From positions 62,001-126,000 of the forward strand of contig NZ_JPKG01000024.1 in NCBI RefSeq assembly GCF_000735605.1: DNA of 64,000 nt, in the 5' to 3' direction. The notes beneath the pieces were generated by a model. The model had not been told where the DNA came from. It saw only the letters and a list, made by a program, of their open reading frames with translations, and made no database searches. Below, in pieces: positions 1-64,000 of the stretch. The translations under genes and the position numbers were made by a program. This stretch comes from Allobosea sp. LC85. Its GTDB lineage: Bacteria > Pseudomonadota > Alphaproteobacteria > Rhizobiales > Beijerinckiaceae. Position 1 is the first letter of the stretch. Each line of letters begins with the position of its first letter.

Positions 1-2
1 GG

Positions 3-143
3 AAGGGCGCAAGACTTGGCAAGCCCGCCGGCAAAGCCATGAACCCCGCTGTCTCCAGCCCTGCCCCTGTGACGGCGCCGGGAGCATCGCGTGTCCTTGC
101 CGGCTATCGCGTCGTCGTGTTCCATGAGGTTGCCCTGCCATGA
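3..143 (+). CDS. Possible 3' end of an upstream gene (partial)
   Basis: An open frame runs in from the left edge and stops at TGA 141-143, overlapping the ATG of the next gene as ATGA. Such an overlap is typical of co-transcribed genes. The visible peptide is about 46 residues, Ala/Pro/Val-rich in the middle and ending VVVFHEVALP. I recognise no family in it. It could equally be a chance open frame in GC-rich DNA; the ATGA overlap is the only positive sign. Confidence 0.3.
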   Translation, partial: KGARLGKPAGKAMNPAVSSPAPVTAPGASRVLAGYRVVVFHEVALP

Positions 144-1228
144 CCGCTCTCGTTGCCCACGCCCGGATCGCCCTGGCCGATCCGGAGGCCATCATCGTTC
201 CGCTCTGCGAACACCTCGCCGAGCATGGCGCCGAGATCTCGCAGGAGAAGGGCGCGACGATCATCGCGCTTGGCAGCTACCGTGGCTGGCTGCAGTCCAG
301 CGACGGGCATCTGGTCGTGCGGGCCGAAGCGCCCGACATGGCGAGCCTCCAGGAAGCCAAACAGGCGATCACGAGCCATGTCATCGAGTTTGCGCCTCGC
401 GGCGAGGCCGTCCCCGCGATCGCCTGGACCGGCGCCGGGAGTGGCGTGGCGATCCCATCGAGTTTTCGCATCCTGACCGTGACGGACGTTCGGGACGTCT
501 CGCCGCATATGCGCCGGATCAGCTTCCATGGTGACGACCTCGCCAGGTTCGACAGCCTGGACGCGCTGCATGTCAGGTTGTTCCTGCCGCCCCCCGATCT
601 GGCCGAGCCGGAATGGCCTACATTCGGCGAGGATGGGATCTTGCGGCTGCCAGCGGCGGACAAGGCACCGGCCGTGCGCAAATACACGATCCGGGAGATC
701 GACACGGCCGCAGGGACGGTCACGCTCGATTTCGTGCTGCATGAGGATGCCGGCCCCGGCGCAGCCTTCGCGGCCCGCGCTCGACCCGGCGATCGCATCG
801 GCATGGCCGGCCCCGGCGGACGCGGCTTGCGCGAGGCCGACTGGTATCTGTTCATGGGCGACGAGACCGCACTACCCGCGATCGGCCGCATGCTCGCCCA
901 CCTGCCTCCGACTGCACGGGGCATTGCGTTCATCGAGATCGCCAATGCCGGCGAGGAGCAGGCACTGGTCTGCCCGGCCGGGATCGAGATTCGCTGGCTG
1001 CATCGGCACGGCGCGGAGGCCGGCACCACGGCACTGCTCCAGGAGGCCTTCGAAGGGGTCATATGGCCTTCGGAGGAAGCGACCGTCTATCTCTGGGCTG
1101 CGCTCGAACATACCGGCTTCAAGGCACTCCGCGCCGCCGCCCGCAAGCGCCTGCGGCCCGAGCGCGATCATCATCTGATCGTCAGCTATTGGCGGCGCGG
1201 TATCAGCGAAGACCGGCAAGCCGACTGA
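140..1228 (+). CDS. Siderophore-interacting protein (ferric-siderophore reductase) with N-terminal DUF2218 domain
   Basis: A 362-residue protein. Residues about 1-90 look like DUF2218, a small domain often fused to or encoded beside siderophore reductases. Residues about 108-230 look like the FAD-binding SIP domain (RKYTIREID and LHEDAGPGAAFA segments, in the position of the RxYTxR flavin motif). The rest is the SIP C-terminal NAD(P)H domain (YLFMGDETALPAIGRML and a C-terminal SYWRRG). Members of the ViuB/YqjH family reduce Fe(III) in imported siderophores in the cytoplasm. The start overlaps the stop of a possible upstream gene, and the next gene is convergent. No siderophore receptor or importer is visible, so the iron locus probably continues to the left. 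Confidence 0.88.
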   Translation: MTALVAHARIALADPEAIIVPLCEHLAEHGAEISQEKGATIIALGSYRGWLQSSDGHLVVRAEAPDMASLQEAKQAITSHVIEFAPRGEAVPAIAWTGAGSGVAIPSSFRILTVTDVRDVSPHMRRISFHGDDLARFDSLDALHVRLFLPPPDLAEPEWPTFGEDGILRLPAADKAPAVRKYTIREIDTAAGTVTLDFVLHEDAGPGAAFAARARPGDRIGMAGPGGRGLREADWYLFMGDETALPAIGRMLAHLPPTARGIAFIEIANAGEEQALVCPAGIEIRWLHRHGAEAGTTALLQEAFEGVIWPSEEATVYLWAALEHTGFKALRAAARKRLRPERDHHLIVSYWRRGISEDRQAD

Positions 1229-1351
1229 AGTTGCAGCACGACGCTCGGCCTGCCGCTTCGATCGGGGATCGAAGCCACCGCCCCCGTTTCCGATCATGGT
1301 GGAGATGAGGCCGCCAGCGAGCGAACAAACACTCACGGCGGCCTTCTCCGC

Positions 1352-2308
1352 TCATCCGGCGGCCGGAGGGGTGCCGTGCGTGTGGAAGCTCTCGATCGTC
1401 TTCAGCCCCCACGCCTGGCCCTTCTTCCGCTCGGCTTCGGTCCACGTCACCGTCTGCCAGTCCGGATCGAGAATGAGGCGCGCACCGGCATTGGCGATCT
1501 CGATGCGGTTGCCGGCAGGCTCGTAGACATAGAGGAAGAAGGTCTGCTGAACCGCGTGCTTATGTGGCCCGGTCTCGATGTGAATGCCGTTCTCGAGAAA
1601 GATGTCGGCGGCTTCGAGAATATGTTCGCGCTGGTCGGCCGCGTAGGTGAGGTGGTGGAAGCGCCCGAGGGCCGCGGTGTGGTCGCGCGTATAGGCGATA
1701 TCGTAGCTCTTGTTGTTGACGGTGAACCAGCAGCCGCCGACCTCGCCGGAATCGAGCACGATCTGTTCCGTGATGCGGCTGCCCAGGGCCCTCGGCATGA
1801 AATCGCGGATCACCGCGACGTCCTGCGCCAGAAGATTGAGATGGTCGAGACGGCGGACAGCGCAGCCGCGGCCGTGGTTGCGTTGCGCCTGGTTCTTCAG
1901 CGCCGGCTGTTCATGTGGCGGCGCGGCATATTTGTTGGTGTCGAAATAGATCTCGAACACATGATTGTCGGGATCGCGGAAGCGGTAGGCTCGGCCATGG
2001 CCGAGATCGCCGTCATCCCAGCCGATGCCGGCCCCCATGGCCTCGATCGCCGCGACGCGCCGCATCAAGCCAGCCTCGCTTGTCGCCCGATAGCCGATAT
2101 GGCCGACCCCCGTGGTGGTCGAGGCCGTGAGTTTCAGCGTGTGGAACTCATAGTCGTCCCAGGCGCGCAGATAGACGCTGTCGCCCTCCCGTCCGCTCTC
2201 GGTCAAGCCGAGGATACTGACGAAAAAATCGAGGCTCGCCTCCGGCTTGTTCGTGAACAGCTCGACATGGGCGAGATGAGCGATATCGAAACAGGGTTCC
2301 TGGTTCAT
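1352..2308 (-). CDS. VOC-family extradiol (catechol 2,3-dioxygenase type) ring-cleavage dioxygenase
   Basis: A 318-residue two-module vicinal-oxygen-chelate protein, about the length of type I extradiol dioxygenases. Candidate Fe(II) ligands are His156 (in DHLNL), His218 or His219 (in RFHHLTYA) and Glu270 (in GNRIEI). Tyr260 and His251 sit 10 and 19 residues before the Glu, matching the spacing of Tyr250 and His241 in BphC. The ATG overlaps the stop of the upstream MetE-like gene as ATGA, so a longer open frame reaching 2407 is not the real start. It is the last gene of the aromatic-acid unit and would open a catecholic ring. The substrate is unknown; it may replace the LigB-type gallate dioxygenase that is missing here. 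Confidence 0.85.
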   Translation of the reverse strand: MNQEPCFDIAHLAHVELFTNKPEASLDFFVSILGLTESGREGDSVYLRAWDDYEFHTLKLTASTTTGVGHIGYRATSEAGLMRRVAAIEAMGAGIGWDDGDLGHGRAYRFRDPDNHVFEIYFDTNKYAAPPHEQPALKNQAQRNHGRGCAVRRLDHLNLLAQDVAVIRDFMPRALGSRITEQIVLDSGEVGGCWFTVNNKSYDIAYTRDHTAALGRFHHLTYAADQREHILEAADIFLENGIHIETGPHKHAVQQTFFLYVYEPAGNRIEIANAGARLILDPDWQTVTWTEAERKKGQAWGLKTIESFHTHGTPPAAG

Positions 2309-3411
2309 CCCCACACCTCCCGCGCCACCTCGACGATGCGCGCCAGCTTGGCCCATTGCTCGTCTTCGGCCAGCACATTGCCCTCCTCGGTGGAGGCGAA
2401 GCCGCATTGGGGCGAGAGGCAGAGCTGATCCAGGGGCGCGAAGACCGATGCCTGTTCGATCCGTCGCTTCAGGTTGTCCTTGCTCTCGACGCTGCCGAAC
2501 TTCGACGTGACGAGACCCAGCACGACCTGCTTGCCCTTGGGCAGGAAGCGCAGCGGCTCGAAGCCGCCGGAGCGGTCATCGTCCCATTCCATGAAATAGC
2601 CGTCGACATTGATCTGGTTGAAGACCAGGTCGGCGACGGGTTCATAGCCGCCCGAGGCGATGAAGGTCGATTTGAAGTTGCCGCGGCAGGTATGGGTGGT
2701 GATCGTCATGTCCGCCGGCTTGGCCGCCGTCGCCGTGTTGATGACGTCGCGATAGATATGAATCAGCTTGTCGGGGTCATCGCCACGATCGACCAGCATC
2801 TGGCGCTGCTCGGGATCGCAGAAATAGGACAGGCTGGTATCGTCGAGCTGCAGATAGCGGCAGCCGGCATCGTAGAACGCCCTCACTGCCTTGGCGTAGG
2901 CCTTGCCGAGATCGGCGTAGTAATCCTCCATCTTGAAATAGGCCGAGATATCGACGGCTTTCCGGCCGCCGCGATAGTGTAGCATGCTTGGGCTCGGGAT
3001 CGTCATCTTCGGCACGCGATCGGTGACGGAGGCGAGAAACCTGAAATGGGCGAGATGCGGGTGGTCATCGGGAAAGTCGAGCTTGCCGGTCACGCGAAGG
3101 CCGCGGGCCTTGGTCGCAACGCCCTTGAACTGGATGCCTGAATCCGAATCGTATCCCTGCACGCCCGAGAGATTCTCCAGGAAGTCGAAATGCCAGAAGG
3201 CGCGGCGGAATTCGCCATCCGTGACCGCCTGGAGCCCGACCTCTTCCTGCTTCTTCACCAGCGCCCTGATCTCGGCATCCTCGATCGCGGTCAGCTCGGC
3301 GGCGGAGATTTCGCCCGTCACGAGCCTGGCGCGGGCGTCCTTCACGCGTGCGCTGCGCAACAGGCTTCCAACCATATCGGCTCGGAACGGCGGCTTGTGT
3401 CGGAGGGGCAT
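2305..3411 (-). CDS. MetE-core (COG0620, YxjG/YxjH type) cobalamin-independent methyltransferase
   Basis: A 368-residue protein equal to the C-terminal catalytic barrel of MetE without its N-terminal half. The zinc-site motif HTC (in THTCRGNF) and the distal Cys (in LSPQCGFAST) match the conserved zinc ligands of methionine synthase MetE, so the thiol-activating site looks intact. Family members transfer methyl groups to homocysteine or related thiols, but stand-alone cores of this kind often have unassigned substrates. It lies between the Liv importer genes and the dioxygenase gene, suggesting it handles a methyl group from the imported aromatic acid (inference). An AAGGAAA-like ribosome site precedes the ATG. 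Confidence 0.85.
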   Translation of the reverse strand: MPLRHKPPFRADMVGSLLRSARVKDARARLVTGEISAAELTAIEDAEIRALVKKQEEVGLQAVTDGEFRRAFWHFDFLENLSGVQGYDSDSGIQFKGVATKARGLRVTGKLDFPDDHPHLAHFRFLASVTDRVPKMTIPSPSMLHYRGGRKAVDISAYFKMEDYYADLGKAYAKAVRAFYDAGCRYLQLDDTSLSYFCDPEQRQMLVDRGDDPDKLIHIYRDVINTATAAKPADMTITTHTCRGNFKSTFIASGGYEPVADLVFNQINVDGYFMEWDDDRSGGFEPLRFLPKGKQVVLGLVTSKFGSVESKDNLKRRIEQASVFAPLDQLCLSPQCGFASTEEGNVLAEDEQWAKLARIVEVAREVWG

Positions 3412-3438
3412 GCGGTTTCCTTCCCTGATCTTGGTCTT

Positions 3439-4149
3439 CTAGGCAGCGGCACTGAGGCCGAGATGGCGCTCCAGCCGCGCCGGTTCGCGCAGCAGTGAGG
3501 CACTGTCATCGGCGAGCACGACACGGCCGCGCTCCAGCACGATTGCCGTGTCGGTCAGTTCGAGAATCGTCCTGGCATGTTGTTCGATGACGATGGCTGC
3601 CAGCCCTTCTTCCCGGAACAGCGTCTTCAATGCCACGAGCAGTTCCTCAACGATGATCGGCGCCAGCCCCTCGGTCGGCTCGTCGAGCAGCAGCAGCCTG
3701 GGATTGAGCATCAGGGCGCGGCCGATGGCCAGCATCTGCTGTTCGCCGCCGGAGAGCTGGTTGCCAAGGTTGCTCTTGCGTTCGGCGAGGCGCGGGAACA
3801 TCCGGAATACGCGTTCGGTCGTCCATGGTCCCGGGCGCGCGACCGCGGTCAGGTTCTCGACGACGGTCAGCGACTTGAAGATGTTGCGTTCCTGCGGCAC
3901 CCAGCCGATGCCGGCATGGGCACGCTGCTCGGGCGTAGCCGTGGAGATGTCGACATCGGCGAGAATGATACGCCCGGAGCGCCGACGCGTTACGCCGATG
4001 ATCGTGTTGACCAGCGTCGTCTTGCCGACGCCATTGCGGCCCAGCAAGGCAAGCGAGCGCCCCTGGTCGAGGGAGAGCGCGACGTCGAACAGCACGAGGG
4101 CGTCGCCGTAGCCAGCGTTCAGGCCTTCGATCCGCAGGAGCTCAGACAT
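3439..4149 (-). CDS. livF: Branched-chain-type ABC transporter ATPase, LivF
   Basis: A 236-residue ATPase with Walker A GRNGVGKT (37-44), signature LSGGE (132-136), Walker B LLLLDEP (152-158) and H-loop His191. It is the second nucleotide-binding subunit of the HAAT-family importer encoded by the next four upstream genes. The ATG lies 8 bases inside livG, implying translational coupling. In this context the substrate is more likely an aromatic or dicarboxylic acid than leucine (inference). Confidence 0.93.
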   Translation of the reverse strand: MSELLRIEGLNAGYGDALVLFDVALSLDQGRSLALLGRNGVGKTTLVNTIIGVTRRRSGRIILADVDISTATPEQRAHAGIGWVPQERNIFKSLTVVENLTAVARPGPWTTERVFRMFPRLAERKSNLGNQLSGGEQQMLAIGRALMLNPRLLLLDEPTEGLAPIIVEELLVALKTLFREEGLAAIVIEQHARTILELTDTAIVLERGRVVLADDSASLLREPARLERHLGLSAAA

Positions 4150-4894
4150 GAGCGGCCTCGCCGAGATAGGCCTGTTTGACGGCAGGGTCGCGCGCGACCG
4201 CGGCGGGTTCGCCCTCTGTCAGCACGCGGCCATTGACGAGAACGGTGATCTTGGTCGCGAACCGGAAGATGATGTCCATGTCGTGCTCGATCAGCAGCAC
4301 TGAGACATCGTCCGGCAATGCCGCGACGGTCTCCAGCAATTCGCGCCGTTCGGCTTCGGGGACCCCGGCGGCGGGCTCGTCGAGCAGGAGCACGCTCGGC
4401 CGGGCCGCAAAGGCCGCGGCGATCTCGATCTGGCGCTGCTTGCCATAGGGCAATGTCGCGATGCGCTGATCCATGATGTCCTCGAGCTTGAAGCGGGCGA
4501 GGATATCGGCGGTCTCGGCGATGGCCTCGCCATCCGTATCAAGCCTTTGGAAAAGCCGCATGCCCCGGCCGAGCCGCTCCGCGGTGACGAGCGTGATCAT
4601 CTCGAGCGGCGTCATCGTGCCGAAGAGCTGGTTGATCTGGAAGGTGCGGGCGACACCGCGCTTGACCCGCGCCTCGCGCGACAGGCCGGTGATGTCCTGC
4701 CCCATCAGGGTTACGCGTCCCGATGTCGGCCGCAGAACGCCCGTGAGCAGATTGACGAAGGTCGTCTTGCCTGCACCGTTCGGGCCGATCAGCGCGTGGC
4801 GCGCGCCCTTCTCCAGCGAGAACGTCACGTCGTCGGTCGCAGTGATGCCACCGAAGGTCTTGACGAGATTGAAGGTCTGCAGGACGGCGCTCAC
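4142..4894 (-). CDS. livG: Branched-chain-type ABC transporter ATPase, LivG
   Basis: A 250-residue ATPase with Walker A GPNGAGKT (37-44), the long LivG-type Q-loop region (TFQINQLFGTMT), a signature of the LPYGKQRQIEIA form (from 148), Walker B LLLDEP and H-loop His204. The start is taken as GTG at 4894 because it overlaps the livM stop as GTGA and gives the usual LivG length. The open frame continues upstream to 5464, but that part is antiparallel overlap with livM and not real. Confidence 0.92.
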   Translation of the reverse strand: MSAVLQTFNLVKTFGGITATDDVTFSLEKGARHALIGPNGAGKTTFVNLLTGVLRPTSGRVTLMGQDITGLSREARVKRGVARTFQINQLFGTMTPLEMITLVTAERLGRGMRLFQRLDTDGEAIAETADILARFKLEDIMDQRIATLPYGKQRQIEIAAAFAARPSVLLLDEPAAGVPEAERRELLETVAALPDDVSVLLIEHDMDIIFRFATKITVLVNGRVLTEGEPAAVARDPAVKQAYLGEAAHV

Positions 4895-5892
4895 GACGCG
4901 GCCCCGCGTCCCGGAAACCGCGCGACCAGCGCCTTGATTGCGCCATGGACCAATTCGCGCCCCCCGAGGACGAAGAGGACGAGGAAAAGCCCGATCCAGA
5001 ACATCCAGTATTGCGGGGTAAAGGTCGCGATGGCGTCCTGCAGGAACTTGAACGCGATCGCACCGATCAGGCCGCCATAGAGATAGCCGGTCCCGCCAAT
5101 GATCAGCACCAGCATCAGGTCGGCCGACCGATGGAAGTCGAACACGTCCAGCGAGACGAATTGCGTGGTCTGGGCGAGCAATGCGCCCGCGGCCCCGGCA
5201 TAGGCCGCCGACAAGGCGTAGATCGCCGCAAGGCGCCAGGGTACCGGTACTCCGGATGCGGCAGCGCGCAGTTGGTTGTCGCGAATGCCTCGCAAGGACA
5301 AGCCGAATGGCGAGTTCACGATGCGCCGCGCGATCAGTAACAGCAGGAACAGGACCGACAGCGAATAGAGGTAGGCCGTACGGCCGAAGATATCGAAATC
5401 GAACTGCCCGAAGATCGGCGCCATCGCGATGCCCTGCAGGCCGTCGGCGCCGCCGGTGAGCCATGCAAGCGAGTTTGCAACCTCGTATAGGATCAGCGCC
5501 ACGCCCAGCGTGATCATGAGGCGCGTCAGATCGGTGCCGCGCAGGACGAGTGGGCTGGTGAGCAGCCCGAGCAGCGCCGATGTCGCCATGCCGAATGCCA
5601 GGCCGGCCAGTGGATCGGCCGTGACGTATTTAGCCAGCAGCCCCGCCGAATAAGCCCCCATCCCCAGGAAGGCAGCGTGCCCCAGCGATACGATCCCGGC
5701 ATAGCCGAGGATCAGATCGAGCGAGAGGGCGAACAGGGCAAGGATCGCGATCTCGTTGAGGATCAGGACGCGCGTTGGGAACAACACGAAGGACGACGCG
5801 GCGAGGAGCCAGAAGGCCAGCTCGGCGGGGTGCCAGCGCCGCGCACGGCGCAGCGAGTGCCTGACGCGCTGTTCGAGAACCGTCCCGCTCAT
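4891..5892 (-). CDS. livM: Branched-chain-type ABC transporter permease, LivM
   Basis: A 333-residue integral membrane protein with about 8-10 hydrophobic segments and the LivM-type motifs LSLDLILGYAGIVSLGHAAFLGMGAY and RRIVNSPFGLSLRGIRDN. It carries a short hydrophilic N-terminus and overlaps livH as ATGA. With LivH it forms the membrane channel of the importer. Confidence 0.92.
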   Translation of the reverse strand: MSGTVLEQRVRHSLRRARRWHPAELAFWLLAASSFVLFPTRVLILNEIAILALFALSLDLILGYAGIVSLGHAAFLGMGAYSAGLLAKYVTADPLAGLAFGMATSALLGLLTSPLVLRGTDLTRLMITLGVALILYEVANSLAWLTGGADGLQGIAMAPIFGQFDFDIFGRTAYLYSLSVLFLLLLIARRIVNSPFGLSLRGIRDNQLRAAASGVPVPWRLAAIYALSAAYAGAAGALLAQTTQFVSLDVFDFHRSADLMLVLIIGGTGYLYGGLIGAIAFKFLQDAIATFTPQYWMFWIGLFLVLFVLGGRELVHGAIKALVARFPGRGAAS

Positions 5893-6746
5893 GTGCGAGC
5901 CCTCGCGAACAGGCCCTCGGGGCGAAGCAGCAACAGGATGACCATCAGCGCGTAGATGATGAAGGCCCCGGCCTGCGGGACCAGATATTTGCCCATCACG
6001 TCGGCAACGCCGAGCAGCATGGCTGCGAGGAAGGGGCCGGTGATCGTCGAGGTGCCGCCGACCGTGACAACGATCAGGAAGTAGATCATGAACTTCAGCG
6101 GAAAGGTGGGATCGAGCCCCATGAGCTCGATCCCGAGCGCGCCGCCGAGCCCCGCCAATCCGGAACCGAGCGCGAAGGTCAGGGCGAACAACCGGTTCAC
6201 CGGAATGCCTAGGCCACGCGCGACGCGGGCATCATCGACGGCGGCACGCAGCCGGCTGCCGAAGCGAGTTTTCGCGAAGCCCCATTGCAGAGCGACCGCA
6301 AGCAGCCCGCAGATGCCGATCACGAACAGTCGATAATAGCCGATGCCGATACCGAGCACGTAGAAGCGCCCCTGAAGCCACGGCGGGAGCTGGATGATCT
6401 GCTGGCTCGAACCGAGCAGCCAATCCGTGCCCGCAACGGCCATGAAGACGAGCCCGATCGAGAACATCACCTGATCGAGATGGCTCTTGGCATACATCGG
6501 CCGATAGACGAGCCGTTCGAGCACAATCCCCGCCAGCGCGGAGGCAAGGAAGGCGGCCGGAAGCGAAGCCAAGAACGGCAGGCCCAGCCTCTGCATCAGC
6601 AGCACGGTGACATAGCCGCCGAGCATGGCGAAGGCGCCATGGGCGAGGTTGACGAAATTCATCAACCCCATCGTCACGGAAAGCCCGCAGGCGAGGACGA
6701 ACAGCACCATCCCATAGGCGATGCCATCGAACAGGATGGTGAGCAT
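5889..6746 (-). CDS. livH: Branched-chain-type ABC transporter permease, LivH
   Basis: A 285-residue membrane protein. The start (LFDGIAYGMVLFVLACGLSVTMGLMNFVNLAHGAF) is the standard LivH opening with the NLAHGAF motif. There are about 8 membrane segments. It follows the periplasmic binding-protein gene by 27 bases and overlaps livM. Confidence 0.92.
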   Translation of the reverse strand: MLTILFDGIAYGMVLFVLACGLSVTMGLMNFVNLAHGAFAMLGGYVTVLLMQRLGLPFLASLPAAFLASALAGIVLERLVYRPMYAKSHLDQVMFSIGLVFMAVAGTDWLLGSSQQIIQLPPWLQGRFYVLGIGIGYYRLFVIGICGLLAVALQWGFAKTRFGSRLRAAVDDARVARGLGIPVNRLFALTFALGSGLAGLGGALGIELMGLDPTFPLKFMIYFLIVVTVGGTSTITGPFLAAMLLGVADVMGKYLVPQAGAFIIYALMVILLLLRPEGLFARART

Positions 6747-6773
6747 GGCGTCGGTCCGGCCGCGTCAGATCGC

Positions 6774-7949
6774 CTATTTGCGCGCCTTCACCGGATCCTT
6801 GACCTGCGGGATCGTGGCGAACTCGATGTTGAACAGGTCGGAACCAACCTTCTCGGTGCGGCGGACATAGATGTTCTGGATGATGTCGCGCGTCGCCGGA
6901 TCGATCGTAATCGGTCCGCGCGGGCTCTCCCAGGAGGCGCCTTTCATCGCCGTGATGAGCTTCTCGCCGCTGGCGTCGCCATTTGTCGCCTTGAGCGCCT
7001 CGGCGATCAGTCGCATGCCGTCATATCCGCCGACCGCCATGAAGTTCGGACGCACGCCTGGATTGGCAGCCTCGAACGCCTTCACGAAGGCCAGGTTGGC
7101 CGCGCTATCGTGCTTGGCCGAATAATGGTGCGTGGTGATGGCGCCGACCGCGACATCACCCATGCCGTTGAGGATATCGTCATCGACCACATCGCCAGGG
7201 CCGATCAGCTTGACGCCGGCCTTGTCGAGGCCGCGCTCGACGAACTGCTTCATGAACTGCGCGCCGATGCCCGACGGTACGAACACGAACAGGGCATCGG
7301 GCTTTGCCTCGGAGACGCGCTGCAGGAACGGCGCAAAATCAGGATTGCGCAACGGCACGCGGACGCTTTCCACCGTGCCGCCGGCCGCTTTGAACTTGTT
7401 GGCAAAGGACGTCTCGGCGTCGATCCCCGGGCCGTAATCGGTCACGACCGTGAAGACACGCTTGATGCCGTTCGACCAGGCCCAGTCCGCCATCGGCTCG
7501 GACGCCTGCGGCAGGGTAAACGAGGTGCGCACGATGAAGGGCGAGGCCTCGGTGATCGACGCTGTGGCGGCCGCCATCACGATCTGAGGGATCTTGGCCT
7601 GGGTCGCGATCGGGGCCGTCGCCATGGCGAGCGGCGTCAGGCCGAAGCCAGCCAGAACCGCGACCTTGTCGTTGACCACGAGTTCCTGCGCGATCCGGCG
7701 CGTCGCGTCAGCGTTGCCGGTATCGTCCTTGAGAATGACTTCGAGGCGCTTTCCGCCATGCGTCGTCCCGCTCTGGGCCAGGAAGAGCTTCACGGCCGCT
7801 TCGATCTGGCGCCCCGTCGATGCGAAGGGCCCTGTCATCGGCAGGATCAGCCCGACCTTGACCACCTCCTGGGCCTGCGCCCCGGAGCCCAGTGTCGCCG
7901 CGACCGCACCTGCCATGAAGACTTTGAGAACCGTCCTGCGGATTGTCAT
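6774..7949 (-). CDS. Periplasmic LivK-type substrate-binding protein
   Basis: A 391-residue type I periplasmic binding protein with a signal peptide ending near AQAQ (residues about 1-27) and the VKVGLILPMTGPFASTGRQIEAAVKLF opening typical of the Leu/Ile/Val-binding family. It delivers the ligand to LivHM. Being next to galC it most likely binds an aromatic acid or a ring-cleavage dicarboxylate; several LivK homologues in alphaproteobacteria bind aromatic acids (family knowledge). A 5-bp stem lies between it and galC. Confidence 0.9.
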   Translation of the reverse strand: MTIRRTVLKVFMAGAVAATLGSGAQAQEVVKVGLILPMTGPFASTGRQIEAAVKLFLAQSGTTHGGKRLEVILKDDTGNADATRRIAQELVVNDKVAVLAGFGLTPLAMATAPIATQAKIPQIVMAAATASITEASPFIVRTSFTLPQASEPMADWAWSNGIKRVFTVVTDYGPGIDAETSFANKFKAAGGTVESVRVPLRNPDFAPFLQRVSEAKPDALFVFVPSGIGAQFMKQFVERGLDKAGVKLIGPGDVVDDDILNGMGDVAVGAITTHHYSAKHDSAANLAFVKAFEAANPGVRPNFMAVGGYDGMRLIAEALKATNGDASGEKLITAMKGASWESPRGPITIDPATRDIIQNIYVRRTEKVGSDLFNIEFATIPQVKDPVKARK

Positions 7950-7971
7950 CGTGATACCCCTCCCTCGGTCT

Positions 7972-7989
7972 GGCTCTTGTTTTCGAGCC
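7972..7989 (-). other. Short inverted repeat between galC and the LivK-type gene
   Basis: GGCTC at 7972-7976 pairs with GAGCC at 7985-7989 around an 8-nt loop, just after the galC stop. It could weakly attenuate or process the transcript between the enzyme genes and the transporter genes. The stem is short and has no T-run, so this is tentative. Confidence 0.25.
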
Positions 7990-7994
7990 GCTTT

Positions 7995-8678
7995 TTAGTT
8001 GTCGTCGCGATAGACGAGCCCGGCCTTCGCCAGCCCATCGCGCATCCCATACATATCGAGCCCAAGCTCGCCGGCGCCGAGCCGGCGACGCTTCTCATCT
8101 TCATTGGCCTCCCGCGCCCGTGCCGCGGCAGCAACCCTTTCCGCCTCGAGCCGCGGAACCACCACCACGCCATCATCATCCGCGACGATCACGTCTCCGG
8201 GATTGATCATCGCACCGGCACAGACCACCGGCACGTTCACCGATCCGAGCGTCGCCTTGACGGTTCCCTTCGCCGAGATCGCGCGCGACCACACCGGGAA
8301 CCCCATCTCCGTGAGGATGCGCACGTCACGCACCCCGGCATCGATGACGAGGCCGATACCGCCGCGCGCCCTGAGAGAGGTCGCGAGAAGATCGCCGAAC
8401 ATGCCGTCAGTGTTGTCTGTCGTGCAGGCGACCACAAGTACGTCGCCGGGCATGACCTGCTCGATCGCGACATGGATCATCCAGTTGTCGCCGGGTTGGG
8501 CGAGGACGGTGACGGCCCCCCCGGCGATCGAGGCGCCGGCATAGATCGGGCGCATATACGGCTTCATCAACCCGGTCCGGCCCATGGCCTCGTGGGTGGT
8601 CGAGACGCCAAGGTCCCGGAATGCCGCCATATCCGCGCTTGCAGCCCGTTTCTTCGTGCGGACGACGATGCCGGTCAT
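7995..8678 (-). CDS. galC: 4-carboxy-4-hydroxy-2-oxoadipate (CHA/HMG) aldolase, RraA-like, GalC type
   Basis: A 227-residue RraA-fold class II aldolase with the family core [24 protein letters not shown], whose Arg and Asp bind the oxo-acid and metal. It cleaves 4-carboxy-4-hydroxy-2-oxoadipate to pyruvate and oxaloacetate, the last step of the gallate/protocatechuate 4,5-cleavage route. The ATG at 8678 overlaps the galB stop as ATGA, so the longer open frame to 8894 is rejected. Neighbouring galB and galD support the pathway role. Confidence 0.88.
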
Positions 8679-9400
8679 GCCAGGGACTCCAGGGCTTCGG
8701 GAAACAGGCGCTGGTAGGCCTCGCCGTAAGTCATCGCCTTGCCGGAGTTGCGCCCCCCCTGCATGCCGCGGTTCAGCGCCACCCGCGTATAGTATTCCCA
8801 AAGGTGCTTCTGGGCGGCCAGGATTTCGAATGCCTTGCGCTTCGTTTCCCAGACCTCGTCGATGTTGAGGATCAGGTTCGGCTTGAAGTTGCACTGTTCG
8901 GGCTGATGCGGCTCAAACAGGAAGACGGGCGGCGCGGCATAGGGGCGCGCGGGGTCCGGTTTGTGGCCTGCGGCCTGCGCGATGATCCGCGCTTCCTGCG
9001 CAAAGCGCGCCGCTTCTGGATGGTCGACATTGTAGGGGTCTTCGAGCGCATGGGTCAGCACGAAGCTGGGATTGAGCTCATGGAAGAGGTCGATCGCCCG
9101 GTCCAGCATCGGCCCTGTCGTGCGCAACGGGTAATCGCCGGCATCCATGAATTCGATCTCGGCTCCAAGGACCGCTGCGGCGCGCTCGGCTTCATCGCGG
9201 CGCTGCGCCTTGACGTCCTCCATGCGCACACCGGCCTGCTTCCAGGCGAACTGGCTTTCGCCGCGCTCGCCATAGGCCAGGCACAGGATCTTCACCCGCA
9301 TGCCCCGCTTGGCATGCAAGGCGATGGCGCCGCCCGCTCTCCAGACGAAATCGCCGGGGTGGGCGGTGATCACCAGACCCGTCTTCTGCAGGCTCGCCAT
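8675..9400 (-). CDS. galB: 4-oxalomesaconate hydratase, PIG-L/LmbE family, GalB type
   Basis: A 241-residue PIG-L-fold zinc protein. The N-terminal metal motif is [12 protein letters not shown] (His14, Asp17), followed by LAYGERGES and [15 protein letters not shown], which strongly resemble Pseudomonas putida GalB rather than sugar deacetylases. GalB hydrates the enol form of 4-oxalomesaconate to 4-carboxy-4-hydroxy-2-oxoadipate. The ATG at 9400 shares one base with the galD stop (TGATG), giving tight coupling. An in-frame ATG at 9430 is possible but would add ten residues inside galD. Confidence 0.87.
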
Positions 9401-10542
9401 CAAGCTGTAGTCCTCTCTTCTCGGTCCCATTCGGCGGCGCTGCGTGCTTCATCGCCGCTGCGCGCGAGCGCATGCGGCGGCACGTAGGCATGGCCATCCA
9501 TCAGAATGCGCGCGGTGCGCAGCAGGCCGGCACGCTCGATGACGGGGCGCTCCGGCGTGCCGCCAACGGTGAGCTTCACGGTGAATTCCCCGGTCGGGTG
9601 CTCGACGGAAATCGCGCGTTCGCGACCGGTCGGCATCACGGCAACCGAAGCCGCCGGCGACCCCGGCAGGGCTGCGGCCGTCGCCACCGTCACCGCGGCA
9701 AAGACACCAATCGAAGCGTGGCACTCGTGGGGAATGAAGCTGCGTGTCGCGATCGAGCCCGCAAGGGGACGTGCAACAAGCGCGATCTTGGGGACCACCA
9801 TCTTTGTCACATCGCCGAGTTTCATCAGTGGCCCCGCCGCGAGACGGATGCGCTCGATGCGCTGCTTCAGCGCCGTATCCTCTTGCAGCATGTCGCGGGT
9901 TTCGTGGCCGGTGCGCCCGATATCAGCCGCCCGCAAAACGATAACCGGCATACCGTTATCGAGCAGGGTGCATTCGACACCGTCGACGATGTCGACCGGA
10001 TTTCCCGTCGGCAGCAGCGCGCCGCAGACGGAGCCTTCTGTGCCAAGGAAGCTGATGTCGATCGGTGCGGAGGTCCCGGGCACCCCATCGATCCGGGCAT
10101 CGCCCTCGACACCGGCCTGACCAGCGTCAGTCCGCATTGCGAGATCGGCGATGGTGCCCGTGTTCAGCGTCCGAACCCGCACGGTGGTACTGGCGCCCTT
10201 CGCCCGAACGAGACCACGGGCCAGCGCGAAAGGGCCAATGCCAGCGAGGATGTTGCCGCAATTCGGCGTGGTGTCGACCGACGCGGTCTCGATGCCAACC
10301 TGCGCAAACAGGAAATCGATGTCGCAGCCCGGCTCGCTCGAGCGCGAAACGATCGCGACCTTGCTCGTCAGCGGGTGAGCTCCACCAAGCCCGTCAACCT
10401 GGCGCTTGTCGGGCGAGCCCATCACCGCGAGCAGGAATGCGTCTCGCGCGGCCGTGCCCACCGGCAGATCCTCGGCGAGGAAATAGGCGCCCTTGGACGT
10501 ACCGCCTCGGATCAGCATGCATGGCACGGCAATCTGCGACAT
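9400..10542 (-). CDS. galD: 4-oxalomesaconate tautomerase, PrpF family, GalD type
   Basis: A 380-residue PrpF/diaminopimelate-epimerase-fold isomerase with the signature PCMLIRGGTSKGAYF near the N-terminus and DTTPNCGNILAGIGPFA, which carries the catalytic-type Cys. GalD interconverts the keto and enol tautomers of 4-oxalomesaconate. PrpF paralogues isomerise aconitate, but immediate coupling to galB and galC favours GalD. Only 3 bases separate it from the upstream Bug gene. Confidence 0.86.
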   Translation of the reverse strand: MSQIAVPCMLIRGGTSKGAYFLAEDLPVGTAARDAFLLAVMGSPDKRQVDGLGGAHPLTSKVAIVSRSSEPGCDIDFLFAQVGIETASVDTTPNCGNILAGIGPFALARGLVRAKGASTTVRVRTLNTGTIADLAMRTDAGQAGVEGDARIDGVPGTSAPIDISFLGTEGSVCGALLPTGNPVDIVDGVECTLLDNGMPVIVLRAADIGRTGHETRDMLQEDTALKQRIERIRLAAGPLMKLGDVTKMVVPKIALVARPLAGSIATRSFIPHECHASIGVFAAVTVATAAALPGSPAASVAVMPTGRERAISVEHPTGEFTVKLTVGGTPERPVIERAGLLRTARILMDGHAYVPPHALARSGDEARSAAEWDREERTTA

Positions 10543-10545
10543 CGC

Positions 10546-11532
10546 TCAGCTTCCGCCCTTGATGCTGGCACGCGTGATGATATCGCGCCACAGCGTCCCC
10601 TCCGACGCGATCAGGCGCCCGAAACCTTCTGGCGTCTCGCGACGCGCAATCGCGCCGTCGCGATCGAGCGCCGCGACGAACTCCGGCTGGTCGAGCAGCG
10701 CGTTGATCTCGCGGTTGAGGCGCTCGACGATTGCCGCTGGCGTGTGGGCGGGGGCAACGATGCCATACCACTGCACAGCTTCGAAGCCGGGCAGCCCGCT
10801 TTCGGCAATGGTCGGGAGCTGCGGGGCAAAGGAGGTGCGCTCGGAACTGGCGACGCCGAGAGCACGCAGCTGGCCGGCTGCGGCGAGCGGCAGAACCGCC
10901 GGACCGCCGGTCAGCGTGAATTGCACGGAACCGGCGACGAGATCCGTCACCGACGGCGCGGTGCCGCGATAGGGCACGTGGATCGCCTCGAAACCGGCCC
11001 GATGCGCGAGATAGGCACCGGCTATATGCGCAGCACTGCCCTGTCCGCCTGAGCTGTAGTTCAGCTTGCCCGGATTGGCCTTGGCATAGGCCACGAATTC
11101 CTGGAATGAATTCGCCGGCAGGCTTGGGTTGATGACGAGGATGTTCGGCACCATGGCGACCAAAGCCACCGGCTGGAAATCCTTGACCGGATCATAGGGT
11201 ACATTGGGATAGAGCGCGGGGTTGAAGGCAAGCGTGCCGATATGCCCCATCATCAACGTATGGCCGTCCGGATCGGATTTCGCGACCTGGCTGGCCGCGA
11301 TCATGCCACCGGCGCCGGGGCGATTCTCGATGACGAAGCCCTTGCCGGGGATCGTGCGTTCCAGTCGGCTGGCAATCAGACGCGCGAGAAGGTCAGTGCT
11401 GCCGCCCGGGGTGAACGGCACAACGAGCCGAATGACCTGTGTCGGCCAGGCGGGCTGGACCTGTGCGCGCGCCGCGTGCCCGAGGCCAGCCAAAGCCAGT
11501 CCTGCGAGAAGTGATCGACGGTCGATGCCCAT
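10546..11532 (-). CDS. Bug-family (TctC-like) periplasmic solute receptor
   Basis: A 328-residue protein with a Tat-like leader (DRRSLLAGLALAGLGHAARA) and the Bug-family ligand region RLVVPFTPGGSTDLLARLIASRL. Bug proteins bind carboxylates, including aromatic acids, for tripartite tricarboxylate transport or for sensing. No TctA or TctB membrane gene is present, so it is an orphan receptor that may work with a remote permease or signal ligand presence. ATG at 11532 is preferred over an adjacent in-frame GTG. Confidence 0.88.
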   Translation of the reverse strand: MGIDRRSLLAGLALAGLGHAARAQVQPAWPTQVIRLVVPFTPGGSTDLLARLIASRLERTIPGKGFVIENRPGAGGMIAASQVAKSDPDGHTLMMGHIGTLAFNPALYPNVPYDPVKDFQPVALVAMVPNILVINPSLPANSFQEFVAYAKANPGKLNYSSGGQGSAAHIAGAYLAHRAGFEAIHVPYRGTAPSVTDLVAGSVQFTLTGGPAVLPLAAAGQLRALGVASSERTSFAPQLPTIAESGLPGFEAVQWYGIVAPAHTPAAIVERLNREINALLDQPEFVAALDRDGAIARRETPEGFGRLIASEGTLWRDIITRASIKGGS

Positions 11533-11690
11533 CACGCGCCTCGCCCTTGCCGCGCGCCGAACCCGGTCGCCTCGCCAAATCCGATGGACGCGATCGTCGC
11601 TGCTCTGGAGCGAGGCATGGGTCCTCCCTTGCTTGTGTGCGTTTCCTTGTCCCGCGAGGACCCTGACCCCAAGCTATTCTGCCATCAAAT

Positions 11691-11731
11691 GATAAGAATG
11701 CAGCGATTGATTACTTTCATGCATCTTTATC
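11691..11731 (-). promoter_or_regulatory. Imperfect inverted repeat in the AT-rich spacer before the Bug-gal operon
   Basis: GATAAGAATGCA at 11691-11702 faces TGCATCTTTATC at 11720-11731 (10 of 12 pairs) across 17 bases. It sits in a locally AT-rich stretch that overlaps the last codons of the LysR gene, about 160 bases upstream of the Bug start. It could be an operator or promoter element for the gal operon, or the terminator of the LysR gene. The evidence is sequence symmetry only. Confidence 0.3.
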
Positions 11732-12628
11732 GGAGACGCTGTTTCTCAGCGCCTGGCTCACCAGCGCCAGGAGATCGCGCGCCGCCGGCCGCAGCAACAG
11801 GTTCTTGCGGGTGACGATGCCGAGGGTGCGGCTGATGCTCGGCGAGCGCAGCGGGATCGCAACCAGTTCGCCGGCATCGACGGAGTCGAGCGCGAGCTGT
11901 GGCACAATCGCATAACCGATCGCGGAACGGACCAGGCTCACCGCGGTGATGACGCGCTGGACCTCGTAGCGCCAGGTCAGAGCCTCGCGCCGTGCGCCCA
12001 GCGCATCGTCGATCAGGACGCGATTCCCGGTCTCGGCACTGATGCGCACGAGTGGCAGCCCCTGCAGCTGAGCCCAGGTCAGCGACTCGGATCGGGCGAG
12101 CGGCATGCTGCGGTGACTGACGAGCACGAACGGCTCCTTGACCACCGGCTTGAGCTCGAGGTCCCAGCGATTGGCGGCGACGATGGTCACGCCGAATTCG
12201 GCCTGGCCCGACTGGACCTTGTCGGCGATCTCCGAGGCGGAGTTGTCGTGCACCCGGACGCGCACTGCCGGGTATCGTCTGGCGAACTCTGCGATCACCG
12301 ACGGCATGCAGTGGACCGCAATGGTTGGCAGACAGCCGACCGCGACCTCTTCCTCGGCATCCGCGGCATCGACCCGCGCTTCATCGATCGCGGCGCCAAG
12401 CTCTTCAAAGATCTTGCGGGCGCGAGGCAGGAGCGCCGACCCTGCCGGCGTCAGCGAGACCTGGCGGGTGGTGCGCAAAAGCAAGGCTGTTCCGAGTGAT
12501 TCCTCGAGCTTCCGGATCCGATGGCTCAGTGCGGTCTGAGAGAGATTGAGATGCGAAGCCGCGGCATGAAAACTGCCTCGCTCGGCGATACTGACGAAGG
12601 CCTGCAGGCCCAGAACGTCGACCCTCAC
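11717..12628 (-). CDS. LysR-family transcriptional regulator of the aromatic-acid operon
   Basis: A protein of about 303 residues with an N-terminal LysR HTH (LQAFVSIAERGSFHAAASHLNLSQTALSHRIRKLEESLGTALLLRTTRQVSLTPAG) and a LysR substrate domain. GTG at 12628 is preferred because GGAGG lies 9 bases upstream and it gives the normal LysR N-terminus; an ATG at 12661 is an alternative. It lies 184 bases upstream of the Bug-galDBC genes on the same strand and is likely their ligand-responsive activator (inference). A GalR-like role is plausible but untested. Confidence 0.85.
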   Translation of the reverse strand: MRVDVLGLQAFVSIAERGSFHAAASHLNLSQTALSHRIRKLEESLGTALLLRTTRQVSLTPAGSALLPRARKIFEELGAAIDEARVDAADAEEEVAVGCLPTIAVHCMPSVIAEFARRYPAVRVRVHDNSASEIADKVQSGQAEFGVTIVAANRWDLELKPVVKEPFVLVSHRSMPLARSESLTWAQLQGLPLVRISAETGNRVLIDDALGARREALTWRYEVQRVITAVSLVRSAIGYAIVPQLALDSVDAGELVAIPLRSPSISRTLGIVTRKNLLLRPAARDLLALVSQALRNSVSDKDA

Positions 12629-12661
12629 CCGCAAGATCCTCCAACCCGGTCCAATCGACAT

Positions 12662-13086
12662 CAGCGCGACCTCAGGGTCGCACCAACCATGCGCAGGGAA
12701 CCGGCATCAGACACTTCGACCTACGCTCGCAGAGGCGAGCTCAAGTCAGCAGAATCGAAAGGCCGGCACGGCTTCAGCATCGCCGGGAGCGGTTACCGCT
12801 GACAACAGCCCGCAATCAATGGCTCGATTTTAGCCGGATCACCAATGTCGGCCGTGCGGCAGGAAGGAGAAGCCGACTGTTGGTGCGGTTCTGCGGGGGT
12901 TGAAGAGCAATGACGAAAGGCCGCAGCCCAGCGGACTGCATGCTTCTGCTGCAGCCCCCATAGCCCAGAAACGGCCTCGACCGCTTGCCGACATTACCGG
13001 AAGACCAGTTCAACGCCGCAATCCCTGCATGCTCGGGTTGGAGCTGGAGGGGAAATGACTCGCGGCGACGGGACGGGAGATCTGCC
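12662..13086. other. Divergent intergenic region between the LysR and MFS genes
   Basis: About 425 bases without a convincing gene. It must hold the divergent promoters for the LysR gene (minus) and the MFS gene (plus). An open frame on the minus strand (12816-13220) reads through it but has no ribosome site and overlaps the MFS gene. The stretch 12880-13040 is unusually rich in short direct words such as GCAGCCC and CTGCAG and could be decayed coding or repeat DNA. I see no clear operator. Confidence 0.4.
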
Positions 13087-14295
13087 TTGAAGCTGCCGGT
13101 CTGGGCGAGCGCCTTGAGCGCGACGCTCCTTGTGCAAGTCATCAGCTCATTTGCCGCCGCGGCGATCCCGCTCCTGGGTCCGGTTCTGACGCAACGATGG
13201 GGCATGACTCCAGAAAGCATCGGCTACGTTTCAGCGGTCGTTTCGGTCGGCATCTGCTGGTTCCTGGCGTGCGGCGGCCCGATGCTCGATCATCACGGCC
13301 CGATCCGAGCCTTGCAGCTCGGTCTGATCTTCGTCGCGGTGGGTCTTCTGCTCCTGTCGCAGTCCTTTGGCCTCGTCGGCCTTGTCGGCGCGCTCCTGGT
13401 GGGCCTGGGCCTGGCGCCCAATACGCCTGCCGGCAGCCAGTTGCTGATGCGCACCGCGCCGCCCAGGCACCGCACGCTCGTGTTCTCGATCAAACAGGCG
13501 GGCGTACCTCTCGGTGGCGCCATAGCCGGTCTCGTCGTCGCGCCTCTGGTCCTGGGGCTCGGCTTCGTCGGCGCGGTCTGGACGATTGTCGCGATCATCT
13601 GTCTCTGCATCGTGCTGGTCCAGCTCTTTCAAAGGAGCCTCGATGCGGAGAAAGGCCCGCACAACCGGGCCTGGGCCCGGCTGTTCCTCTCGCCGTCCTC
13701 GCTCACTCGGTCGGCCAGGATTCTTAGCGCGCACCCGTCCTTGCCGATGCTCACTGCGCTGGGTGTCTCATTCTCCATAACGCAAGCCAGCATCACGGCC
13801 TTCACGGCAACCTACATGGTCACACAGCACGGGAAGACCCTGGCGCAGGCCGGGCACTACATCGCCGTTCTGCTTGCGGCGAGCACGGTCGCGCGCATCT
13901 TCTTTGGATGGCTGGCGGATCGCATGGGTGGCGGCCTCCTCCTGCTCTCGCTTCTGGCCTTGGGTGCGGGCTCCGCAATCTCGCTGCTTGTCTCTTCGAC
14001 AAGTGCCAGTCCCTGGATGGTCTATGGCTGCATGGCACTGGTCGGGGCCACATCGATGGGGTGGAACGGTGTCCACATGGCCGAGCTAGCGCGGGTCGCG
14101 CCGCCCGCCCTGATCGGCGACGTGACATCCGGCGCAAGCCTGTTTGGCTTCGTCGGTTCGATATGCGGGCCGCTGGTGTTTGCCATTGCTGCCAGCCGCA
14201 CGGGAAGCTTCGAATGGCCTTTCATGCTCGTCGCTGGCCAGCTGGCCATATTCGGCTTGTTCGCTCTGGGGCGTCAGTTCAAGCGCGCCGCTTGA
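13087..14295 (+). CDS. MFS transporter
   Basis: About 402 residues with 12 hydrophobic segments. TTG at 13087, preceded by GGGACGGGAGA, is chosen because it starts directly before the first membrane segment (VWASALSATLLVQVISSF); the open frame extends to 12985 but the extra residues are polar and unlike an MFS N-terminus. The loop between segments 2 and 3 (GGPMLDHHGPIRALQLG) occupies the usual motif-A position. It is divergent from the LysR gene of the aromatic unit. Export of an aromatic acid or uptake are both possible; the substrate cannot be read from sequence. Confidence 0.82.
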   Translation: MKLPVWASALSATLLVQVISSFAAAAIPLLGPVLTQRWGMTPESIGYVSAVVSVGICWFLACGGPMLDHHGPIRALQLGLIFVAVGLLLLSQSFGLVGLVGALLVGLGLAPNTPAGSQLLMRTAPPRHRTLVFSIKQAGVPLGGAIAGLVVAPLVLGLGFVGAVWTIVAIICLCIVLVQLFQRSLDAEKGPHNRAWARLFLSPSSLTRSARILSAHPSLPMLTALGVSFSITQASITAFTATYMVTQHGKTLAQAGHYIAVLLAASTVARIFFGWLADRMGGGLLLLSLLALGAGSAISLLVSSTSASPWMVYGCMALVGATSMGWNGVHMAELARVAPPALIGDVTSGASLFGFVGSICGPLVFAIAASRTGSFEWPFMLVAGQLAIFGLFALGRQFKRAA

Positions 14296-14468
14296 GCGGC
14301 CCGCGCGCTCATTTTGACGCTGCGCGAGCCAGAAGGCCTGCAGCCAGCGTGCCTATGTTGGAATTGGGCCCAAGTCCGTCAGGCTCACTCAACGAGGCGT
14401 CAGCGCGACTGGCAGACAGCGGCCGAACGCTCGGTCTGCGGCCAGAAAATCTTCATCCGCCGTCGCAT

Positions 14469-15677
14469 TCAGGCGCTGAGTGACCGATCGTTCCAGACGA
14501 CTTTCCGCCCCACCGCCTCCTCCAGGTTTCGACATGGCGCACGGCCGTCGGGAGGGGTGCTTGAAAACCTTTGATATCTTTCCACGAATGGAGAGAGCGT
14601 AAGTATATACAAAAGATAAAATTCTGTTTGTCGATTTATTCCGATCTTTAACATGATTCTCTTGATGTACGTTCTCACGGTAGCTTCGGTCAGATCAAGA
14701 TCATAGCCAATTCTTGACGGAGATCGGCCCAAAAATATCTCTGAAACGATCCGCTCTTCCGCCCACGACAACGAAAACGCCGCCGCTATACGCTTGGCGC
14801 CGGCCGCAGGGTCAATTTGCGGGATGATGATCAGCACCCGATCGCGCTGATCTTCGCACGGTGCCGCGCCGACCCAGGCAAACGCAAAGGCGCGATGATC
14901 CGTCGAGAGCGGTATCACCATGCTTGCCCATACATTCTCAAGGCGCGCTGCGGTTGTATCCCTCAGAGCCTGTTGCAGGAGCCCGCTTACAGCGGAATTC
15001 GCCCCGACAAGTGTGCCGTGATCGAGGCTTACGGGACTCTTTGCCAGCAGAAGCTGCTTGCCGGCCTGGTTGGTCCCGAGAACCCGCAACCTGTGGTCGA
15101 CCGCGAATGTCGGGGCCGCGAACTCTTCCAGCGATCGATCCAAGATGGAGCGGACTGGACGATGATGCGCGAGCCCCCGGACGAGCTCCCACATGGCCGT
15201 TGCTGCTCGGCGAACCAGGCCGACTTCGGCGGGTGCCAATGGCTGCGATCGCCATCCTGCCACAAACATGAGGTCACCGTCCTTGCCGGCCGCGATCCGA
15301 CCTGCCAGGGCGCAAGCCTTTCGAGATCTGCTTCGGCCCAGTATTTCGGTTGCGACGCCCTCCTCGCGAGGGATTTCAATCAAGCTCTCCTTCTGCAGCG
15401 TCAGGAAAGCGGCCACCCGTGAGACGGCGTCCGAAGGCGGGCGTGGATTTCGCCCACAACCGACCCAGACCGCGTTCGTGGCAAGTCCCGTTTTTCGTTG
15501 CCGAACGAGCACCAGGCAGCGCTCGCATTCCAGAAACGTGCGCATCGACCGCCCAAATGCTTCCAGCATAGCTCTGGTGCCGACTGTCTCCGTCGCGGCT
15601 CGGGATCGGGTTGTGCAACCATTGGACAAGGCTCGTCTCCTCCCGTCTGGTGGTGCCCCCCAATGATTTCGGTTCAT
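14469..15677 (-). CDS. LuxR-type HTH transcriptional regulator coupled to the type I secretion operon
   Basis: A 402-residue protein. The C-terminal part (roughly 303-358, SWAEERIVSEIFLGRSPSRIGYDLDLTEATVRTYIKRIMLKIGI) is a LuxR/GerE HTH. The long N-terminal part has no receiver motif I recognise and looks like a GAF/PAS-type sensor (inference). The ATG overlaps the stop of the membrane-fusion-protein gene as ATGA, so the regulator is translated from the same mRNA as the RTX exporter. This arrangement suggests feedback on RTX production. The 3' end is AT-richer than the surroundings. Confidence 0.82.
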   Translation of the reverse strand: MNRNHWGAPPDGRRRALSNGCTTRSRAATETVGTRAMLEAFGRSMRTFLECERCLVLVRQRKTGLATNAVWVGCGRNPRPPSDAVSRVAAFLTLQKESLIEIPREEGVATEILGRSRSRKACALAGRIAAGKDGDLMFVAGWRSQPLAPAEVGLVRRAATAMWELVRGLAHHRPVRSILDRSLEEFAAPTFAVDHRLRVLGTNQAGKQLLLAKSPVSLDHGTLVGANSAVSGLLQQALRDTTAARLENVWASMVIPLSTDHRAFAFAWVGAAPCEDQRDRVLIIIPQIDPAAGAKRIAAAFSLSWAEERIVSEIFLGRSPSRIGYDLDLTEATVRTYIKRIMLKIGINRQTEFYLLYILTLSPFVERYQRFSSTPPDGRAPCRNLEEAVGRKVVWNDRSLSA

Positions 15678-17077
15678 TTCTCCTTGAACGCTCGGCTCAC
15701 GCGCAACATCAACGGTTCAATCAGATACTCACCAAACGTCCGGTGGCCGGTCTCGATGAAGATCTCCACGGGCATTCCAGCCTGAAGCGAAGCTTTTACC
15801 GGTGCGAGGTCAGGCGAGAGAGCCAGATCCACTTCGGATTTATAGAAGGACCTCCCCGATGCCTGGTCGACGAGGGCGTCGGCCGTGATCATCGTCACGA
15901 GTCCCGTCAACTCGGGAGAGCGCCTCGAGTTGAAGGCCAGTACCTTGACCCGCGCCGACTGGCCAAGGCGCACTTCATTCCGGTCGGTGGGCTTGACCTC
16001 TCCCTCGACAATCAACCGATCCTGCGTCGGCACGATCTCAAGCAGGGTTTCCCGCGGCGCCAGAACAGCGTTGGAATGCCTGGTGTTCAGTCCGACGATG
16101 GTACCGGTTTCGGGCGCCCGGATTTCGCTGCGCTCGAGCATATCCTGCGCTGCTGCGATCCTGTGCCGGGCATCGGCTATCCGCTCTCGCGCGGCGCGGC
16201 GCTGCTGGGCGATATCCTGAAACCAGTCAAAGCCGATCTGGCGCCGTTTATCCTCGAGCTCGGAAATCTTGCCCTTCGCCTGCGCAATGGTGGCGGCATT
16301 CGCGGCGAGCTGGGCTTCTGCTTCGGCCTCGGCCCGCTTGAGCGCAAGCACCTTTGGCTTTCGGGCCAGGCCCTTCGCCAGAAGGTAATCGCTGTCCACG
16401 ATTTCATCGCGGAGGAAATGCAACTGGCGCGTCAGACCTTCCGAACTGCCTTGCAGCCCGCGGATGGCTGCCTCCTGCTGGAGAAGCTGCTGGGCGATGA
16501 GTGTCCGCTGTCCTCCGATCGAAGCGGAGCGTGCAGCGAATTCCGTTCGCTGCGTTTCCATCGCAAGCCGGGCGTCGGGCTGGGATTGCTCGCTCTGCAA
16601 TTCCCCCGAAAACGAGATCGTCTTCGAATCGGACTGCTCTGCCTCGAGCCGCGCTTCCTGAGCCAGATCCGAAAAGAGCTTGGCTCTGAGCACGCCGAGA
16701 TTGGCTTCGATTTGCGTCGTATCGAGCCGGGCGACAGGTTGACCGCGCTCGACATGATCGCCTTCACGCACGAAGACGGCCTTTACGATCCCGCCTTCGA
16801 GGTGCTGGACCGCACGACGCTGCGACAGCACCTTCACCACGCCTGGCGCGATCACCGCGCTGGCGAGCGGTACGGCCACGGCCCATGTAACGGCGCCTCC
16901 CAGCAGTGCCAGCGCGAGGAAACTTCCGCAAAGGATCAACCCCTTGGCGTTTGAGCGGGGTTGCTCCAGCGTCAATCGGGCGCGAACACTGGTCGGATGG
17001 ATCGAGAGATCCACCAAATCGCCAACACGCCTGGCCGGAACGCGCTGGGACGAGAACTGGCGTTCAATTCCGGACAT
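15674..17077 (-). CDS. HlyD-family type I secretion membrane-fusion protein (PrtE/LapC-like)
   Basis: A 467-residue periplasmic adaptor with a cytoplasmic N-terminus, one membrane segment (about 46-70), a biotinyl-lipoyl half-domain (VVKVLSQRRAVQHLEGGIVKAVFVREGDHVERGQPVARLDTTQIEANLG), a long Gln/Glu/Ala coiled coil (about 125-300) and the second barrel with VEGEVKPTDRNEVRLGQSARVKV. It links the ABC exporter to a TolC-type outer membrane channel, which is not encoded here. The ATG at 17077 shares a base with the exporter stop (TGATG). Confidence 0.9.
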   Translation of the reverse strand: MSGIERQFSSQRVPARRVGDLVDLSIHPTSVRARLTLEQPRSNAKGLILCGSFLALALLGGAVTWAVAVPLASAVIAPGVVKVLSQRRAVQHLEGGIVKAVFVREGDHVERGQPVARLDTTQIEANLGVLRAKLFSDLAQEARLEAEQSDSKTISFSGELQSEQSQPDARLAMETQRTEFAARSASIGGQRTLIAQQLLQQEAAIRGLQGSSEGLTRQLHFLRDEIVDSDYLLAKGLARKPKVLALKRAEAEAEAQLAANAATIAQAKGKISELEDKRRQIGFDWFQDIAQQRRAARERIADARHRIAAAQDMLERSEIRAPETGTIVGLNTRHSNAVLAPRETLLEIVPTQDRLIVEGEVKPTDRNEVRLGQSARVKVLAFNSRRSPELTGLVTMITADALVDQASGRSFYKSEVDLALSPDLAPVKASLQAGMPVEIFIETGHRTFGEYLIEPLMLRVSRAFKEK

Positions 17078-18879
17078 CACAGCCTCCCCTCCACGCTCAA
17101 CGGCTTGGGCTGGGTGCTCGAAACGCTGCCCCTCCGCATCGACGCAACGGTTCCGATCGTCTTGGGGAGGACCTCGGACGGATGTCCGAACGCGACCTGA
17201 ACTCCGTTTCTCAGGAAGAGAAGGTGATCCGCGACGGCGAAGAGGCGAACCCGGTGCGTGACGATGACCAATGTCAGACCTCGCGCCCTGGCATCGTTGA
17301 TCGCGGAGCAAAGCGCTTCCTCTCCCTCTGGATCCAGATTGGAGTTGGGTTCGTCGAGGAGGATCAGGCGACGGTCGCCGAAGAGCGCACGAGCCAATGC
17401 GATTCTCTGGCGCTGCCCGCCGGAAAGCCGAACTCCATCCCGGCCGATTTCGGTCTCGTACCCTTTCGGAAGCGACAGGATCATCTCGTGGGCGTTCGCA
17501 TACTTTGCAGCCGCGATGACATCGTCATCCGTTGCGGTCTCCTCGAAACCGGCGATTGCGTCGGCCACAGTGTCTCCGAACAACTCCACGTCCTGCGGCA
17601 GGTATCCGACATAGCGCCCGAGCTGATCCGGATCCCAATCCGACAGCGAGGCTCCATCCAGTCGCACCACGCCGTGAGAAGGCCGGTCCAGCCCCGCGAT
17701 CAAGCGCAGGAGTGTCGATTTTCCCGCACCCGTCGGTCCGCTGATGATGACGACCTTCGCGGGGAGGCAACAGAAGTCGATCCCTTTCAAAACCAGCCTG
17801 TTTGTGCCCTGGGCACGCATGCCGACCCCCTCGATGCCGAGTGTTCCGGATGGCGGTGGCAAGAGCGTCCTTCGGCGCATGCCCAGGACAGGAACAATCA
17901 CGCCGCTCAGCTGGCTCCAGGCATCCCGCGCCGAAACCAGTGACTGCAACCCCGAGACGAGATGCTCCATTGGCGCCAGCGTGCGGCTGATCATGATGGA
18001 GCTCGCCATCATGCTGCCGGTGAAGACTTCATTCTGCAGGACGAGCCAGGCTCCGGCACCAATCGCGAGAACCTGCAGAACGACTCGGAGCAGGCGCCCG
18101 ATCGCCGCGATCAAGGCGATCCTCTCGCTCGCCCGGACGGCAGGTGCCAGGGCCTGATCATTGAGCCGGAGAAACTCACCGATGGCGCCGCTTGTCCACC
18201 CCATTGCCCGGATCAGGTTGGGATGTCGCACGATGGTGTCGAGACTTTGCTGCGCGCGGCTTGCGGCGCCAGAAGCCCTTGTCATTTCCCGTCGCGCTAC
18301 ACGGCCGCTCAGGATGGCCAAGAGCAAGAGGATTATTCCGCCCGAAACGGCGATCGAGCCAAATACGGGGTGAATATAATAAAGAACAAGAACGAACAGG
18401 GGTATGAACGGCGCATCGACCAACGTTGTTATCGTACCGCCTGAGATGAAATTCTTGAGCTCGCGCAACCTCACCATGTCATGCGCACCACTCTCAGCAC
18501 TTCGCGCTGGATCGTAAATCGAAGCTCTCAGCACCAGCGGAGCGATCTGCTGTTCAAAACCAACTGCGTAGCGGCTGAGCAGCCGATACCGAATGATGTC
18601 GAAGCAAGCGCTGAACCCGAGAGCGGCAAGCGTCAAAACTGTCAGGCCGAGAAGCGTATCGATGCTTCCGCTGGTAATGACCCGGTCGAAGACCTGAATT
18701 GTGTAGAATGGGACGACCACCAGCAGGGAGTTGACCAGCACGCTGAAGGCAATGACCCACGCGAATATCTGCGACCCCGGAATGAGCCTGAAGAGCGTTC
18801 GCCCTGCCACGGCCGCCATCGCGGGGTCGATTGTCGTACGGAACGCCGAAGTCCTACGGCTTGCCGACGCGTGCGACAT
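17077..18879 (-). CDS. Type I secretion ABC transporter (PrtD/HasD/LapB class)
   Basis: A 600-residue fused membrane and ATPase exporter. There are about six membrane segments in residues 30-300, then Walker A GPTGAGKST (381-389), signature LSGGQRQR (485-492) and Walker B LILLDEP (506-511). There is no N-terminal C39 peptidase domain, as in RTX exporters that recognise an uncleaved C-terminal signal. Placement directly after the RTX gene makes that protein its likely substrate. Confidence 0.92.
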   Translation of the reverse strand: MSHASASRRTSAFRTTIDPAMAAVAGRTLFRLIPGSQIFAWVIAFSVLVNSLLVVVPFYTIQVFDRVITSGSIDTLLGLTVLTLAALGFSACFDIIRYRLLSRYAVGFEQQIAPLVLRASIYDPARSAESGAHDMVRLRELKNFISGGTITTLVDAPFIPLFVLVLYYIHPVFGSIAVSGGIILLLLAILSGRVARREMTRASGAASRAQQSLDTIVRHPNLIRAMGWTSGAIGEFLRLNDQALAPAVRASERIALIAAIGRLLRVVLQVLAIGAGAWLVLQNEVFTGSMMASSIMISRTLAPMEHLVSGLQSLVSARDAWSQLSGVIVPVLGMRRRTLLPPPSGTLGIEGVGMRAQGTNRLVLKGIDFCCLPAKVVIISGPTGAGKSTLLRLIAGLDRPSHGVVRLDGASLSDWDPDQLGRYVGYLPQDVELFGDTVADAIAGFEETATDDDVIAAAKYANAHEMILSLPKGYETEIGRDGVRLSGGQRQRIALARALFGDRRLILLDEPNSNLDPEGEEALCSAINDARARGLTLVIVTHRVRLFAVADHLLFLRNGVQVAFGHPSEVLPKTIGTVASMRRGSVSSTQPKPLSVEGRL

Positions 18880-19032
18880 TGCTTCCTAACCAAGCTGAAG
18901 CCGGATGACACGAAATGGGAAACACGACGGTGCCCCCCATTCCATGTCCGTAGTGGTCTCTCGTTGAAGGCTCTCAGAGCAGGGTCGACGCGCTTCACCT
19001 CCACCCTGCCCTTTGGAAAGCAGACTACTTGC

Positions 19033-19064
19033 GATGGGCAGCGCAACCCGACCCGTTGCCCATC
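19033..19064 (-). terminator. Intercistronic hairpin just after the RTX stop codon
   Basis: GATGGGCA at 19033-19040 is exactly complementary to TGCCCATC at 19057-19064, with a 16-base GC-rich loop. It begins 9 bases downstream of the RTX stop codon and lies in the 193-base gap before the exporter gene. There is no T-run, so it is more likely an attenuator or mRNA-stabilising hairpin than a full terminator. It would allow far more RTX protein than exporter to be made, as in other RTX operons. Confidence 0.45.
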
Positions 19065-19072
19065 AGTCTCCG

Positions 19073-22000
19073 TCAAACCAGCTGAACGGCATCATATCCC
19101 GCCAGCTCATTGATGTCCGCGATTGAGTCGAGAGTGAGGGGATCTGGCAGTCCGCTGGTCACACCATCCAGCACGATCGACCCAAAGGCGAAGGTCAGCG
19201 TCGTGTCGACGCCGTCATCGACGACCGTGACGTCGGTCGCTTCATCGAAGTCATCCGCAACGTCGATGACGACCGTGTCCTCGTCCGCAAAGGTCAGATC
19301 GGTGACCTCATCGGCACCAAACTCGGCACCATCGCCGACAAAGGAGAAGGTCTCGGTGCCAGCCCCACCGGTCAGCACGTCATCGCCCTCGCCACCGACG
19401 AGCAGGTCATCGCCGTCGCCACCGTCGAGCGTATCGTTTCCGGCATCGCCGAACAGCTCATCGTCGCCGGCGCCGCCAGTGAGCGCGTCGTCGCCGTCGC
19501 CTCCGGAAAGGGAGTCGGCACCGCCGCCTCCATTCATCGTGTCGTCGTCAGCACCGCCGCTCATGACATCGGCACCGTCACCCCCCTCCATCAGGTCAAG
19601 TCCGGCTCCTCCATCCATCACATCGGCGCCGGCGCCGCCATCGATCGTGTCGTCGCCATCGCCGCCAGTCAGCGTATCGGCGCCAGCATCGCCGGACAGC
19701 AGGTCGTTGCCTTCGCCGCCATCGATCACATCATTGCCAGCTCCGCCGGTGATCGTGTCGTCGCCGGCATCACCATTCAGGACGTCGGCGCCGTCTCCAC
19801 CGTCGATCGTGTCGTTACCGTCGCCGCCGCTGATCTCATCCGCGCCTGCATCACCGGAAAGCTGATCGTCGTCGGCGCCGCCGTCGATGAGATCATTGCC
19901 GGCGCCGCCGGTGATCGTATCCAGGCCATCGCCGCCGGACAGCTCGTCGCCACCCGCGCCCCCATCGATCACATCGTCTCCGGCGTCCCCCAGGATCGTG
20001 TCTGCCCCGCCTTCGCCGCTGAGCGTGTCCGCACCGTCTCCGCCCGACACCGTGTCAGCGCCCGCGCCGGCCAGAACGACGTCGTCGCCCGCCCCGCCAT
20101 CGATCGTGTCGGCACCGTCTCCGCCTTCGATCGTGTCATTGCCGTCGCCGCCAGTGATCGCGTCCAGCCCGGCGCCCCCGAAGAGCAGGTCGTCTCCGCT
20201 GCCGCCATCGATGACGTCATTTCCGTTGTCGCCGTTGATGGTGTCGTCGTCATCGCCACCGGAGAGTTCGTCCGCACCGGCACCGCCGGTGATCGTGTCA
20301 TCTCCCGCATCCCCGGAAATGACGTCCGCACCGCCTTCTCCGCTGAGAGTGTCGGCCCCGTCTCCGCCAGTCACCGTGTCGGCCCCGGCTCCAGCCAGAA
20401 CGACATCGTCCCCTGCGCCACCATCGATCGTGTCGTCCCCGTTACCGCCCAACAACACATCATCGCCGTCGCCGCCTGCGAGGGTGTCGTCTCCGGCTCC
20501 GCCGTCCACGACATCATCACCTTCATCTCCCTGGACCGTATCGTCACCGGCCTCGCCGAACAGGAGGTCGTCTCCAGCGCCGCCATTGACGACATCATCG
20601 TCGCCGCCGCCATGGATCTCGTCATTTCCGGCATCGCCGGAGAGGGTGTCGAAGCCGGCGGCGCCGTTCATCAGATCATCGCCATCGCCACCGACCATGA
20701 CATCATCGCCGTCGCCGCCCTCGAGTTCGTCGTCATCGGCACCGCCATCGATGGCGTCATCGCCTTCACCACCCTCGATGCTGTCATTTCCAGCATCGCC
20801 GGCGAGCGTGTCGTTTCCGGCCGCTCCAAGGATCACGTCGTCGCCATCACCACCGGTTATGGTGTCGTCGCCGTCGCCACCATCGAGCGTGTCGTCATCG
20901 GCACCACCGTCGATCACGTCATTGCCTTCGCCACCCTCGATGCTGTCATTTCCAGCATCGCCGGAGAGCGTGTCGTTGCCGGCGGCTCCGAGGATCACGT
21001 CGTCGCCATCGCCACCGGTTACGGTGTCGTCGCCGTCGCCACCATCAAGCGTGTCGTCGTCCGCACCACCGTCGATCACGTCATCGCCTTCGCCACCCTC
21101 GATGCTGTCATTTCCAGCATCGCCGGAGAGCGTGTCGTTGCCGGCCGCTCCAAGGATCACGTCATCGCCATCGCCACCGGTTACGGTGTCGTCGCCGTCG
21201 CCGCCGTCGATGGTGTCATCGCCTTCACCACCCTCGATGCTGTCATTTCCAGCGTCGCCGGAGAGCGCGTCATTGCCGGCCCCGCCGAGGATCGTGTCGG
21301 CTCCGTCGCCTCCGGTTACGGTGTCATCGCCGTCGCCGCCATCGAGCGTGTCATCGCCCTCGCCACCATCGATCGTGTCATCGTCTTCGCCGCCTTCGAT
21401 GCTGTCATTTCCAGCATCGCCGGAGAGCGTGTCATTGCCGGCCCCGCCGAGGATCACGTCATCGCCATCACCACCGGTTACGGTGTCGTCGCCGTCGCCG
21501 CCATCAATCGTGTCGTCGTCGGCACCACCGTCGATGACGTCGTCGCCTTCGCCACCCTCGATGCTGTCATTTCCGGCGTCGCCGGAGAGCGTGTCATCGC
21601 CGGCCGCTCCGAGGATCACGTCGTCGCCATCACCACCGGTTATGGTGTCGTCGCCGTCGCCGCCATCGAGCGTGTCATCGCCCTCGCCACCGTCGATGAC
21701 GTCATCGCCTTCGCCGCCCTCGATGCTGTCGTTTCCAGCGTCGCCGGAGAGCGTATCGTTGCCAGCCGCGCCGAGGATCACGTCGTCGCCATCGCCACCG
21801 GTTACGGTGTCATCACCGTCGCCGCCATCAATCGTGTCGTCGTCGGCGCCACCGTCGATGGCGTCATCGCCTTCGCCGCCCTCGATGCTGTCATTTCCAG
21901 CATCGCCGGCCAGCGTGTCGTTGCCGGCCCCGCCGAGGATCGTGTCGTCGCCGTCACCACCGGTTACGGTGTCATCTCCCTCGCCGCCATCGAGCGTGTC

Positions 22001-23494
22001 GTCGCCCTCGCCACCATCGATCACGTCATCGCCTTCGCCACCCTCGATGCTGTCATTTCCAGCATCGCCGGCCAGCGTGTCGTTGCCGGCTCCGCCGAGG
22101 ATTTCGTCATCGCCTTCGCCACCGGATGCGGTGTCATCGCCATCGCCGCCATCGATGCTGTCATTTCCAGCGTCGCCGGAGAGCGTGTCATCGCCGGCCG
22201 CTCCGAGGATCACGTCGTCGCCATCACCACCGGTTACGGTGTCGTCGCCCTCGCCGCCATCGAGCGTGTCGTCGCCCTCGCCACCATCGATCACGTCATC
22301 GCCTTCGCCACCCTCGATGCTGTCATTTCCAGCATCGCCGGCCAGCGTGTCGTTGCCGGCTCCGCCGAGGATTTCGTCGTCGCCATCTCCACCGGATGCG
22401 GTGTCATCGCCGTCGCCGCCATCGATGCTGTCATCTCCAGCGTCGCCGGAGAGCGTGTCATCGCCGGCATCGCCGGCCAGGACGTCGTTGCCGATACCGC
22501 CACTGATCGTGTCGTTTCCGTCACCGCCGTTGACCTCGTCCGCACCGGCATCGCCGGAGAGCTCATCATCATCGGCGCCACCATCGATGACATCATCGCC
22601 TGTACCGCCACTGATCGTATCCAGGCCGTCGCCACCGACGAGCTGGTCCGCGCCGGCATCGCCGTCGATCACGTCATCGCCGGCGTCTCCGGAAATCGCG
22701 TCGTCGCCGATGCCGCCGCTGATCGTGTCGTTTCCGTCACCACCGTTGATCCCGTCCTCACCAGCATCGCCGGAAAGCTGATCGTCATCGGCGCCACCAT
22801 CGATGACATCATCACCTGCACCGCCGCTGATCGTATCCAGGCCATCGCCGCCAAGGAGCTGGTCCGCGCCGGCATCGCCGTCGATCACGTCATCGCCAGC
22901 ATCTCCGGAGACGGTGTCGTCGCCACGGCCGCCACTGATCGTGTCGTTGCCGTCGCCTCCGTTGATTTCATCATTACCAGCATCGCCGGAGAGCTGGTCG
23001 TCACCGGCACCACCGTCGATGACGTCGTTGCCGATGCCGCCGCTGATCGTGTCGAGGCCATCGCCACCAAGGAGCTCATCCTGACCCGCGCCGCCATCGA
23101 TCTCGTCATCGCCGGCTCCGCCATCGATGATGTCATTGCCGGCTCCACCATCGATGCTGTCATTGCCATCGCCGCCGGAAAGGTCGTCATTCCCGGCATT
23201 GCCGTCGATGACATCGTCACCACCACCACCGGACGCGGTGTCATCACCGCCGCCGCCACTGATCGTGTCGTTGCCATCATCGCCAAAGAGCGTGTCGTCG
23301 CCCGCATCGCCAAAGAGGGTGTCGTCACCCAGGAGCCCGACAACGAGGTCGTCCCCGGCGTTTCCGTGCAGAACGTTGTCGACGTCCGTGCCGAGTATCG
23401 TGTCGTCGCCGGCATTGCCGTTCGCGTCATCAAAACCCGGAATAAGTGCTAGATCGATAAGGTCGGGACCGTTTGTGCCCTGGAAAGTAGCCAT
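19073..23494 (-). CDS. Large RTX calcium-binding protein, type I secreted
   Basis: A 1473-residue, very acidic protein. From about residue 25 to 1380 it is an almost unbroken series of roughly 150 GGxGxDxux nonapeptides (typical units GGDGDDTIT and GDAGNDSIE), which fold into calcium-binding beta-rolls outside the cell. The N-terminus ([23 protein letters not shown]) has no Sec or Tat signal. The last 90 residues ([13 protein letters not shown] onward) are non-repetitive and acidic and end DAVQLV, fitting a C-terminal type I secretion signal. No enzyme, adhesin or immunoglobulin-like domain is visible, which is unusual for this family. The exporter genes follow. AGAGGGAGG upstream is a good ribosome site. 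Confidence 0.9.
20770..22480 (-). repeat. 162-bp higher-order tandem repeat inside the RTX gene
   Basis: Six consecutive nonapeptides (54 residues, 162 bp) form a second-level unit beginning [12 protein letters not shown] count ten [11 protein letters not shown] units. The matching DNA word CTCGATGCTGTC recurs at steps of 162 bases (for example near 20774, 20936, 21098), with one shortened 135-base step (21098 to 21233). The copies are nearly identical at DNA level, implying recent duplication or gene conversion. A less regular 72-residue unit ([17 protein letters not shown] type) lies nearer the N-terminus. Confidence 0.8.
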
Positions 23495-24125
23495 ACCTGG
23501 CCTCCCTCTGGTCTTTCCAGGTCGCGGATCGCAGAGGCCAGCTGTCAGCAGGGCGCAAGGGATCGACCTGGACTTACCGCGCCGAAGCTAGAGAAGGCCT
23601 GCCACTTTCATAATCCCCATTTGGTGACAGAAATGCAGGCCTCCGAGGCCAGGGAAATGCGCCGCAAACGGGCAAATCAGATCCGCAACAAGCATTTGAA
23701 ATAGCGATAGAATTTGCCATTTACGGCGGCCACGGAGCGTGGTCGTGAGATCGCCCCCGATGCTCCCCTTCGCTCAAGCCCCAAACTCTGTCAGGATGTT
23801 TCCCGACCGAGGGGCTCGAAGCCCTCGTGAGCGAGATCGATTGGCGCTATCCTCCACCTGTGCGCGACCGTCATCCGGCTCGGGCGCGCCTATGGCACGA
23901 AGGCTCGTGAGATGCTGGCTGGTGTCGAAGGCAGAGTGAGCCCGTGCCGGTATCCCGGCACCGAACTCAGCGTGCGCGTCGGCATGTTCATCAGAACTCA
24001 AAGGCCGCCGCGCGCAGCGCCCGTCGAAATCCACGGGCCGGCGGAAAAGCTGGCGCAGGCGCTCAACGCCTTCACACCCGAGGTCGTCATCCCCCTGTAA
24101 TCCAGGGGGCTTGAAGGAGGCTGGA
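23495..24125. other. Intergenic region between the RTX and glycerol-transporter operons
   Basis: About 630 bases separating divergent operons. The segment 23585-23740 is AT-richer and is the likely promoter zone for the RTX operon; it contains a small perfect inverted repeat GGCCTC-C-GAGGCC (23638-23650). From 23760 to 24110 short open frames exist in several phases (one ends in ALNAFTPEVVIPL next to the glpS start), but none shows a family I recognise. It may be a decayed gene. There is no tRNA and no clear attachment site. Confidence 0.4.
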
Positions 24126-25226
24126 GTGGGTCTTGTACTCGACAGGGTGCGTCGCGAGGTGGGGGCGGAAACCTATATCCACGAGACGAGCCTGCGGCTG
24201 AAGCCCGGCACGATGACCGTGCTGCTGGGCGCGACCCTGTCGGGCAAGACCTCGCTGATGCGCTTGATGGCGGGGCTCGACCGGCCGAGCGCGGGGCGCG
24301 TCCTCGTCGATGACGGCACGAGCGAAACCGATGTCACCGGTCTGGCCGTGCGGGAACGCTCGGTCGCCATGGTCTACCAGCAGTTCATCAACTACCCGAA
24401 CCTCACCGTCTTCGAGAACATCGCTTCGCCACTCCGGGTGAAAGGGCTGCCCAGGGCGGAGATCGAGAGCAAGGTCCGCGCGATGGCGCGGATGATGCAG
24501 CTCGAGTCCTTTCTGGAACAGATGCCGCTCAATCTTTCCGGCGGCCAGCAGCAGCGCACGGCCATGGCGCGCGCACTGATCAAGGGCGCCGATCTCGTCC
24601 TGCTCGACGAGCCGCTCGCCAATCTCGACTACAAGCTGCGCGAGGAATTGCGCGAAGAGTTGCCGAAGATCGTGCGCAGCTCCAAGGCGACGGTGGTCTA
24701 CGCGACGACGGAGCCCCAGGAGGCCCTGCTTCTCGGCGACTTTACCGCGACGCTCTGGCAGGGGCGCGTGACGCAGCATGGCCGAAGCGCGGAGGTCTAT
24801 CGCCGGCCGCTGGACCTGACCACGGCGCGTATCTTCTCCGACCCGCCACTCAACCTGCTGCCGGTCACGAAGCGTGGAGGGGACATTCTCCTGCCAGGCG
24901 GCACGGCCACTTCGGCAACCGGAGCACTCGCTGGGCTGACGGACGGCGAGTATCAGCTCGGCTTCCGCGCGCATCAGCTGACGCTGCATCGATCGGCTGG
25001 TCCCAGCCTCACGTTCGACGGCACGGTCACGGTCGCCGAGATCACCGGTTCGGAAAGTTTCGTTCATGTCGAGGCAACAGGTTCGCGTTGGGTTGCGCTC
25101 GTCCCCGGGGTGCAGGAGCTCGAACCCGGCGCGGCGGTCACGGTCCATGTCGATCCGGCCGGCGTCTTCGTCTTCGACCCCGCTGGCCGGCTCGCCCACG
25201 CCCCCGCCTTCCTCTCGGCAGCATGA
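24126..25226 (+). CDS. glpS: Glycerol ABC importer ATPase GlpS
   Basis: A 366-residue carbohydrate-type ATPase of the CUT1/GlpS group. It has Walker A GATLSGKT (35-42), Q-loop, a canonical signature LSGGQ (137-141), Walker B LVLLDEP (157-163) and a C-terminal TOBE-like domain. The H-loop position reads VYATTEPQEA, with Thr195 where His is usual. GTG at 24126 is chosen because AAGGAGG ends 5 bases upstream; an open-frame TTG lies at 24111. It pairs with GlpT and energises the GlpPQ permease of the sn-glycerol importer known from Rhizobium (glpSTPQV). Confidence 0.87.
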   Translation: MGLVLDRVRREVGAETYIHETSLRLKPGTMTVLLGATLSGKTSLMRLMAGLDRPSAGRVLVDDGTSETDVTGLAVRERSVAMVYQQFINYPNLTVFENIASPLRVKGLPRAEIESKVRAMARMMQLESFLEQMPLNLSGGQQQRTAMARALIKGADLVLLDEPLANLDYKLREELREELPKIVRSSKATVVYATTEPQEALLLGDFTATLWQGRVTQHGRSAEVYRRPLDLTTARIFSDPPLNLLPVTKRGGDILLPGGTATSATGALAGLTDGEYQLGFRAHQLTLHRSAGPSLTFDGTVTVAEITGSESFVHVEATGSRWVALVPGVQELEPGAAVTVHVDPAGVFVFDPAGRLAHAPAFLSAA

Positions 25227-25236
25227 GGTCAGGGCG

Positions 25237-26316
25237 ATGGCGCGCATCGAACTCTCCGACCTCGCCCATTCCTACAAGCAGGACGCCACGACGCCGGCCG
25301 ATTTCGCCCTGAAGCCGATGAACCTGACCTGGCGCCAGGGCGGCGCCTATGCGCTGCTCGGCCCCTCGGGCTGCGGCAAGACAACCTTGCTCAACATCAT
25401 CTCCGGCCTGCTGACGCCCTCGTATGGCCAGGTGCTGTTCGACGGGCGCGACGTCACCGGCTTGCCGACCGAACGGCGTAACATCGCCCAGGTCTTCCAG
25501 TTCCCGGTCGTCTACGACACGATGAGCATGTATGAGAACCTCGCCTTCCCGCTTCGTAACCGTGGCATGGCGGGCAACGCGGTCGATGCACGCGTGCGCG
25601 AGATCGCGGCACTGCTGGAGATGAGCGGCGATCTCGGCCGCAAGGCGCGCGGGCTCACTGCCGACGCCAAGCAGAAGATCTCGCTCGGCCGGGGGCTGGT
25701 CCGGCCCGATGTTGCAGCGATCCTGTTCGACGAGCCGCTGACCGTCATCGATCCGCAGCTGAAATGGGAATTGCGCTCGAAGCTCAAGGCACTGCACCGG
25801 GCGCTCGACGTCACTATGATCTATGTGACGCATGATCAGACCGAGGCGCTCACTTTCGCCGATACGGTCGTGGTGATGCATGACGGACGGGTGGTGCAGG
25901 CCGGGCGGCCGGACGAGCTCTTCGAGAAGCCGGCGCATACCTTCGTCGGCTATTTCATTGGCTCGCCGGGCATGAACGTGCTGCCAGCCACGATCGACGG
26001 CAACCGGGCCCATGTCGACGGCGCCGCGATCGGGCTCGGCCGCAGCTACGACATCCCCGCCGGCAAGCGTATCGAGATCGGCATCCGGCCCGAGTTTGCC
26101 AGCCTCGCGCGCGCCGGCGAGGGTCTGCCCGTCACTGTCGAGCGCATCGACGATCTCGGTCGCACCAGGCTGGCGCGCCTGCGCCTCGGCGGTCACCCCT
26201 TCGCGGCCGGCGTACCGGATGCGCTGAGCGACATCGGCAAGACCGCCGGGCTGATCCTTCAGCCCGGCCATGTTCATGTCTATGCCGATGGCGAACGCCT
26301 GGACGGGAGGGCATGA
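25237..26316 (+). CDS. glpT: Glycerol ABC importer ATPase GlpT
   Basis: A 359-residue ATPase with canonical Walker A GPSGCGKT (42-49), Walker B DE (165-166) and H-loop His199 (VTHDQTEAL). The signature region reads LTADAKQK (140-147) instead of LSGGQ. It therefore complements GlpS, which has the signature but lacks the His. It has a C-terminal TOBE-like domain. The gene starts 10 bases after the glpS stop and its stop overlaps glpP as ATGA. Not to be confused with the E. coli glycerol-3-phosphate antiporter GlpT. Confidence 0.87.
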   Translation: MARIELSDLAHSYKQDATTPADFALKPMNLTWRQGGAYALLGPSGCGKTTLLNIISGLLTPSYGQVLFDGRDVTGLPTERRNIAQVFQFPVVYDTMSMYENLAFPLRNRGMAGNAVDARVREIAALLEMSGDLGRKARGLTADAKQKISLGRGLVRPDVAAILFDEPLTVIDPQLKWELRSKLKALHRALDVTMIYVTHDQTEALTFADTVVVMHDGRVVQAGRPDELFEKPAHTFVGYFIGSPGMNVLPATIDGNRAHVDGAAIGLGRSYDIPAGKRIEIGIRPEFASLARAGEGLPVTVERIDDLGRTRLARLRLGGHPFAAGVPDALSDIGKTAGLILQPGHVHVYADGERLDGRA

Positions 26317-27218
26317 TGGACAAGCCGCACGACAACCGCGCCTGGTTGCTGGTCTTGCCGGTGCTCACCATCGTCGCCTTTTCGGCCGTGATCCCACTGA
26401 TGACGGTGGTGAACTATTCGGTGCAGGACACGTTCGGAAACAACCAGTTCTTCTGGAACGGCACCGGCTGGTTCAAGGAGCTGCTCGACCCCTCGAGCGA
26501 TCTAGGCGGACGGGTGCGCGACTCGCTCGGGCGCAATCTCGCCTTCTCCGCGATCATCCTTGCGATCGAGGTGCCGCTCGGCATCGCAGTCGCGCTCGCC
26601 ATGCCGCGCGAAGGCTGGAAGGTGGCGGCGACGCTGGTCCTGATGGCGATGCCGCTACTGGTGCCCTGGAACGTCGTTGGCACGATCTGGCAGGTTTTCG
26701 CGCGCGGCGATATCGGCCTTCTCGGCTACACGATCAACCGGCTCGGCATCGACTACAACTATGTCGCCGACCCGGTCGCCGCCTGGATCACCATCATCGT
26801 GATGGATGTCTGGCACTGGACCTCTTTGGTGGCTTTGCTCTGCTATGCCGGACTGAAATCGATCCCCGACGCCTATTACCAGGCGGCGCGGATCGATGGC
26901 GCCAGCCGCTGGGCGGTGTTCCGCTTCATCCAGCTGCCGAAGATGCGGCGCGTACTGATCATCGCCGTGCTGCTGCGCTTCATGGACTCGTTCATGATCT
27001 ACACCGAGCCCTTCGTCGTTACCGGCGGCGGGCCCGGCAACTCGACCACCTTCCTCTCGATCGAGCTGGTGAAGCTGGCGCTCGGGCAGTTCGACCTGGG
27101 CAAGGCCGCCGCGATGTCGATCGTCTACAACCTGATCATCCTCGCCGTGTGCTGGGTCTTCTACACGGTGATGACCAATCTCGACGTCGAGCGTCGGCGC
27201 CCGCCGGTGGATGCGTGA
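26313..27218 (+). CDS. glpP: Glycerol ABC importer permease GlpP
   Basis: A 301-residue permease of the CUT1 type with six predicted membrane segments and an EAA loop (YYQAARIDGASRWAVFRFIQLPKMRR). Two adjacent ATGs (26313 and 26316) can start it. It forms the channel with GlpQ. Confidence 0.88.
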   Translation: MMDKPHDNRAWLLVLPVLTIVAFSAVIPLMTVVNYSVQDTFGNNQFFWNGTGWFKELLDPSSDLGGRVRDSLGRNLAFSAIILAIEVPLGIAVALAMPREGWKVAATLVLMAMPLLVPWNVVGTIWQVFARGDIGLLGYTINRLGIDYNYVADPVAAWITIIVMDVWHWTSLVALLCYAGLKSIPDAYYQAARIDGASRWAVFRFIQLPKMRRVLIIAVLLRFMDSFMIYTEPFVVTGGGPGNSTTFLSIELVKLALGQFDLGKAAAMSIVYNLIILAVCWVFYTVMTNLDVERRRPPVDA

Positions 27219-27228
27219 GGTGCGGCCG

Positions 27229-28104
27229 ATGACGACGGACAGCCTCACCTCCGCCTCCTCGCTTCCCGCGGCAAAGGCAATGCCGAAGGCGCGCTCGGCC
27301 TTCCGCTTCAACGGCGGCGCCGTGACGCTCGGGCTCTACCTGATCTTCCTGCTGCTGCCGATCTATTGGCTGATCATCATGAGCCTGAAGACCAATGCCG
27401 AGATCAACTCCGGCATGACGCTCTGGCCACGCGAGATCACGTTCGAGAACTACCGGACGATCTTCACCGACCCATCCTGGTACTCCGGCTATATCAACTC
27501 GCTGACCTATGTGGTCATGAACACGGTGATCTCGATCACCTTGGCGCTGCCGGCGGCCTACGCCTTTTCGCGCTACCGCTTCCTCGGCGACAAGCACCTG
27601 TTCTTCTGGCTGCTGTCGAACCGGATGGCGCCGCCGGCGATCTTCGCCCTGCCCTTCTTCAACCTCTATTCCGCGATCGGTCTGTTCGATACGCCGCTTG
27701 CCGTGGCGCTGGCGCATTGTCTGTTCAACGTGCCGCTCGCGGTCTGGATCCTCGAAGGCTTCATGTCGGGTGTGCCACGCGAGATCGACGAGACCGCCTA
27801 TCTCGACGGCTATTCCTTCCCGCGCTTCTTCGTGAAGATCTTCGCGCCGATCATCGCCAACGGCATCGGGGTCACCGCCTTTTTCTGTTTCATGTTCTCC
27901 TGGGTCGAGCTTCTGCTGGCGCGCACCCTGACCACCGTCAACGCCAAGCCCATCGCCGCCACCATGACGCGAACGGTTTCGGCGGCCGGCATGGACTGGG
28001 GGCTGCTCGCGGCGGCGGGCGTGCTGACGCTGATCCCCGGAGCGCTCGTGATCTGGTTCGTCCGAAACTACATCGCCAAGGGCTTTGCCCTGGGGAGGGT
28101 GTGA
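27229..28104 (+). CDS. glpQ: Glycerol ABC importer permease GlpQ
   Basis: About 291 residues, six membrane segments, EAA loop EIDETAYLDGYSFPRFFVKIFAP. ATG at 27229 has GAGG 8 bases upstream; an in-frame ATG at 27211 would overlap glpP by 8 bases and is a real alternative. It is the second channel subunit and its stop overlaps the next small gene (TGATG). Confidence 0.88.
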   Translation: MTTDSLTSASSLPAAKAMPKARSAFRFNGGAVTLGLYLIFLLLPIYWLIIMSLKTNAEINSGMTLWPREITFENYRTIFTDPSWYSGYINSLTYVVMNTVISITLALPAAYAFSRYRFLGDKHLFFWLLSNRMAPPAIFALPFFNLYSAIGLFDTPLAVALAHCLFNVPLAVWILEGFMSGVPREIDETAYLDGYSFPRFFVKIFAPIIANGIGVTAFFCFMFSWVELLLARTLTTVNAKPIAATMTRTVSAAGMDWGLLAAAGVLTLIPGALVIWFVRNYIAKGFALGRV

Positions 28105-28400
28105 TGCCCGATCTTGCCGCGATCGACCTGGCATGGATGGCCTGGACTCCGCAGACCGGCCTCTTCTTCGCCGCGATCTTCGCGCTGCTGCTGACAATGA
28201 CCGTGCTCGCGATCTGGCGGCCGGAGATCGAGAGAATCGGCGTGCTCGGGATGCCGACGACGCGCGGAGACCGGCTCTTCCTCAGCCTGCTCGGCGCTGC
28301 CTTCATCCACCTTGCCTGGCTCGGCCTCAGCGGAGCCGAGTTGTGGTGGGCCTCGCTGCTTTCCCTTGCCTATGCCGCAGCGGTCTTCCGCTACGTCTGA
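28104..28400 (+). CDS. Small DUF2160 membrane protein of the glycerol importer operon
   Basis: A 98-residue protein with about three hydrophobic segments (19-37, 57-74, 79-95) matching the DUF2160 type of protein that is regularly found inside glpSTPQV operons. Its function is unknown; the fixed position between permease and binding-protein genes suggests an accessory subunit (inference). It shares one base with the glpQ stop. Confidence 0.8.
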   Translation: MPDLAAIDLAWMAWTPQTGLFFAAIFALLLTMTVLAIWRPEIERIGVLGMPTTRGDRLFLSLLGAAFIHLAWLGLSGAELWWASLLSLAYAAAVFRYV

Positions 28401-28491
28401 CCACCCCGGAGGCTGACCGACGACACGAACCGCCTTCGCAACAAGAGGCCGCCAATGCCCGAACGATAACAACCGTCCAGTGGAGGAAACG

Positions 28492-30231
<1,740 letters not shown>

Positions 30232-30232
30232 A

Positions 30233-30277
30233 GCATCGGCGCGAAAAGTGGATTGCGGTTTTCGGAAAAGCCGATGC
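30233..30277. repeat. REP-like palindromic element
   Basis: GCATCGGC (30233-30240) and GCCGATGC (30270-30277) are perfect 8-base arms around a segment containing GCGAAAAGTGG and GGTTTTCGGAAAA. The composition resembles dispersed extragenic palindromes that I recall from Hyphomicrobiales genomes. It starts one base after the glpV stop codon. Confidence 0.5.
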
Positions 30278-30293
30278 AAACACAAAAAGGTGA

Positions 30294-30330
30294 GATCATC
30301 GGACCGGATACGATATCCGGTCCGATGATC
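30294..30330. terminator. Perfect 17-bp inverted repeat between convergent genes
   Basis: The arm 30294-30310 (GATCATCGGACCGGATA) is exactly complementary to 30314-30330, with a 3-base loop. It lies between convergent glpV and the aminotransferase gene and would form a very stable hairpin on either strand. There is no long T-run. It is probably a bidirectional terminator or part of a mosaic repeat together with 30233-30277. Confidence 0.6.
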
Positions 30331-30446
30331 TGAGGCAGCTGTTTCCGGGAAAGCGGGCGGCCGGCGCGAACCGACCGTCCTCTCCTGTCGGTTCCAAATG
30401 AAGCCAGGCCCAAGTCGATCTGAATGTCGGACGCTTATCGGCCCTG

Positions 30447-31775
30447 TCAGATCTCGCGGACGGCACCGTGCACGGCTTCCAGCGTGGCCTCGACGATCCC
30501 TGCATCGTGCTCGGACGAGACGAACCAGGCGCCACGCTCCAGCACCCGAACGCCGCGCTTCAGCAGCGCGAGCGCGAAACGGCTGTAGGCCGCCTTGTCG
30601 GATGCCGCGACATCACGGTAATCGCGCGCCGGCGCATCGAGCCCGAAGGCAATGTGGAACATCAGCGGAAATCCGGCGACCTGAGCCTTGATCCCCGCCT
30701 GAGCCAGAATCTCGCGAATACCGTCCTGAAGGCGCTGGCCGTGAACCGAGCTGCGCTCATAATGCTCCGGCGTCAGTGCCTGCTGCGTCGCGACCATCGC
30801 CGCCATCGCGATCGGCTGCGCATTGAAGGTGCCGCCATGGAGTACGCCGTCCGCGAACATATCGATCAGTTCGCCCCGGCCGGCGACCGCTGCAACTGGA
30901 AAACCGTTGGCAATCGCCTTCGCCAGGATCGTGAGGTCCGGCGTGACGGCAAAGCGCTCCTGGGCACCGCCGCGACCAAGGCGGAAGCCTGTGATCACCT
31001 CATCGAAGATCAGCAGGGCGCCATGGGCGCGGCAGGCCGCCAGCGCAGCTTGCAGATAGCCCGGCAGCGGTGCGATGGCGCCCTGGTTGCACATGGCCGG
31101 CTCCATCATCACCGCGGCGACGTCGCCACGGGCAAGACGGGCCTCGAGAGCAGCGAGGTCATTCCAACCGAGGATCGAAAGACCCTCGCCTGCGCTGGGG
31201 TCCTGCCCCCGGCTCCCGGCGACGGGTGTGGGCGCGTCGCTCGGGCCGGCCGCATTGAGGCCTGGCGCCGTTGACCACAAGACGTTGTCGAACCAGCCGT
31301 GATAATGCCCTTCGAACTTGACGATGGTGCGCCGCCCGGTCGCCGCACGGGCCAGGCGGATCGCGGCCTGCGCCACCTCGGAGCCTGAGGAACCGAAACG
31401 AAGCCGCTCGGCACTGGGAACGCGCTCGCAGATCAGCTTTGCCGCCTCGTGCTCGATCGGCGCCTGGCCGGCAAACAGGATGCCTCGCTCCGCTTGGCGC
31501 TGCACTGCCTCGATGACCCGGGCGGGGGTATGGCCGAGCACCGTTGCCCCCATCCCGCAGTAGTAATCGATGATGCGGTTGCCATCGACATCGATCAGAT
31601 AGGCCCCTTCACCTCGTTCAAAGACGAGCGGTCCCGGCGCCATGCCCAACCTGAAATTGCTGTTCACGCCGCCAGCGATGTAGCGCGCATTCGTAGCGAT
31701 CTGCCGCGCCGATTCCTCAAAGCGCAGCGTTGCTGCTGGACCGCTTCCGTTCGCTCGCACGTGCCTGTTCTCCAC
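30447..31775 (-). CDS. Class III PLP aminotransferase, glutamate-1-semialdehyde aminomutase-like
   Basis: A 442-residue fold-type I PLP enzyme. Asp258 (LIFDEVITGFR) and Lys286 (ILAKAIANGFPVAA) are the cofactor residues, and the phosphate region is RFGSSGSEVAQAAIRLAR. The opening ARYIAGGVNSNFR is typical of HemL-like enzymes. Its location beside an IclR gene and peptide-transport genes makes a catabolic transaminase or aminomutase (for example of a beta- or omega-amino acid) more likely than tetrapyrrole synthesis (inference). The start codon is GTG. A shared operator-like motif lies 52 bases upstream. Confidence 0.85.
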   Translation of the reverse strand: MENRHVRANGSGPAATLRFEESARQIATNARYIAGGVNSNFRLGMAPGPLVFERGEGAYLIDVDGNRIIDYYCGMGATVLGHTPARVIEAVQRQAERGILFAGQAPIEHEAAKLICERVPSAERLRFGSSGSEVAQAAIRLARAATGRRTIVKFEGHYHGWFDNVLWSTAPGLNAAGPSDAPTPVAGSRGQDPSAGEGLSILGWNDLAALEARLARGDVAAVMMEPAMCNQGAIAPLPGYLQAALAACRAHGALLIFDEVITGFRLGRGGAQERFAVTPDLTILAKAIANGFPVAAVAGRGELIDMFADGVLHGGTFNAQPIAMAAMVATQQALTPEHYERSSVHGQRLQDGIREILAQAGIKAQVAGFPLMFHIAFGLDAPARDYRDVAASDKAAYSRFALALLKRGVRVLERGAWFVSSEHDAGIVEATLEAVHGAVREI

Positions 31776-31807
31776 TGCCGGTAGTTTGAGCAGACCAGAG
31801 CACCAAG

Positions 31808-31827
31808 CCCGTGTAAAGGAACACGGG
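31808..31827. promoter_or_regulatory. Perfect 7-bp inverted repeat in the aminotransferase/IclR promoter region
   Basis: CCCGTGT (31808-31814) and ACACGGG (31821-31827) are separated by 6 bases. It overlaps the left part of the 31-bp shared motif and may be a second half-site for the IclR protein or a separate operator. Confidence 0.4.
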
Positions 31828-31843
31828 TTTCGTCTTGCGGAAT
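31813..31843. promoter_or_regulatory. Candidate IclR-regulon operator, copy 1
   Basis: One of four copies of a 31-bp motif of the form GTCAA-N9-GTTTC-N7-G(A/G)AA(C/T); here the first word is GTAAA and the last GGAAT. It sits midway between the divergent aminotransferase and IclR genes, where an autoregulated IclR site is expected. The other copies are at 37879, 43390 and 46290. Confidence 0.6.
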
Positions 31844-31895
31844 TCCCCGGGACCCGCTATGCGAGGCCTCGCGACAGCGAGAATGCGGGGCGATC

Positions 31896-32687
31896 ATGCC
31901 GAAGAAATCGGGCAACCCTTACGTCGTGCAGCCCGTGATGAAGGCGCTCAAGGTGCTGGAATTCGTGGCGCGCCATGGGCACGAGATCGCGCTCACGACC
32001 GTCGGACGAGAGCTGCGGATTCCGAAGACGACGACCTTCCGCTACCTGCAAACGCTGATGGAGGCCGGATTCGTCAGCCACAACCGCGAGACCGACAAAT
32101 ACAATCTCGGGCCTCTGCTGCGCTCGATCGCGCGTGCCGATGCGAGCTTCAGCAAGATCCGTCAGCTCGCGCGCCCGGCGATGGTCGAGCTGATGAACGA
32201 ATTCAATGAGACCGTGAACCTCGCGGTGAAGGGCAACGGCACGATCGTCTATATCGACCTCATCGAGGCCAATCGCTCGCTGCGCATGCAGGCGCGGATC
32301 GGCGACAGCCATCCGATGCATTCGACAGCACTGGGCAAGGCGATCCTCGCCTTTCTTCCCGAAGCCGAAAAGCTGCGCCAGCTCGATCTGCCCTTGACCG
32401 AGCGAACCGGGCGCACGTTGCTCGAGCGCGAAGAGATCGAGCGCCAGCTTCGACAGGTCGCCAAGCTCGGCTACGCGACGGAAATCGGCGAGAACGAAGA
32501 CGGGGCGATGTGCGTCGGCGTGCCGATCTTCGACGACAATCACTACCCTGTGGCGGCACTCAGCATCTCGGCACCGCTGATGCGAATGCCGCGGCCACTC
32601 GCGGCGAAGGCGGGAACGCGACTGCGCGAGGTCGCCGCGCACATCTCCAGCCATCTCGGTTCGCAGGACCCCATCACTTCCCCCTGA
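31896..32687 (+). CDS. IclR-family transcriptional regulator
   Basis: A 263-residue protein. The winged HTH (about 15-75, MKALKVLEFVARHGHEIALTTVGRELRIPKTTTFRYLQTLMEAGFV) is followed by an IclR effector domain containing MHSTALGKAILAFLPE and GYATEIGENEDGAMCVGVPIFD, both family hallmarks. It is divergent from the aminotransferase gene. The shared 31-bp motif in its own promoter and at three more promoters nearby makes it the likely regulator of the peptide/MlrC genes. The ligand is unknown. Confidence 0.9.
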   Translation: MPKKSGNPYVVQPVMKALKVLEFVARHGHEIALTTVGRELRIPKTTTFRYLQTLMEAGFVSHNRETDKYNLGPLLRSIARADASFSKIRQLARPAMVELMNEFNETVNLAVKGNGTIVYIDLIEANRSLRMQARIGDSHPMHSTALGKAILAFLPEAEKLRQLDLPLTERTGRTLLEREEIERQLRQVAKLGYATEIGENEDGAMCVGVPIFDDNHYPVAALSISAPLMRMPRPLAAKAGTRLREVAAHISSHLGSQDPITSP

Positions 32688-32752
32688 CAGGCGTGGCCGG
32701 GCGGAGCCCTGCAAGCGCAGGCCCGCGCGGGACCTCGCGCTCCGGGGCGAGG

Positions 32753-33700
32753 TCAATGATATTCGATGCGTGGATCGATCCACGCATAAAGTACGTCGAT
32801 GATCAGGTTGACCAGCATATAGCCGACCAGGATCACCATGATGCAGCCTTGGATCAGCGGGTAGTCGCGGGTGCTGATCGCCTGGATCACCAAGCGTCCC
32901 AGCCCCGGATAGGTGAAGACGGCCTCCGTCACCACCGCACCGCCGATGAAATTCGCCATCATCAAGCCGACGATCGTGACAAAGGGCAGCAACGCGTTGC
33001 GCATGATGTGCAGGCCGACGACGCGGCTTTCGGGCAGCCCCTTGGCCCGCGCCGTGCGGACATAGTCCTGCTTCGCCTCACCGATCAACGACGCGCGCAG
33101 GAACCGCGCGAAGATGCCGGAGACATAGATGCCCAGCGTCAGCGCCGGCAGGATGAGACTGCGTAGCGCATCCATCGGCGACTCCCAGAACGGCACGTAG
33201 CGCGAGGCGGACGGCAGCCAGTGGAGCTCGACGGCGAAGAGCAGGATCAGCAGGATGCCAAGCCAAAACGTCGGCACACCCAGTGCCAGCGCGCTCCACC
33301 CGCTGAGCAGGCGGTCGAGCCAGGAATTGGGCCGCACGGCGCTGGCAACCGCGACAGGTATGCCGACGAGCAACGCCACCAGAATCGCGGCGACCGCCAG
33401 TTGCAGCGTCGCTGGCAATCTCTCGCCGATCAACGCAAGAACCGGCTGGCGACTGTGCAGCGAGAGGCCGAAATCGCCGCGCAGCGCCTGGCCGAGCCAG
33501 TCGAGATACTGGATCAGCATCGGCCGATCGAGGCCATAGCGCGCGATGGTGGCCGCAATCTCCTCCGGCGAGGCGTTCTCACCAACAAGCACCGCGACGG
33601 GGCCGCCCGGCACCGCGTAGATCATCGCGAATATGGCGAAGGACGCGAGAACCAGCACCGGCAGCATATGCAACAGGCGGCGCAGCAGATAGCCCGTCAT
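32753..33700 (-). CDS. Opp/Dpp-type ABC permease (DppB-like), system 1
   Basis: A 315-residue permease with the DppB opening (LLRRLLHMLPVLVLASFAIFAMIYAVPGGP), six membrane segments and an EAA loop (DYVRTARAKGLPESRVVGLHIMRNALLPFVT). It overlaps the DppC-type gene as ATGA. This transport unit encodes no ATPase of its own. Confidence 0.9.
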   Translation of the reverse strand: MTGYLLRRLLHMLPVLVLASFAIFAMIYAVPGGPVAVLVGENASPEEIAATIARYGLDRPMLIQYLDWLGQALRGDFGLSLHSRQPVLALIGERLPATLQLAVAAILVALLVGIPVAVASAVRPNSWLDRLLSGWSALALGVPTFWLGILLILLFAVELHWLPSASRYVPFWESPMDALRSLILPALTLGIYVSGIFARFLRASLIGEAKQDYVRTARAKGLPESRVVGLHIMRNALLPFVTIVGLMMANFIGGAVVTEAVFTYPGLGRLVIQAISTRDYPLIQGCIMVILVGYMLVNLIIDVLYAWIDPRIEYH

Positions 33701-34566
33701 CGGCCCCTGCGCTCCGGAACGCCGGCTTCATGCCTGTCGAGCAGCGCGGTCAGGGCACGGCCGATCGTGTCGAAGGAGAGGATCGTCAGCGTCAGCACGA
33801 GACCGGGCAGCACGGCGTAGGTCGGCGCCTCGTGCAGATAGGATTTCCCTGTTCGCAGCATTTCGCCCCAGCTCGGCGTCGGCGGCGGTACTCCGACCCC
33901 GAGAAAAGCAAGCGCGGCCTCCAGCAGGATCGCGACCGAGGCGAGCACGATCGCCTGCACGACCAGCGGGCTCAGCGCGTTGGGCAGGATGGTGTGGAAC
34001 ATGATGTAGGACGAACCGCCGCCGAAGCTGCGCACCGCCGTGACGAAATCGAGCTGGCGCAGGGCCATGACCTGCGCCCGCGCGATCCGCGCGAAATTCG
34101 GTATCCCCGCGATGCCGACCGCGACCAGGGCTGCTGCCTGACTGCGACCGAGCACGGCGATCAGCGCCATGGCGAACAGGATGTTCGGCAGCGCCAGCAG
34201 CACATCGATGCAGCGCATCAGCACCGAGTCGCGCCAATCACCGAAAAAGCCGGCGACGAGCCCAATCGGCACCCCGATCAGCGCAGCGCTGACGACGGCA
34301 CCGAAGGCGGTGACGAGTGAGGTTCGCGCGCCATAGACCACGCGCGCCAGGATATCCCGCCCGAGTTCGTCGGTACCAAACCAGGCGGAAGCCGAGGGCG
34401 GCATCAGCGAATCCGCCAGATTCTGCGTCAGCGGGTCCAGGGGGAGCACGTCTGCAAACACGGCCGCCAGCGCCACCAGCAGCAGGAAGGCGAAACTGAA
34501 TGACGTGCCGCGACGGGCGGAAAGCCGGCGCAGCACGTGCAGGGCCGATCCCAACGCCGCGCTCAT
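33697..34566 (-). CDS. Opp/Dpp-type ABC permease (DppC-like), system 1
   Basis: A 289-residue permease with DppC motifs MPPSASAWFGTDELGRDILARVVYGARTSL and an EAA loop around RAQVMALRQLDFVTAVRSFGGGSSYIMFHTILPN. It pairs with the DppB-like subunit downstream. Confidence 0.9.
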   Translation of the reverse strand: MSAALGSALHVLRRLSARRGTSFSFAFLLLVALAAVFADVLPLDPLTQNLADSLMPPSASAWFGTDELGRDILARVVYGARTSLVTAFGAVVSAALIGVPIGLVAGFFGDWRDSVLMRCIDVLLALPNILFAMALIAVLGRSQAAALVAVGIAGIPNFARIARAQVMALRQLDFVTAVRSFGGGSSYIMFHTILPNALSPLVVQAIVLASVAILLEAALAFLGVGVPPPTPSWGEMLRTGKSYLHEAPTYAVLPGLVLTLTILSFDTIGRALTALLDRHEAGVPERRGR

Positions 34567-34645
34567 CGCATGGCGCCACGCATCCGAGGGCTGCGTGACG
34601 CCGCAATTGCGGCCGGGCGATGGCGTCCCGCCTCGCGGCTCCGCA

Positions 34646-36187
34646 TTACTTGAACCCGATCGTCCGCGCGACGAAGAGGTTGTCGATCTCGAGTGTCACG
34701 CCGCCAACCTTGTCGGAGGCGACAATCAGGCCGACCTCATAGGAATTGGTCGGTATTGCGAAGGCCTCGTCCACCAGCACCTTGTTCAGGTTGTCATAGG
34801 ATGCCTTGACCTCCGCCGCTCCGCCCGAGGCGCCATCGACCTTGGCAATCGCCGCGACATAGGCCGGATGCGGATGCGGATCCTTGAGGATCGGATTCTG
34901 CGAGGTCCGGTAGATGGAGTTCGTCGTCACCCGCGAGGGAAACTTCTGGACGTTGCCGACCGCGCCGAAGACCGCGGCGAAATCGCCGCCCAGCAGCGCA
35001 CTGACGAATTCGGCCCCCTGGCGGATATCGAGTTCGATCGGAATCCCGACCTTGCCCAGCGAGGCCTGCACGATCTGGCTGATCTGGACCGAGGCCTCGT
35101 CGCTGCCATTGACCAGCATCTTCCAGTCTTTCATCTCGGCCGCCGAGAGACCGGATGCTGCGAGCAAGGCCTTGGCCTTGTCGAGATCGTAGGCGTGGGC
35201 CTTGGTATAGCTGGCGTCGAAGGCCGGGCTTGCCGGCGCCCAGGGCTGCGCGACGACCTCGCCCATGCCGGCATAGCCGACGCGCAGGATGCCCGCACGA
35301 TCCATCAGGTGGTTGAAGGCCTGGCGGTAGGATTTGTTGCGGAATGGGCCACGCGTCGAGTTGATACGGAAGACCTGCACGAGCTTGCCGGGCCCGGAAA
35401 AGACCTGGTAGCCGGCGCTCTTGAGGCGCACGGCACTGCGCGAGGAGCCGTTATAGATGATGTCGACGGCGCCCGACTCGAGCGCCGCGCTCGCCGCCGC
35501 ATCCTCGCTGAAAACAGTGAAGACGAGGTCCTGCACGATCGGCTGCTTCTCGCGCCAGTATTTCGGGTTGGCCTTGAGACGCAGCCCCTGTCCGACGGCG
35601 CGGCTCACCAAGGTGAAGGGGCCTGTGCCGGCCGGAACCGTCTCGACTGTGTCGATGCCCTTGGCTTCGATCGGGATCAGGAACTGCAGCAGATCGAGGA
35701 TCTGCCGCTCGGGAACCGGGGCCTTGAAGTTGATCACCACGGTCCGGTCATCGGGCGCCGACCAGTCCTTGACGATCGACATGGTGGAGAAGACGTTCTT
35801 GCCGCGCTTGGGGTCGGCTCCCTTCTGCAGCGTCGCCAGCACGGAATCGGCCTTGAGGGGCGTTCCGCTGTGGAAGGTCACGCCGTCGCGCAGCTTCACG
35901 CTGACCGAGGTCTTGTCGGGCGCGATCGTCCACTCGGTCGCCAGGCTCGGCTCCGGCTTTCCCTCGGGCGTGTACTCGATCAGGCTGTCATAGAGGTTCT
36001 TGATGACATGGAAGTTGACGGTCGAGAGCTGCTGGGGATCGTAATTGGCGAGCTCGCTCAGCACTGCGACACGCAAGGTGCCGCCCTTCAGTTGCTGGGC
36101 GATGGCCGGGAGTGACATCGCCAAGGGGGCTGCTGCAGCCAGGGCTATGCCCGCCATGCAGAATTGACGTCGCGATACGGTGGTCAT
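34646..36187 (-). CDS. Peptide-type ABC substrate-binding protein (DppA/OppA-like), system 1
   Basis: A 513-residue family 5 binding protein with a Tat-like leader (VSRRQFCMAGIALAAAAPLAMSLPAIA) and the typical GGTLRVAVLSELANYDPQQLST opening. ATG at 36187 is preferred to a GTG three codons earlier. It lies 34 bases downstream of an MlrC gene in the same unit, implying that the imported compound is that enzyme's substrate (inference). Confidence 0.9.
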   Translation of the reverse strand: MTTVSRRQFCMAGIALAAAAPLAMSLPAIAQQLKGGTLRVAVLSELANYDPQQLSTVNFHVIKNLYDSLIEYTPEGKPEPSLATEWTIAPDKTSVSVKLRDGVTFHSGTPLKADSVLATLQKGADPKRGKNVFSTMSIVKDWSAPDDRTVVINFKAPVPERQILDLLQFLIPIEAKGIDTVETVPAGTGPFTLVSRAVGQGLRLKANPKYWREKQPIVQDLVFTVFSEDAAASAALESGAVDIIYNGSSRSAVRLKSAGYQVFSGPGKLVQVFRINSTRGPFRNKSYRQAFNHLMDRAGILRVGYAGMGEVVAQPWAPASPAFDASYTKAHAYDLDKAKALLAASGLSAAEMKDWKMLVNGSDEASVQISQIVQASLGKVGIPIELDIRQGAEFVSALLGGDFAAVFGAVGNVQKFPSRVTTNSIYRTSQNPILKDPHPHPAYVAAIAKVDGASGGAAEVKASYDNLNKVLVDEAFAIPTNSYEVGLIVASDKVGGVTLEIDNLFVARTIGFK

Positions 36188-36221
36188 CCGGCACACTCCC
36201 CTTTTTTGGTTGGTCTTCGTG

Positions 36222-37730
36222 TCAGCTCGTCCCCGCGCCGGGCTGGGTCGAATGCGCCCGCCAGTCGCTTATTGTTTCAAGTGGATAGACCGGGCGCGGA
36301 ATCCGCGCCCAAGGCAAGGTGAAGACGTCCGACTGCCCAGGCCCGCGCGTGTCGGCGCGAATGACCTGCGAGGAGATCGGCGCGAAATACTGGAAATTCG
36401 ACGCCGTCTTGAGGACGGCCATCTTGTAGTCAGCGAGATTGACGCCGAAGGCTTCGTAGACGCCCGGGACATTGCCCGCGACACCGCGCAGTTCGCTGAT
36501 CAGGAGTGTCACCGGCCCGACGTCGAAAACGACGACCCGGCCCATATCGACCTCGTTCTGATGGTTGTAGATCAGCGGTACGGGCCCGCCTCCGATACGC
36601 CGGACCGTGCCGGTGACCTCGAGCGGCGTAAAGAAAGCCGGCGCCGCATCGCCCCCCAGCGGGAGGGTCACCCGTGCGCCCTCGCCGGCCGCGACCAGCG
36701 TCGCGACGGCCTGCGGCGAGATCAGCGGAATCAGCGCGCGGCTGCCGATGCCGAGCCTGAGGATCGCTTCCAGGATCAGGTTGCTGTCGCCGGCAGAGCC
36801 GCCGAAGACAGTATCTCCGGTGTCGCTGAGCACAACCATGCCGCGCTCGGCAGCATCGGCCTTGCGCACCGCCTCGTCGACCGAGACCGCCTCGCGGACC
36901 TGGAAATCATCGCGCATCGACCAGGCGAGGTCGGCGAGCTCATCCGCCAGGGTCTCGGCCAGGACCTGGTCGCCATCCGTGACGACGATCGTCGACCAGC
37001 CACCCTCGGCGACATCGAGCCAGGGCTGCATCGGATAGTTCGACGCCTGCAGCACGCGCTCATCAACCTCGAGCTCGCGAGCCCGATCGAACCAGCGCTT
37101 CATCGGGCCCTTCGACGTCAGGAACTGCTCTTGATGCGAAAGCAGCGGAATCTTGCGCCAGGCCATCACCGGCCGCCGCTTCTCCACGAGAATCCTGAGC
37201 AACAGGGCCGTCCCGATCTTGCCGGTATCGAAGACATCGTGCGGTTGCGTGCGGTGCCCGACGATCGCCGTGCAATTGGCCATGATCTTGCGGGTGATGT
37301 TGGCGTGGTGATCGAGACCAAGCAGGATCGGGACATCGGGCCCGAGGATCGAACGGCAGAGCTCGGCCTGCTCGCCTTCGACATCGTCGATTCCTTCGGC
37401 CGCAGCGGCACCGTGAAGCTGCAGGACGAGTCCTTCGATCGGGCCGGCGTCCGCGAGCCCGGTCCGTATCTTGTCCTGGAAGAAGTCGAAGGCTGCGCGC
37501 GTGATCCGGCCGCCCGCGACGCTCCAGGCCCTTATGATCGGGATCGTCTCAACCGAAAGACGGGATTCAGCGACCGCCTTATAGTGACCGCCGATTTGCC
37601 CGATCTCGCCGAACTGACGCGCAATCTCGGCCCCCTCGTACAGGCCGAAAGCCTCGAAATCCGCGAGCGTGGTCGGCACAGGATTGAAGTCGTTCGTTTC
37701 CTGCACGATGTGAATCAAGGCCAGGCGCAC
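36222..37730 (-). CDS. M81-family metallopeptidase, MlrC-like, paralogue 1
   Basis: A 502-residue MlrC-type protein with N-terminal M81 domain (ALIHIVQETNDFNP opening) and C-terminal MlrC domain (VVLSDTGDTVFGGSAGDSNLILEAILR and VTLLISELRG). The metal-site pattern Asp140-x-His142 with a further His164 22 residues on (HDV) is present. MlrC of microcystin degraders cleaves linear peptides at an Adda residue; most family members have unknown peptide or amide substrates. GTG at 37730 follows GGGAGGGA, so the longer open frame to 37796 is rejected. First gene of a unit with transport system 1. Confidence 0.87.
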   Translation of the reverse strand: MRLALIHIVQETNDFNPVPTTLADFEAFGLYEGAEIARQFGEIGQIGGHYKAVAESRLSVETIPIIRAWSVAGGRITRAAFDFFQDKIRTGLADAGPIEGLVLQLHGAAAAEGIDDVEGEQAELCRSILGPDVPILLGLDHHANITRKIMANCTAIVGHRTQPHDVFDTGKIGTALLLRILVEKRRPVMAWRKIPLLSHQEQFLTSKGPMKRWFDRARELEVDERVLQASNYPMQPWLDVAEGGWSTIVVTDGDQVLAETLADELADLAWSMRDDFQVREAVSVDEAVRKADAAERGMVVLSDTGDTVFGGSAGDSNLILEAILRLGIGSRALIPLISPQAVATLVAAGEGARVTLPLGGDAAPAFFTPLEVTGTVRRIGGGPVPLIYNHQNEVDMGRVVVFDVGPVTLLISELRGVAGNVPGVYEAFGVNLADYKMAVLKTASNFQYFAPISSQVIRADTRGPGQSDVFTLPWARIPRPVYPLETISDWRAHSTQPGAGTS

Positions 37731-37878
37731 AGATTCCCTCCCGGAAAACGACAATTCGCCGGCCGAAACGGCAGGCGATCTCGATGGGCCGTACACCTCA
37801 TTATTGAGCGCTCACGCCAGTTGAACCTGTCGCAATGCGCGAAAACACCGGAAAAACGTACTGATGGCGCAATTTCGG

Positions 37879-37909
37879 GTCAAGGATTCCTTGTTTCGCA
37901 AGAAGAAAC
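37879..37909. promoter_or_regulatory. Candidate IclR-regulon operator, copy 2
   Basis: Full-match copy of the 31-bp motif: GTCAA, then GTTTC at 37893 and GAAAC at 37905, forming a 5-base inverted repeat with a 7-base spacer. It lies in the 190-base gap about 150 bases upstream of the MlrC paralogue 1 start. Confidence 0.65.
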
Positions 37910-37920
37910 AGCTTTGATCT

Positions 37921-38955
37921 TCACAGGATGGGCAGACCTGTATGCCCGACCTGGCCTGGCTCATGAAGCAGCGCCTCTCCGCGCGGCCAGTAGCGGCACG
38001 AAACGCCGTGGCCGGCCCCGACTTCGTGCCACTCCGCAGTGTTGCTGCTGGCATGATCGTCGCCATGGACGCAGCCACCTCCATCGCCTTCGAGAAAACG
38101 CAGATCCGGGGGCGCGCGCCGGAGCCGCTCGCGCTGGCGGACGGGATCGGGCACCGGCACCGCATCCAGCAGCACGCGCGTATAAGGGTGGGCGGGGCTG
38201 TCGTAGACTTGGGCGGCACTGCCCATTTCGACGACCCGGCCGCGATACATGACCGCCACGCGATGGGCGACCTCGCGAACGATCGCGAGATCATGCGCGA
38301 TGAACAGGTAGGACAGACCGAGCTTCTCCTGCAGCGACTGCAGCAGGGCCACGATCTGCGCCTGGGTGCGGACATCGAGCGCCGAGACCGGCTCGTCGCA
38401 CACGATGAAATCCGGATTGACCGCCAGTGCCCGGGCGATGACGACGCGCTGGCGCTGCCCGCCAGAGAACTCGTGCGGATAGCGCTGCATCATCCCCGGG
38501 TCGAGGCTGACCAGGTCCAGAAGCTCCGCAACACGCTCCTGCAGCCGAGCGGGAGGCACCGAGCGATGGACCTGAAGTGGCTCGCGCAGAATCTGTCCGA
38601 TCGTCATGCGCGGATGCAAACTGGAATACGGATTCTGCAGCACGAACTGCATATGGCGTCGCATCTGCCGCAATCGCGCGGCCGGCATCGTGGTCAGTTC
38701 CTCGCCGAGAAGCTGCACCGACCCGGAATGCGCCTGCTGCAACTGCAGGATGGCCCGGCCTGTCGTCGTCTTGCCCGAACCGGACTGGCCGACGAGCCCC
38801 AGCGTCTGGCCGGGCGCGATATCGAAGGACACCCGATCGACCGCCTTCAGCGCCTTGCCGCCCCCCCTGCCGGGAAAGCGCACCGACAGATCGCGGACCT
38901 GAAGCAGTGGCCGCGGCAGCATCTCGGCGATTGCAGCGGGATCGTGAGCGGTCAT
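37921..38955 (-). CDS. Opp/Dpp-type ABC ATPase (DppF-like)
   Basis: A 344-residue ATPase with Walker A GQSGSGKT, signature FSGGQRQR, Walker B FIVCDEPVSALD and the C-terminal oligopeptide extension (SPAHPYTRVLLDAVPVPDP). The C-terminus ends in a His/Gly-rich tail that has only two Cys and so may lack the usual Fe-S-like cysteines. It is the last gene of system 2 and probably also energises system 1. Confidence 0.9.
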   Translation of the reverse strand: MTAHDPAAIAEMLPRPLLQVRDLSVRFPGRGGGKALKAVDRVSFDIAPGQTLGLVGQSGSGKTTTGRAILQLQQAHSGSVQLLGEELTTMPAARLRQMRRHMQFVLQNPYSSLHPRMTIGQILREPLQVHRSVPPARLQERVAELLDLVSLDPGMMQRYPHEFSGGQRQRVVIARALAVNPDFIVCDEPVSALDVRTQAQIVALLQSLQEKLGLSYLFIAHDLAIVREVAHRVAVMYRGRVVEMGSAAQVYDSPAHPYTRVLLDAVPVPDPVRQRERLRRAPPDLRFLEGDGGGCVHGDDHASSNTAEWHEVGAGHGVSCRYWPRGEALLHEPGQVGHTGLPIL

Positions 38956-39770
38956 CTGATCTGCCCGGCGCTCTGGAGACGCGGCACCGCATCGAGCAGG
39001 GCTCGCGTATAGACGTGTTGCGGTGAGGCGAAGACGCTTTCGATCGCTCCGGCTTCGACGATCTCGCCGCGATACATGACATTGACCCGGTCGACCATGC
39101 CGGCCACGACGCCGAAATCATGGGTGATCAGCATCAATGCCATGCCGCGCTCCTCCCTCAGCCGCAGCAGCAGGCGCAGGATCTGCGCCTGTACGGTGAC
39201 ATCGAGCGCCGTCGTCGGCTCATCGGCGATCAGCAGGTCCGGCTCGCAGGAGATGGCCATCGCGATCATGACGCGTTGGCGCATCCCGCCCGAGAACTGG
39301 TGCGGATGATCGTCGAGGCGCCGCGCCGCATCGGGTATTCCGACCTGGGCGAGCAGGTCGATGCAGCGTTCGCGCGCCGCCTTGCCGGACAGGCCGGTGT
39401 GGTGGCGCAGCATGTCGGTCATCTGGGCGGCGATGCTCAGCACCGGATTGAGCGACGTCATCGGGTCCTGGAAGACCATGGCGATACGCCGTCCGCGCAG
39501 GGCGCGCATTTCGACCTCGCTCTTCGCCAGGATGTCCTGCCCCATGAAGCTGACCTCGCCGCCAAGCGCGACCGAGGTGCCTTCGGGCGTGAGCCGCATC
39601 AGCGCCTTGGCCGTGACGCTCTTGCCGCAGCCGGATTCGCCAACGAATCCGACCGCCTCATCGGCGCCGATGTCGAAGGAGATGCCGCGTACGGCCTGGA
39701 TGACCTCCCGGCGCGTGGTGACGCTGGCGGAGAGGTTGCGGACGCTGAGGAGCGGGCCAGTGCGGGTCAT
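38952..39770 (-). CDS. Opp/Dpp-type ABC ATPase (DppD-like)
   Basis: A 272-residue ATPase with Walker A GESGCGKS, signature FSGGMRQR and Walker [16 protein letters not shown] at 39770 overlaps the permease stop as ATGA; the open frame beyond it is antisense to nothing real and is discarded. The protein is shorter than usual DppD (about 325) because the C-terminal oligopeptide extension stops soon after [13 protein letters not shown]. Confidence 0.9.
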
Positions 39771-40645
39771 CGCACGCTCCCGACGTCGAGCACGTCGCGC
39801 AGGCCGTTGGCCAGGACGATGAAGGTCAGCGTCGCGAACACGATTGCGGCGGCGGGTCCGATCACGGTCAGCGGCGCCAGTTCCATGAATTGTCGCGCTT
39901 CCGACAGCATGCCACCCCAGTTCGGATCCGGCGGTGGCGGGCCCAGCCCGAGGAAGGACAGGGCCGTGACGGTGAAAATCGTCTGGGACAGGGTCAGGCT
40001 GGTCGCGACAAGGATCGGCGAGACCACGAGCGGCAGGATATGGCGGAGAACCAGCCGGAATTCGCTCATGCCGATGCTGCGCGCCGCTTCGACATGGTCC
40101 CATTGCTTCACGCTGAGCACGGGTGCGCGCACGACCCTGGCCATTGCCGGCGTATACACGATGGCGATGGTGAGGATCAGATTGGGAATGGTCGGCCCCA
40201 GGGCCGCAACGACCGCAATCGCGAGAAGGAGGACCGGGAAGGCGAAGACCACGTCCAGAATGCGCATGATCGCGTCATCGATCACGCCGCCGAGATAGCC
40301 GGAGAGCAACCCAAGCACGAGCCCTCCGAGGAGCGCAATGAGCACAGCAGTGATCGTGATCAGCAGCGTCGTGCGGCCGCCGACGATCAGCCGGCTGAGG
40401 ACATCGCGGCCGATCGAGTCCGTACCGAGCCAGTGGCGCGCGCTGGCTCCGGCAAGGGAGTCGGGCGAGGTCGCGGAAGGATCGAACGGCACAAGGAAGG
40501 GCGCGAAGATCGTGACGATCAACATCGTCGCCAGCATCGCCAGCCCAATCCCAAGCAGCAGGCCGCCTTGCGTGATCCGCGGTGCCTTGACCGTGCGCGC
40601 GTCAAGAGCCAGTTTCTGAACTCCCTCCTGCGACATGGCCCTCAC
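39767..40645 (-). CDS. Opp/Dpp-type ABC permease (DppC-like), system 2
   Basis: A 292-residue permease with ARHWLGTDSIGRDVLSRLIVGGRTTL and an EAA loop near WDHVEAARSIGMSEFRLVLRHILPLV. GTG at 40645 overlaps the upstream stop; ATG at 40636 is an alternative start. Confidence 0.89.
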   Translation of the reverse strand: MRAMSQEGVQKLALDARTVKAPRITQGGLLLGIGLAMLATMLIVTIFAPFLVPFDPSATSPDSLAGASARHWLGTDSIGRDVLSRLIVGGRTTLLITITAVLIALLGGLVLGLLSGYLGGVIDDAIMRILDVVFAFPVLLLAIAVVAALGPTIPNLILTIAIVYTPAMARVVRAPVLSVKQWDHVEAARSIGMSEFRLVLRHILPLVVSPILVATSLTLSQTIFTVTALSFLGLGPPPPDPNWGGMLSEARQFMELAPLTVIGPAAAIVFATLTFIVLANGLRDVLDVGSVR

Positions 40646-41583
40646 AACTTCACCCGCGCATCGACCCGCGCATAGGCGATGTCGATCATCGTATTGACCA
40701 CGACCACGATAGCCGACGCCGTCAGCACGATGGCCTGAATCACCGGGTAATCGCGGCTGTTGATCGAATCGAAGAGATATTGGCCCATCCCGGGAATCGC
40801 GAAGATGGTCTCGACCAAGATGCTGCCGCCGAGCAGCGCTGCGATCTTGAGCCCGGTTGCAGTAATGACCGGCGTCAAGGCGTTGCGGACGAGATAGTCG
40901 CGCAGGATCCTGCCCGGAGGCAGTCCCTTAGCGCGGGCAACCATGACGAAGTCCTGGTTGGCCACCTCGAGCACGGCAGCGCGGGTGTTCTCGGAAATCG
41001 TGACGGACACCGCCAGCGCCAGGGCGAGCGCCGGCAACAGCAGGCTACCGATATTGGCGAGCGGATCCTCGAGAAACGGCGTGTAGCCGAAGATCGAGAT
41101 CTGCGGGAAATAAAGGCCGAAAAGCAGCACGATCAGCGTCGCGACCACATAGTTCGGCACGGCCAGCATCAGCCCATTGTAGAGCCGGACGATCCAGTCG
41201 ATCGCGCCCCGCATCCGCGCCGCGGCAAGCCCGGTCGCTACTCCCATCACCATGGAGATGATCGCCGCGACCAGCGTCAGCTGGAAGGTCACCGCGAGCC
41301 GATCGAGCAATTCCGGCCGAACCGGCTGGCGCGTCACGAAGGACGTGCCGAGATCACCGAGGAGGGCATGCCCGAGCCAGACCCAATATTGCGCCAGCAG
41401 CGGCCGATCGAGCCCAAGGTCCTGACGGATCGCCGCCAGAACCTCCGGTGCGACGCTCTGCGAACCGGCTGCGGCAATGGCGAAATCGCCCGGCAGGGCC
41501 CGCATCATCGCGAAGGCGATGAAGGAAACCGCCAGCAGGATGACCAGCATCCAGGCGAGGCGACCAAGGACAAAGCGCGTCAT
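40642..41583 (-). CDS. Opp/Dpp-type ABC permease (DppB-like), system 2
   Basis: A 313-residue permease, opening FVLGRLAWMLVILLAVSFIAFAMMRALPGD and EAA loop DFVMVARAKGLPPGRILRDYLVRNALTPVI. It has six membrane segments and starts 37 bases after the binding-protein gene. Confidence 0.9.
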   Translation of the reverse strand: MTRFVLGRLAWMLVILLAVSFIAFAMMRALPGDFAIAAAGSQSVAPEVLAAIRQDLGLDRPLLAQYWVWLGHALLGDLGTSFVTRQPVRPELLDRLAVTFQLTLVAAIISMVMGVATGLAAARMRGAIDWIVRLYNGLMLAVPNYVVATLIVLLFGLYFPQISIFGYTPFLEDPLANIGSLLLPALALALAVSVTISENTRAAVLEVANQDFVMVARAKGLPPGRILRDYLVRNALTPVITATGLKIAALLGGSILVETIFAIPGMGQYLFDSINSRDYPVIQAIVLTASAIVVVVNTMIDIAYARVDARVKL

Positions 41584-41620
41584 CGGCCGGCGCCCGGCGT
41601 GGAGAGAGCGAACGGGGGAG

Positions 41621-43219
41621 CTATTTTTTCAGCCATGCGGTGCGCACGAAGGAGCGGATATTCGCAGCGATCGGGACGTAATCCTTGACGTAGTTCCACC
41701 AGATCTCCCAGCGCAGAGGGTACTGGTAAACCTGGATGATGTAGGCTTGGTCGGCGATATGGCGCTGGATCGCCATGTTCTTGGCCGCCCGCCGGCCGAG
41801 GTCGAGTTCGGCGCGGGCCTCCAGAATCATTCTGTCGAGCTCGGCATCGTTCGATCCCGTACCCTTGCCGGTCGCGCTGTCCGACTTGATGTACTGAAGG
41901 GTGGCGTCCGAATCCGGCGTCCAGGACAGAGCGACCGAGAGCAGCGTCGGCCACCTACCAGTATTCCACATGGTCAAGAGCGGCGCCGTCTCCATCGGCG
42001 TCAGCTTGACCGTGATTCCCGCGACCTGCCATTGCTGCTGCAGGATCTGCGCGCAGGCCACGTCGAGCGGGTTGGCTGCGACGATGATGTAATTGCCGAG
42101 ATCGATGCCCTCGGGATAGCCGGCCTCGGCCAGCAGGGCCTTCGCCGCGGCCGGATCATGCTTGTAATAGGGTAGGTCCCCGGTGCCGTCATAACCGCCG
42201 ACCTGGCTTTCCGGAATCATCGCGCCGACCTTGCCCGAACCGCCCAGGATCGTGTCTAGGCAGGCCTTGCGGTCGGTCGCCAGGCTGAGCGCGCGGCGCA
42301 CCCTGACATCGTTCAGCGGCTTGGCCTTCATGTTCAGCCAGACCGGAAAGGTCCGCGAGGTCTGGCCGGGAGCAGAGACCAGATTGGGGGAGGTCCGCGC
42401 AATCGCGGCCGCGACTTTCGGGTCCTTCAGCCAGGTCATGTCGATTGCGCGCGACCGCAGCGCCGAGGTCAGCGTGGCCTGGTCCTTGTAGAACTTGAAC
42501 ACCACCCTGGAGAGATGCGGCTGCCCCTTCTCATAGTAGCCCGCATGCGCGGTCAGCGAGAATTGCAGGTTCGGCTGATAGGCCTCGAACACGAAGGGGC
42601 CGGTCCCGACGGGCTGGGTGTTGAGGTTCTCGACACCAGCCGGGACGATCGCGCCGTTGGGGCTGGTCGCCAGGTTGCTCAGGAAGGCCGCATCCGTCGC
42701 GTTCAACTGGAATTTGACGGTGTAGGGGTCGATGACAGTGACCGCATCGACGCTGGAATAGAACGCCCGCAAGCGGCTGCCGGAAGCCGGGTTCAGGATG
42801 CGATCGAAGGTATGCTTCACATCATTGGCCGTGAAATCCTGGCCATTATGGAATTTCACGCCCTGCCGCAGCCGGAAGACATAGGTCTTGGGATCGGGCT
42901 GATCGTAGCTCAGCGCGAGATCGGGCTCGATCTTCATCTGCGCGGACCAGCGCAGCAGCCCCGTATAGATCAGACTGGTGAAATCATAGGAGGAGAACGC
43001 CGTAAGCGTGACCGGATCCAACCCGATCGGGTCGGCATCGGCGCCGATGGTCAGCGTTCCACCCGAAACCGGCGTCTCGGCCGCAGCATCGCCAGCCATG
43101 ATCGCGGGCGAAAGGGCCATGGCACTGCTGGCAAGCACAAGCCGCAGCAGGCTGCGGCGTGACAGCTCCTCTGCCATCTCCGGCTCGGGGGCGATCATCG
43201 GGAATGACGGAGCCTTCAC
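41621..43219 (-). CDS. Peptide-type ABC substrate-binding protein (DppA/OppA-like), system 2
   Basis: About 532 residues with a Tat-like leader (LSRRSLLRLVLASSAMALSPAIMAGDAAAE) and the family 5 opening GGTLTIGADADPIGLDPVTLTAFSSYDF. GTG at 43219 is chosen because GGAGGG lies 7 bases upstream; ATGs at 43198 and 43177 are alternatives. It is only distantly similar to the system 1 binding protein, so the two importers probably differ in ligand while sharing ATPases. Confidence 0.87.
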   Translation of the reverse strand: MKAPSFPMIAPEPEMAEELSRRSLLRLVLASSAMALSPAIMAGDAAAETPVSGGTLTIGADADPIGLDPVTLTAFSSYDFTSLIYTGLLRWSAQMKIEPDLALSYDQPDPKTYVFRLRQGVKFHNGQDFTANDVKHTFDRILNPASGSRLRAFYSSVDAVTVIDPYTVKFQLNATDAAFLSNLATSPNGAIVPAGVENLNTQPVGTGPFVFEAYQPNLQFSLTAHAGYYEKGQPHLSRVVFKFYKDQATLTSALRSRAIDMTWLKDPKVAAAIARTSPNLVSAPGQTSRTFPVWLNMKAKPLNDVRVRRALSLATDRKACLDTILGGSGKVGAMIPESQVGGYDGTGDLPYYKHDPAAAKALLAEAGYPEGIDLGNYIIVAANPLDVACAQILQQQWQVAGITVKLTPMETAPLLTMWNTGRWPTLLSVALSWTPDSDATLQYIKSDSATGKGTGSNDAELDRMILEARAELDLGRRAAKNMAIQRHIADQAYIIQVYQYPLRWEIWWNYVKDYVPIAANIRSFVRTAWLKK

Positions 43220-43389
43220 GAACGATCCCTCCACACATGATCAGACGACATGATTTCGGCCTGAAACCTGCAGGACGCTGATCTGGCATCAGCGCCTACC
43301 GCCTGAAGCGAGACGCCTGTCGCGCTCGCCGATTCCCGCCCGCAGATCATCCCTCTCGCCAATGGAGGCTAGGAGTCGTCAGAATTCAC

Positions 43390-43420
43390 GTCAAGGATTC
43401 CTGGTTTCGCAGCAAGAAAC
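43390..43420. promoter_or_regulatory. Candidate IclR-regulon operator, copy 3
   Basis: Full-match copy: GTCAA at 43390, GTTTC at 43404 and GAAAC at 43416. It differs from copy 2 at only four positions over 31 bases. It lies in the 222-base gap upstream of transport system 2. Confidence 0.65.
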
Positions 43421-43441
43421 ACGGCTTCCATCCGGGGCATA

Positions 43442-44752
43442 TCAGAAGAACGTCCTGACGCCGCCCCGCACGTCGTAATCGTCGTCGACCAGCATCAGCA
43501 GAGCCCATTTATCGAAGGTCGTGCAGGGATGGCCAATGCCGAAGCCGACCATGTCTCCAACCTGAAGCGGGCTGTCTTCCGGCGTGCCGAGATGGCAATG
43601 CTGGTCATTGAGCGCGAGAACCGTGTGTCCTGCCGGCATCGGCTCGGGCCTGCTCATGCCCTGACGGAACCAGCGCAGCGCAACCGGCATGCCTGCATCG
43701 TAGCTGATGTCGCGTTTGCCAAGGGTGAGCAGGCTATGTCCCCGCTCGGGCCGTGACTGGACATAAGCCCAGACCTCCAGCGCCGGTTCGAGGCCGCCCG
43801 CCGGCAGGGTCAGGCTGGTTTCCATGACGATGCGCCGGAATGCATTGGCATAGGCTGTTGAATCATGGGTCAGGTAACATCCCGAGCGCAGGACTTTCAC
43901 GATGGATCGCGCAAAGGCCGCCGCGTTCAGCTTCTCCCCGACACGGTCGAACAGGGAAGTTCCGCCGGCGCTCAGCACCATCGGATCGGGACCGAGCAAT
44001 CCCTCCGCCTCGGCCGCCAGCGCCACTTCGATCATGTTGTCGAGCAGGCGGTCGGCGCCGGCGGCAGTGCTATGCAGCCCCTCGAAGCATTCGAAGCCAG
44101 CGAGTTGCAGCCCAGCAGCCCCGCTGATGGCATGGGCGATCGCCATCGCCTCGTCCCGGCTGCGCGCGCCCGTCCGGCCGCCCATGAAACCGATCTCGAC
44201 GAGGATACGCAGCGGATTAACTGATGGCGGCGGCGCACGCCGGGCCGCCTCAGCCAGCGATGCAACACCTTCAACGCTGTCGGCCAGGCAATACAGTGTA
44301 AAGCCGTCATCCATCACGGCATCGAAGCAGGCGGCGATCTCCTGGCGTCCAACGGGTTGGTTGGCGAGGATCACGCGTCTGACGCCGAAATGGCGGCATA
44401 CCTGAAGCTGCTGGATCGTCGCCACAGTGATGGCCCAGGCGCCGTCTGCGATCTGCAGGTCGAAGAGCTGCGGCGCCATGGTGGTCTTGCCATGGGGGGC
44501 GATCACAAGGCCGTTCTCCGCCGTGAATGCGCTCATCCAGACGCTGTTCCGCTTCAACACGCTCTCGCGGATCACCGCAAGCGGGAGCGGCAGGTCGCCG
44601 GTCAGGACATTCCAGCCTTGCATCCCGATATCGCCGAGGCGCAGGCCTGATGTGCCTGGCGGCAGACCCTTGCTCAGCCCATCGAGGCACTGATCGTCGA
44701 TATCGGCGAGTGACAGACGCGGCAGCGCGCGGCCGGAGGCAGTCAAAGCCAT
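43442..44752 (-). CDS. D-threonine aldolase / D-serine dehydratase-like PLP enzyme
   Basis: A 436-residue fold-type III (alanine-racemase barrel) PLP protein. The PLP lysine is Lys89 in APHGKTTMAP. The C-terminal metal pair is His408 and Cys410 (GHPCTTFDKW), as in zinc-dependent D-serine dehydratases and D-threonine aldolases. It would act on a D- or beta-hydroxy amino acid released from the imported peptide (inference). It overlaps the MlrC paralogue 2 gene by 10 bases, so both are made from one mRNA. Confidence 0.85.
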   Translation of the reverse strand: MALTASGRALPRLSLADIDDQCLDGLSKGLPPGTSGLRLGDIGMQGWNVLTGDLPLPLAVIRESVLKRNSVWMSAFTAENGLVIAPHGKTTMAPQLFDLQIADGAWAITVATIQQLQVCRHFGVRRVILANQPVGRQEIAACFDAVMDDGFTLYCLADSVEGVASLAEAARRAPPPSVNPLRILVEIGFMGGRTGARSRDEAMAIAHAISGAAGLQLAGFECFEGLHSTAAGADRLLDNMIEVALAAEAEGLLGPDPMVLSAGGTSLFDRVGEKLNAAAFARSIVKVLRSGCYLTHDSTAYANAFRRIVMETSLTLPAGGLEPALEVWAYVQSRPERGHSLLTLGKRDISYDAGMPVALRWFRQGMSRPEPMPAGHTVLALNDQHCHLGTPEDSPLQVGDMVGFGIGHPCTTFDKWALLMLVDDDYDVRGGVRTFF

Positions 44753-46206
44753 GGGTTCGGGTCCAGCGGCGAGAATGGGCGGCGGATCTTGGTGTAGGGA
44801 ATCTTGCTGGCCTCCGGTGGGTATGGGCCGCCGCTGTCGAGATAGAGAACGCTGGCTGCGATCGGCGCAAAGGCCGCATGGAAGTGGTTCGAGGATTTGA
44901 CGACCACGACGCGCTTTGCAGCCAGATCAATCCCGAGATTGGTGAACACCGGCGGACTGAAGGTCTGGGCGCGGGTCGATGCGAGAACGATATCGAGGTT
45001 GCCGATACGGATCGCAGCAGCCGCACCGAGCGAAACCCAGCTTTGTGCGAAGGGCACCACAAGGTCGGGCGTCGTGCCCGTGACCAGCACTGTCGCATCG
45101 ATCGGCCGGCCCGACGACGGCGCCGCCTTCCCCGCGAAGCGCAGCGAAATTTCGGCTCCGACCCCGGCGGCTCGGCACAGGCTCACGGCGACGGGGTCCC
45201 AGAGAGCTCCGATCGCGGCCGGCACCTCCGGCCGCCTGAGCAGCGCCTCGACCATCACCGAGGAATCGCCAGCGACGCCGCCGCCGGGATTGTCCCAGCG
45301 ATCGGCGAGGATGACCGGACGGCCATCCTGCGCCAGTGCCAGCGCCGCCTCGATACCCTCATCAGGCTTGTAATGCTTCGGCATCGCGCCGCTGGGGCCC
45401 CAGCGCAGGATTTCCAGCCCCAGTGTCTTGGCGAGCGCCGCCGCCTTGTCCGCGTCGCCATCGGCAATGACGAGCACTTTCGTGCCGACATCCGCCACAT
45501 CGGCCGCCTGGAAGCCGTGAGCGACCGAAATGCTCAGGATACCGTCCCGACCTTCCATCGCCTTGATACGGTCGACGAAACTGCGGCCAGGTTCGCGGCT
45601 TGTCATGAAGCTTGCAATTCCGCGGCAGTCGAAGACAGCGCTGACAGGTTTCACCTGCGCGCGCGCTGCCCGCAGGCAGAGCTCGAGCAGGTCCTCGGCC
45701 CGATCGAGGAAGTCCGTATGCGGAAACTCCTTGAAGGCAACGATGACGTCGGCGGCATCGACCATCTCCTTGGTAAGATGGCAATGCATGTCGAGCTCTG
45801 CCCCGATGATGCAACCGGGGCCGGCGAGCGCGCGGGCGCGCGCCATCAGATCGCCCTCGCAATCGTCGTAGCCGCGCGCGACCATTGCGCCATGCAGGCC
45901 CAGCAGCACGACATCGACGGGAAGCGCGGCATGAAGCTGGCTAAGAATTTCATCACGCAGGCTTTCATAGCCGTCGCGCGAAACGAGCCCTGCAGGCTCC
46001 GCCCATGTCGCGGTGCCCTCGATCAGGGTGTACCCCTCGCTGGCGGCCCGGCGGCGGGCGGCGACGATCGGCGCCGAGCACAGCGTCGGCGTTTCCGGGT
46101 GCGTACCAGGCGGACAGTAGAAGGCCGCTTCGAAAGCGCTGCGATCGACGAAGAGCGGCGCGAAGGTGTTGGTTTCAGTCGCCAGCGATGCAACGAAGAC
46201 GCGCAT
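44743..46206 (-). CDS. M81-family metallopeptidase, MlrC-like, paralogue 2
   Basis: A 487-residue MlrC-type protein opening VFVASLATETNTFAP, with metal-site pattern Asp139-x-His141 and His163 (FPHTD), and the C-terminal domain motif ILADRWDNPGGGVAGDSSVMVEALLRR. It is coupled to the D-threonine-aldolase-like gene, which suggests sequential action. It is divergent from paralogue 3 with a shared operator-like motif between them. Confidence 0.87.
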   Translation of the reverse strand: MRVFVASLATETNTFAPLFVDRSAFEAAFYCPPGTHPETPTLCSAPIVAARRRAASEGYTLIEGTATWAEPAGLVSRDGYESLRDEILSQLHAALPVDVVLLGLHGAMVARGYDDCEGDLMARARALAGPGCIIGAELDMHCHLTKEMVDAADVIVAFKEFPHTDFLDRAEDLLELCLRAARAQVKPVSAVFDCRGIASFMTSREPGRSFVDRIKAMEGRDGILSISVAHGFQAADVADVGTKVLVIADGDADKAAALAKTLGLEILRWGPSGAMPKHYKPDEGIEAALALAQDGRPVILADRWDNPGGGVAGDSSVMVEALLRRPEVPAAIGALWDPVAVSLCRAAGVGAEISLRFAGKAAPSSGRPIDATVLVTGTTPDLVVPFAQSWVSLGAAAAIRIGNLDIVLASTRAQTFSPPVFTNLGIDLAAKRVVVVKSSNHFHAAFAPIAASVLYLDSGGPYPPEASKIPYTKIRRPFSPLDPNPWL

Positions 46207-46289
46207 GCAGATAGCCCCCGCTCGGCGACACGAAGCAACCGCATCGTCCCGCTCTCCCAGCAGGATCTAACGGGAGGTCGCTTCCACCT

Positions 46290-46320
46290 GTCAAAGCAAA
46301 GTCGTTTCTCCAGACGGAAT
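46290..46320. promoter_or_regulatory. Candidate IclR-regulon operator, copy 4
   Basis: GTCAA at 46290, GTTTC at 46304 and GGAAT at 46316, with the same spacings as the other three copies. It sits in the 190-base divergent region between two MlrC genes, 77 bases from the plus-strand start and 84 bases from the minus-strand start. Confidence 0.55.
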
Positions 46321-46396
46321 AATGGCGCCTTGATCCGAAACGATCCGGCGTCCGAAATGGCGCCACGCCGCCACCTGTCGAGATTGGGTCCCCAGC

Positions 46397-47911
46397 ATGT
46401 CACGCCCCCGCCGCATCCTGCTCGCCGCGCTGTTCCACGAGACGCATAGCTTCGTCGACGAGATCACGACCCTCGCCGACTTTACGATCCGGCGCGGCGG
46501 AGAGGTGTTGCAGCGACGCGGGGACGGTTCCACCCTTGATGGTTTCCTGGAGGTGGCTGAAGCCGAGGGCTGGGAGGTCGTGCCGACGATCGACTACACG
46601 GCCCTGCCCTCGGGCACCGTCGAACAGGCTGTCTTCGACCGCTTCCAAGATGAGTTCGACGCAGGGCTCAGGGCAGCGCTCGCAAATGGCGGCCTCGACG
46701 GCATCTGGCTCGCTCTGCACGGTGCCATGGTGACGTCGGCCTGTCTCGATCCGGAGGGCGCCTTGCTCGCCCATATCCGTGCGGTGCCCGGCTGCGAGAG
46801 CCTGCCGGTCTTCGGTGTCTTCGACCTTCACGCGAATTTCACCGCGGCCATGGCTGCGCACGCCAATGGCCTCGTCGCCTATCGCGAGAACCCGCACACC
46901 GATGCGCGGGATTCAGCCAAGCGCGCGGCGCAGCTGCTCGCACGGGCCCTGAACGAGAACAGCCTTCCGCGCATGTTTTCGTGCAACGCCCCTGTCATGT
47001 GGCCGCCGACAGGGACCGGAACGGCCGACCGGCCGATGCGCGAGCTCGAAGCCATGGCTCGCGCGGTCGAAACCGAAGATCCCGCAATCTGGGCCGTCAA
47101 TGTCGTCGGCGGCTATTCATTCTCCGATGTGCCGGAGGCCGGCGTCGCATTCTGCGTGGTCACCACCGGAGCCGAAGCTAAGGCGCGCGAAGCCCTGGCG
47201 CGGCTCACTGAAACGGCCGTGACCTTGCGCGCCTTCGGCTTGCCGAGCGAGTGGGATCTCGACGGCGCCGTCGCGGAGATCCTGCGTTTGCCGGGCGGCC
47301 CTTATATTGTCGTCGAGCCGGCCGACAATATCGGCGGCGGCGCCCCGGGCGACGGCACATCCGTGCTGCGGGCGTTCCTGCGCCATGGGGTTGGGAACTG
47401 CGCCGTCGCCATCGCCGACGCGGCGGCGGTTGCTGTGCTCGCCGGCGCCAGGCCGGGCGATGTGCGCAGGATCTCGGTCGGCGGCAAGGGTAGCGCCATC
47501 GCCGAAGGCCCGGTCGAGATCGAGGCCCGGTTCGTCAGTTCCAGCGACGGCGACTTTGCGCTGGAGGACCTGAACAGCCACCTTGCGGCCTCCCAGGGCG
47601 CCCATTTCAGCATGGGGCCCTGCGCGGTGGTGACCACCGGACGCGGCATCAGCGTGCTGCTGACCAGCCGCAAGACACCGCCCTTCGACCTTGGACAGTT
47701 CCGCTCGCAGGGCATCCATCCCGAGACGCTGAAGGCGATCGGCGTCAAGGCGGCCGTCGCGCATCGACGCGCCTACGACAAGATCGCCAAGGGCAGTTAC
47801 ACGGTCGCAACGGCCGGCCCCTGCACCAGCAAGATCGCGTCGCTGCCCTACACGCAGCTCCGCCAGCCCGTCTTTCCGATCCATGCGGATGACGCGCTGG
47901 ACGATCGCTGA
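46397..47911 (+). CDS. M81-family metallopeptidase, MlrC-like, paralogue 3
   Basis: A 504-residue MlrC-type protein opening LLAALFHETHSFVD, metal-site pattern Asp143-x-His145 and His167 (NPHTD), and C-terminal motif VVEPADNIGGGAPGDGTSVLRAFLRHG. The three paralogues share the Asp-x-His plus His spacing of 2 and 22 residues but are diverged elsewhere, so they likely cleave different bonds or intermediates. Single-gene plus-strand unit. Confidence 0.87.
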   Translation: MSRPRRILLAALFHETHSFVDEITTLADFTIRRGGEVLQRRGDGSTLDGFLEVAEAEGWEVVPTIDYTALPSGTVEQAVFDRFQDEFDAGLRAALANGGLDGIWLALHGAMVTSACLDPEGALLAHIRAVPGCESLPVFGVFDLHANFTAAMAAHANGLVAYRENPHTDARDSAKRAAQLLARALNENSLPRMFSCNAPVMWPPTGTGTADRPMRELEAMARAVETEDPAIWAVNVVGGYSFSDVPEAGVAFCVVTTGAEAKAREALARLTETAVTLRAFGLPSEWDLDGAVAEILRLPGGPYIVVEPADNIGGGAPGDGTSVLRAFLRHGVGNCAVAIADAAAVAVLAGARPGDVRRISVGGKGSAIAEGPVEIEARFVSSSDGDFALEDLNSHLAASQGAHFSMGPCAVVTTGRGISVLLTSRKTPPFDLGQFRSQGIHPETLKAIGVKAAVAHRRAYDKIAKGSYTVATAGPCTSKIASLPYTQLRQPVFPIHADDALDDR

Positions 47912-48028
47912 TCGGGGCCCCCGATGCCAGAGAGCGGTACGCGCTCAAATGCGCGGGTGCTGCCGCTGAGCTTATCTGGGTGTATCACCGATGCACCCGG
48001 CCCTTGGCAGCGACTTTGGAGAACGATC

Positions 48029-48223
48029 ATGGATGAGGACCGTTTCAACATGGCCATCCGGAAATTCCTGAAGGAGGTAGGGGTAACCTCTCAACGGGAG
48101 ATCGAGCGCATCGTGCGCGAGGGAGACCTGCAGGGACGCGTCGTGCGCCTGCGCATGTCTCTCACGTCAGACGACGCGCCCTCGCTTCAGCATGTTGTCG
48201 AAACGACCATCGACCTCCGCTGA
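48029..48223 (+). CDS. Small DUF6494-type protein
   Basis: A 64-residue acidic-basic protein (MDEDRFNMAIRKFLKEVGVTSQREIERIVRE opening and a C-terminal SLQHVVETTIDLR). It matches what I recall as the DUF6494 family, widespread short proteins of unknown role in alphaproteobacteria. The open frame extends upstream to 47924, but ATG at 48029 gives the family length. It stands alone between paralogue 3 and the LysR gene. Confidence 0.7.
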   Translation: MDEDRFNMAIRKFLKEVGVTSQREIERIVREGDLQGRVVRLRMSLTSDDAPSLQHVVETTIDLR

Positions 48224-48406
48224 GGGATTCTGGCGGAGTGGTCCAGAAGCCCCCCGCACGGGAGCATCGGCAATCCGTCGCTTCACCTGGATGCCGGGGT
48301 CGCGGCGCTCGTCCTCGCGGCATCCACCTGTAGCAGGGCATTACCCGGCGATCGCGAAGTCTCCCGCTGTGTATCGAATCTGCAAGAATTGAGTAAACTA
48401 CGGATT

Positions 48407-49291
48407 CTAATAGAATTTGATCAGATCTGCACATAATTGCCGCAACGATTTGACATAGGTATTATTGAACAGAAAAGTGGCCTCTCCAAAATAAATCGGA
48501 ATCTCCGGAAACCCATCTATATTGACTTTTGTTACATTCGGCTCCTGCTCCCCCAGGCACCATTCTGGAATGATCGCAAAGCCGAGGCCGGCCTCGACAC
48601 ATCTCTTGACGCTTGAGCTGCCCGACGTCGAGATCGCGATCTCCATTTCGGAGTCTTGCGGCCTGAGAAAATCGACCGCGAGATTGCGAAGGAGCTGGCC
48701 TGGCTCATAGGTCACGAACGGCCGGCCCGCCGCCCAGTCCTTGATACTGCTCGGCGAAGGAGGATCCCCCCAGGTCGTCGGGAAGATGAGCGCCGGTCGA
48801 TAGGTGCAGACGAGGTGCTGCGGAACGTTCGGGTCCCCGAAATACCGTTCGGTGATGCAGACATCCAGGCTGCCGTCCTTGATCAGTTCCGAGAGCGACG
48901 TGTCGCGCTCATAGGCCACGATCTCCACCTGGGGGTAACGCTCACGGAAGCGAGCCAGGACCGGCGGCAGGAGATAGTAGAAGATGGCTTGCGGAAGCCC
49001 GATGCGCAGGACCGGACGCTCCTTGTCCAGGGTACGATCGAGCCGGGCCAGCATCGTGTCCAGTTCAGGCAGCAGCAGCTTGTAGAGGCTGCGTCCGCGC
49101 GGCGTCAGAATGACCGTCTTCGCGCCTTGCTCCGAGACCACCAGGCGCTCTCCCAGGACCTGCTCCAGCCTTCGGACATGATTGGCGGCGGACTGATAGC
49201 TCATGCCGAGCTTGCGCGCGGCCGCAGAATAGGAGCCGTCGCGCGCAACGATGAAAAACGTTTGGATGAGCGTCAGGTTGGCGTCACGCAT
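48407..49291 (-). CDS. LysR-family transcriptional regulator of the amino-acid dehydrogenase operon
   Basis: A 294-residue protein with N-terminal HTH (LIQTFFIVARDGSYSAAARKLGMSYQSAANHVRRLEQVLGERLVVSEQGAKTVILTPRG) and a LysR effector domain. ATG at 49291 gives the family length; the open frame to 49423 adds unlikely residues. It is divergent from the oxidoreductase operon, the classical LysR layout, and likely activates it. The 3' end is AT-rich compared with its neighbours. Confidence 0.87.
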   Translation of the reverse strand: MRDANLTLIQTFFIVARDGSYSAAARKLGMSYQSAANHVRRLEQVLGERLVVSEQGAKTVILTPRGRSLYKLLLPELDTMLARLDRTLDKERPVLRIGLPQAIFYYLLPPVLARFRERYPQVEIVAYERDTSLSELIKDGSLDVCITERYFGDPNVPQHLVCTYRPALIFPTTWGDPPSPSSIKDWAAGRPFVTYEPGQLLRNLAVDFLRPQDSEMEIAISTSGSSSVKRCVEAGLGFAIIPEWCLGEQEPNVTKVNIDGFPEIPIYFGEATFLFNNTYVKSLRQLCADLIKFY

Positions 49292-49406
49292 GGTAGCCCT
49301 TTCCAGGAAAGCGACCCGCATGTCCCACAGCCAAAGGATCTCCGCCACTTTCAAACAATGAGGCAAGTCGGCGCCGATCATTTGGATCGACCGGCTGGGC
49401 GAAGCG

Positions 49407-49429
49407 GAAGAGGTTCGGCGCACCTCTTC
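49407..49429. promoter_or_regulatory. Perfect 8-bp inverted repeat upstream of the dehydrogenase operon
   Basis: GAAGAGGT (49407-49414) and ACCTCTTC (49422-49429) flank a 7-base spacer, ending 20 bases before the ATG of the first gene. In the 158-base LysR-divergent region this is the best operator candidate, although LysR boxes are usually placed further upstream. Confidence 0.45.
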
Positions 49430-49449
49430 TGGGAAACAAGATCGCCGTC

Positions 49450-50607
49450 ATGGCCCGCCCTTCCTCAATGCATGTCGCCGTGGTTGGCGCTGGAATTGTC
49501 GGCGCTGCCGCCGCCCATTTTCTCGCAGCCGCTGGCACAAGGGTCACGGTGCTGGATGCGTCGGGCCCGGCAGCCGGTGCGACCGGCGCATCCGACGGCG
49601 CGGTCTCCGTGGCCAGCAAGCGCCCGGGGCCCATGATGGAGCTGGCCCGCCACGCCAGGGCCTTCTACGGCCAGCTGGAAGCCGAGGGCGTATTCCACGG
49701 GCTGTTCCATCGCCGCTCCACCTTCCTGATTGCGCAGAACGCGCTTGAAGCGGAACTCGTGTCGCAGCACGGGGCCGACCTCGCCCAAGCCGGCGAACGC
49801 GTCATCGCGGTCGCGCGAGCCGAGCTGATGAACCGCATCCCCGGTCTTGGTGAAGGCGTCACGGCCGCCCTCGAGATTCCCGATGACGGCCACGCGCTTG
49901 GATACCAGATCACCTCGCGCCTGCTGCAGCGGAGCGGCATCGTCGTGCGGCGCCGGGCGTCGGTCTCAGAGATCGTGGTGCGGGATGGCCATGCCGTCGG
50001 TGTCGCGCTCGCGGGCGAAATCCTGTCGGCGGATGCTGTCCTCGTCGCGGCCGGCATCGGATCGGCCCATCTCCTGAACCTCGGCGACATCCTTATCCCC
50101 CGCAAGGGACAGATGATCGTCACCGATCGGGCAAGTACCGGGCGCCCCGCCATCGACGGACACCTCATGGGCGCTTCCTATCTCGCAGCCAAGCGCGGCA
50201 TCGTTCTGGACAGATCGCATATCGGCCTCGTCATCGATCCGCTGGTGACCGGCCAGTTCCTTCTGGGCGGAAGTCGCGAGGACAATCGCAGCGATCATCG
50301 GACAGACGCGGTGACCGTGTCAGCCATCTTGCGGGCAGCGCTCGAGCTCTATCCACCGCTCGGAGCGCGGCGTGTGGTGAGAACATTCGCGGGCGTGCGC
50401 ACAGCCTCCCGGGATGGGTTGCCGATCATCGGCAGGCATCCGCATGTCGACGGGCTCGTCGTCGCGACCGGCTTCGAGGGCGACGGCATCTGTCTCGGTC
50501 CCTTCATGGGCGAATCCGCGGCGCGAATGATCCTGGACCGGCCGCTCGCCGCCGATCTTTCGATGCTGACGCCCAGTCGTTTTGCCAGGGCCGAGGCCTG
50601 CCAATGA
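49450..50607 (+). CDS. FAD-dependent D-amino-acid/opine dehydrogenase, DAO-family (beta) subunit
   Basis: A 385-residue DAO-fold protein with FAD motif VAVVGAGIVGAAAAHFLAAAGTRVTVLD near the N-terminus and a C-terminal DGLPIIGRHPHVDGLVVATGFEGDGICLGPFMGE. It resembles the DAO-type subunits of D-hydroxyproline dehydrogenase, opine oxidases (OoxB/NoxB) and HcnC. It partners the next two gene products, a small [2Fe-2S] protein and a large FAD/NAD subunit. ATGA overlap with the next gene. Confidence 0.85.
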   Translation: MARPSSMHVAVVGAGIVGAAAAHFLAAAGTRVTVLDASGPAAGATGASDGAVSVASKRPGPMMELARHARAFYGQLEAEGVFHGLFHRRSTFLIAQNALEAELVSQHGADLAQAGERVIAVARAELMNRIPGLGEGVTAALEIPDDGHALGYQITSRLLQRSGIVVRRRASVSEIVVRDGHAVGVALAGEILSADAVLVAAGIGSAHLLNLGDILIPRKGQMIVTDRASTGRPAIDGHLMGASYLAAKRGIVLDRSHIGLVIDPLVTGQFLLGGSREDNRSDHRTDAVTVSAILRAALELYPPLGARRVVRTFAGVRTASRDGLPIIGRHPHVDGLVVATGFEGDGICLGPFMGESAARMILDRPLAADLSMLTPSRFARAEACQ

Positions 50608-50867
50608 TGTCGCGGATATTCTGGAACGATCGTGTCGTGCCCTTCCGACCCGGCGAGACGATTGCAGCTGCGTTGGGCCGGGCCGGCATCCTCAGCCTGG
50701 GTCCGGAAGGCGGGCCGGTGCGCGGGCGTGTCTTCTGCGGCATCGGCGCGTGCCAGGCTTGCGTCGTCTCGGTCGAGGGTGGTGCACCGGTCGAGGCGTG
50801 CCTGACGCTAGCCACGGGCGGATTGAGAATCGGGTCCATGCCTGCGGTCGGAGGGCGCAATGACTGA
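50604..50867 (+). CDS. Small [2Fe-2S] (gamma) subunit of the dehydrogenase
   Basis: An 87-residue ferredoxin-like protein with Cys45, Cys50, Cys53 and Cys66 in FCGIGACQACVV...EACL, the plant-type [2Fe-2S] pattern of HcnA and the hydroxyproline dehydrogenase gamma subunit. It overlaps both neighbours (ATGA upstream, 8 bases downstream), implying stoichiometric production of the three subunits. Confidence 0.85.
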   Translation: MMSRIFWNDRVVPFRPGETIAAALGRAGILSLGPEGGPVRGRVFCGIGACQACVVSVEGGAPVEACLTLATGGLRIGSMPAVGGRND

Positions 50868-52146
50868 CGCTCCGATCCTCGTCGTCGGCGGCGGACCGGC
50901 CGGGGCGAGCGCTGCGGCTACTCTCGCTGAGGCTGGATTGCGTGTGCTTCTGGTCGAGCAGCGCGATCAACTTGGCGGCGCGATCCATCGCCAGCCGGCC
51001 CTCGGCGCGGCCCACACCGTGCACGCGCCCGCCCGGCACCGACGCAACTGGGCCGAGCTCGCACGGCGTATCGATGCCGCCGGCAGCCGCATCGAGTTGC
51101 ACACTGGCACCGTGTTCCTCGGCGTCGACGGAGATGGCCGCCATCTCTTCGACGATCGGGCGACCGGCAGGGTCGTTGCCCGCACGATCCGTGCGGCAGT
51201 CATCGCTGTCGGAGCGGTCGAGAAGATCCATCCGTTCGAAGGCTGGGACCTGCCGGGCGTCATGACGGCGGGCGGAGCTCAGGTCCTGCTCAAGGAAACC
51301 GGTGTTCCGCCGACTGGGCCGACCCTGGTCGCAGGGACGGGACCCCTTCTTCTTGCCGTGTCCGCACAGCTTGCCAAGGCGGGCAACCCACCGGTCGCAG
51401 TGCTGGAGCGGGGGCGTCCATGGCTTCGCGTCAACGCCCTGCTGCAAATGGTCGGGGCAGGACAGCAACTCGCCGAGGCGGCCTCCTACGCCGCCACGCT
51501 CCTGTCGCACTGGGTGCCCTACCGGACAGGAACCGACATCCTCTCGGTTCGCGAGGATGCTGCGGGCCTGGAGGTTCGGGTCAGGCGCAGTGGCTCGGTT
51601 CACAGTCTCCGCGCCCGGCATTTGCTGGTGCATGACGGCATCGAGCCTAACCGGGTCGGCATACCCATTCCGGATCCCGAAGCAGCCGTTCCCGTTGTTC
51701 TTGCCGGCGACGGCCGCGAGATCCTCGGCGCGGACGCGGCCATCCTGGATGGCCGCCGCGCGGCCTGCATGATCCTGGCGCGCCTGGGGCTGCGGCTTCC
51801 CGACGCGCAAGTCGAGGCCAGGCTGAAGGCGGCGCGGAATGTCCAGGCCGCCATCTCCAACATGTTCCGCTCCGCCTTGCCGGAGCCCACTCCCGAGACG
51901 CTGATCTGCCGCTGCGAGGCGCGCCGCCTCTCCGACTTCAGATCGCTCCCGGACGATGCCTCGGCACGGGAGATACGTCTCATGGGCCGGTTTGGGATGG
52001 GAGTCTGCCAGGGGCGTTTCTGCGGCTCGACGATCGCTGCCCTGCGCGGCGAGGCCGTGCCTTCGGTCATCCCACCACGCTGGCCCCTCCGGCCGGTGTC
52101 CTTGGCAGCACTTGCCGACCTGAAGACAGATGAGCTGGAGTCCTAG
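50860..52146 (+). CDS. FAD/NAD-binding (alpha) subunit with C-terminal BFD-like [2Fe-2S] domain
   Basis: A 428-residue pyridine-nucleotide-disulphide-type flavoprotein with N-terminal ILVVGGGPAGASAAATLAEAGLRVLLVEQ and a C-terminal Fe-S region with Cys350, Cys352, Cys383 and Cys388 (ICRCE and GVCQGRFCG). This architecture is that of OoxA/NoxA opine oxidase, HcnB and hydroxyproline dehydrogenase alpha subunits. Electrons probably pass from the beta-subunit FAD through the iron-sulphur centres to the respiratory chain (family knowledge). Confidence 0.85.
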   Translation: MTDAPILVVGGGPAGASAAATLAEAGLRVLLVEQRDQLGGAIHRQPALGAAHTVHAPARHRRNWAELARRIDAAGSRIELHTGTVFLGVDGDGRHLFDDRATGRVVARTIRAAVIAVGAVEKIHPFEGWDLPGVMTAGGAQVLLKETGVPPTGPTLVAGTGPLLLAVSAQLAKAGNPPVAVLERGRPWLRVNALLQMVGAGQQLAEAASYAATLLSHWVPYRTGTDILSVREDAAGLEVRVRRSGSVHSLRARHLLVHDGIEPNRVGIPIPDPEAAVPVVLAGDGREILGADAAILDGRRAACMILARLGLRLPDAQVEARLKAARNVQAAISNMFRSALPEPTPETLICRCEARRLSDFRSLPDDASAREIRLMGRFGMGVCQGRFCGSTIAALRGEAVPSVIPPRWPLRPVSLAALADLKTDELES

Positions 52147-52149
52147 ACC

Positions 52150-53556
52150 GTGACCATCACCCTTGTGAAACCCACCACCGTCACGTCCGCTTCGCCGACG
52201 ATTGCGGTGTTCAATCCCTACTCGGGCGCCAGAATTGGCCAGGTCGCAGTTGCCGACGAGGTTGCGGTCGCAAAGGCTCTGCACGGCGCGCGCCGGGCGT
52301 GGCGCGAGTTCCGCTTCAGCACGCCGGCAGAGCGCAAGGCATTGCTCTACCGCCTTTCGGAGCTTCTCGCGGACGAAGCCGATGATATGGCCAGAATCAT
52401 CTGCGCCGAGGTCGGCAAGACGATCACCGAGGCTCGCAATGAGGTCCGTCGCGCCCAGAACACGCTGCGCCTGTCCGGCGACGCGGTGACCGTGCTGCAT
52501 GGCGAGGTGCTGCCGACGGCGATCGTGCCCGGCGCGCCCAGCAAGCTCGCGTCGATCACCTATGAAGCCGCCGGCGTGGTCGGGGCGATCACGCCCTTCA
52601 ATTATCCGCTCAACCTGCTCTGCCACAAGCTCGGCCCCGCGATCGCAGCCGGTAACGCGGTCGTCGCCAAGCCGTCGCCGAAGGCGCCATTGGCGGCGGC
52701 GCGCCTGGCCGAACTCGCTGCCATGGCCGGCTTTCCCGCAGGCCTGTTCACCGTCGTGCATGGGGGGGCCGAGGTGGCCGCGACCATTGCCGGCGGCGAT
52801 ATCGACATTCTGAGCTTCACAGGTGGCCCCGCAGCCGGGCTGGCGCTGAAGAACGCCTCTGGCCTGGTTCGATGCTTGATGGAACTCGGCGGCAACGATC
52901 CGCTGATCGTCATGCCCGATGCTGATCTTGACCGTGCGGCCGAGGTCGCCATTGGCCATCGCTTTGAAATCGCAGGGCAAAGCTGCGCTGCGGTAAAGCG
53001 TCTCTTCCTTCACGACTCCATTCGCGAAACCATGTTGGAGCGCATCCTCGAGAGGATCGAGGCCGTCCGTACCGGCGATCCTGCCGATGCCGACACGGTC
53101 ATGGGAACCGTCATCGACGAGCAGGCCGCCATTGAGGTGGAGCGGCGCGTCAGGCTGGCCATCAGCGATGGCGCAAAGCTGCTGGCGGGCGGTCTCCGAA
53201 AGGGGACGCTCTTTGCTCCGACGCTCCTCGACGCCGTCTCCGAAGACACCGACCTCGTGCGCTCCGAAACCTTCGGCCCGGTTCTGGCAGTGCGCCGCTT
53301 CAGCGACGTCGGCAGCGTCATCGCCGAGGTCAGCGACGGCATCTACGGCCTCCAGGCCGGCGTCTTTACCAACGATCATGCGCTGGTGAAGCGCTTCTCG
53401 CGCGAACTGCGCGTGGGCGGCGTGATGATCAACGAGGGTCCCGATTTCAGGGCCGAGAACGTGCCGTTTGGCGGGATCAAGTCCAGCGGCCTGGGACGCG
53501 AGGGCATCCACATGACCTTGCGGGAAATGAGCGAGACCAAGGTCGTCATCGACTGA
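52150..53556 (+). CDS. NAD(P)-dependent aldehyde dehydrogenase
   Basis: A 468-residue aldehyde dehydrogenase with catalytic Cys279 (AGQSCAAVKR), Glu245 (MELGGNDP) and Lys174 (VVAKPSPKAP). The GTG start lies 4 bases after the previous stop. It would oxidise a semialdehyde formed downstream of the dehydrogenase, for example alpha-ketoglutarate semialdehyde if the pathway is hydroxyproline-like or aminoadipate semialdehyde if lysine-like. The sequence itself does not settle the substrate. Confidence 0.87.
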   Translation: MTITLVKPTTVTSASPTIAVFNPYSGARIGQVAVADEVAVAKALHGARRAWREFRFSTPAERKALLYRLSELLADEADDMARIICAEVGKTITEARNEVRRAQNTLRLSGDAVTVLHGEVLPTAIVPGAPSKLASITYEAAGVVGAITPFNYPLNLLCHKLGPAIAAGNAVVAKPSPKAPLAAARLAELAAMAGFPAGLFTVVHGGAEVAATIAGGDIDILSFTGGPAAGLALKNASGLVRCLMELGGNDPLIVMPDADLDRAAEVAIGHRFEIAGQSCAAVKRLFLHDSIRETMLERILERIEAVRTGDPADADTVMGTVIDEQAAIEVERRVRLAISDGAKLLAGGLRKGTLFAPTLLDAVSEDTDLVRSETFGPVLAVRRFSDVGSVIAEVSDGIYGLQAGVFTNDHALVKRFSRELRVGGVMINEGPDFRAENVPFGGIKSSGLGREGIHMTLREMSETKVVID

Positions 53557-53581
53557 CGCCTCGGGAAAAGGGAATTGCACA

Positions 53582-54490
53582 ATGACCGATAGACAACTTC
53601 GCCAGCGCCTGGCTGGTGTCTTCACCGCCCTCGTGACGCCTTTCAGGAACGGCGCCATCGACACCCCCGCTCTCGAAGCCTTGATCAAGAAACAGCTGGA
53701 GGCGGGAGTGGCCGGGCTTGTGCCGGTCGGCACCACGGGCGAGGCCGCGACCCTGACCGACAGCGAGGCAGAGGACGTCATTCGCACCACGGTCGCGGCG
53801 GCGAAGGGCCGGGCCTTCGTGATGGCCGGCGCGGGATCCAACGCGACGAATCTGGCCATCAGGAAAGCCGAGCGCGCGCAGGCCCTCGGCGTCGACGGTC
53901 TCCTGATCGTCACGCCCTATTACAACAAGCCCTCGCAGGCTGGCCTGTTCGACCATTTCTCCGCCGTCGCCGCGGCAGTGGACATCCCGATCATGCTCTA
54001 CAGCGTGCCGGGACGCACCGGGGTCGAGATCGCGCCGGATACGGCGGCGCGCCTCGCGAAGGCCCATGTTAACATCGTCGGCATCAAGGAGGCCGGCGGC
54101 AAGGTTGAAAGGATCACCGAATTGCGCCGTGCCCTCGGTGATGAATTCGTGATCCACTCGGGCGATGATGGGCTCACCCTTCCCTTCCTCGCGGTCGGTG
54201 CCGACGGCGTGACGAGCGTCGCCTCGAACCTGCTGCCCAAGGACATCGTCGCTCTGCACAAAGCCTGGATCGCGGGCGAGACAGACAAGGCGCGGCGCAT
54301 ACATCAGGCGCTTTTCGACGTGGTTGGACACCTCTTCATCGAGAGCAATCCGGTTCCCCTGAAGGCAGCCCTCGCCCGCGCCGGAGCCATCAGCGCCGAA
54401 ACGCGCGCGCCGCTCGCTCCATTGCGGCCGGAGAGCCTTGCGGCGCTCGAGGCGAGCCTCAAGGCCTACGAGGCGACCGCCAACATATAA
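53582..54490 (+). CDS. DapA-family (dihydrodipicolinate synthase/N-acetylneuraminate lyase superfamily) lyase
   Basis: A 302-residue TIM-barrel class I aldolase with Thr51-Thr52 (GTTGEAATL), Tyr140 and Arg145 (LYSVPGRTGVEI) and Schiff-base Lys169 (GIKEAGG). The Arg and Tyr pattern is that of true DapA, which condenses pyruvate with aspartate semialdehyde. In a catabolic operon it is likely a recruited paralogue: a pyruvate aldolase, or a deaminase/dehydratase like the one for 1-pyrroline-4-hydroxy-2-carboxylate. The Asn of the usual YNVPGR is Ser here. It is preceded by an AGGGAA-like ribosome site. Confidence 0.83.
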   Translation: MTDRQLRQRLAGVFTALVTPFRNGAIDTPALEALIKKQLEAGVAGLVPVGTTGEAATLTDSEAEDVIRTTVAAAKGRAFVMAGAGSNATNLAIRKAERAQALGVDGLLIVTPYYNKPSQAGLFDHFSAVAAAVDIPIMLYSVPGRTGVEIAPDTAARLAKAHVNIVGIKEAGGKVERITELRRALGDEFVIHSGDDGLTLPFLAVGADGVTSVASNLLPKDIVALHKAWIAGETDKARRIHQALFDVVGHLFIESNPVPLKAALARAGAISAETRAPLAPLRPESLAALEASLKAYEATANI

Positions 54491-54612
54491 AAAAACCGGT
54501 AGGACGCGCGGCTACTCTCGCATTGTTCGCGAGGGTGGCTCCCCTACGCTGACATCAATCCGGATATCGGAGCAAGGCCGAGCACATCGGCGGGGAACGG
54601 AGTTTAGACCAC

Positions 54613-55440
54613 ATGAAACAAGTCCTTCGGGCAATCTGCGCCGCCGGCCTCTCGCTGCTGGCGCTTTCGGGAACAGTCAGGGCCGAGGACACCGTGGAGG
54701 CCGTGCGCGCTCGCGGCGTTCTGCGCATCCCGGGAATTCTCAATGAGGATCCCTATTTCAACAAGGATCCGCGAACCGGCGAATGGCGTGGCTTTGCCAT
54801 CGAGATGGCCAGGGACATCGCCAAGACGCTGGGCGTCAAATTGCAGGTCGTTGAATCGACCTGGCCCAATTCGATCCTGGACGTGCAGAGCGGCAAGGCG
54901 GATCTGGCCCTGGGCGTAACGGCGACGCCGCAACGGGCGCTGTCGGTCGCGTTCTCGCAACCGACCTACTTCAACAGCTTCGTCATCGTCTCGCCCAAGC
55001 CGGAATTGTCGAAGCGGAGCTGGGCGGAGCTCAACGATCCCAAATACACCTTTGCCGTCGATCTCGGCTCCTCCCAGGATCTCATCGCGCAGCAATACCT
55101 GCCGAAGGCAAAGATGCTTCGGTTCAAGTCCCGCGATGAAGCGATCGTCGCCGTTGTCACTGGCAAGGCCGACGGCCTCGTGAACACGATGCTCAACGGC
55201 CTCGTCATGGCCAAGAAGGCGAGCGGCATCGGCAAGGTCATGGTGCCGCAGCCCGTGCTCTCCACCCCCTCGGTGGTGGCGATGAACTGGGGGACCGACG
55301 AGAAGTGGAAGGCCTTCATCTCCTCCTGGGCCGAATACAACCGTCGCATCGGCAACAACCAGACCTGGATCGTGAACAGCCTGGAGCCATTCGGCATCAC
55401 GCTGGACGATATGCCCGAAGGCTTCGGCTTCGGCGGCTGA
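54613..55440 (+). CDS. Polar amino-acid ABC transporter binding protein (family 3)
   Basis: A 275-residue periplasmic protein with signal peptide MKQVLRAICAAGLSLLALSGTVRA and family 3 motifs (GEWRGFAIEMARDIAKTLGVKLQVVE and SGKADLALGVTATPQRA). It supplies the permease and ATPase encoded next. A 122-base gap separates it from the lyase gene, so it could have its own promoter. Ligand probably the amino acid or opine oxidised by the operon enzymes. Confidence 0.89.
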   Translation: MKQVLRAICAAGLSLLALSGTVRAEDTVEAVRARGVLRIPGILNEDPYFNKDPRTGEWRGFAIEMARDIAKTLGVKLQVVESTWPNSILDVQSGKADLALGVTATPQRALSVAFSQPTYFNSFVIVSPKPELSKRSWAELNDPKYTFAVDLGSSQDLIAQQYLPKAKMLRFKSRDEAIVAVVTGKADGLVNTMLNGLVMAKKASGIGKVMVPQPVLSTPSVVAMNWGTDEKWKAFISSWAEYNRRIGNNQTWIVNSLEPFGITLDDMPEGFGFGG

Positions 55441-55489
55441 ACTCCCAGGCGGCTCGCGAGGGCCGCTTCCACGGAAGGCTGGAGAGAAC

Positions 55490-56152
55490 ATGTATACGTG
55501 GAGCTTTGCCCCGATCCTCCAGGCGAGCGATCTCTTCCTGTTGGGGGCGTGGATCACCGTCGTCTATACGATCGGCTCGATCGCGCTTGGCCTGATCCTC
55601 GGCCTGGCGGTCTGCTTCGCGCGGCTGTCGGGCAATGGACCGCTGAACTGGTTCGCGCAGGGTTTCCAGGAGCTGTTCCGGTGCACCCCCCTGCTCGTGC
55701 AGCTTCTCTGGATCTACTACGCCTTGCCGCTCATTCTGGGGATCGACATCCCGAACTGGGCGGCTGCGATGACGACGCTCTCGCTCTACGCCGCCGCTTT
55801 CTATGCCGAAGTCTTCAGGGGTGGCATCGTCTCGATCGACAAGGGGCAATCCGAAGCAGGCGCGGCGATCGGCATGTCGGGTTGGCAAGTCATGCGCAGG
55901 ATCGTGCTGCCGCAGGCGATCCGCAGGATGATGCCCGCCTTCATCAACCAGTCCGTCACGCAGTTCAAGAACACCTCGCTCGTCTCGGTCATTTCGGTCG
56001 CAGACCTCACCTACATGGCGACCGTTGTGAACGGGCAGACCTATCGCCCGCTGGAAGCCTACACCGCTGTCGCGATCCTCTACTTCGTCATCCTGTTCCC
56101 GGTCACGAAATTCGCCGACGTCGTCGAGCGCCGCATGCGCGCGGGCAATTGA
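55490..56152 (+). CDS. Polar amino-acid ABC transporter permease
   Basis: A 220-residue permease of the HisM/GlnP type with about five membrane segments and EAA loop [35 protein letters not shown]. Only one permease gene is present, so it probably works as a homodimer. Confidence 0.9.
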
Positions 56153-56165
56153 GGAAAGGCGTTCC

Positions 56166-56945
56166 ATGACCTCCAAGCCTTCGTCCGCTTCTTCCGGCTC
56201 CCTCCTGGAAGCCTCCGGCGTCACCAAGAACTTCGGGGCCCTGAAGGTGCTCCACGGCATCGACCTGGCGGTGAAAGCCGGTGAGGTGCTCTCGATCATC
56301 GGTCCTTCCGGCTCGGGAAAATCCACCTTCATCCGCTGCATGAACATGCTGGAAAGGCCGGATGCCGGCGATATCATCTTCCGCGGCAGGCGCGTTGGCC
56401 TGAAACATGTCGGCGACGCCCATTTCATGGGCCAGGGCGAGTTGCGGCGCCATGTCGGCATGGTGTTCCAGCACTTCAATCTGTTTCCCCACAAGACGGT
56501 TCTGGAGAACGTGATCGAAGGACCGGTCATCGTGCAGCGCAAGCCCCGCGCCGAGGCCGTCGAGATCGCGATGGACTATATCGCAAAGGTCGGGCTCGCC
56601 GAGAAACGGGATGCCTGGCCGAACCAGCTTTCCGGCGGACAGAAGCAGCGCGTCGCGATCGCGCGGGCCCTGGCGATGCAGCCGGATGCCCTACTCCTGG
56701 ACGAAGTCACGAGCGCGCTCGATCCCGAGTTGGTCGGCGAGGTTCTCGGCGTCGTGCGCAGCCTCGCGGATCAGGGAATGACGATGGTCATCGTCACCCA
56801 TGAGATCTCCTTCGCCGCCGACGTCTCAGACCGGATCGTCTTCATGGAAGCCGGGCGCATCGCGGCGGAGGGCTCGCCGACCGAAATTCTGCGCAGCCCG
56901 AGCAACGAGCGCCTCAAAGCGTTCCTGTCGCGCTTCCATGCCTGA
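56166..56945 (+). CDS. Polar amino-acid ABC transporter ATPase
   Basis: A 259-residue GlnQ/HisP-type ATPase with Walker [10 protein letters not shown], signature LSGGQKQR, Walker [12 protein letters not shown] and H-loop VTHEISFA. Its end overlaps the next gene by 8 bases. Confidence 0.92.
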
Positions 56946-58101
56946 TGCCCCGATGAAAAGCCCTGGGGAGAAACCCCGCCCGTTTTCTGTCGTGATTGTT
57001 GGTGGCGGCCGAATTGGTTCGGCGCTGGCGATCCTGCTCCGCCAGGTCCCGGAGTTCGACGTGGTGATCGTGGACCCGACCGAGCCGGCTCGGGTGAACG
57101 CTCGCAATCTCAATCTGCGCCTCGTGGACATCGATCCGGGGAATGCATCGAAGCTGGACAGCCTGCTGGCCCGGTCCGACGCGGTGGTGGCCGCGCTGCC
57201 ATCATCCGCGACGCCTCCCGTAGCCGCGGCCGCCCGGCGCAGCGGCGTGCATTACCTTGATCTGAGCGACGATACGCCCGGCCTCGAGGCCGTTCGACGG
57301 GAGGCCGCGTCGGCCCCGGCCTGCTTCGTTCCGCAATGCGGCGTGTCCCCGGGGCTGATCTCGCCGCTGGTGCTGGACCTTTTGTCCAGGGGCGTGATGC
57401 AAGCCGAGGTGAACGTCCGGATCGGCACCTTGCCACGGCATTCGACCAACCGGTTCGGCTACGGCCTGACATGGGATGTCGATGCCCTGCTGCGCGAATA
57501 TCTGCAGCCTTCGACGGCGTTGATCGACCGCAAGGTGACAAGCCTGCCCCCGCTGTCCGAGCAGGAGCAGCTCCGTCTCGACGACAGCCTCTACGAGGTC
57601 TTCGTCTCCGGAAATATCTCCCTGAGCCTGTGCACACGCCTGGAGGGCTGTGTCGACAGCCTGGTCTCCCGGACCATCCGCTATCCCGGCCATCTCGACT
57701 ACATGAAGTTCCTGCTGGACGATCTGAAGCTGCGGCACCGGGTGGATCTGCTGCGGAACCTGTTTCTGAATGCGCTTCCCGAGATAGACGACGACCGGCT
57801 CCTGATCTTCATCACGGCCGTCGGCATGCGGAACGGGCGGCGTATCGAACACCGGTTTGCACGCCACGTCGTTCCCGCGACGATCGGCGCCGTATCGTTG
57901 AGCGCGATGCGGCGGACAGCGGCATCCCATGTCGCCGCTATTCTGGACCTCATCCGGGAGGGGCGGCTGGGCGGTCCCGGGCTGATCGCTCAGGAGGATA
58001 TCCCGATTGACGCATTGCGCGCCAATCGCTTCCTGTCGTGGTTCTTCGACGGGATCGCCACAGCTTCGGCCGCGCACTCGAGCATGGAAACGGCATCGTG
58101 A
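56938..58101 (+). CDS. Saccharopine-dehydrogenase-family protein (Lys9/COG1748 type)
   Basis: About 387 residues with a Rossmann start ([21 protein letters not shown]) and the family follow-up [30 protein letters not shown], then the catalytic-type domain with [16 protein letters not shown]. Relatives reduce or oxidise imino/opine bonds (saccharopine, lysine 6-dehydrogenase, carboxynorspermidine). ATG at 56938 overlaps the ATPase stop; ATG at 56953 is an alternative. Combined with an opine-type oxidase this hints at an N-carboxyalkyl amino acid or lysine-derived substrate. Confidence 0.8.
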
Positions 58102-58832
58102 ACAGCAACCTCACTCCCACGCGGACAAACGGCGTCGTAGCCGATCTCGGGATCGGCGTGCTCATGCTCGACACGCAGTTCCAGCGCCTGCCGGGCGATA
58201 TCGGAAATGGAACGACATGGTCGTTCCCGGTGCAGTTTCGCGTTGTGCGCGGCGCGAATCCGACTGCGGTGGTCCATGGGCAAGCCGCCGGACTGCTCGA
58301 ACCTTTCATCGCTGCGGCGCTCGATCTCGTCGCGACCGGCGTGCGCGGCATAACGACGAGTTGCGGCTTCCTGGCGCTCCTGCAGAAGGAGATGGCGGCC
58401 GCGCTGCCGGTACCGGTGGCGACGAGCAGCCTGCTTCAGGCGCCGGTCATCGAGGCGATGCTGCCCGCCGGCCAACGGGTCGGTATTCTCACTTTCGCCG
58501 CGGAAGCGCTGACACAGAAGCACCTCGCTGCGGTTGGCGTCAGGACGGACACGCCGATCGAAGGCCTGGCGCCGGAGAGCCTGTTTCGTCGCGTCTATGG
58601 TGGCCAAGGCGGGATCTCGGATTTCGCGACGCTCGAGCGGGAGGTCGTCGATGCAGCACTGGCGCTCGTAGCCAGGCACCCCAATGTCGGGGCGATCCTG
58701 TGCGAATGCACCAACCTGCCGCCTCATGCCGCTGCGATTGCGGAGGCAACCGGGCGCCCTGTCTTCGATATCATCGGCTTCATCGACTGGTTCGCGCGCA
58801 GCTTGACGCCGCCAAGATATGCTCGGCGCTGA
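58098..58832 (+). CDS. Asp/Glu/hydantoin racemase-superfamily protein
   Basis: About 244 residues, with candidate catalytic cysteines Cys89 (TTSCGFLALL) and Cys202 or Cys204 (LCECTNLPPH) at the two positions used by cofactor-independent aspartate/glutamate racemases and maleate isomerases. GTG at 58098 overlaps the previous stop as GTGA; the open frame to 58038 is not used. It would supply the D-isomer to the FAD dehydrogenase or racemise a product (inference). Confidence 0.78.
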   Translation: MNSNLTPTRTNGVVADLGIGVLMLDTQFQRLPGDIGNGTTWSFPVQFRVVRGANPTAVVHGQAAGLLEPFIAAALDLVATGVRGITTSCGFLALLQKEMAAALPVPVATSSLLQAPVIEAMLPAGQRVGILTFAAEALTQKHLAAVGVRTDTPIEGLAPESLFRRVYGGQGGISDFATLEREVVDAALALVARHPNVGAILCECTNLPPHAAAIAEATGRPVFDIIGFIDWFARSLTPPRYARR

Positions 58833-59158
58833 ACGGCGCCCCGACCTGATTGGATGGTGGCGGCACATCTTGGGCGAGCAGAACGCCTGGCGCCGCGCTC
58901 CTCGCCGCCGGGGGTACAATGAACGCGCAGTGACAGCGTAGTTCAGAACAGCCGTGTCGGCGGGCAACGCACGCAACATACCCCGCCGCAGGCTGGCATT
59001 CGCGGAATGGTCCGAAGCTGGTCTCTACGACATACGCCCGCTCCGGTTGTTAACTGGGCTTTGCTGTAAGCATGGCGGAAATGCGCTAGCGCATTCCGTC
59101 TTGACCTTCCCTCCATTTCCCCCTTGGATCTTCAAAGGGGGGCGTTGCAGGGAAGACC
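58833..59158. other. Intergenic region before the L,D-transpeptidase gene
   Basis: About 325 bases with no gene that I can support. It contains the end of the amino-acid operon and the promoter of the transpeptidase gene. A near-perfect palindrome lies at 59076-59098. No tRNA-like fold or T-run terminator was seen. Confidence 0.4.
59076..59098. promoter_or_regulatory. Near-perfect palindrome upstream of the L,D-transpeptidase gene
   Basis: CGGAAATGCGC and GCGCATTCCG face each other around a central TA, with one extra A in the left arm. It ends about 60 bases before the ATG. It could be an operator or the stem of a small hairpin in the leader. Confidence 0.35.
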
Positions 59159-59716
59159 ATGCTGCGCGCTATGATTTTCTTGGTTACGGCGTTGACACTA
59201 TCAGCGCCCGCCCAGGCCTACGACAATGTGGTCAGCCGCGGGCTTGCCGACTTCCTCAACATCTTCAGCGAACAGCCGATCCCTCGCCAGATCGTGCCTT
59301 GGGGCAGGCAATATGCTCCTGGCACAATCGTCATTTCAACGAGCCAGCGGCGGCTTTTCTACGTGCTCGGGAATGGGCAGGCGATCCGCTATGGCGTCGG
59401 CGTCGGGCGGCAGGGCTTTAGTTGGTCAGGGACCAAGATGGTCACGAGAAAGCGCGAATGGCCGGATTGGCGGCCACCGGCGCAGATGCTGAGACGCCGG
59501 CCTGATCTGCCGCGCTACCTGCCGGGCGGGATCGATAATCCTCTGGGTGCACGTGCGCTCTATCTCGGATCGAGCCTGTATCGCATCCATGGCTCCAATG
59601 AGCCCAACACGATCGGGGCTGCCGTGTCGTCGGGTTGCATCCGGATGACCAATCGCGACGTTGTCGACCTCTATGACCGCGTCGGGACCGGAACCAAGGT
59701 CGTTGTGCTGCGGTGA
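59159..59716 (+). CDS. L,D-transpeptidase (YkuD family)
   Basis: A 185-residue secreted enzyme with a signal peptide ending APAQA (1-20) and the YkuD catalytic motif His144 ... SSGC160-I-R162 (HGSNEPNTIGAAVSSGCIRM). It cross-links peptidoglycan through 3-3 bonds or anchors proteins to it in the periplasm; these enzymes are abundant in Hyphomicrobiales. Single-gene unit, unrelated to its neighbours. Confidence 0.92.
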   Translation: MLRAMIFLVTALTLSAPAQAYDNVVSRGLADFLNIFSEQPIPRQIVPWGRQYAPGTIVISTSQRRLFYVLGNGQAIRYGVGVGRQGFSWSGTKMVTRKREWPDWRPPAQMLRRRPDLPRYLPGGIDNPLGARALYLGSSLYRIHGSNEPNTIGAAVSSGCIRMTNRDVVDLYDRVGTGTKVVVLR

Positions 59717-59781
59717 CGAGAAATCCCTCGGCCACAGCGTCATGAGCCCCGCATCCTTTGCGAGAGCCGCCCGCCGGGGTG

Positions 59782-60531
59782 CTACAGTCGCAATCCGCCA
59801 TCGACGGCAATCTCGGCGCCGTTGATATAGGCTCCCTCGTCGCGGCAAAGCAGCAGCACCACTCCGGCGCAGTCCCGTGGCGCGCCGATGCGCCCGAGCG
59901 GCACGCGCTCCAGGACCGCCGCTTCATAGGCGGGGTCGGCCAGCACGGCGCGGTTGCGATCGGTCAGGATCGCGCCGGGCTTGATCACGTTGAAGGTGAC
60001 ATCCGGGGCCCGGACGGTGCGCGCGAGATTCAGGATCATGCTGGTCTGGGCCGCCTTGGTAGCGGCATAATAGAGGCAATCCGCATTGGGCCTGGCCTCC
60101 TGGACGCTGCCGATCGCGATCACCCGGCCAAAGCCGCCCGCGATCATGCCGGGCAGGAAGGTTTGGATCAGGCGCACCGTGGCATGGAGATTGACTTCGC
60201 TCTGCATGGCCAGGGCGCGATCACTGACAGCGTCCCAATGCTCCCTGATCTCGGCAGAAGCACACAGCACCAGGATGTCGGGAACGAAGCCCCGGGCGTT
60301 CAGGTCCTCACGCATTCGGCCCGGCATTTCCGGGTCCGCGAGATCCGCGATCAGGCCGCTCGCGTTCAGCCCGGCCGCAAGCAGCGGCGCAAGCGCCGCC
60401 TCGTTTGCCGCCGCATCACGGTCGTGCAGCACAGCATGGGCGCCGGCCCGGGCCAGTTCCGACGCCACGGCCAGACCAATCCCCCGTGCCGCGCCAGTCA
60501 CCAGGGCGACACGACCTTGAAGCATTTGCAC
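59782..60531 (-). CDS. SDR-family oxidoreductase
   Basis: A 249-residue short-chain dehydrogenase with cofactor motif TGAARGIG (12-19) and catalytic Ser142, Tyr155 and Lys159 (YYAATK). The usual NNAG is replaced by LCASAE. The C-terminal INGAEIAVDGGLRL is typical. It is the last gene of the GntR-binding-protein unit, 4 bases after the second binding-protein gene, so it likely oxidises the imported sugar or polyol. Confidence 0.88.
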   Translation of the reverse strand: MQMLQGRVALVTGAARGIGLAVASELARAGAHAVLHDRDAAANEAALAPLLAAGLNASGLIADLADPEMPGRMREDLNARGFVPDILVLCASAEIREHWDAVSDRALAMQSEVNLHATVRLIQTFLPGMIAGGFGRVIAIGSVQEARPNADCLYYAATKAAQTSMILNLARTVRAPDVTFNVIKPGAILTDRNRAVLADPAYEAAVLERVPLGRIGAPRDCAGVVLLLCRDEGAYINGAEIAVDGGLRL

Positions 60532-60535
60532 CCGC

Positions 60536-61828
60536 CTAGCCGAGCAGCGGGCGAACGCGCTTCACCGCGTCGTCCATCGCCAGTTGCGGCGGCTTGATGC
60601 CGAGCACGGCGGCCTGCGTCTCCTCGATGAAGATGTCGTGGGCGCGCGCCTGCTCGTCGAAGGCCGGAAGGTGAATGCGAGAGGCCTTGAGCGCTGCCGC
60701 CTCGTTGGCCGCATAGGGCATCGCGGCAATCAGCGCCGGGTCGGCATAGGTCGAGATTCGGACCGGGCCGTTGCCATTCAGTGCCATCGCCTTGGTGCCG
60801 GCCTTCGACGAAAGAGCCCGGATGAAATCCCAGGACAGCGGCTTCTGCTTGCTGTTCTTCGGGATCACCAGCGACCAGAACTCGACCGTTGGCGCGAATG
60901 CCATCTTGCCGACGAGGTCGGAGGCCATCGGCGGCAGCAGCGACTTGAAGCGCCCGCCATACTTGCCCTTGGCCGGATCGTTATAGGTCACCAGTCGGGC
61001 GAAGGGGTTGATCGTCATTGCCGCCCTGCCCTGCTGCATCCAGGTGGTGATCTCCTCGTTGTTGACGGTCGCGAAATTGCGCGGCAGCACGCCCGCCTTG
61101 TAGAGATCGGCGAGCACCGTCAGAGCCTTCACCATCGGCGCCTCGGCCGCGACGAGCTTGCCATCGCTGGTCATGTAGTCGCCGCCGAGACAGCGGGCGA
61201 GCGTCAGGAAATTGGAAGCAAAGACCGCGGTGAAGGCAAGACCGTTGACCTGCGTGCCGTCCTCGCGCTTGAAGGTCAGCTTGCGCGCCACTTCGATCAG
61301 TTCCTCGAAGGTGGCGGGCAGCTTGGTGATGCCGCGTTCTTCCAGCAGGGCCTCGTTATAGATCAGCGCATTGGTGGCGTGGCGCACCGGAATGCCGTGC
61401 AGGGCGCTATCGATCTTCAACGGATCGACCAGCCCCGGCGCGAAATCGGCCAAATCCTCTACCGGCGCATCCCTGAGCAACGCATCCAGCGGCTCGAACA
61501 GCTTGAGATTGCGCGGCACGGCGCGACCATTGAGCAGGTAGGCGACATCGATCGAGGTCTCGGTCAGCGTGACCTCGCGCAAGAGGCGCTCATGGATGGC
61601 GTTGACGTCGCCGAAGGTGACCCAGTTGACCGCCGCGCCCGCCTGCTTGCGCCAGGCTTCGGTGGCATCGCCGCCCGGGCCCGTCGTGGCCGAGGTCTGA
61701 TGGACGCGGTGCCCGAGCGCGGTCACGGTCCGGGCCTGAGCGAAGGCGCGGCCCGGCAAGGCCAGCGACGCTGCTGCTCCGGTGGCGAGCAGTCCGAAGC
61801 GGCGGCGCGAGAGTGAGCAATTGTCCAT
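60536..61828 (-). CDS. Family 1 extracellular solute-binding protein, copy B
   Basis: About 430 residues with a Tat leader (LSRRRFGLLATGAAASLALPGRAFA) and a sugar-type binding fold. It is a tandem paralogue of the next gene (shared TALGHRVHQT/NVFAHRVMQT openings, ITTWMQQGRAAMTINP/VNVWMQTGRAAMSLQS, and PVRISTYADPALI/PVRASTYADAGFA). ATG at 61828 is used instead of 61876, giving a proper leader. No permease or ATPase genes accompany it. Confidence 0.87.
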   Translation of the reverse strand: MDNCSLSRRRFGLLATGAAASLALPGRAFAQARTVTALGHRVHQTSATTGPGGDATEAWRKQAGAAVNWVTFGDVNAIHERLLREVTLTETSIDVAYLLNGRAVPRNLKLFEPLDALLRDAPVEDLADFAPGLVDPLKIDSALHGIPVRHATNALIYNEALLEERGITKLPATFEELIEVARKLTFKREDGTQVNGLAFTAVFASNFLTLARCLGGDYMTSDGKLVAAEAPMVKALTVLADLYKAGVLPRNFATVNNEEITTWMQQGRAAMTINPFARLVTYNDPAKGKYGGRFKSLLPPMASDLVGKMAFAPTVEFWSLVIPKNSKQKPLSWDFIRALSSKAGTKAMALNGNGPVRISTYADPALIAAMPYAANEAAALKASRIHLPAFDEQARAHDIFIEETQAAVLGIKPPQLAMDDAVKRVRPLLG

Positions 61829-61883
61829 GGCATTCCTCCAGATGATGCTCCCGCGCTGTGCCGCGCGGTTGTTCAAAGATGGT

Positions 61884-63179
61884 TCAGGCCGGCAACAGCG
61901 GCTGCACGCGTTTGACGAGCGAGGACATGGCCTCCTCCGGCGTCTTCATGCCGAGCACGGCGGCTTCGGCCTCTTCCTTGAACAGATCGCCGGCGCGGGC
62001 CGCCTCGTCGAAGGCCGGCAGCGGCACCCGGGCCACCTTGAGCACCTTCAGCTCTTCCGCCGCATAGGGAACCGTGTTGGCAAAACCGGCATCGGCATAG
62101 GTCGAGGCGCGCACCGGGCCGTTGCCGTTGAGGGCAGCCTTCAGGGTCGCATCGTTCCCGGTCATCGCCTTGATGAAGCTCCAGGCGAGATCCTTGCGCT
62201 TGGCGTTCCTGGGGATGACCATGCCCCAGAACTCGACCTTGGCCGGTGCGGCGTCATATTTGCCCGCCAGCGTCTTCGAGGCGGGCACGGCAACCGTCCT
62301 GATCTTGCCGGGAAATTTCGACTTCTGCGGGTCGTTGTAGATACGATTGCGGCCCATGCTCTGCAGGCTCATCGCGGCGCGTCCGGTCTGCATCCAGACA
62401 TTGACGTCCTCGGGCGAGAGCGTCGCGAAATTGCGCGGGAAGGCACCGGCCTCGAACAAGGCGCGCAGGAGCTTGATGGCGTTGAGCATCGGCGGCTGGT
62501 CCGCGACGCATTTGAAGTCGGGCGTGATGAAGTCGCCGTCCCAGGCGCGGGCGATGTCGATCACGTTCGGGTAGGTGACGCCGGGCATGCACAGGCCCAC
62601 AACCGCGGTGCCATCGCTGCGGCGATAGGTGCAGGCCTTGGCGATCTCGACCAGTTCCTCGATCGAGGCCGGCGGCTTCGAAAAGCCCTTCTCGGCCAGC
62701 AATTCCTCATTGTAGTGCAGCCCCGATGAGGCGTGGCGGAACGGAATCGCGAGCTGCTTGCCGCCGACCTTCATGCCCTCCATCAACCCGGGGAAGATGT
62801 CCGCCGGGTCTTGCAGAGGATCGCGGCTCAGGTAGGCGTCGAGCGGCTCGAACAGATTGGCGGCGCGCGGGATCACCTGCGTGTTCAGTACGAAGCCGAC
62901 ATCGACGGTGCTTTCGGAGAGGCTTGCCTCGCGAAACAGCCGCTCTTGCAACGGACCGGTATCAAAGGTCGTCCACTGGATCGTGGCGCCGTTCTTGTGC
63001 GCCCAGTCCCTCGTGATGTCGCCGCCTTGTGAACCGGTCGCGACGGTCTGCATCACGCGATGTGCGAAGACGTTGAAAGGACCGCCCTGCTGCGCGAAGG
63101 CCGGAGCGGCGCCGGCAAAGCTCAGGCCGATGAAGCCGCCCAGGACCTGCCTACGGTCCAACCCTGTTCCTGCCGTCAT
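61884..63179 (-). CDS. Family 1 extracellular solute-binding protein, copy A
   Basis: A 431-residue protein with a Tat leader (LDRRQVLGGFIGLSFAGAAPAFAQQ), paralogous to copy B. The start lies 29 bases inside the GntR gene, so the pair are coupled. Two similar receptors in one unit suggest related but different ligands for one shared permease encoded elsewhere. Confidence 0.87.
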   Translation of the reverse strand: MTAGTGLDRRQVLGGFIGLSFAGAAPAFAQQGGPFNVFAHRVMQTVATGSQGGDITRDWAHKNGATIQWTTFDTGPLQERLFREASLSESTVDVGFVLNTQVIPRAANLFEPLDAYLSRDPLQDPADIFPGLMEGMKVGGKQLAIPFRHASSGLHYNEELLAEKGFSKPPASIEELVEIAKACTYRRSDGTAVVGLCMPGVTYPNVIDIARAWDGDFITPDFKCVADQPPMLNAIKLLRALFEAGAFPRNFATLSPEDVNVWMQTGRAAMSLQSMGRNRIYNDPQKSKFPGKIRTVAVPASKTLAGKYDAAPAKVEFWGMVIPRNAKRKDLAWSFIKAMTGNDATLKAALNGNGPVRASTYADAGFANTVPYAAEELKVLKVARVPLPAFDEAARAGDLFKEEAEAAVLGMKTPEEAMSSLVKRVQPLLPA

Positions 63180-63942
63180 GATTGTCCTCCCCGAGTGTCG
63201 CGAGTTCCGCGATGGCGGCTTCTGCCGCTTCGAAATGCTTGTTCATGGCCATTTCCGCCGCCTCGGCGTCGCCGGCGCGGATCGCCTCGACGACGCGGAC
63301 ATGGCGCTCATAGGTCTTGCGCCAATCGGCCTGTGTGCGGGCGCTGCGTGAGTTGAAGATCTCCATCACCTCGCGGATCACCGGCCGAAGGCCCTGGATC
63401 TGGAGATCGAGCAGGCGGTTGCCGGCGGAGGCGGCAATCGCCTCGTGAAAGTCGAGATCTGCCTCGATCCAGCGCGGCACGTCGCCGAGCGACGCCTCCA
63501 TGCGCGCCAGGATGCCGGTCAGACGCTCGATATCAGCAGGCGAGCGACGCTCGGCGCTGTAGCGCGCAATCGGCGGCTCGAGGATACGGCGCAGTTCGAC
63601 CGCCTCGGTGAGCCCGGTCTTGCTGCCTCGCACGGCGAAACGGAAAAAGCGGTCGAGCGGAGCGGCATCGAGTGCCTGGACGCGCGTGACCTTGCCCTGC
63701 TGGATGTTGACGACGCCCATGGCTGCGAGCTGGCGGATCGCCTCGCGTGCGATCGGCTTGCTGACTCCAAACGATGCGGCAAGCCGCGCCTCGGACGGAA
63801 GCGCGTCGCCCGGCTTGAGCCTGCCATCATGGATCGCCTGGGTAATGCGCGCGATCAGCGCATCCCCCAGCCGCGTCGGCACGACATCGGAGGCGCCAAA
63901 CGGGTCGCTGTCGATCTCGCGCAATGTCGCGGCTTCGGTCAT
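63151..63942 (-). CDS. GntR-family regulator (FadR/FCD subfamily)
   Basis: A 263-residue regulator with N-terminal GntR HTH (ARITQAIHDGRLKPGDALPSEARLAASFGVSKPIAREAIRQLAAMGVVNIQQG) and a C-terminal FCD domain with metal-type residues (DLDFHEAIAASAGNRLL and YERHVRVVEAI). It is the first gene of the unit and likely represses it. The remaining 58 bases to the window edge hold its promoter. Confidence 0.88.
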   Translation of the reverse strand: MTEAATLREIDSDPFGASDVVPTRLGDALIARITQAIHDGRLKPGDALPSEARLAASFGVSKPIAREAIRQLAAMGVVNIQQGKVTRVQALDAAPLDRFFRFAVRGSKTGLTEAVELRRILEPPIARYSAERRSPADIERLTGILARMEASLGDVPRWIEADLDFHEAIAASAGNRLLDLQIQGLRPVIREVMEIFNSRSARTQADWRKTYERHVRVVEAIRAGDAEAAEMAMNKHFEAAEAAIAELATLGEDNHDGRNRVGP

Positions 63943-64000
63943 TCGTATCCTCCACTTTCATGATTGACAGATACAGAGCAGGTTTGCAACTGATCAACCT

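What the first reader, a model, noticed from the sequence alone, without database searches (positions are those of the whole stretch)
31813..46320. Four copies of a 31-bp motif tie the MlrC/peptide-transport genes into one probable IclR regulon
Seen directly: GTCAA-N9-GTTTC-N7-G(A/G)AA(C/T) occurs at 31813, 37879, 43390 and 46290 with identical spacing (copy 1 has GTAAA). Copies 2 and 3 are nearly identical and hold a GTTTC/GAAAC inverted repeat. Each copy is in one of the four main intergenic promoter regions of this block, and one is in the IclR promoter. Inference: the IclR protein at 31896 binds all four.
Basis: partly seen in the sequence, partly recalled or inferred. Interest (0 to 1): 0.8.

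Follow-up and report, generated by a model that had tools for sequence, protein, structure and literature searches.

The report
Conserved IclR operators phased to promoters
A bacterium of the genus Bosea appears to control its genes for taking up and breaking down peptides through one regulator, whose DNA binding site sits at an almost invariable distance from the start signals of the genes, which suggests that the regulator touches RNA polymerase to switch them on.

Summary
The four-copy motif is real and conserved. The sites recur in 22 further Bosea loci (site 3 wherever its operon is beside them) and, with gene order reshuffled, beside related IclR genes in Devosia, Microvirga, Acuticoccus, Rhodobacteraceae and Rhodospirillales. 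The one-regulon reading is strongly supported. But the 31-bp unit is misread: GTCAA is not operator. On the other strand it is TTGAC, the promoter's -35 box. The operator is the 17-bp palindrome GTTYC-N7-GRAAY (P1), close to the published IclR 'GTT-11-AAC' type, 9 bp upstream of the -35. Copy 4 serves two divergent promoters, so there are five target promoters. Copy 1 faces the aminotransferase promoter and also covers the probable -35 of iclR. A weaker second palindrome (P2) lies 21 bp downstream in many promoters, with the -35 hexamer as its core. Promoters without P2 keep the P1-to-(-35) gap, which argues for activation from P1; P2 may repress or stabilise. In relatives two target genes found on other contigs carry the operator too. 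Binding by IclR, the sign of control, the effector and the substrate are inferred, not shown.

The parts
31827..31843 (-). Operator P1, site 1 (ATTCC-N7-GAAAC), between aminotransferase and iclR
   Evidence: conserved in 23 of 23 Bosea loci
31806..31822 (-). Second palindrome P2, site 1 (box 3 GTTCC perfect, box 4 weak), core = -35
31812..31817 (-). -35 TTTACA of the aminotransferase promoter; predicted -10 TCTGCT at 31789-31794
   Evidence: alignment; inferred
31835..31840 (+). Predicted -35 TTGCGG of iclR, lying inside P1; predicted -10 TATGCG at 31858-31863 (17-bp spacer)
   Evidence: TTGCGG in 22 of 23 loci; inferred
31896..32687 (+). IclR-family regulator, 263 aa
   Evidence: PF09339 + PF01614; 26 of 67 Bosea genomes
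30447..31775 (-). Class III aminotransferase, GSAM-like (real start probably GTG 31760, inferred)
37893..37909 (-). Operator P1, site 2
37872..37888 (-). P2, site 2 (AATCC-N7-GAAAT); its core holds -35 TTGACC 37878-37883; predicted -10 TACGTT 37855-37860
   Evidence: -10 read by eye
32753..37796 (-). Target operon: M81 (MlrC1) 36222-37796, SBP_bac_5 (SBP1) 34646-36196, OppC 33697-34566, OppB 32753-33700
   Evidence: operon inferred from order
43404..43420 (-). Operator P1, site 3
43383..43399 (-). P2, site 3 (AATCC-N7-GAATT); its core holds -35 TTGACG 43389-43394; predicted -10 TAGCCT 43366-43371
   Evidence: -10 inferred
37921..43234 (-). Target operon: SBP2 41621-43234, OppB 40642-41583, OppC 39767-40645, OppD 38952-40103, OppF 37921-38955
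   Evidence: operon inferred from order
46304..46320 (+). Operator P1, site 4, shared by two divergent promoters
46289..46294 (-). -35 TTGACA of the MlrC2-DSD operon; predicted -10 TTAGAT 46265-46270
   Evidence: inferred
46330..46335 (+). -35 TTGATC of MlrC3, 9 bp from P1 on the other side; predicted -10 CGAAAT 46353-46358; half-site GAAAC 46337-46341
   Evidence: inferred
43442..46206 (-). Target operon: M81 (MlrC2) 44743-46206, D-serine-deaminase-like PLP enzyme (DSD) 43442-44752
   Evidence: operon inferred from order
46397..47911 (+). Target gene: M81 (MlrC3)

Best explanation
This is the regulon of one IclR-family regulator, used mainly as an activator. A dimer binds the palindrome P1 (GTTYC-N7-GRAAY), whose centre is near -53, and from there touches RNA polymerase at a -35 hexamer that starts 9 bp away (P1, gap and -35-like hexamer are shown by sequence; binding, contact and activation are inferred). 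Five transcription units are controlled here: aminotransferase; MlrC1-SBP1-OppCB; SBP2-OppBCDF; MlrC2-DSD; MlrC3. Site 4 works in both directions. At site 1 the same operator covers the probable -35 of iclR, so the regulator should limit its own synthesis while turning on the aminotransferase (inferred). A second, weaker palindrome P2, 21 bp downstream with the -35 as its core, can take a second dimer in some promoters; it probably tunes or blocks the promoter when a tetramer forms (inferred). Physiology: uptake by Opp transporters and breakdown of peptides, perhaps with D- or beta-amino acids, by M81 hydrolases, a D-serine-deaminase-like enzyme and a transaminase (inferred from families only).
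For: Conservation in 23 Bosea loci. Exact hits in 23 of 23 IclR-positive genomes (85 hits, 82 in the cluster) against 1 of 38 IclR-negative congeners. With a P1-N9-TTGNNC pattern 22 of 26 IclR-positive and 0 of 41 IclR-negative Bosea genomes have a hit. A palindrome-only search, which fixed no gap, turned up five unlisted sites; 5 of their 6 promoter sides have TTG exactly 9 bp away, one has 8. A further kind of target, a transporter gene with no match in the window genome at E<=1e-100, carries P1-N9-TTG in 8 of 8 loci, one on another contig than the cluster. In G052 an SBP2 gene lies on another contig and has the site. In 22 non-Bosea IclR loci (21 distinct) TTKAC follows the palindrome at +9 14 times and at any other offset of 0-27 at most twice; the loci without an exact hit have one with 1-2 mismatches. 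P1 matches the half-sites of the published IclR subgroup GTT-11-AAC (PMC8222616). Promoters without P2 keep the 9-bp gap. Precedent: BhcR, an IclR-type activator with a putative palindrome upstream of the -35 (PMC11323563, passages).
Against: No binding or expression data. P2 overlaps the -35, where a bound dimer would be expected to block polymerase, so repression cannot be excluded. The -35 hexamers of the window are near consensus, which activated promoters often are not; the -10 boxes are weak and were picked by eye, and their spacing varies (16-18 bp). Within Bosea the cluster is gained and lost as a block: 26 of 67 genomes have IclR and the same 26 have MlrC2, so co-occurrence alone does not name the binder. 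The non-Bosea loci were chosen by their IclR. The most distant one, L165 (32% identity), has no such site and was left out of the 22. One left-hand site (L059) has an 8-bp gap. The fifth-target promoters have only TTG of the -35. Relaxed to RTTYC-N7-GRAAY-N9-TTGNNC, the own genome gives 5 hits, 2 in the cluster and 3 elsewhere (control 0). Exact hits outside the cluster in IclR-positive genomes remain unexplained in G002 C32 and G018 C17, and with the pattern also in G043 C3 and G049 C2.
Confidence: 0.62

Rival explanations
1. Pure repressor: a tetramer sits on the tandem operators P1 and P2, covers the -35 and is released by the inducer, as described for IclR-family repressors.
For: P2 with the -35 as core stands out in the non-Bosea sites: GRAAY at +33 with 4 or more of 5 in 15 of 20, RTTYC at +21 in 9 of 20, chance about 0.037 each. 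Centre-to-centre 21 bp fits the published tandem spacing of 18-22 bp in 94 IclR groups.
Against: MlrC2 (22 of 23 loci) and the fifth-target promoters (8 of 8), and L156, L162, L163 and L164, lack a good P2 but keep P1 9 bp from the -35 or TTG; a repressor would not need that. The site that is never missing lies upstream of the -35.
Confidence: 0.23
2. Another regulator, not this IclR, binds the palindrome; IclR is only a neighbour.
For: No binding test; the genome has 17 IclR_C matches and some of those loci hold GTTYC-type palindromes; in Bosea the cluster is inherited as a block.
Against: The non-Bosea loci share IclR by construction, but their other genes vary while the site stays; in L187 even the aminotransferase is absent and the site stands in front of an RraA-like and TRAP transporter operon. 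Among the 17 IclR loci of the genome only this one shows the palindrome with TTKAC at 9 bp; L233 has TTATT there. The half-sites are of IclR type. The HTH segment I42-L54 is invariant in 13 Bosea sequences (its role as recognition helix is inferred).
Confidence: 0.07
3. The sites look alike because the promoters are recent duplicates of one another, without a shared regulator.
For: Copies 2 and 3 are nearly identical in the window.
Against: Inner 7 bp, gap and spacers differ between classes while half-sites and -35 stay; conservation reaches loci whose regulators are 39-61% identical.
Confidence: 0.03
4. Chance matches of a loose pattern.
For: With 2 mismatches the genome scan equals its control, 14 against 16.
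Against: Exact pattern 4 against 0 in the genome, and conservation in 23 loci.
Confidence: 0.01

Closest known systems
IclR-family group 1 operators, subgroup GTT-11-AAC (Suvorova and Gelfand 2021, PMC8222616)
   Same: Same half-sites and distance (GTTYC-N7-GRAAC); tandem sites with centres about 21 bp apart are described there for 94 groups
   Different: The parts I read (abstract, sections 4, 13, 14, 15, passages) place sites relative to the translation start and do not describe a fixed phase to the -35 or a -35 as core of the second site. The middle of P1 is mostly not A/T-rich here.
BhcR of Paracoccus denitrificans (PMC11323563, passages)
   Same: IclR-type activator, divergent from its target, putative palindrome upstream of the target's -35; best NCBIfam hit of this regulator
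   Different: 157.9 bits against a cut-off of 350; its targets are the beta-hydroxyaspartate cycle genes; several promoters here
PcaU and PobR (as cited in PMC8222616; that they are activators is recalled)
   Same: IclR proteins with a palindrome plus a further half-site
   Different: Half-sites differ (GTTCG/GTCCG type); 4-hydroxybenzoate and protocatechuate use
Microcystinase MlrC, M81 family (PDB 7YLQ)
   Same: Sequence relative of MlrC2 (387.5 bits)
   Different: NCBIfam microcystinase model scored 126.5 bits against a cut-off of 999 for MlrC1; mlrA and mlrB were not sought and no microcystin role is implied

Membership tests
IclR family regulator | N-terminal HTH_IclR and C-terminal IclR_C domains | tested here: met
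   PF09339 49.2 bits (cut-off 22), PF01614 133.8 bits (cut-off 24)
IclR group 1 operator, GTT-11-AAC | GTTYC-N7-GRAAC half-sites | tested here: met
   class-weighted columns 0-4 and 12-16; copies 1 and 4 of the window end in T instead of C on one side
IclR group 1 operator, GTT-11-AAC | A/T-rich core W3 | tested here: not met
   columns 7 and 9 are C/G-rich, only column 8 is 61% A/T; the outer Y and R of the core are kept
IclR tandem operators | two palindromes with centres 18-22 bp apart | tested here: met
   P2 21 bp from P1; degenerate or absent in several promoters
IclR-type activator | loss of target expression when the gene is deleted | not testable with these tools
   only geometry is known
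IclR-type activator | the protein binds the sites | not testable with these tools
   indirect only
BhcR | passes the NCBIfam BhcR cut-off | tested here: not met
   157.9 against 350 bits
Microcystinase MlrC | passes the NCBIfam MlrC cut-off | tested here: not met
   MlrC1 126.5 against 999 bits; MlrC2 and MlrC3 were not put through NCBIfam

The most novel reading that the evidence does not exclude
A -35-in-operator switch: the same regulator activates as a dimer on P1 and represses as a tetramer on P1 plus P2, because the promoter's own -35 hexamer is the core of P2. The effector that shifts dimer to tetramer would flip each promoter, and promoters without P2 (MlrC2-DSD, the fifth target) would be activated only. 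The architecture would be old, found in groups that the record titles place in at least three alphaproteobacterial orders, and would let one operator drive two divergent promoters.
Probability: 0.27. Interest if true: 0.62.

Novelty: new variant of a known kind. Interest (0 to 1): 0.5.

Why it matters
What makes an IclR protein an activator or a repressor is rarely readable from sequence. Here the gap between operator and -35 is nearly fixed across six kinds of promoter and several bacterial groups, while a second operator on the -35 itself is present in some promoters and absent in others. That is a ready natural series for testing how IclR proteins contact polymerase. It also gives three M81 hydrolases, two peptide transporters, a transaminase and a D-serine-deaminase-like enzyme a common regulator, so their unknown substrate can be sought as the inducer.

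Tried and rejected
Genome scan with 2 mismatches: 14 hits against 16 for the control, no use. Own-genome hits with 1 mismatch outside the cluster (C19, C28, C54; loci L004, L006, L007): none of the 14 window proteins matches beside them at E<=1e-5. C28 lies in front of a gene that I read by eye, with no database search, as a class I fumarate-hydratase-like subunit, and another IclR_C match lies about 2.9 kb away; C54 lies at the end of an open frame. Not counted as regulon. L099 and L121 (two genomes, between an amino-acid-binding-protein-like gene and a divergent PLP-lyase-like gene, by eye) and L124 were left as probable chance (whose output was cut). Reading GTCAAGGATTCCTTG of copy 2 as a palindrome of its own was dropped: not conserved in the other Bosea loci. 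Sequence searches did not name the substrate: best solved relatives are 7YLQ (M81), 3GWQ (D-serine deaminase), GSAM-type and other aminotransferases, and AgaA 6HLX for SBP2. The first IclR alignment had wrong strands for some rows and was replaced. One search read no loci because of a file-name error; one search repeats it. One search used a pattern ending in C by my choice and misses TTGACG promoters. One search gave ten non-Bosea loci; L165 (32% identity, no site) was left out. In one search the non-Bosea set is 20 sites from 18 of the 22 loci; L182, L183, L186 and L191 were left out as near copies, and several of the rest are still close relatives, so the P values are too small. Of the six IclR-negative Bosea genomes with an MlrC paralogue only four had a locus to examine, one cut at a contig end. 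Literature: searches listed no paper on this regulon; PMC8222616 was read in abstract, sections 4, 13, 14, 15 and passages; PMC11323563 in passages only; PMC8042282 and PMC9506587 in the search listing only. The supplementary tables of PMC8222616 were not read (no look-ups allowed) and may list this regulator. Recalled, from no call: the straddling of a -35 by lambda CII, and tandem operators of the repressor TtgV, as analogies that I considered.
Full report
Observation. At full stringency (GTMAA-N9-GTTYC-N7-GRAAY) the 6.56-Mb genome has exactly four hits, all in this block, none for the backwards control. With two mismatches the original pattern is no better than its control (14 against 16), so the case rests on conservation.

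Conservation in the genus. The window lies in a Bosea: of 17 close loci, 11 are from records named Bosea, the others from records named Boseaceae, Rhizobiales or Hyphomicrobiales bacterium. The IclR gene is found in 23 of 101 genomes searched, the own one included, the 22 others at 83-99% identity, and in 26 of 67 genomes of the genus. I fetched the 22 loci and compared them. Site 1 is present in 23 of 23 including the window, site 2 in 23 of 23, site 3 in 15 of the 15 that keep the SBP2-Opp operon beside it, site 4 in 22 of 23 as written. The last one (L059) has the palindrome but 8 bp on its left side.

What the motif is. Read on the minus strand, GTCAA is TTGAC. At sites 1 to 3 and on the left of site 4 it heads a -35-like hexamer (TTTACA, TTGACC, TTGACG, TTGACA in the window), with a plausible -10 at 16 to 18 bp in the orthologues (read by eye). 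The genes that follow on that strand are the aminotransferase, MlrC1-SBP1-OppCB, SBP2-OppBCDF and MlrC2-DSD. The operator proper is the palindrome P1. It matches the half-sites of the published IclR group 1 subgroup GTTYCRYW3RYGRAAC (PMC8222616), but two of the three core columns are C/G-rich.

Two-sided and autoregulated sites. At site 4 a second -35-like hexamer (TTGATC in the window, TTG with variants elsewhere) lies 9 bp from P1 on the plus strand in 23 of 23 loci and leads to MlrC3. At site 1 the half of P1 that faces iclR contains TTGCGG in 22 of 23 loci, with TATGCG or a similar box 17-18 bp on (read by eye). This predicts that binding which helps the aminotransferase hinders iclR.

Targets elsewhere. 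In G052 an SBP2 gene (87% identity over 403 residues) is on another contig (C57, cluster on C76) and has P1, the 9-bp gap and TTGACG; the genes behind it were not read. A search for the palindrome alone found further sites after MlrC3 in four loci, in front of a gene that I read by eye, without a family scan, as an SBP_bac_3-type amino-acid transporter. Of 67 genomes 8 have this gene, all 8 are IclR-positive, and 8 of 8 have P1-N9-TTG with P1 starting 105-111 bp upstream; in one of them (G027) gene and cluster are on different contigs. The window genome has no match to it at E<=1e-100.

Outside the genus. Searches gave 23 non-Bosea loci. I left out L165 (32% identity), which has no such site. 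The other 22 (21 distinct, L162 and L186 being the same contig) have IclR proteins of 39-61% identity and reshuffled gene order. With the offset left free, TTKAC after RTTYC-N7-GRAAY is found 14 times at +9, and 2, 1 and 2 times at +14, +17 and +18, never at the other 24 offsets from 0 to 27. Of the 14, 13 lie beside IclR or a target, in 11 loci. The other 11 loci have the composite with one mismatch (10 loci) or two (L179). In L187 the aminotransferase is missing and the site precedes an RraA-like and TRAP transporter operon, so there the site goes with the regulator and not with a particular enzyme.

Second palindrome. Class-weighted columns show more signal past P1. In 20 non-Bosea sites GRAAY is met at +33 (4 or more of 5) in 15 and RTTYC at +21 in 9, chance about 0.037 each; apart from P1 itself no other offset exceeds 6. 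The sites were chosen by P1 and the TT of the -35, not by these boxes. Together the boxes form P2, whose seven-base core is the -35 hexamer plus one base, and whose centre is 21 bp from that of P1, within the tandem spacing published for IclR proteins. In the window P2 is good at sites 2 and 3, half at site 1 and the right of site 4, absent on the left of site 4.

Mechanism. P2 suggests a tetramer over the -35, hence repression. But promoters without a good P2 (MlrC2 in 22 of 23 loci, the fifth target in 8 of 8, and L156, L162, L163, L164) keep the gap from P1 to the -35 or to TTG. A repressor has no need of that; an activator that touches polymerase does. I therefore take activation from P1 as most likely and P2 as a modifier. 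BhcR, an IclR-type activator, has a putative palindrome upstream of the -35 of its divergent target (PMC11323563, passages).

Specificity. Of 17 IclR_C loci in the genome only this one shows the palindrome with TTKAC at 9 bp. MlrC paralogues in four of the six IclR-negative genomes that have one (L218-L221) show no composite. IclR-negative congeners have one exact hit in 38 genomes, by eye inside a coding frame. With P1-N9-TTGNNC, 22 of 26 IclR-positive and 0 of 41 IclR-negative Bosea genomes have a hit, 29 hits in all against 11 for the control. Against: in the own genome the looser RTTYC-N7-GRAAY-N9-TTGNNC has 5 hits, of which 3 are outside the cluster and unexplained, and four exact hits in other IclR-positive genomes are unexplained too (G002 C32, G018 C17; G043 C3, G049 C2).

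Limits. Nothing here shows binding, the direction of control, the effector or the substrate. Genomes are related and counts are not independent. Within Bosea the regulator and MlrC2 are found in the same 26 genomes, so association there is partly block inheritance; the target genes on other contigs and the reshuffled loci are the more independent evidence.

Noticed in passing
window 32753-37796: The MlrC1-SBP1-OppCB operon has no ATPase genes, while relatives such as L157, L158, L162 and L163 have OppD and OppF in the matching operon. Eight of 23 Bosea loci also lack the second Opp operon nearby, so their ATPases must come from elsewhere.
   Followed up: partly
L006, own genome C28:71897-71927: One-mismatch site with TTGAGC at 9 bp, in front of a fumarate-hydratase-like gene (read by eye) and about 2.9 kb from another IclR_C match (L241).
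   Followed up: partly
L224 (G101 C1:1516893-1517675): The IclR orthologue of G101 contains an internal TGA although operators are present in that genome.
   Followed up: no
window 48407-50607: A LysR-type regulator gene and a divergent FAD-dependent oxidoreductase (DAO) gene border the cluster.
   Followed up: no
window 27211-30231: ORFs 27211-28104 and 28480-30231 on the + strand have no Pfam match at 1e-8; which of the overlapping frames are genes was not settled.
   Followed up: no
L187 5609-9477: Beside an IclR relative of 48% identity the same composite site stands before an RraA-like and TRAP transporter operon, so the architecture may be wider than the peptide regulon.
   Followed up: partly
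L188 3999-9493: Beside an IclR relative of 42% identity the composite (TTGACA at 9 bp, good P2) precedes an aminotransferase, an M81-like gene, a UxuA/TIM-barrel gene and a GMC oxidoreductase gene.
   Followed up: no
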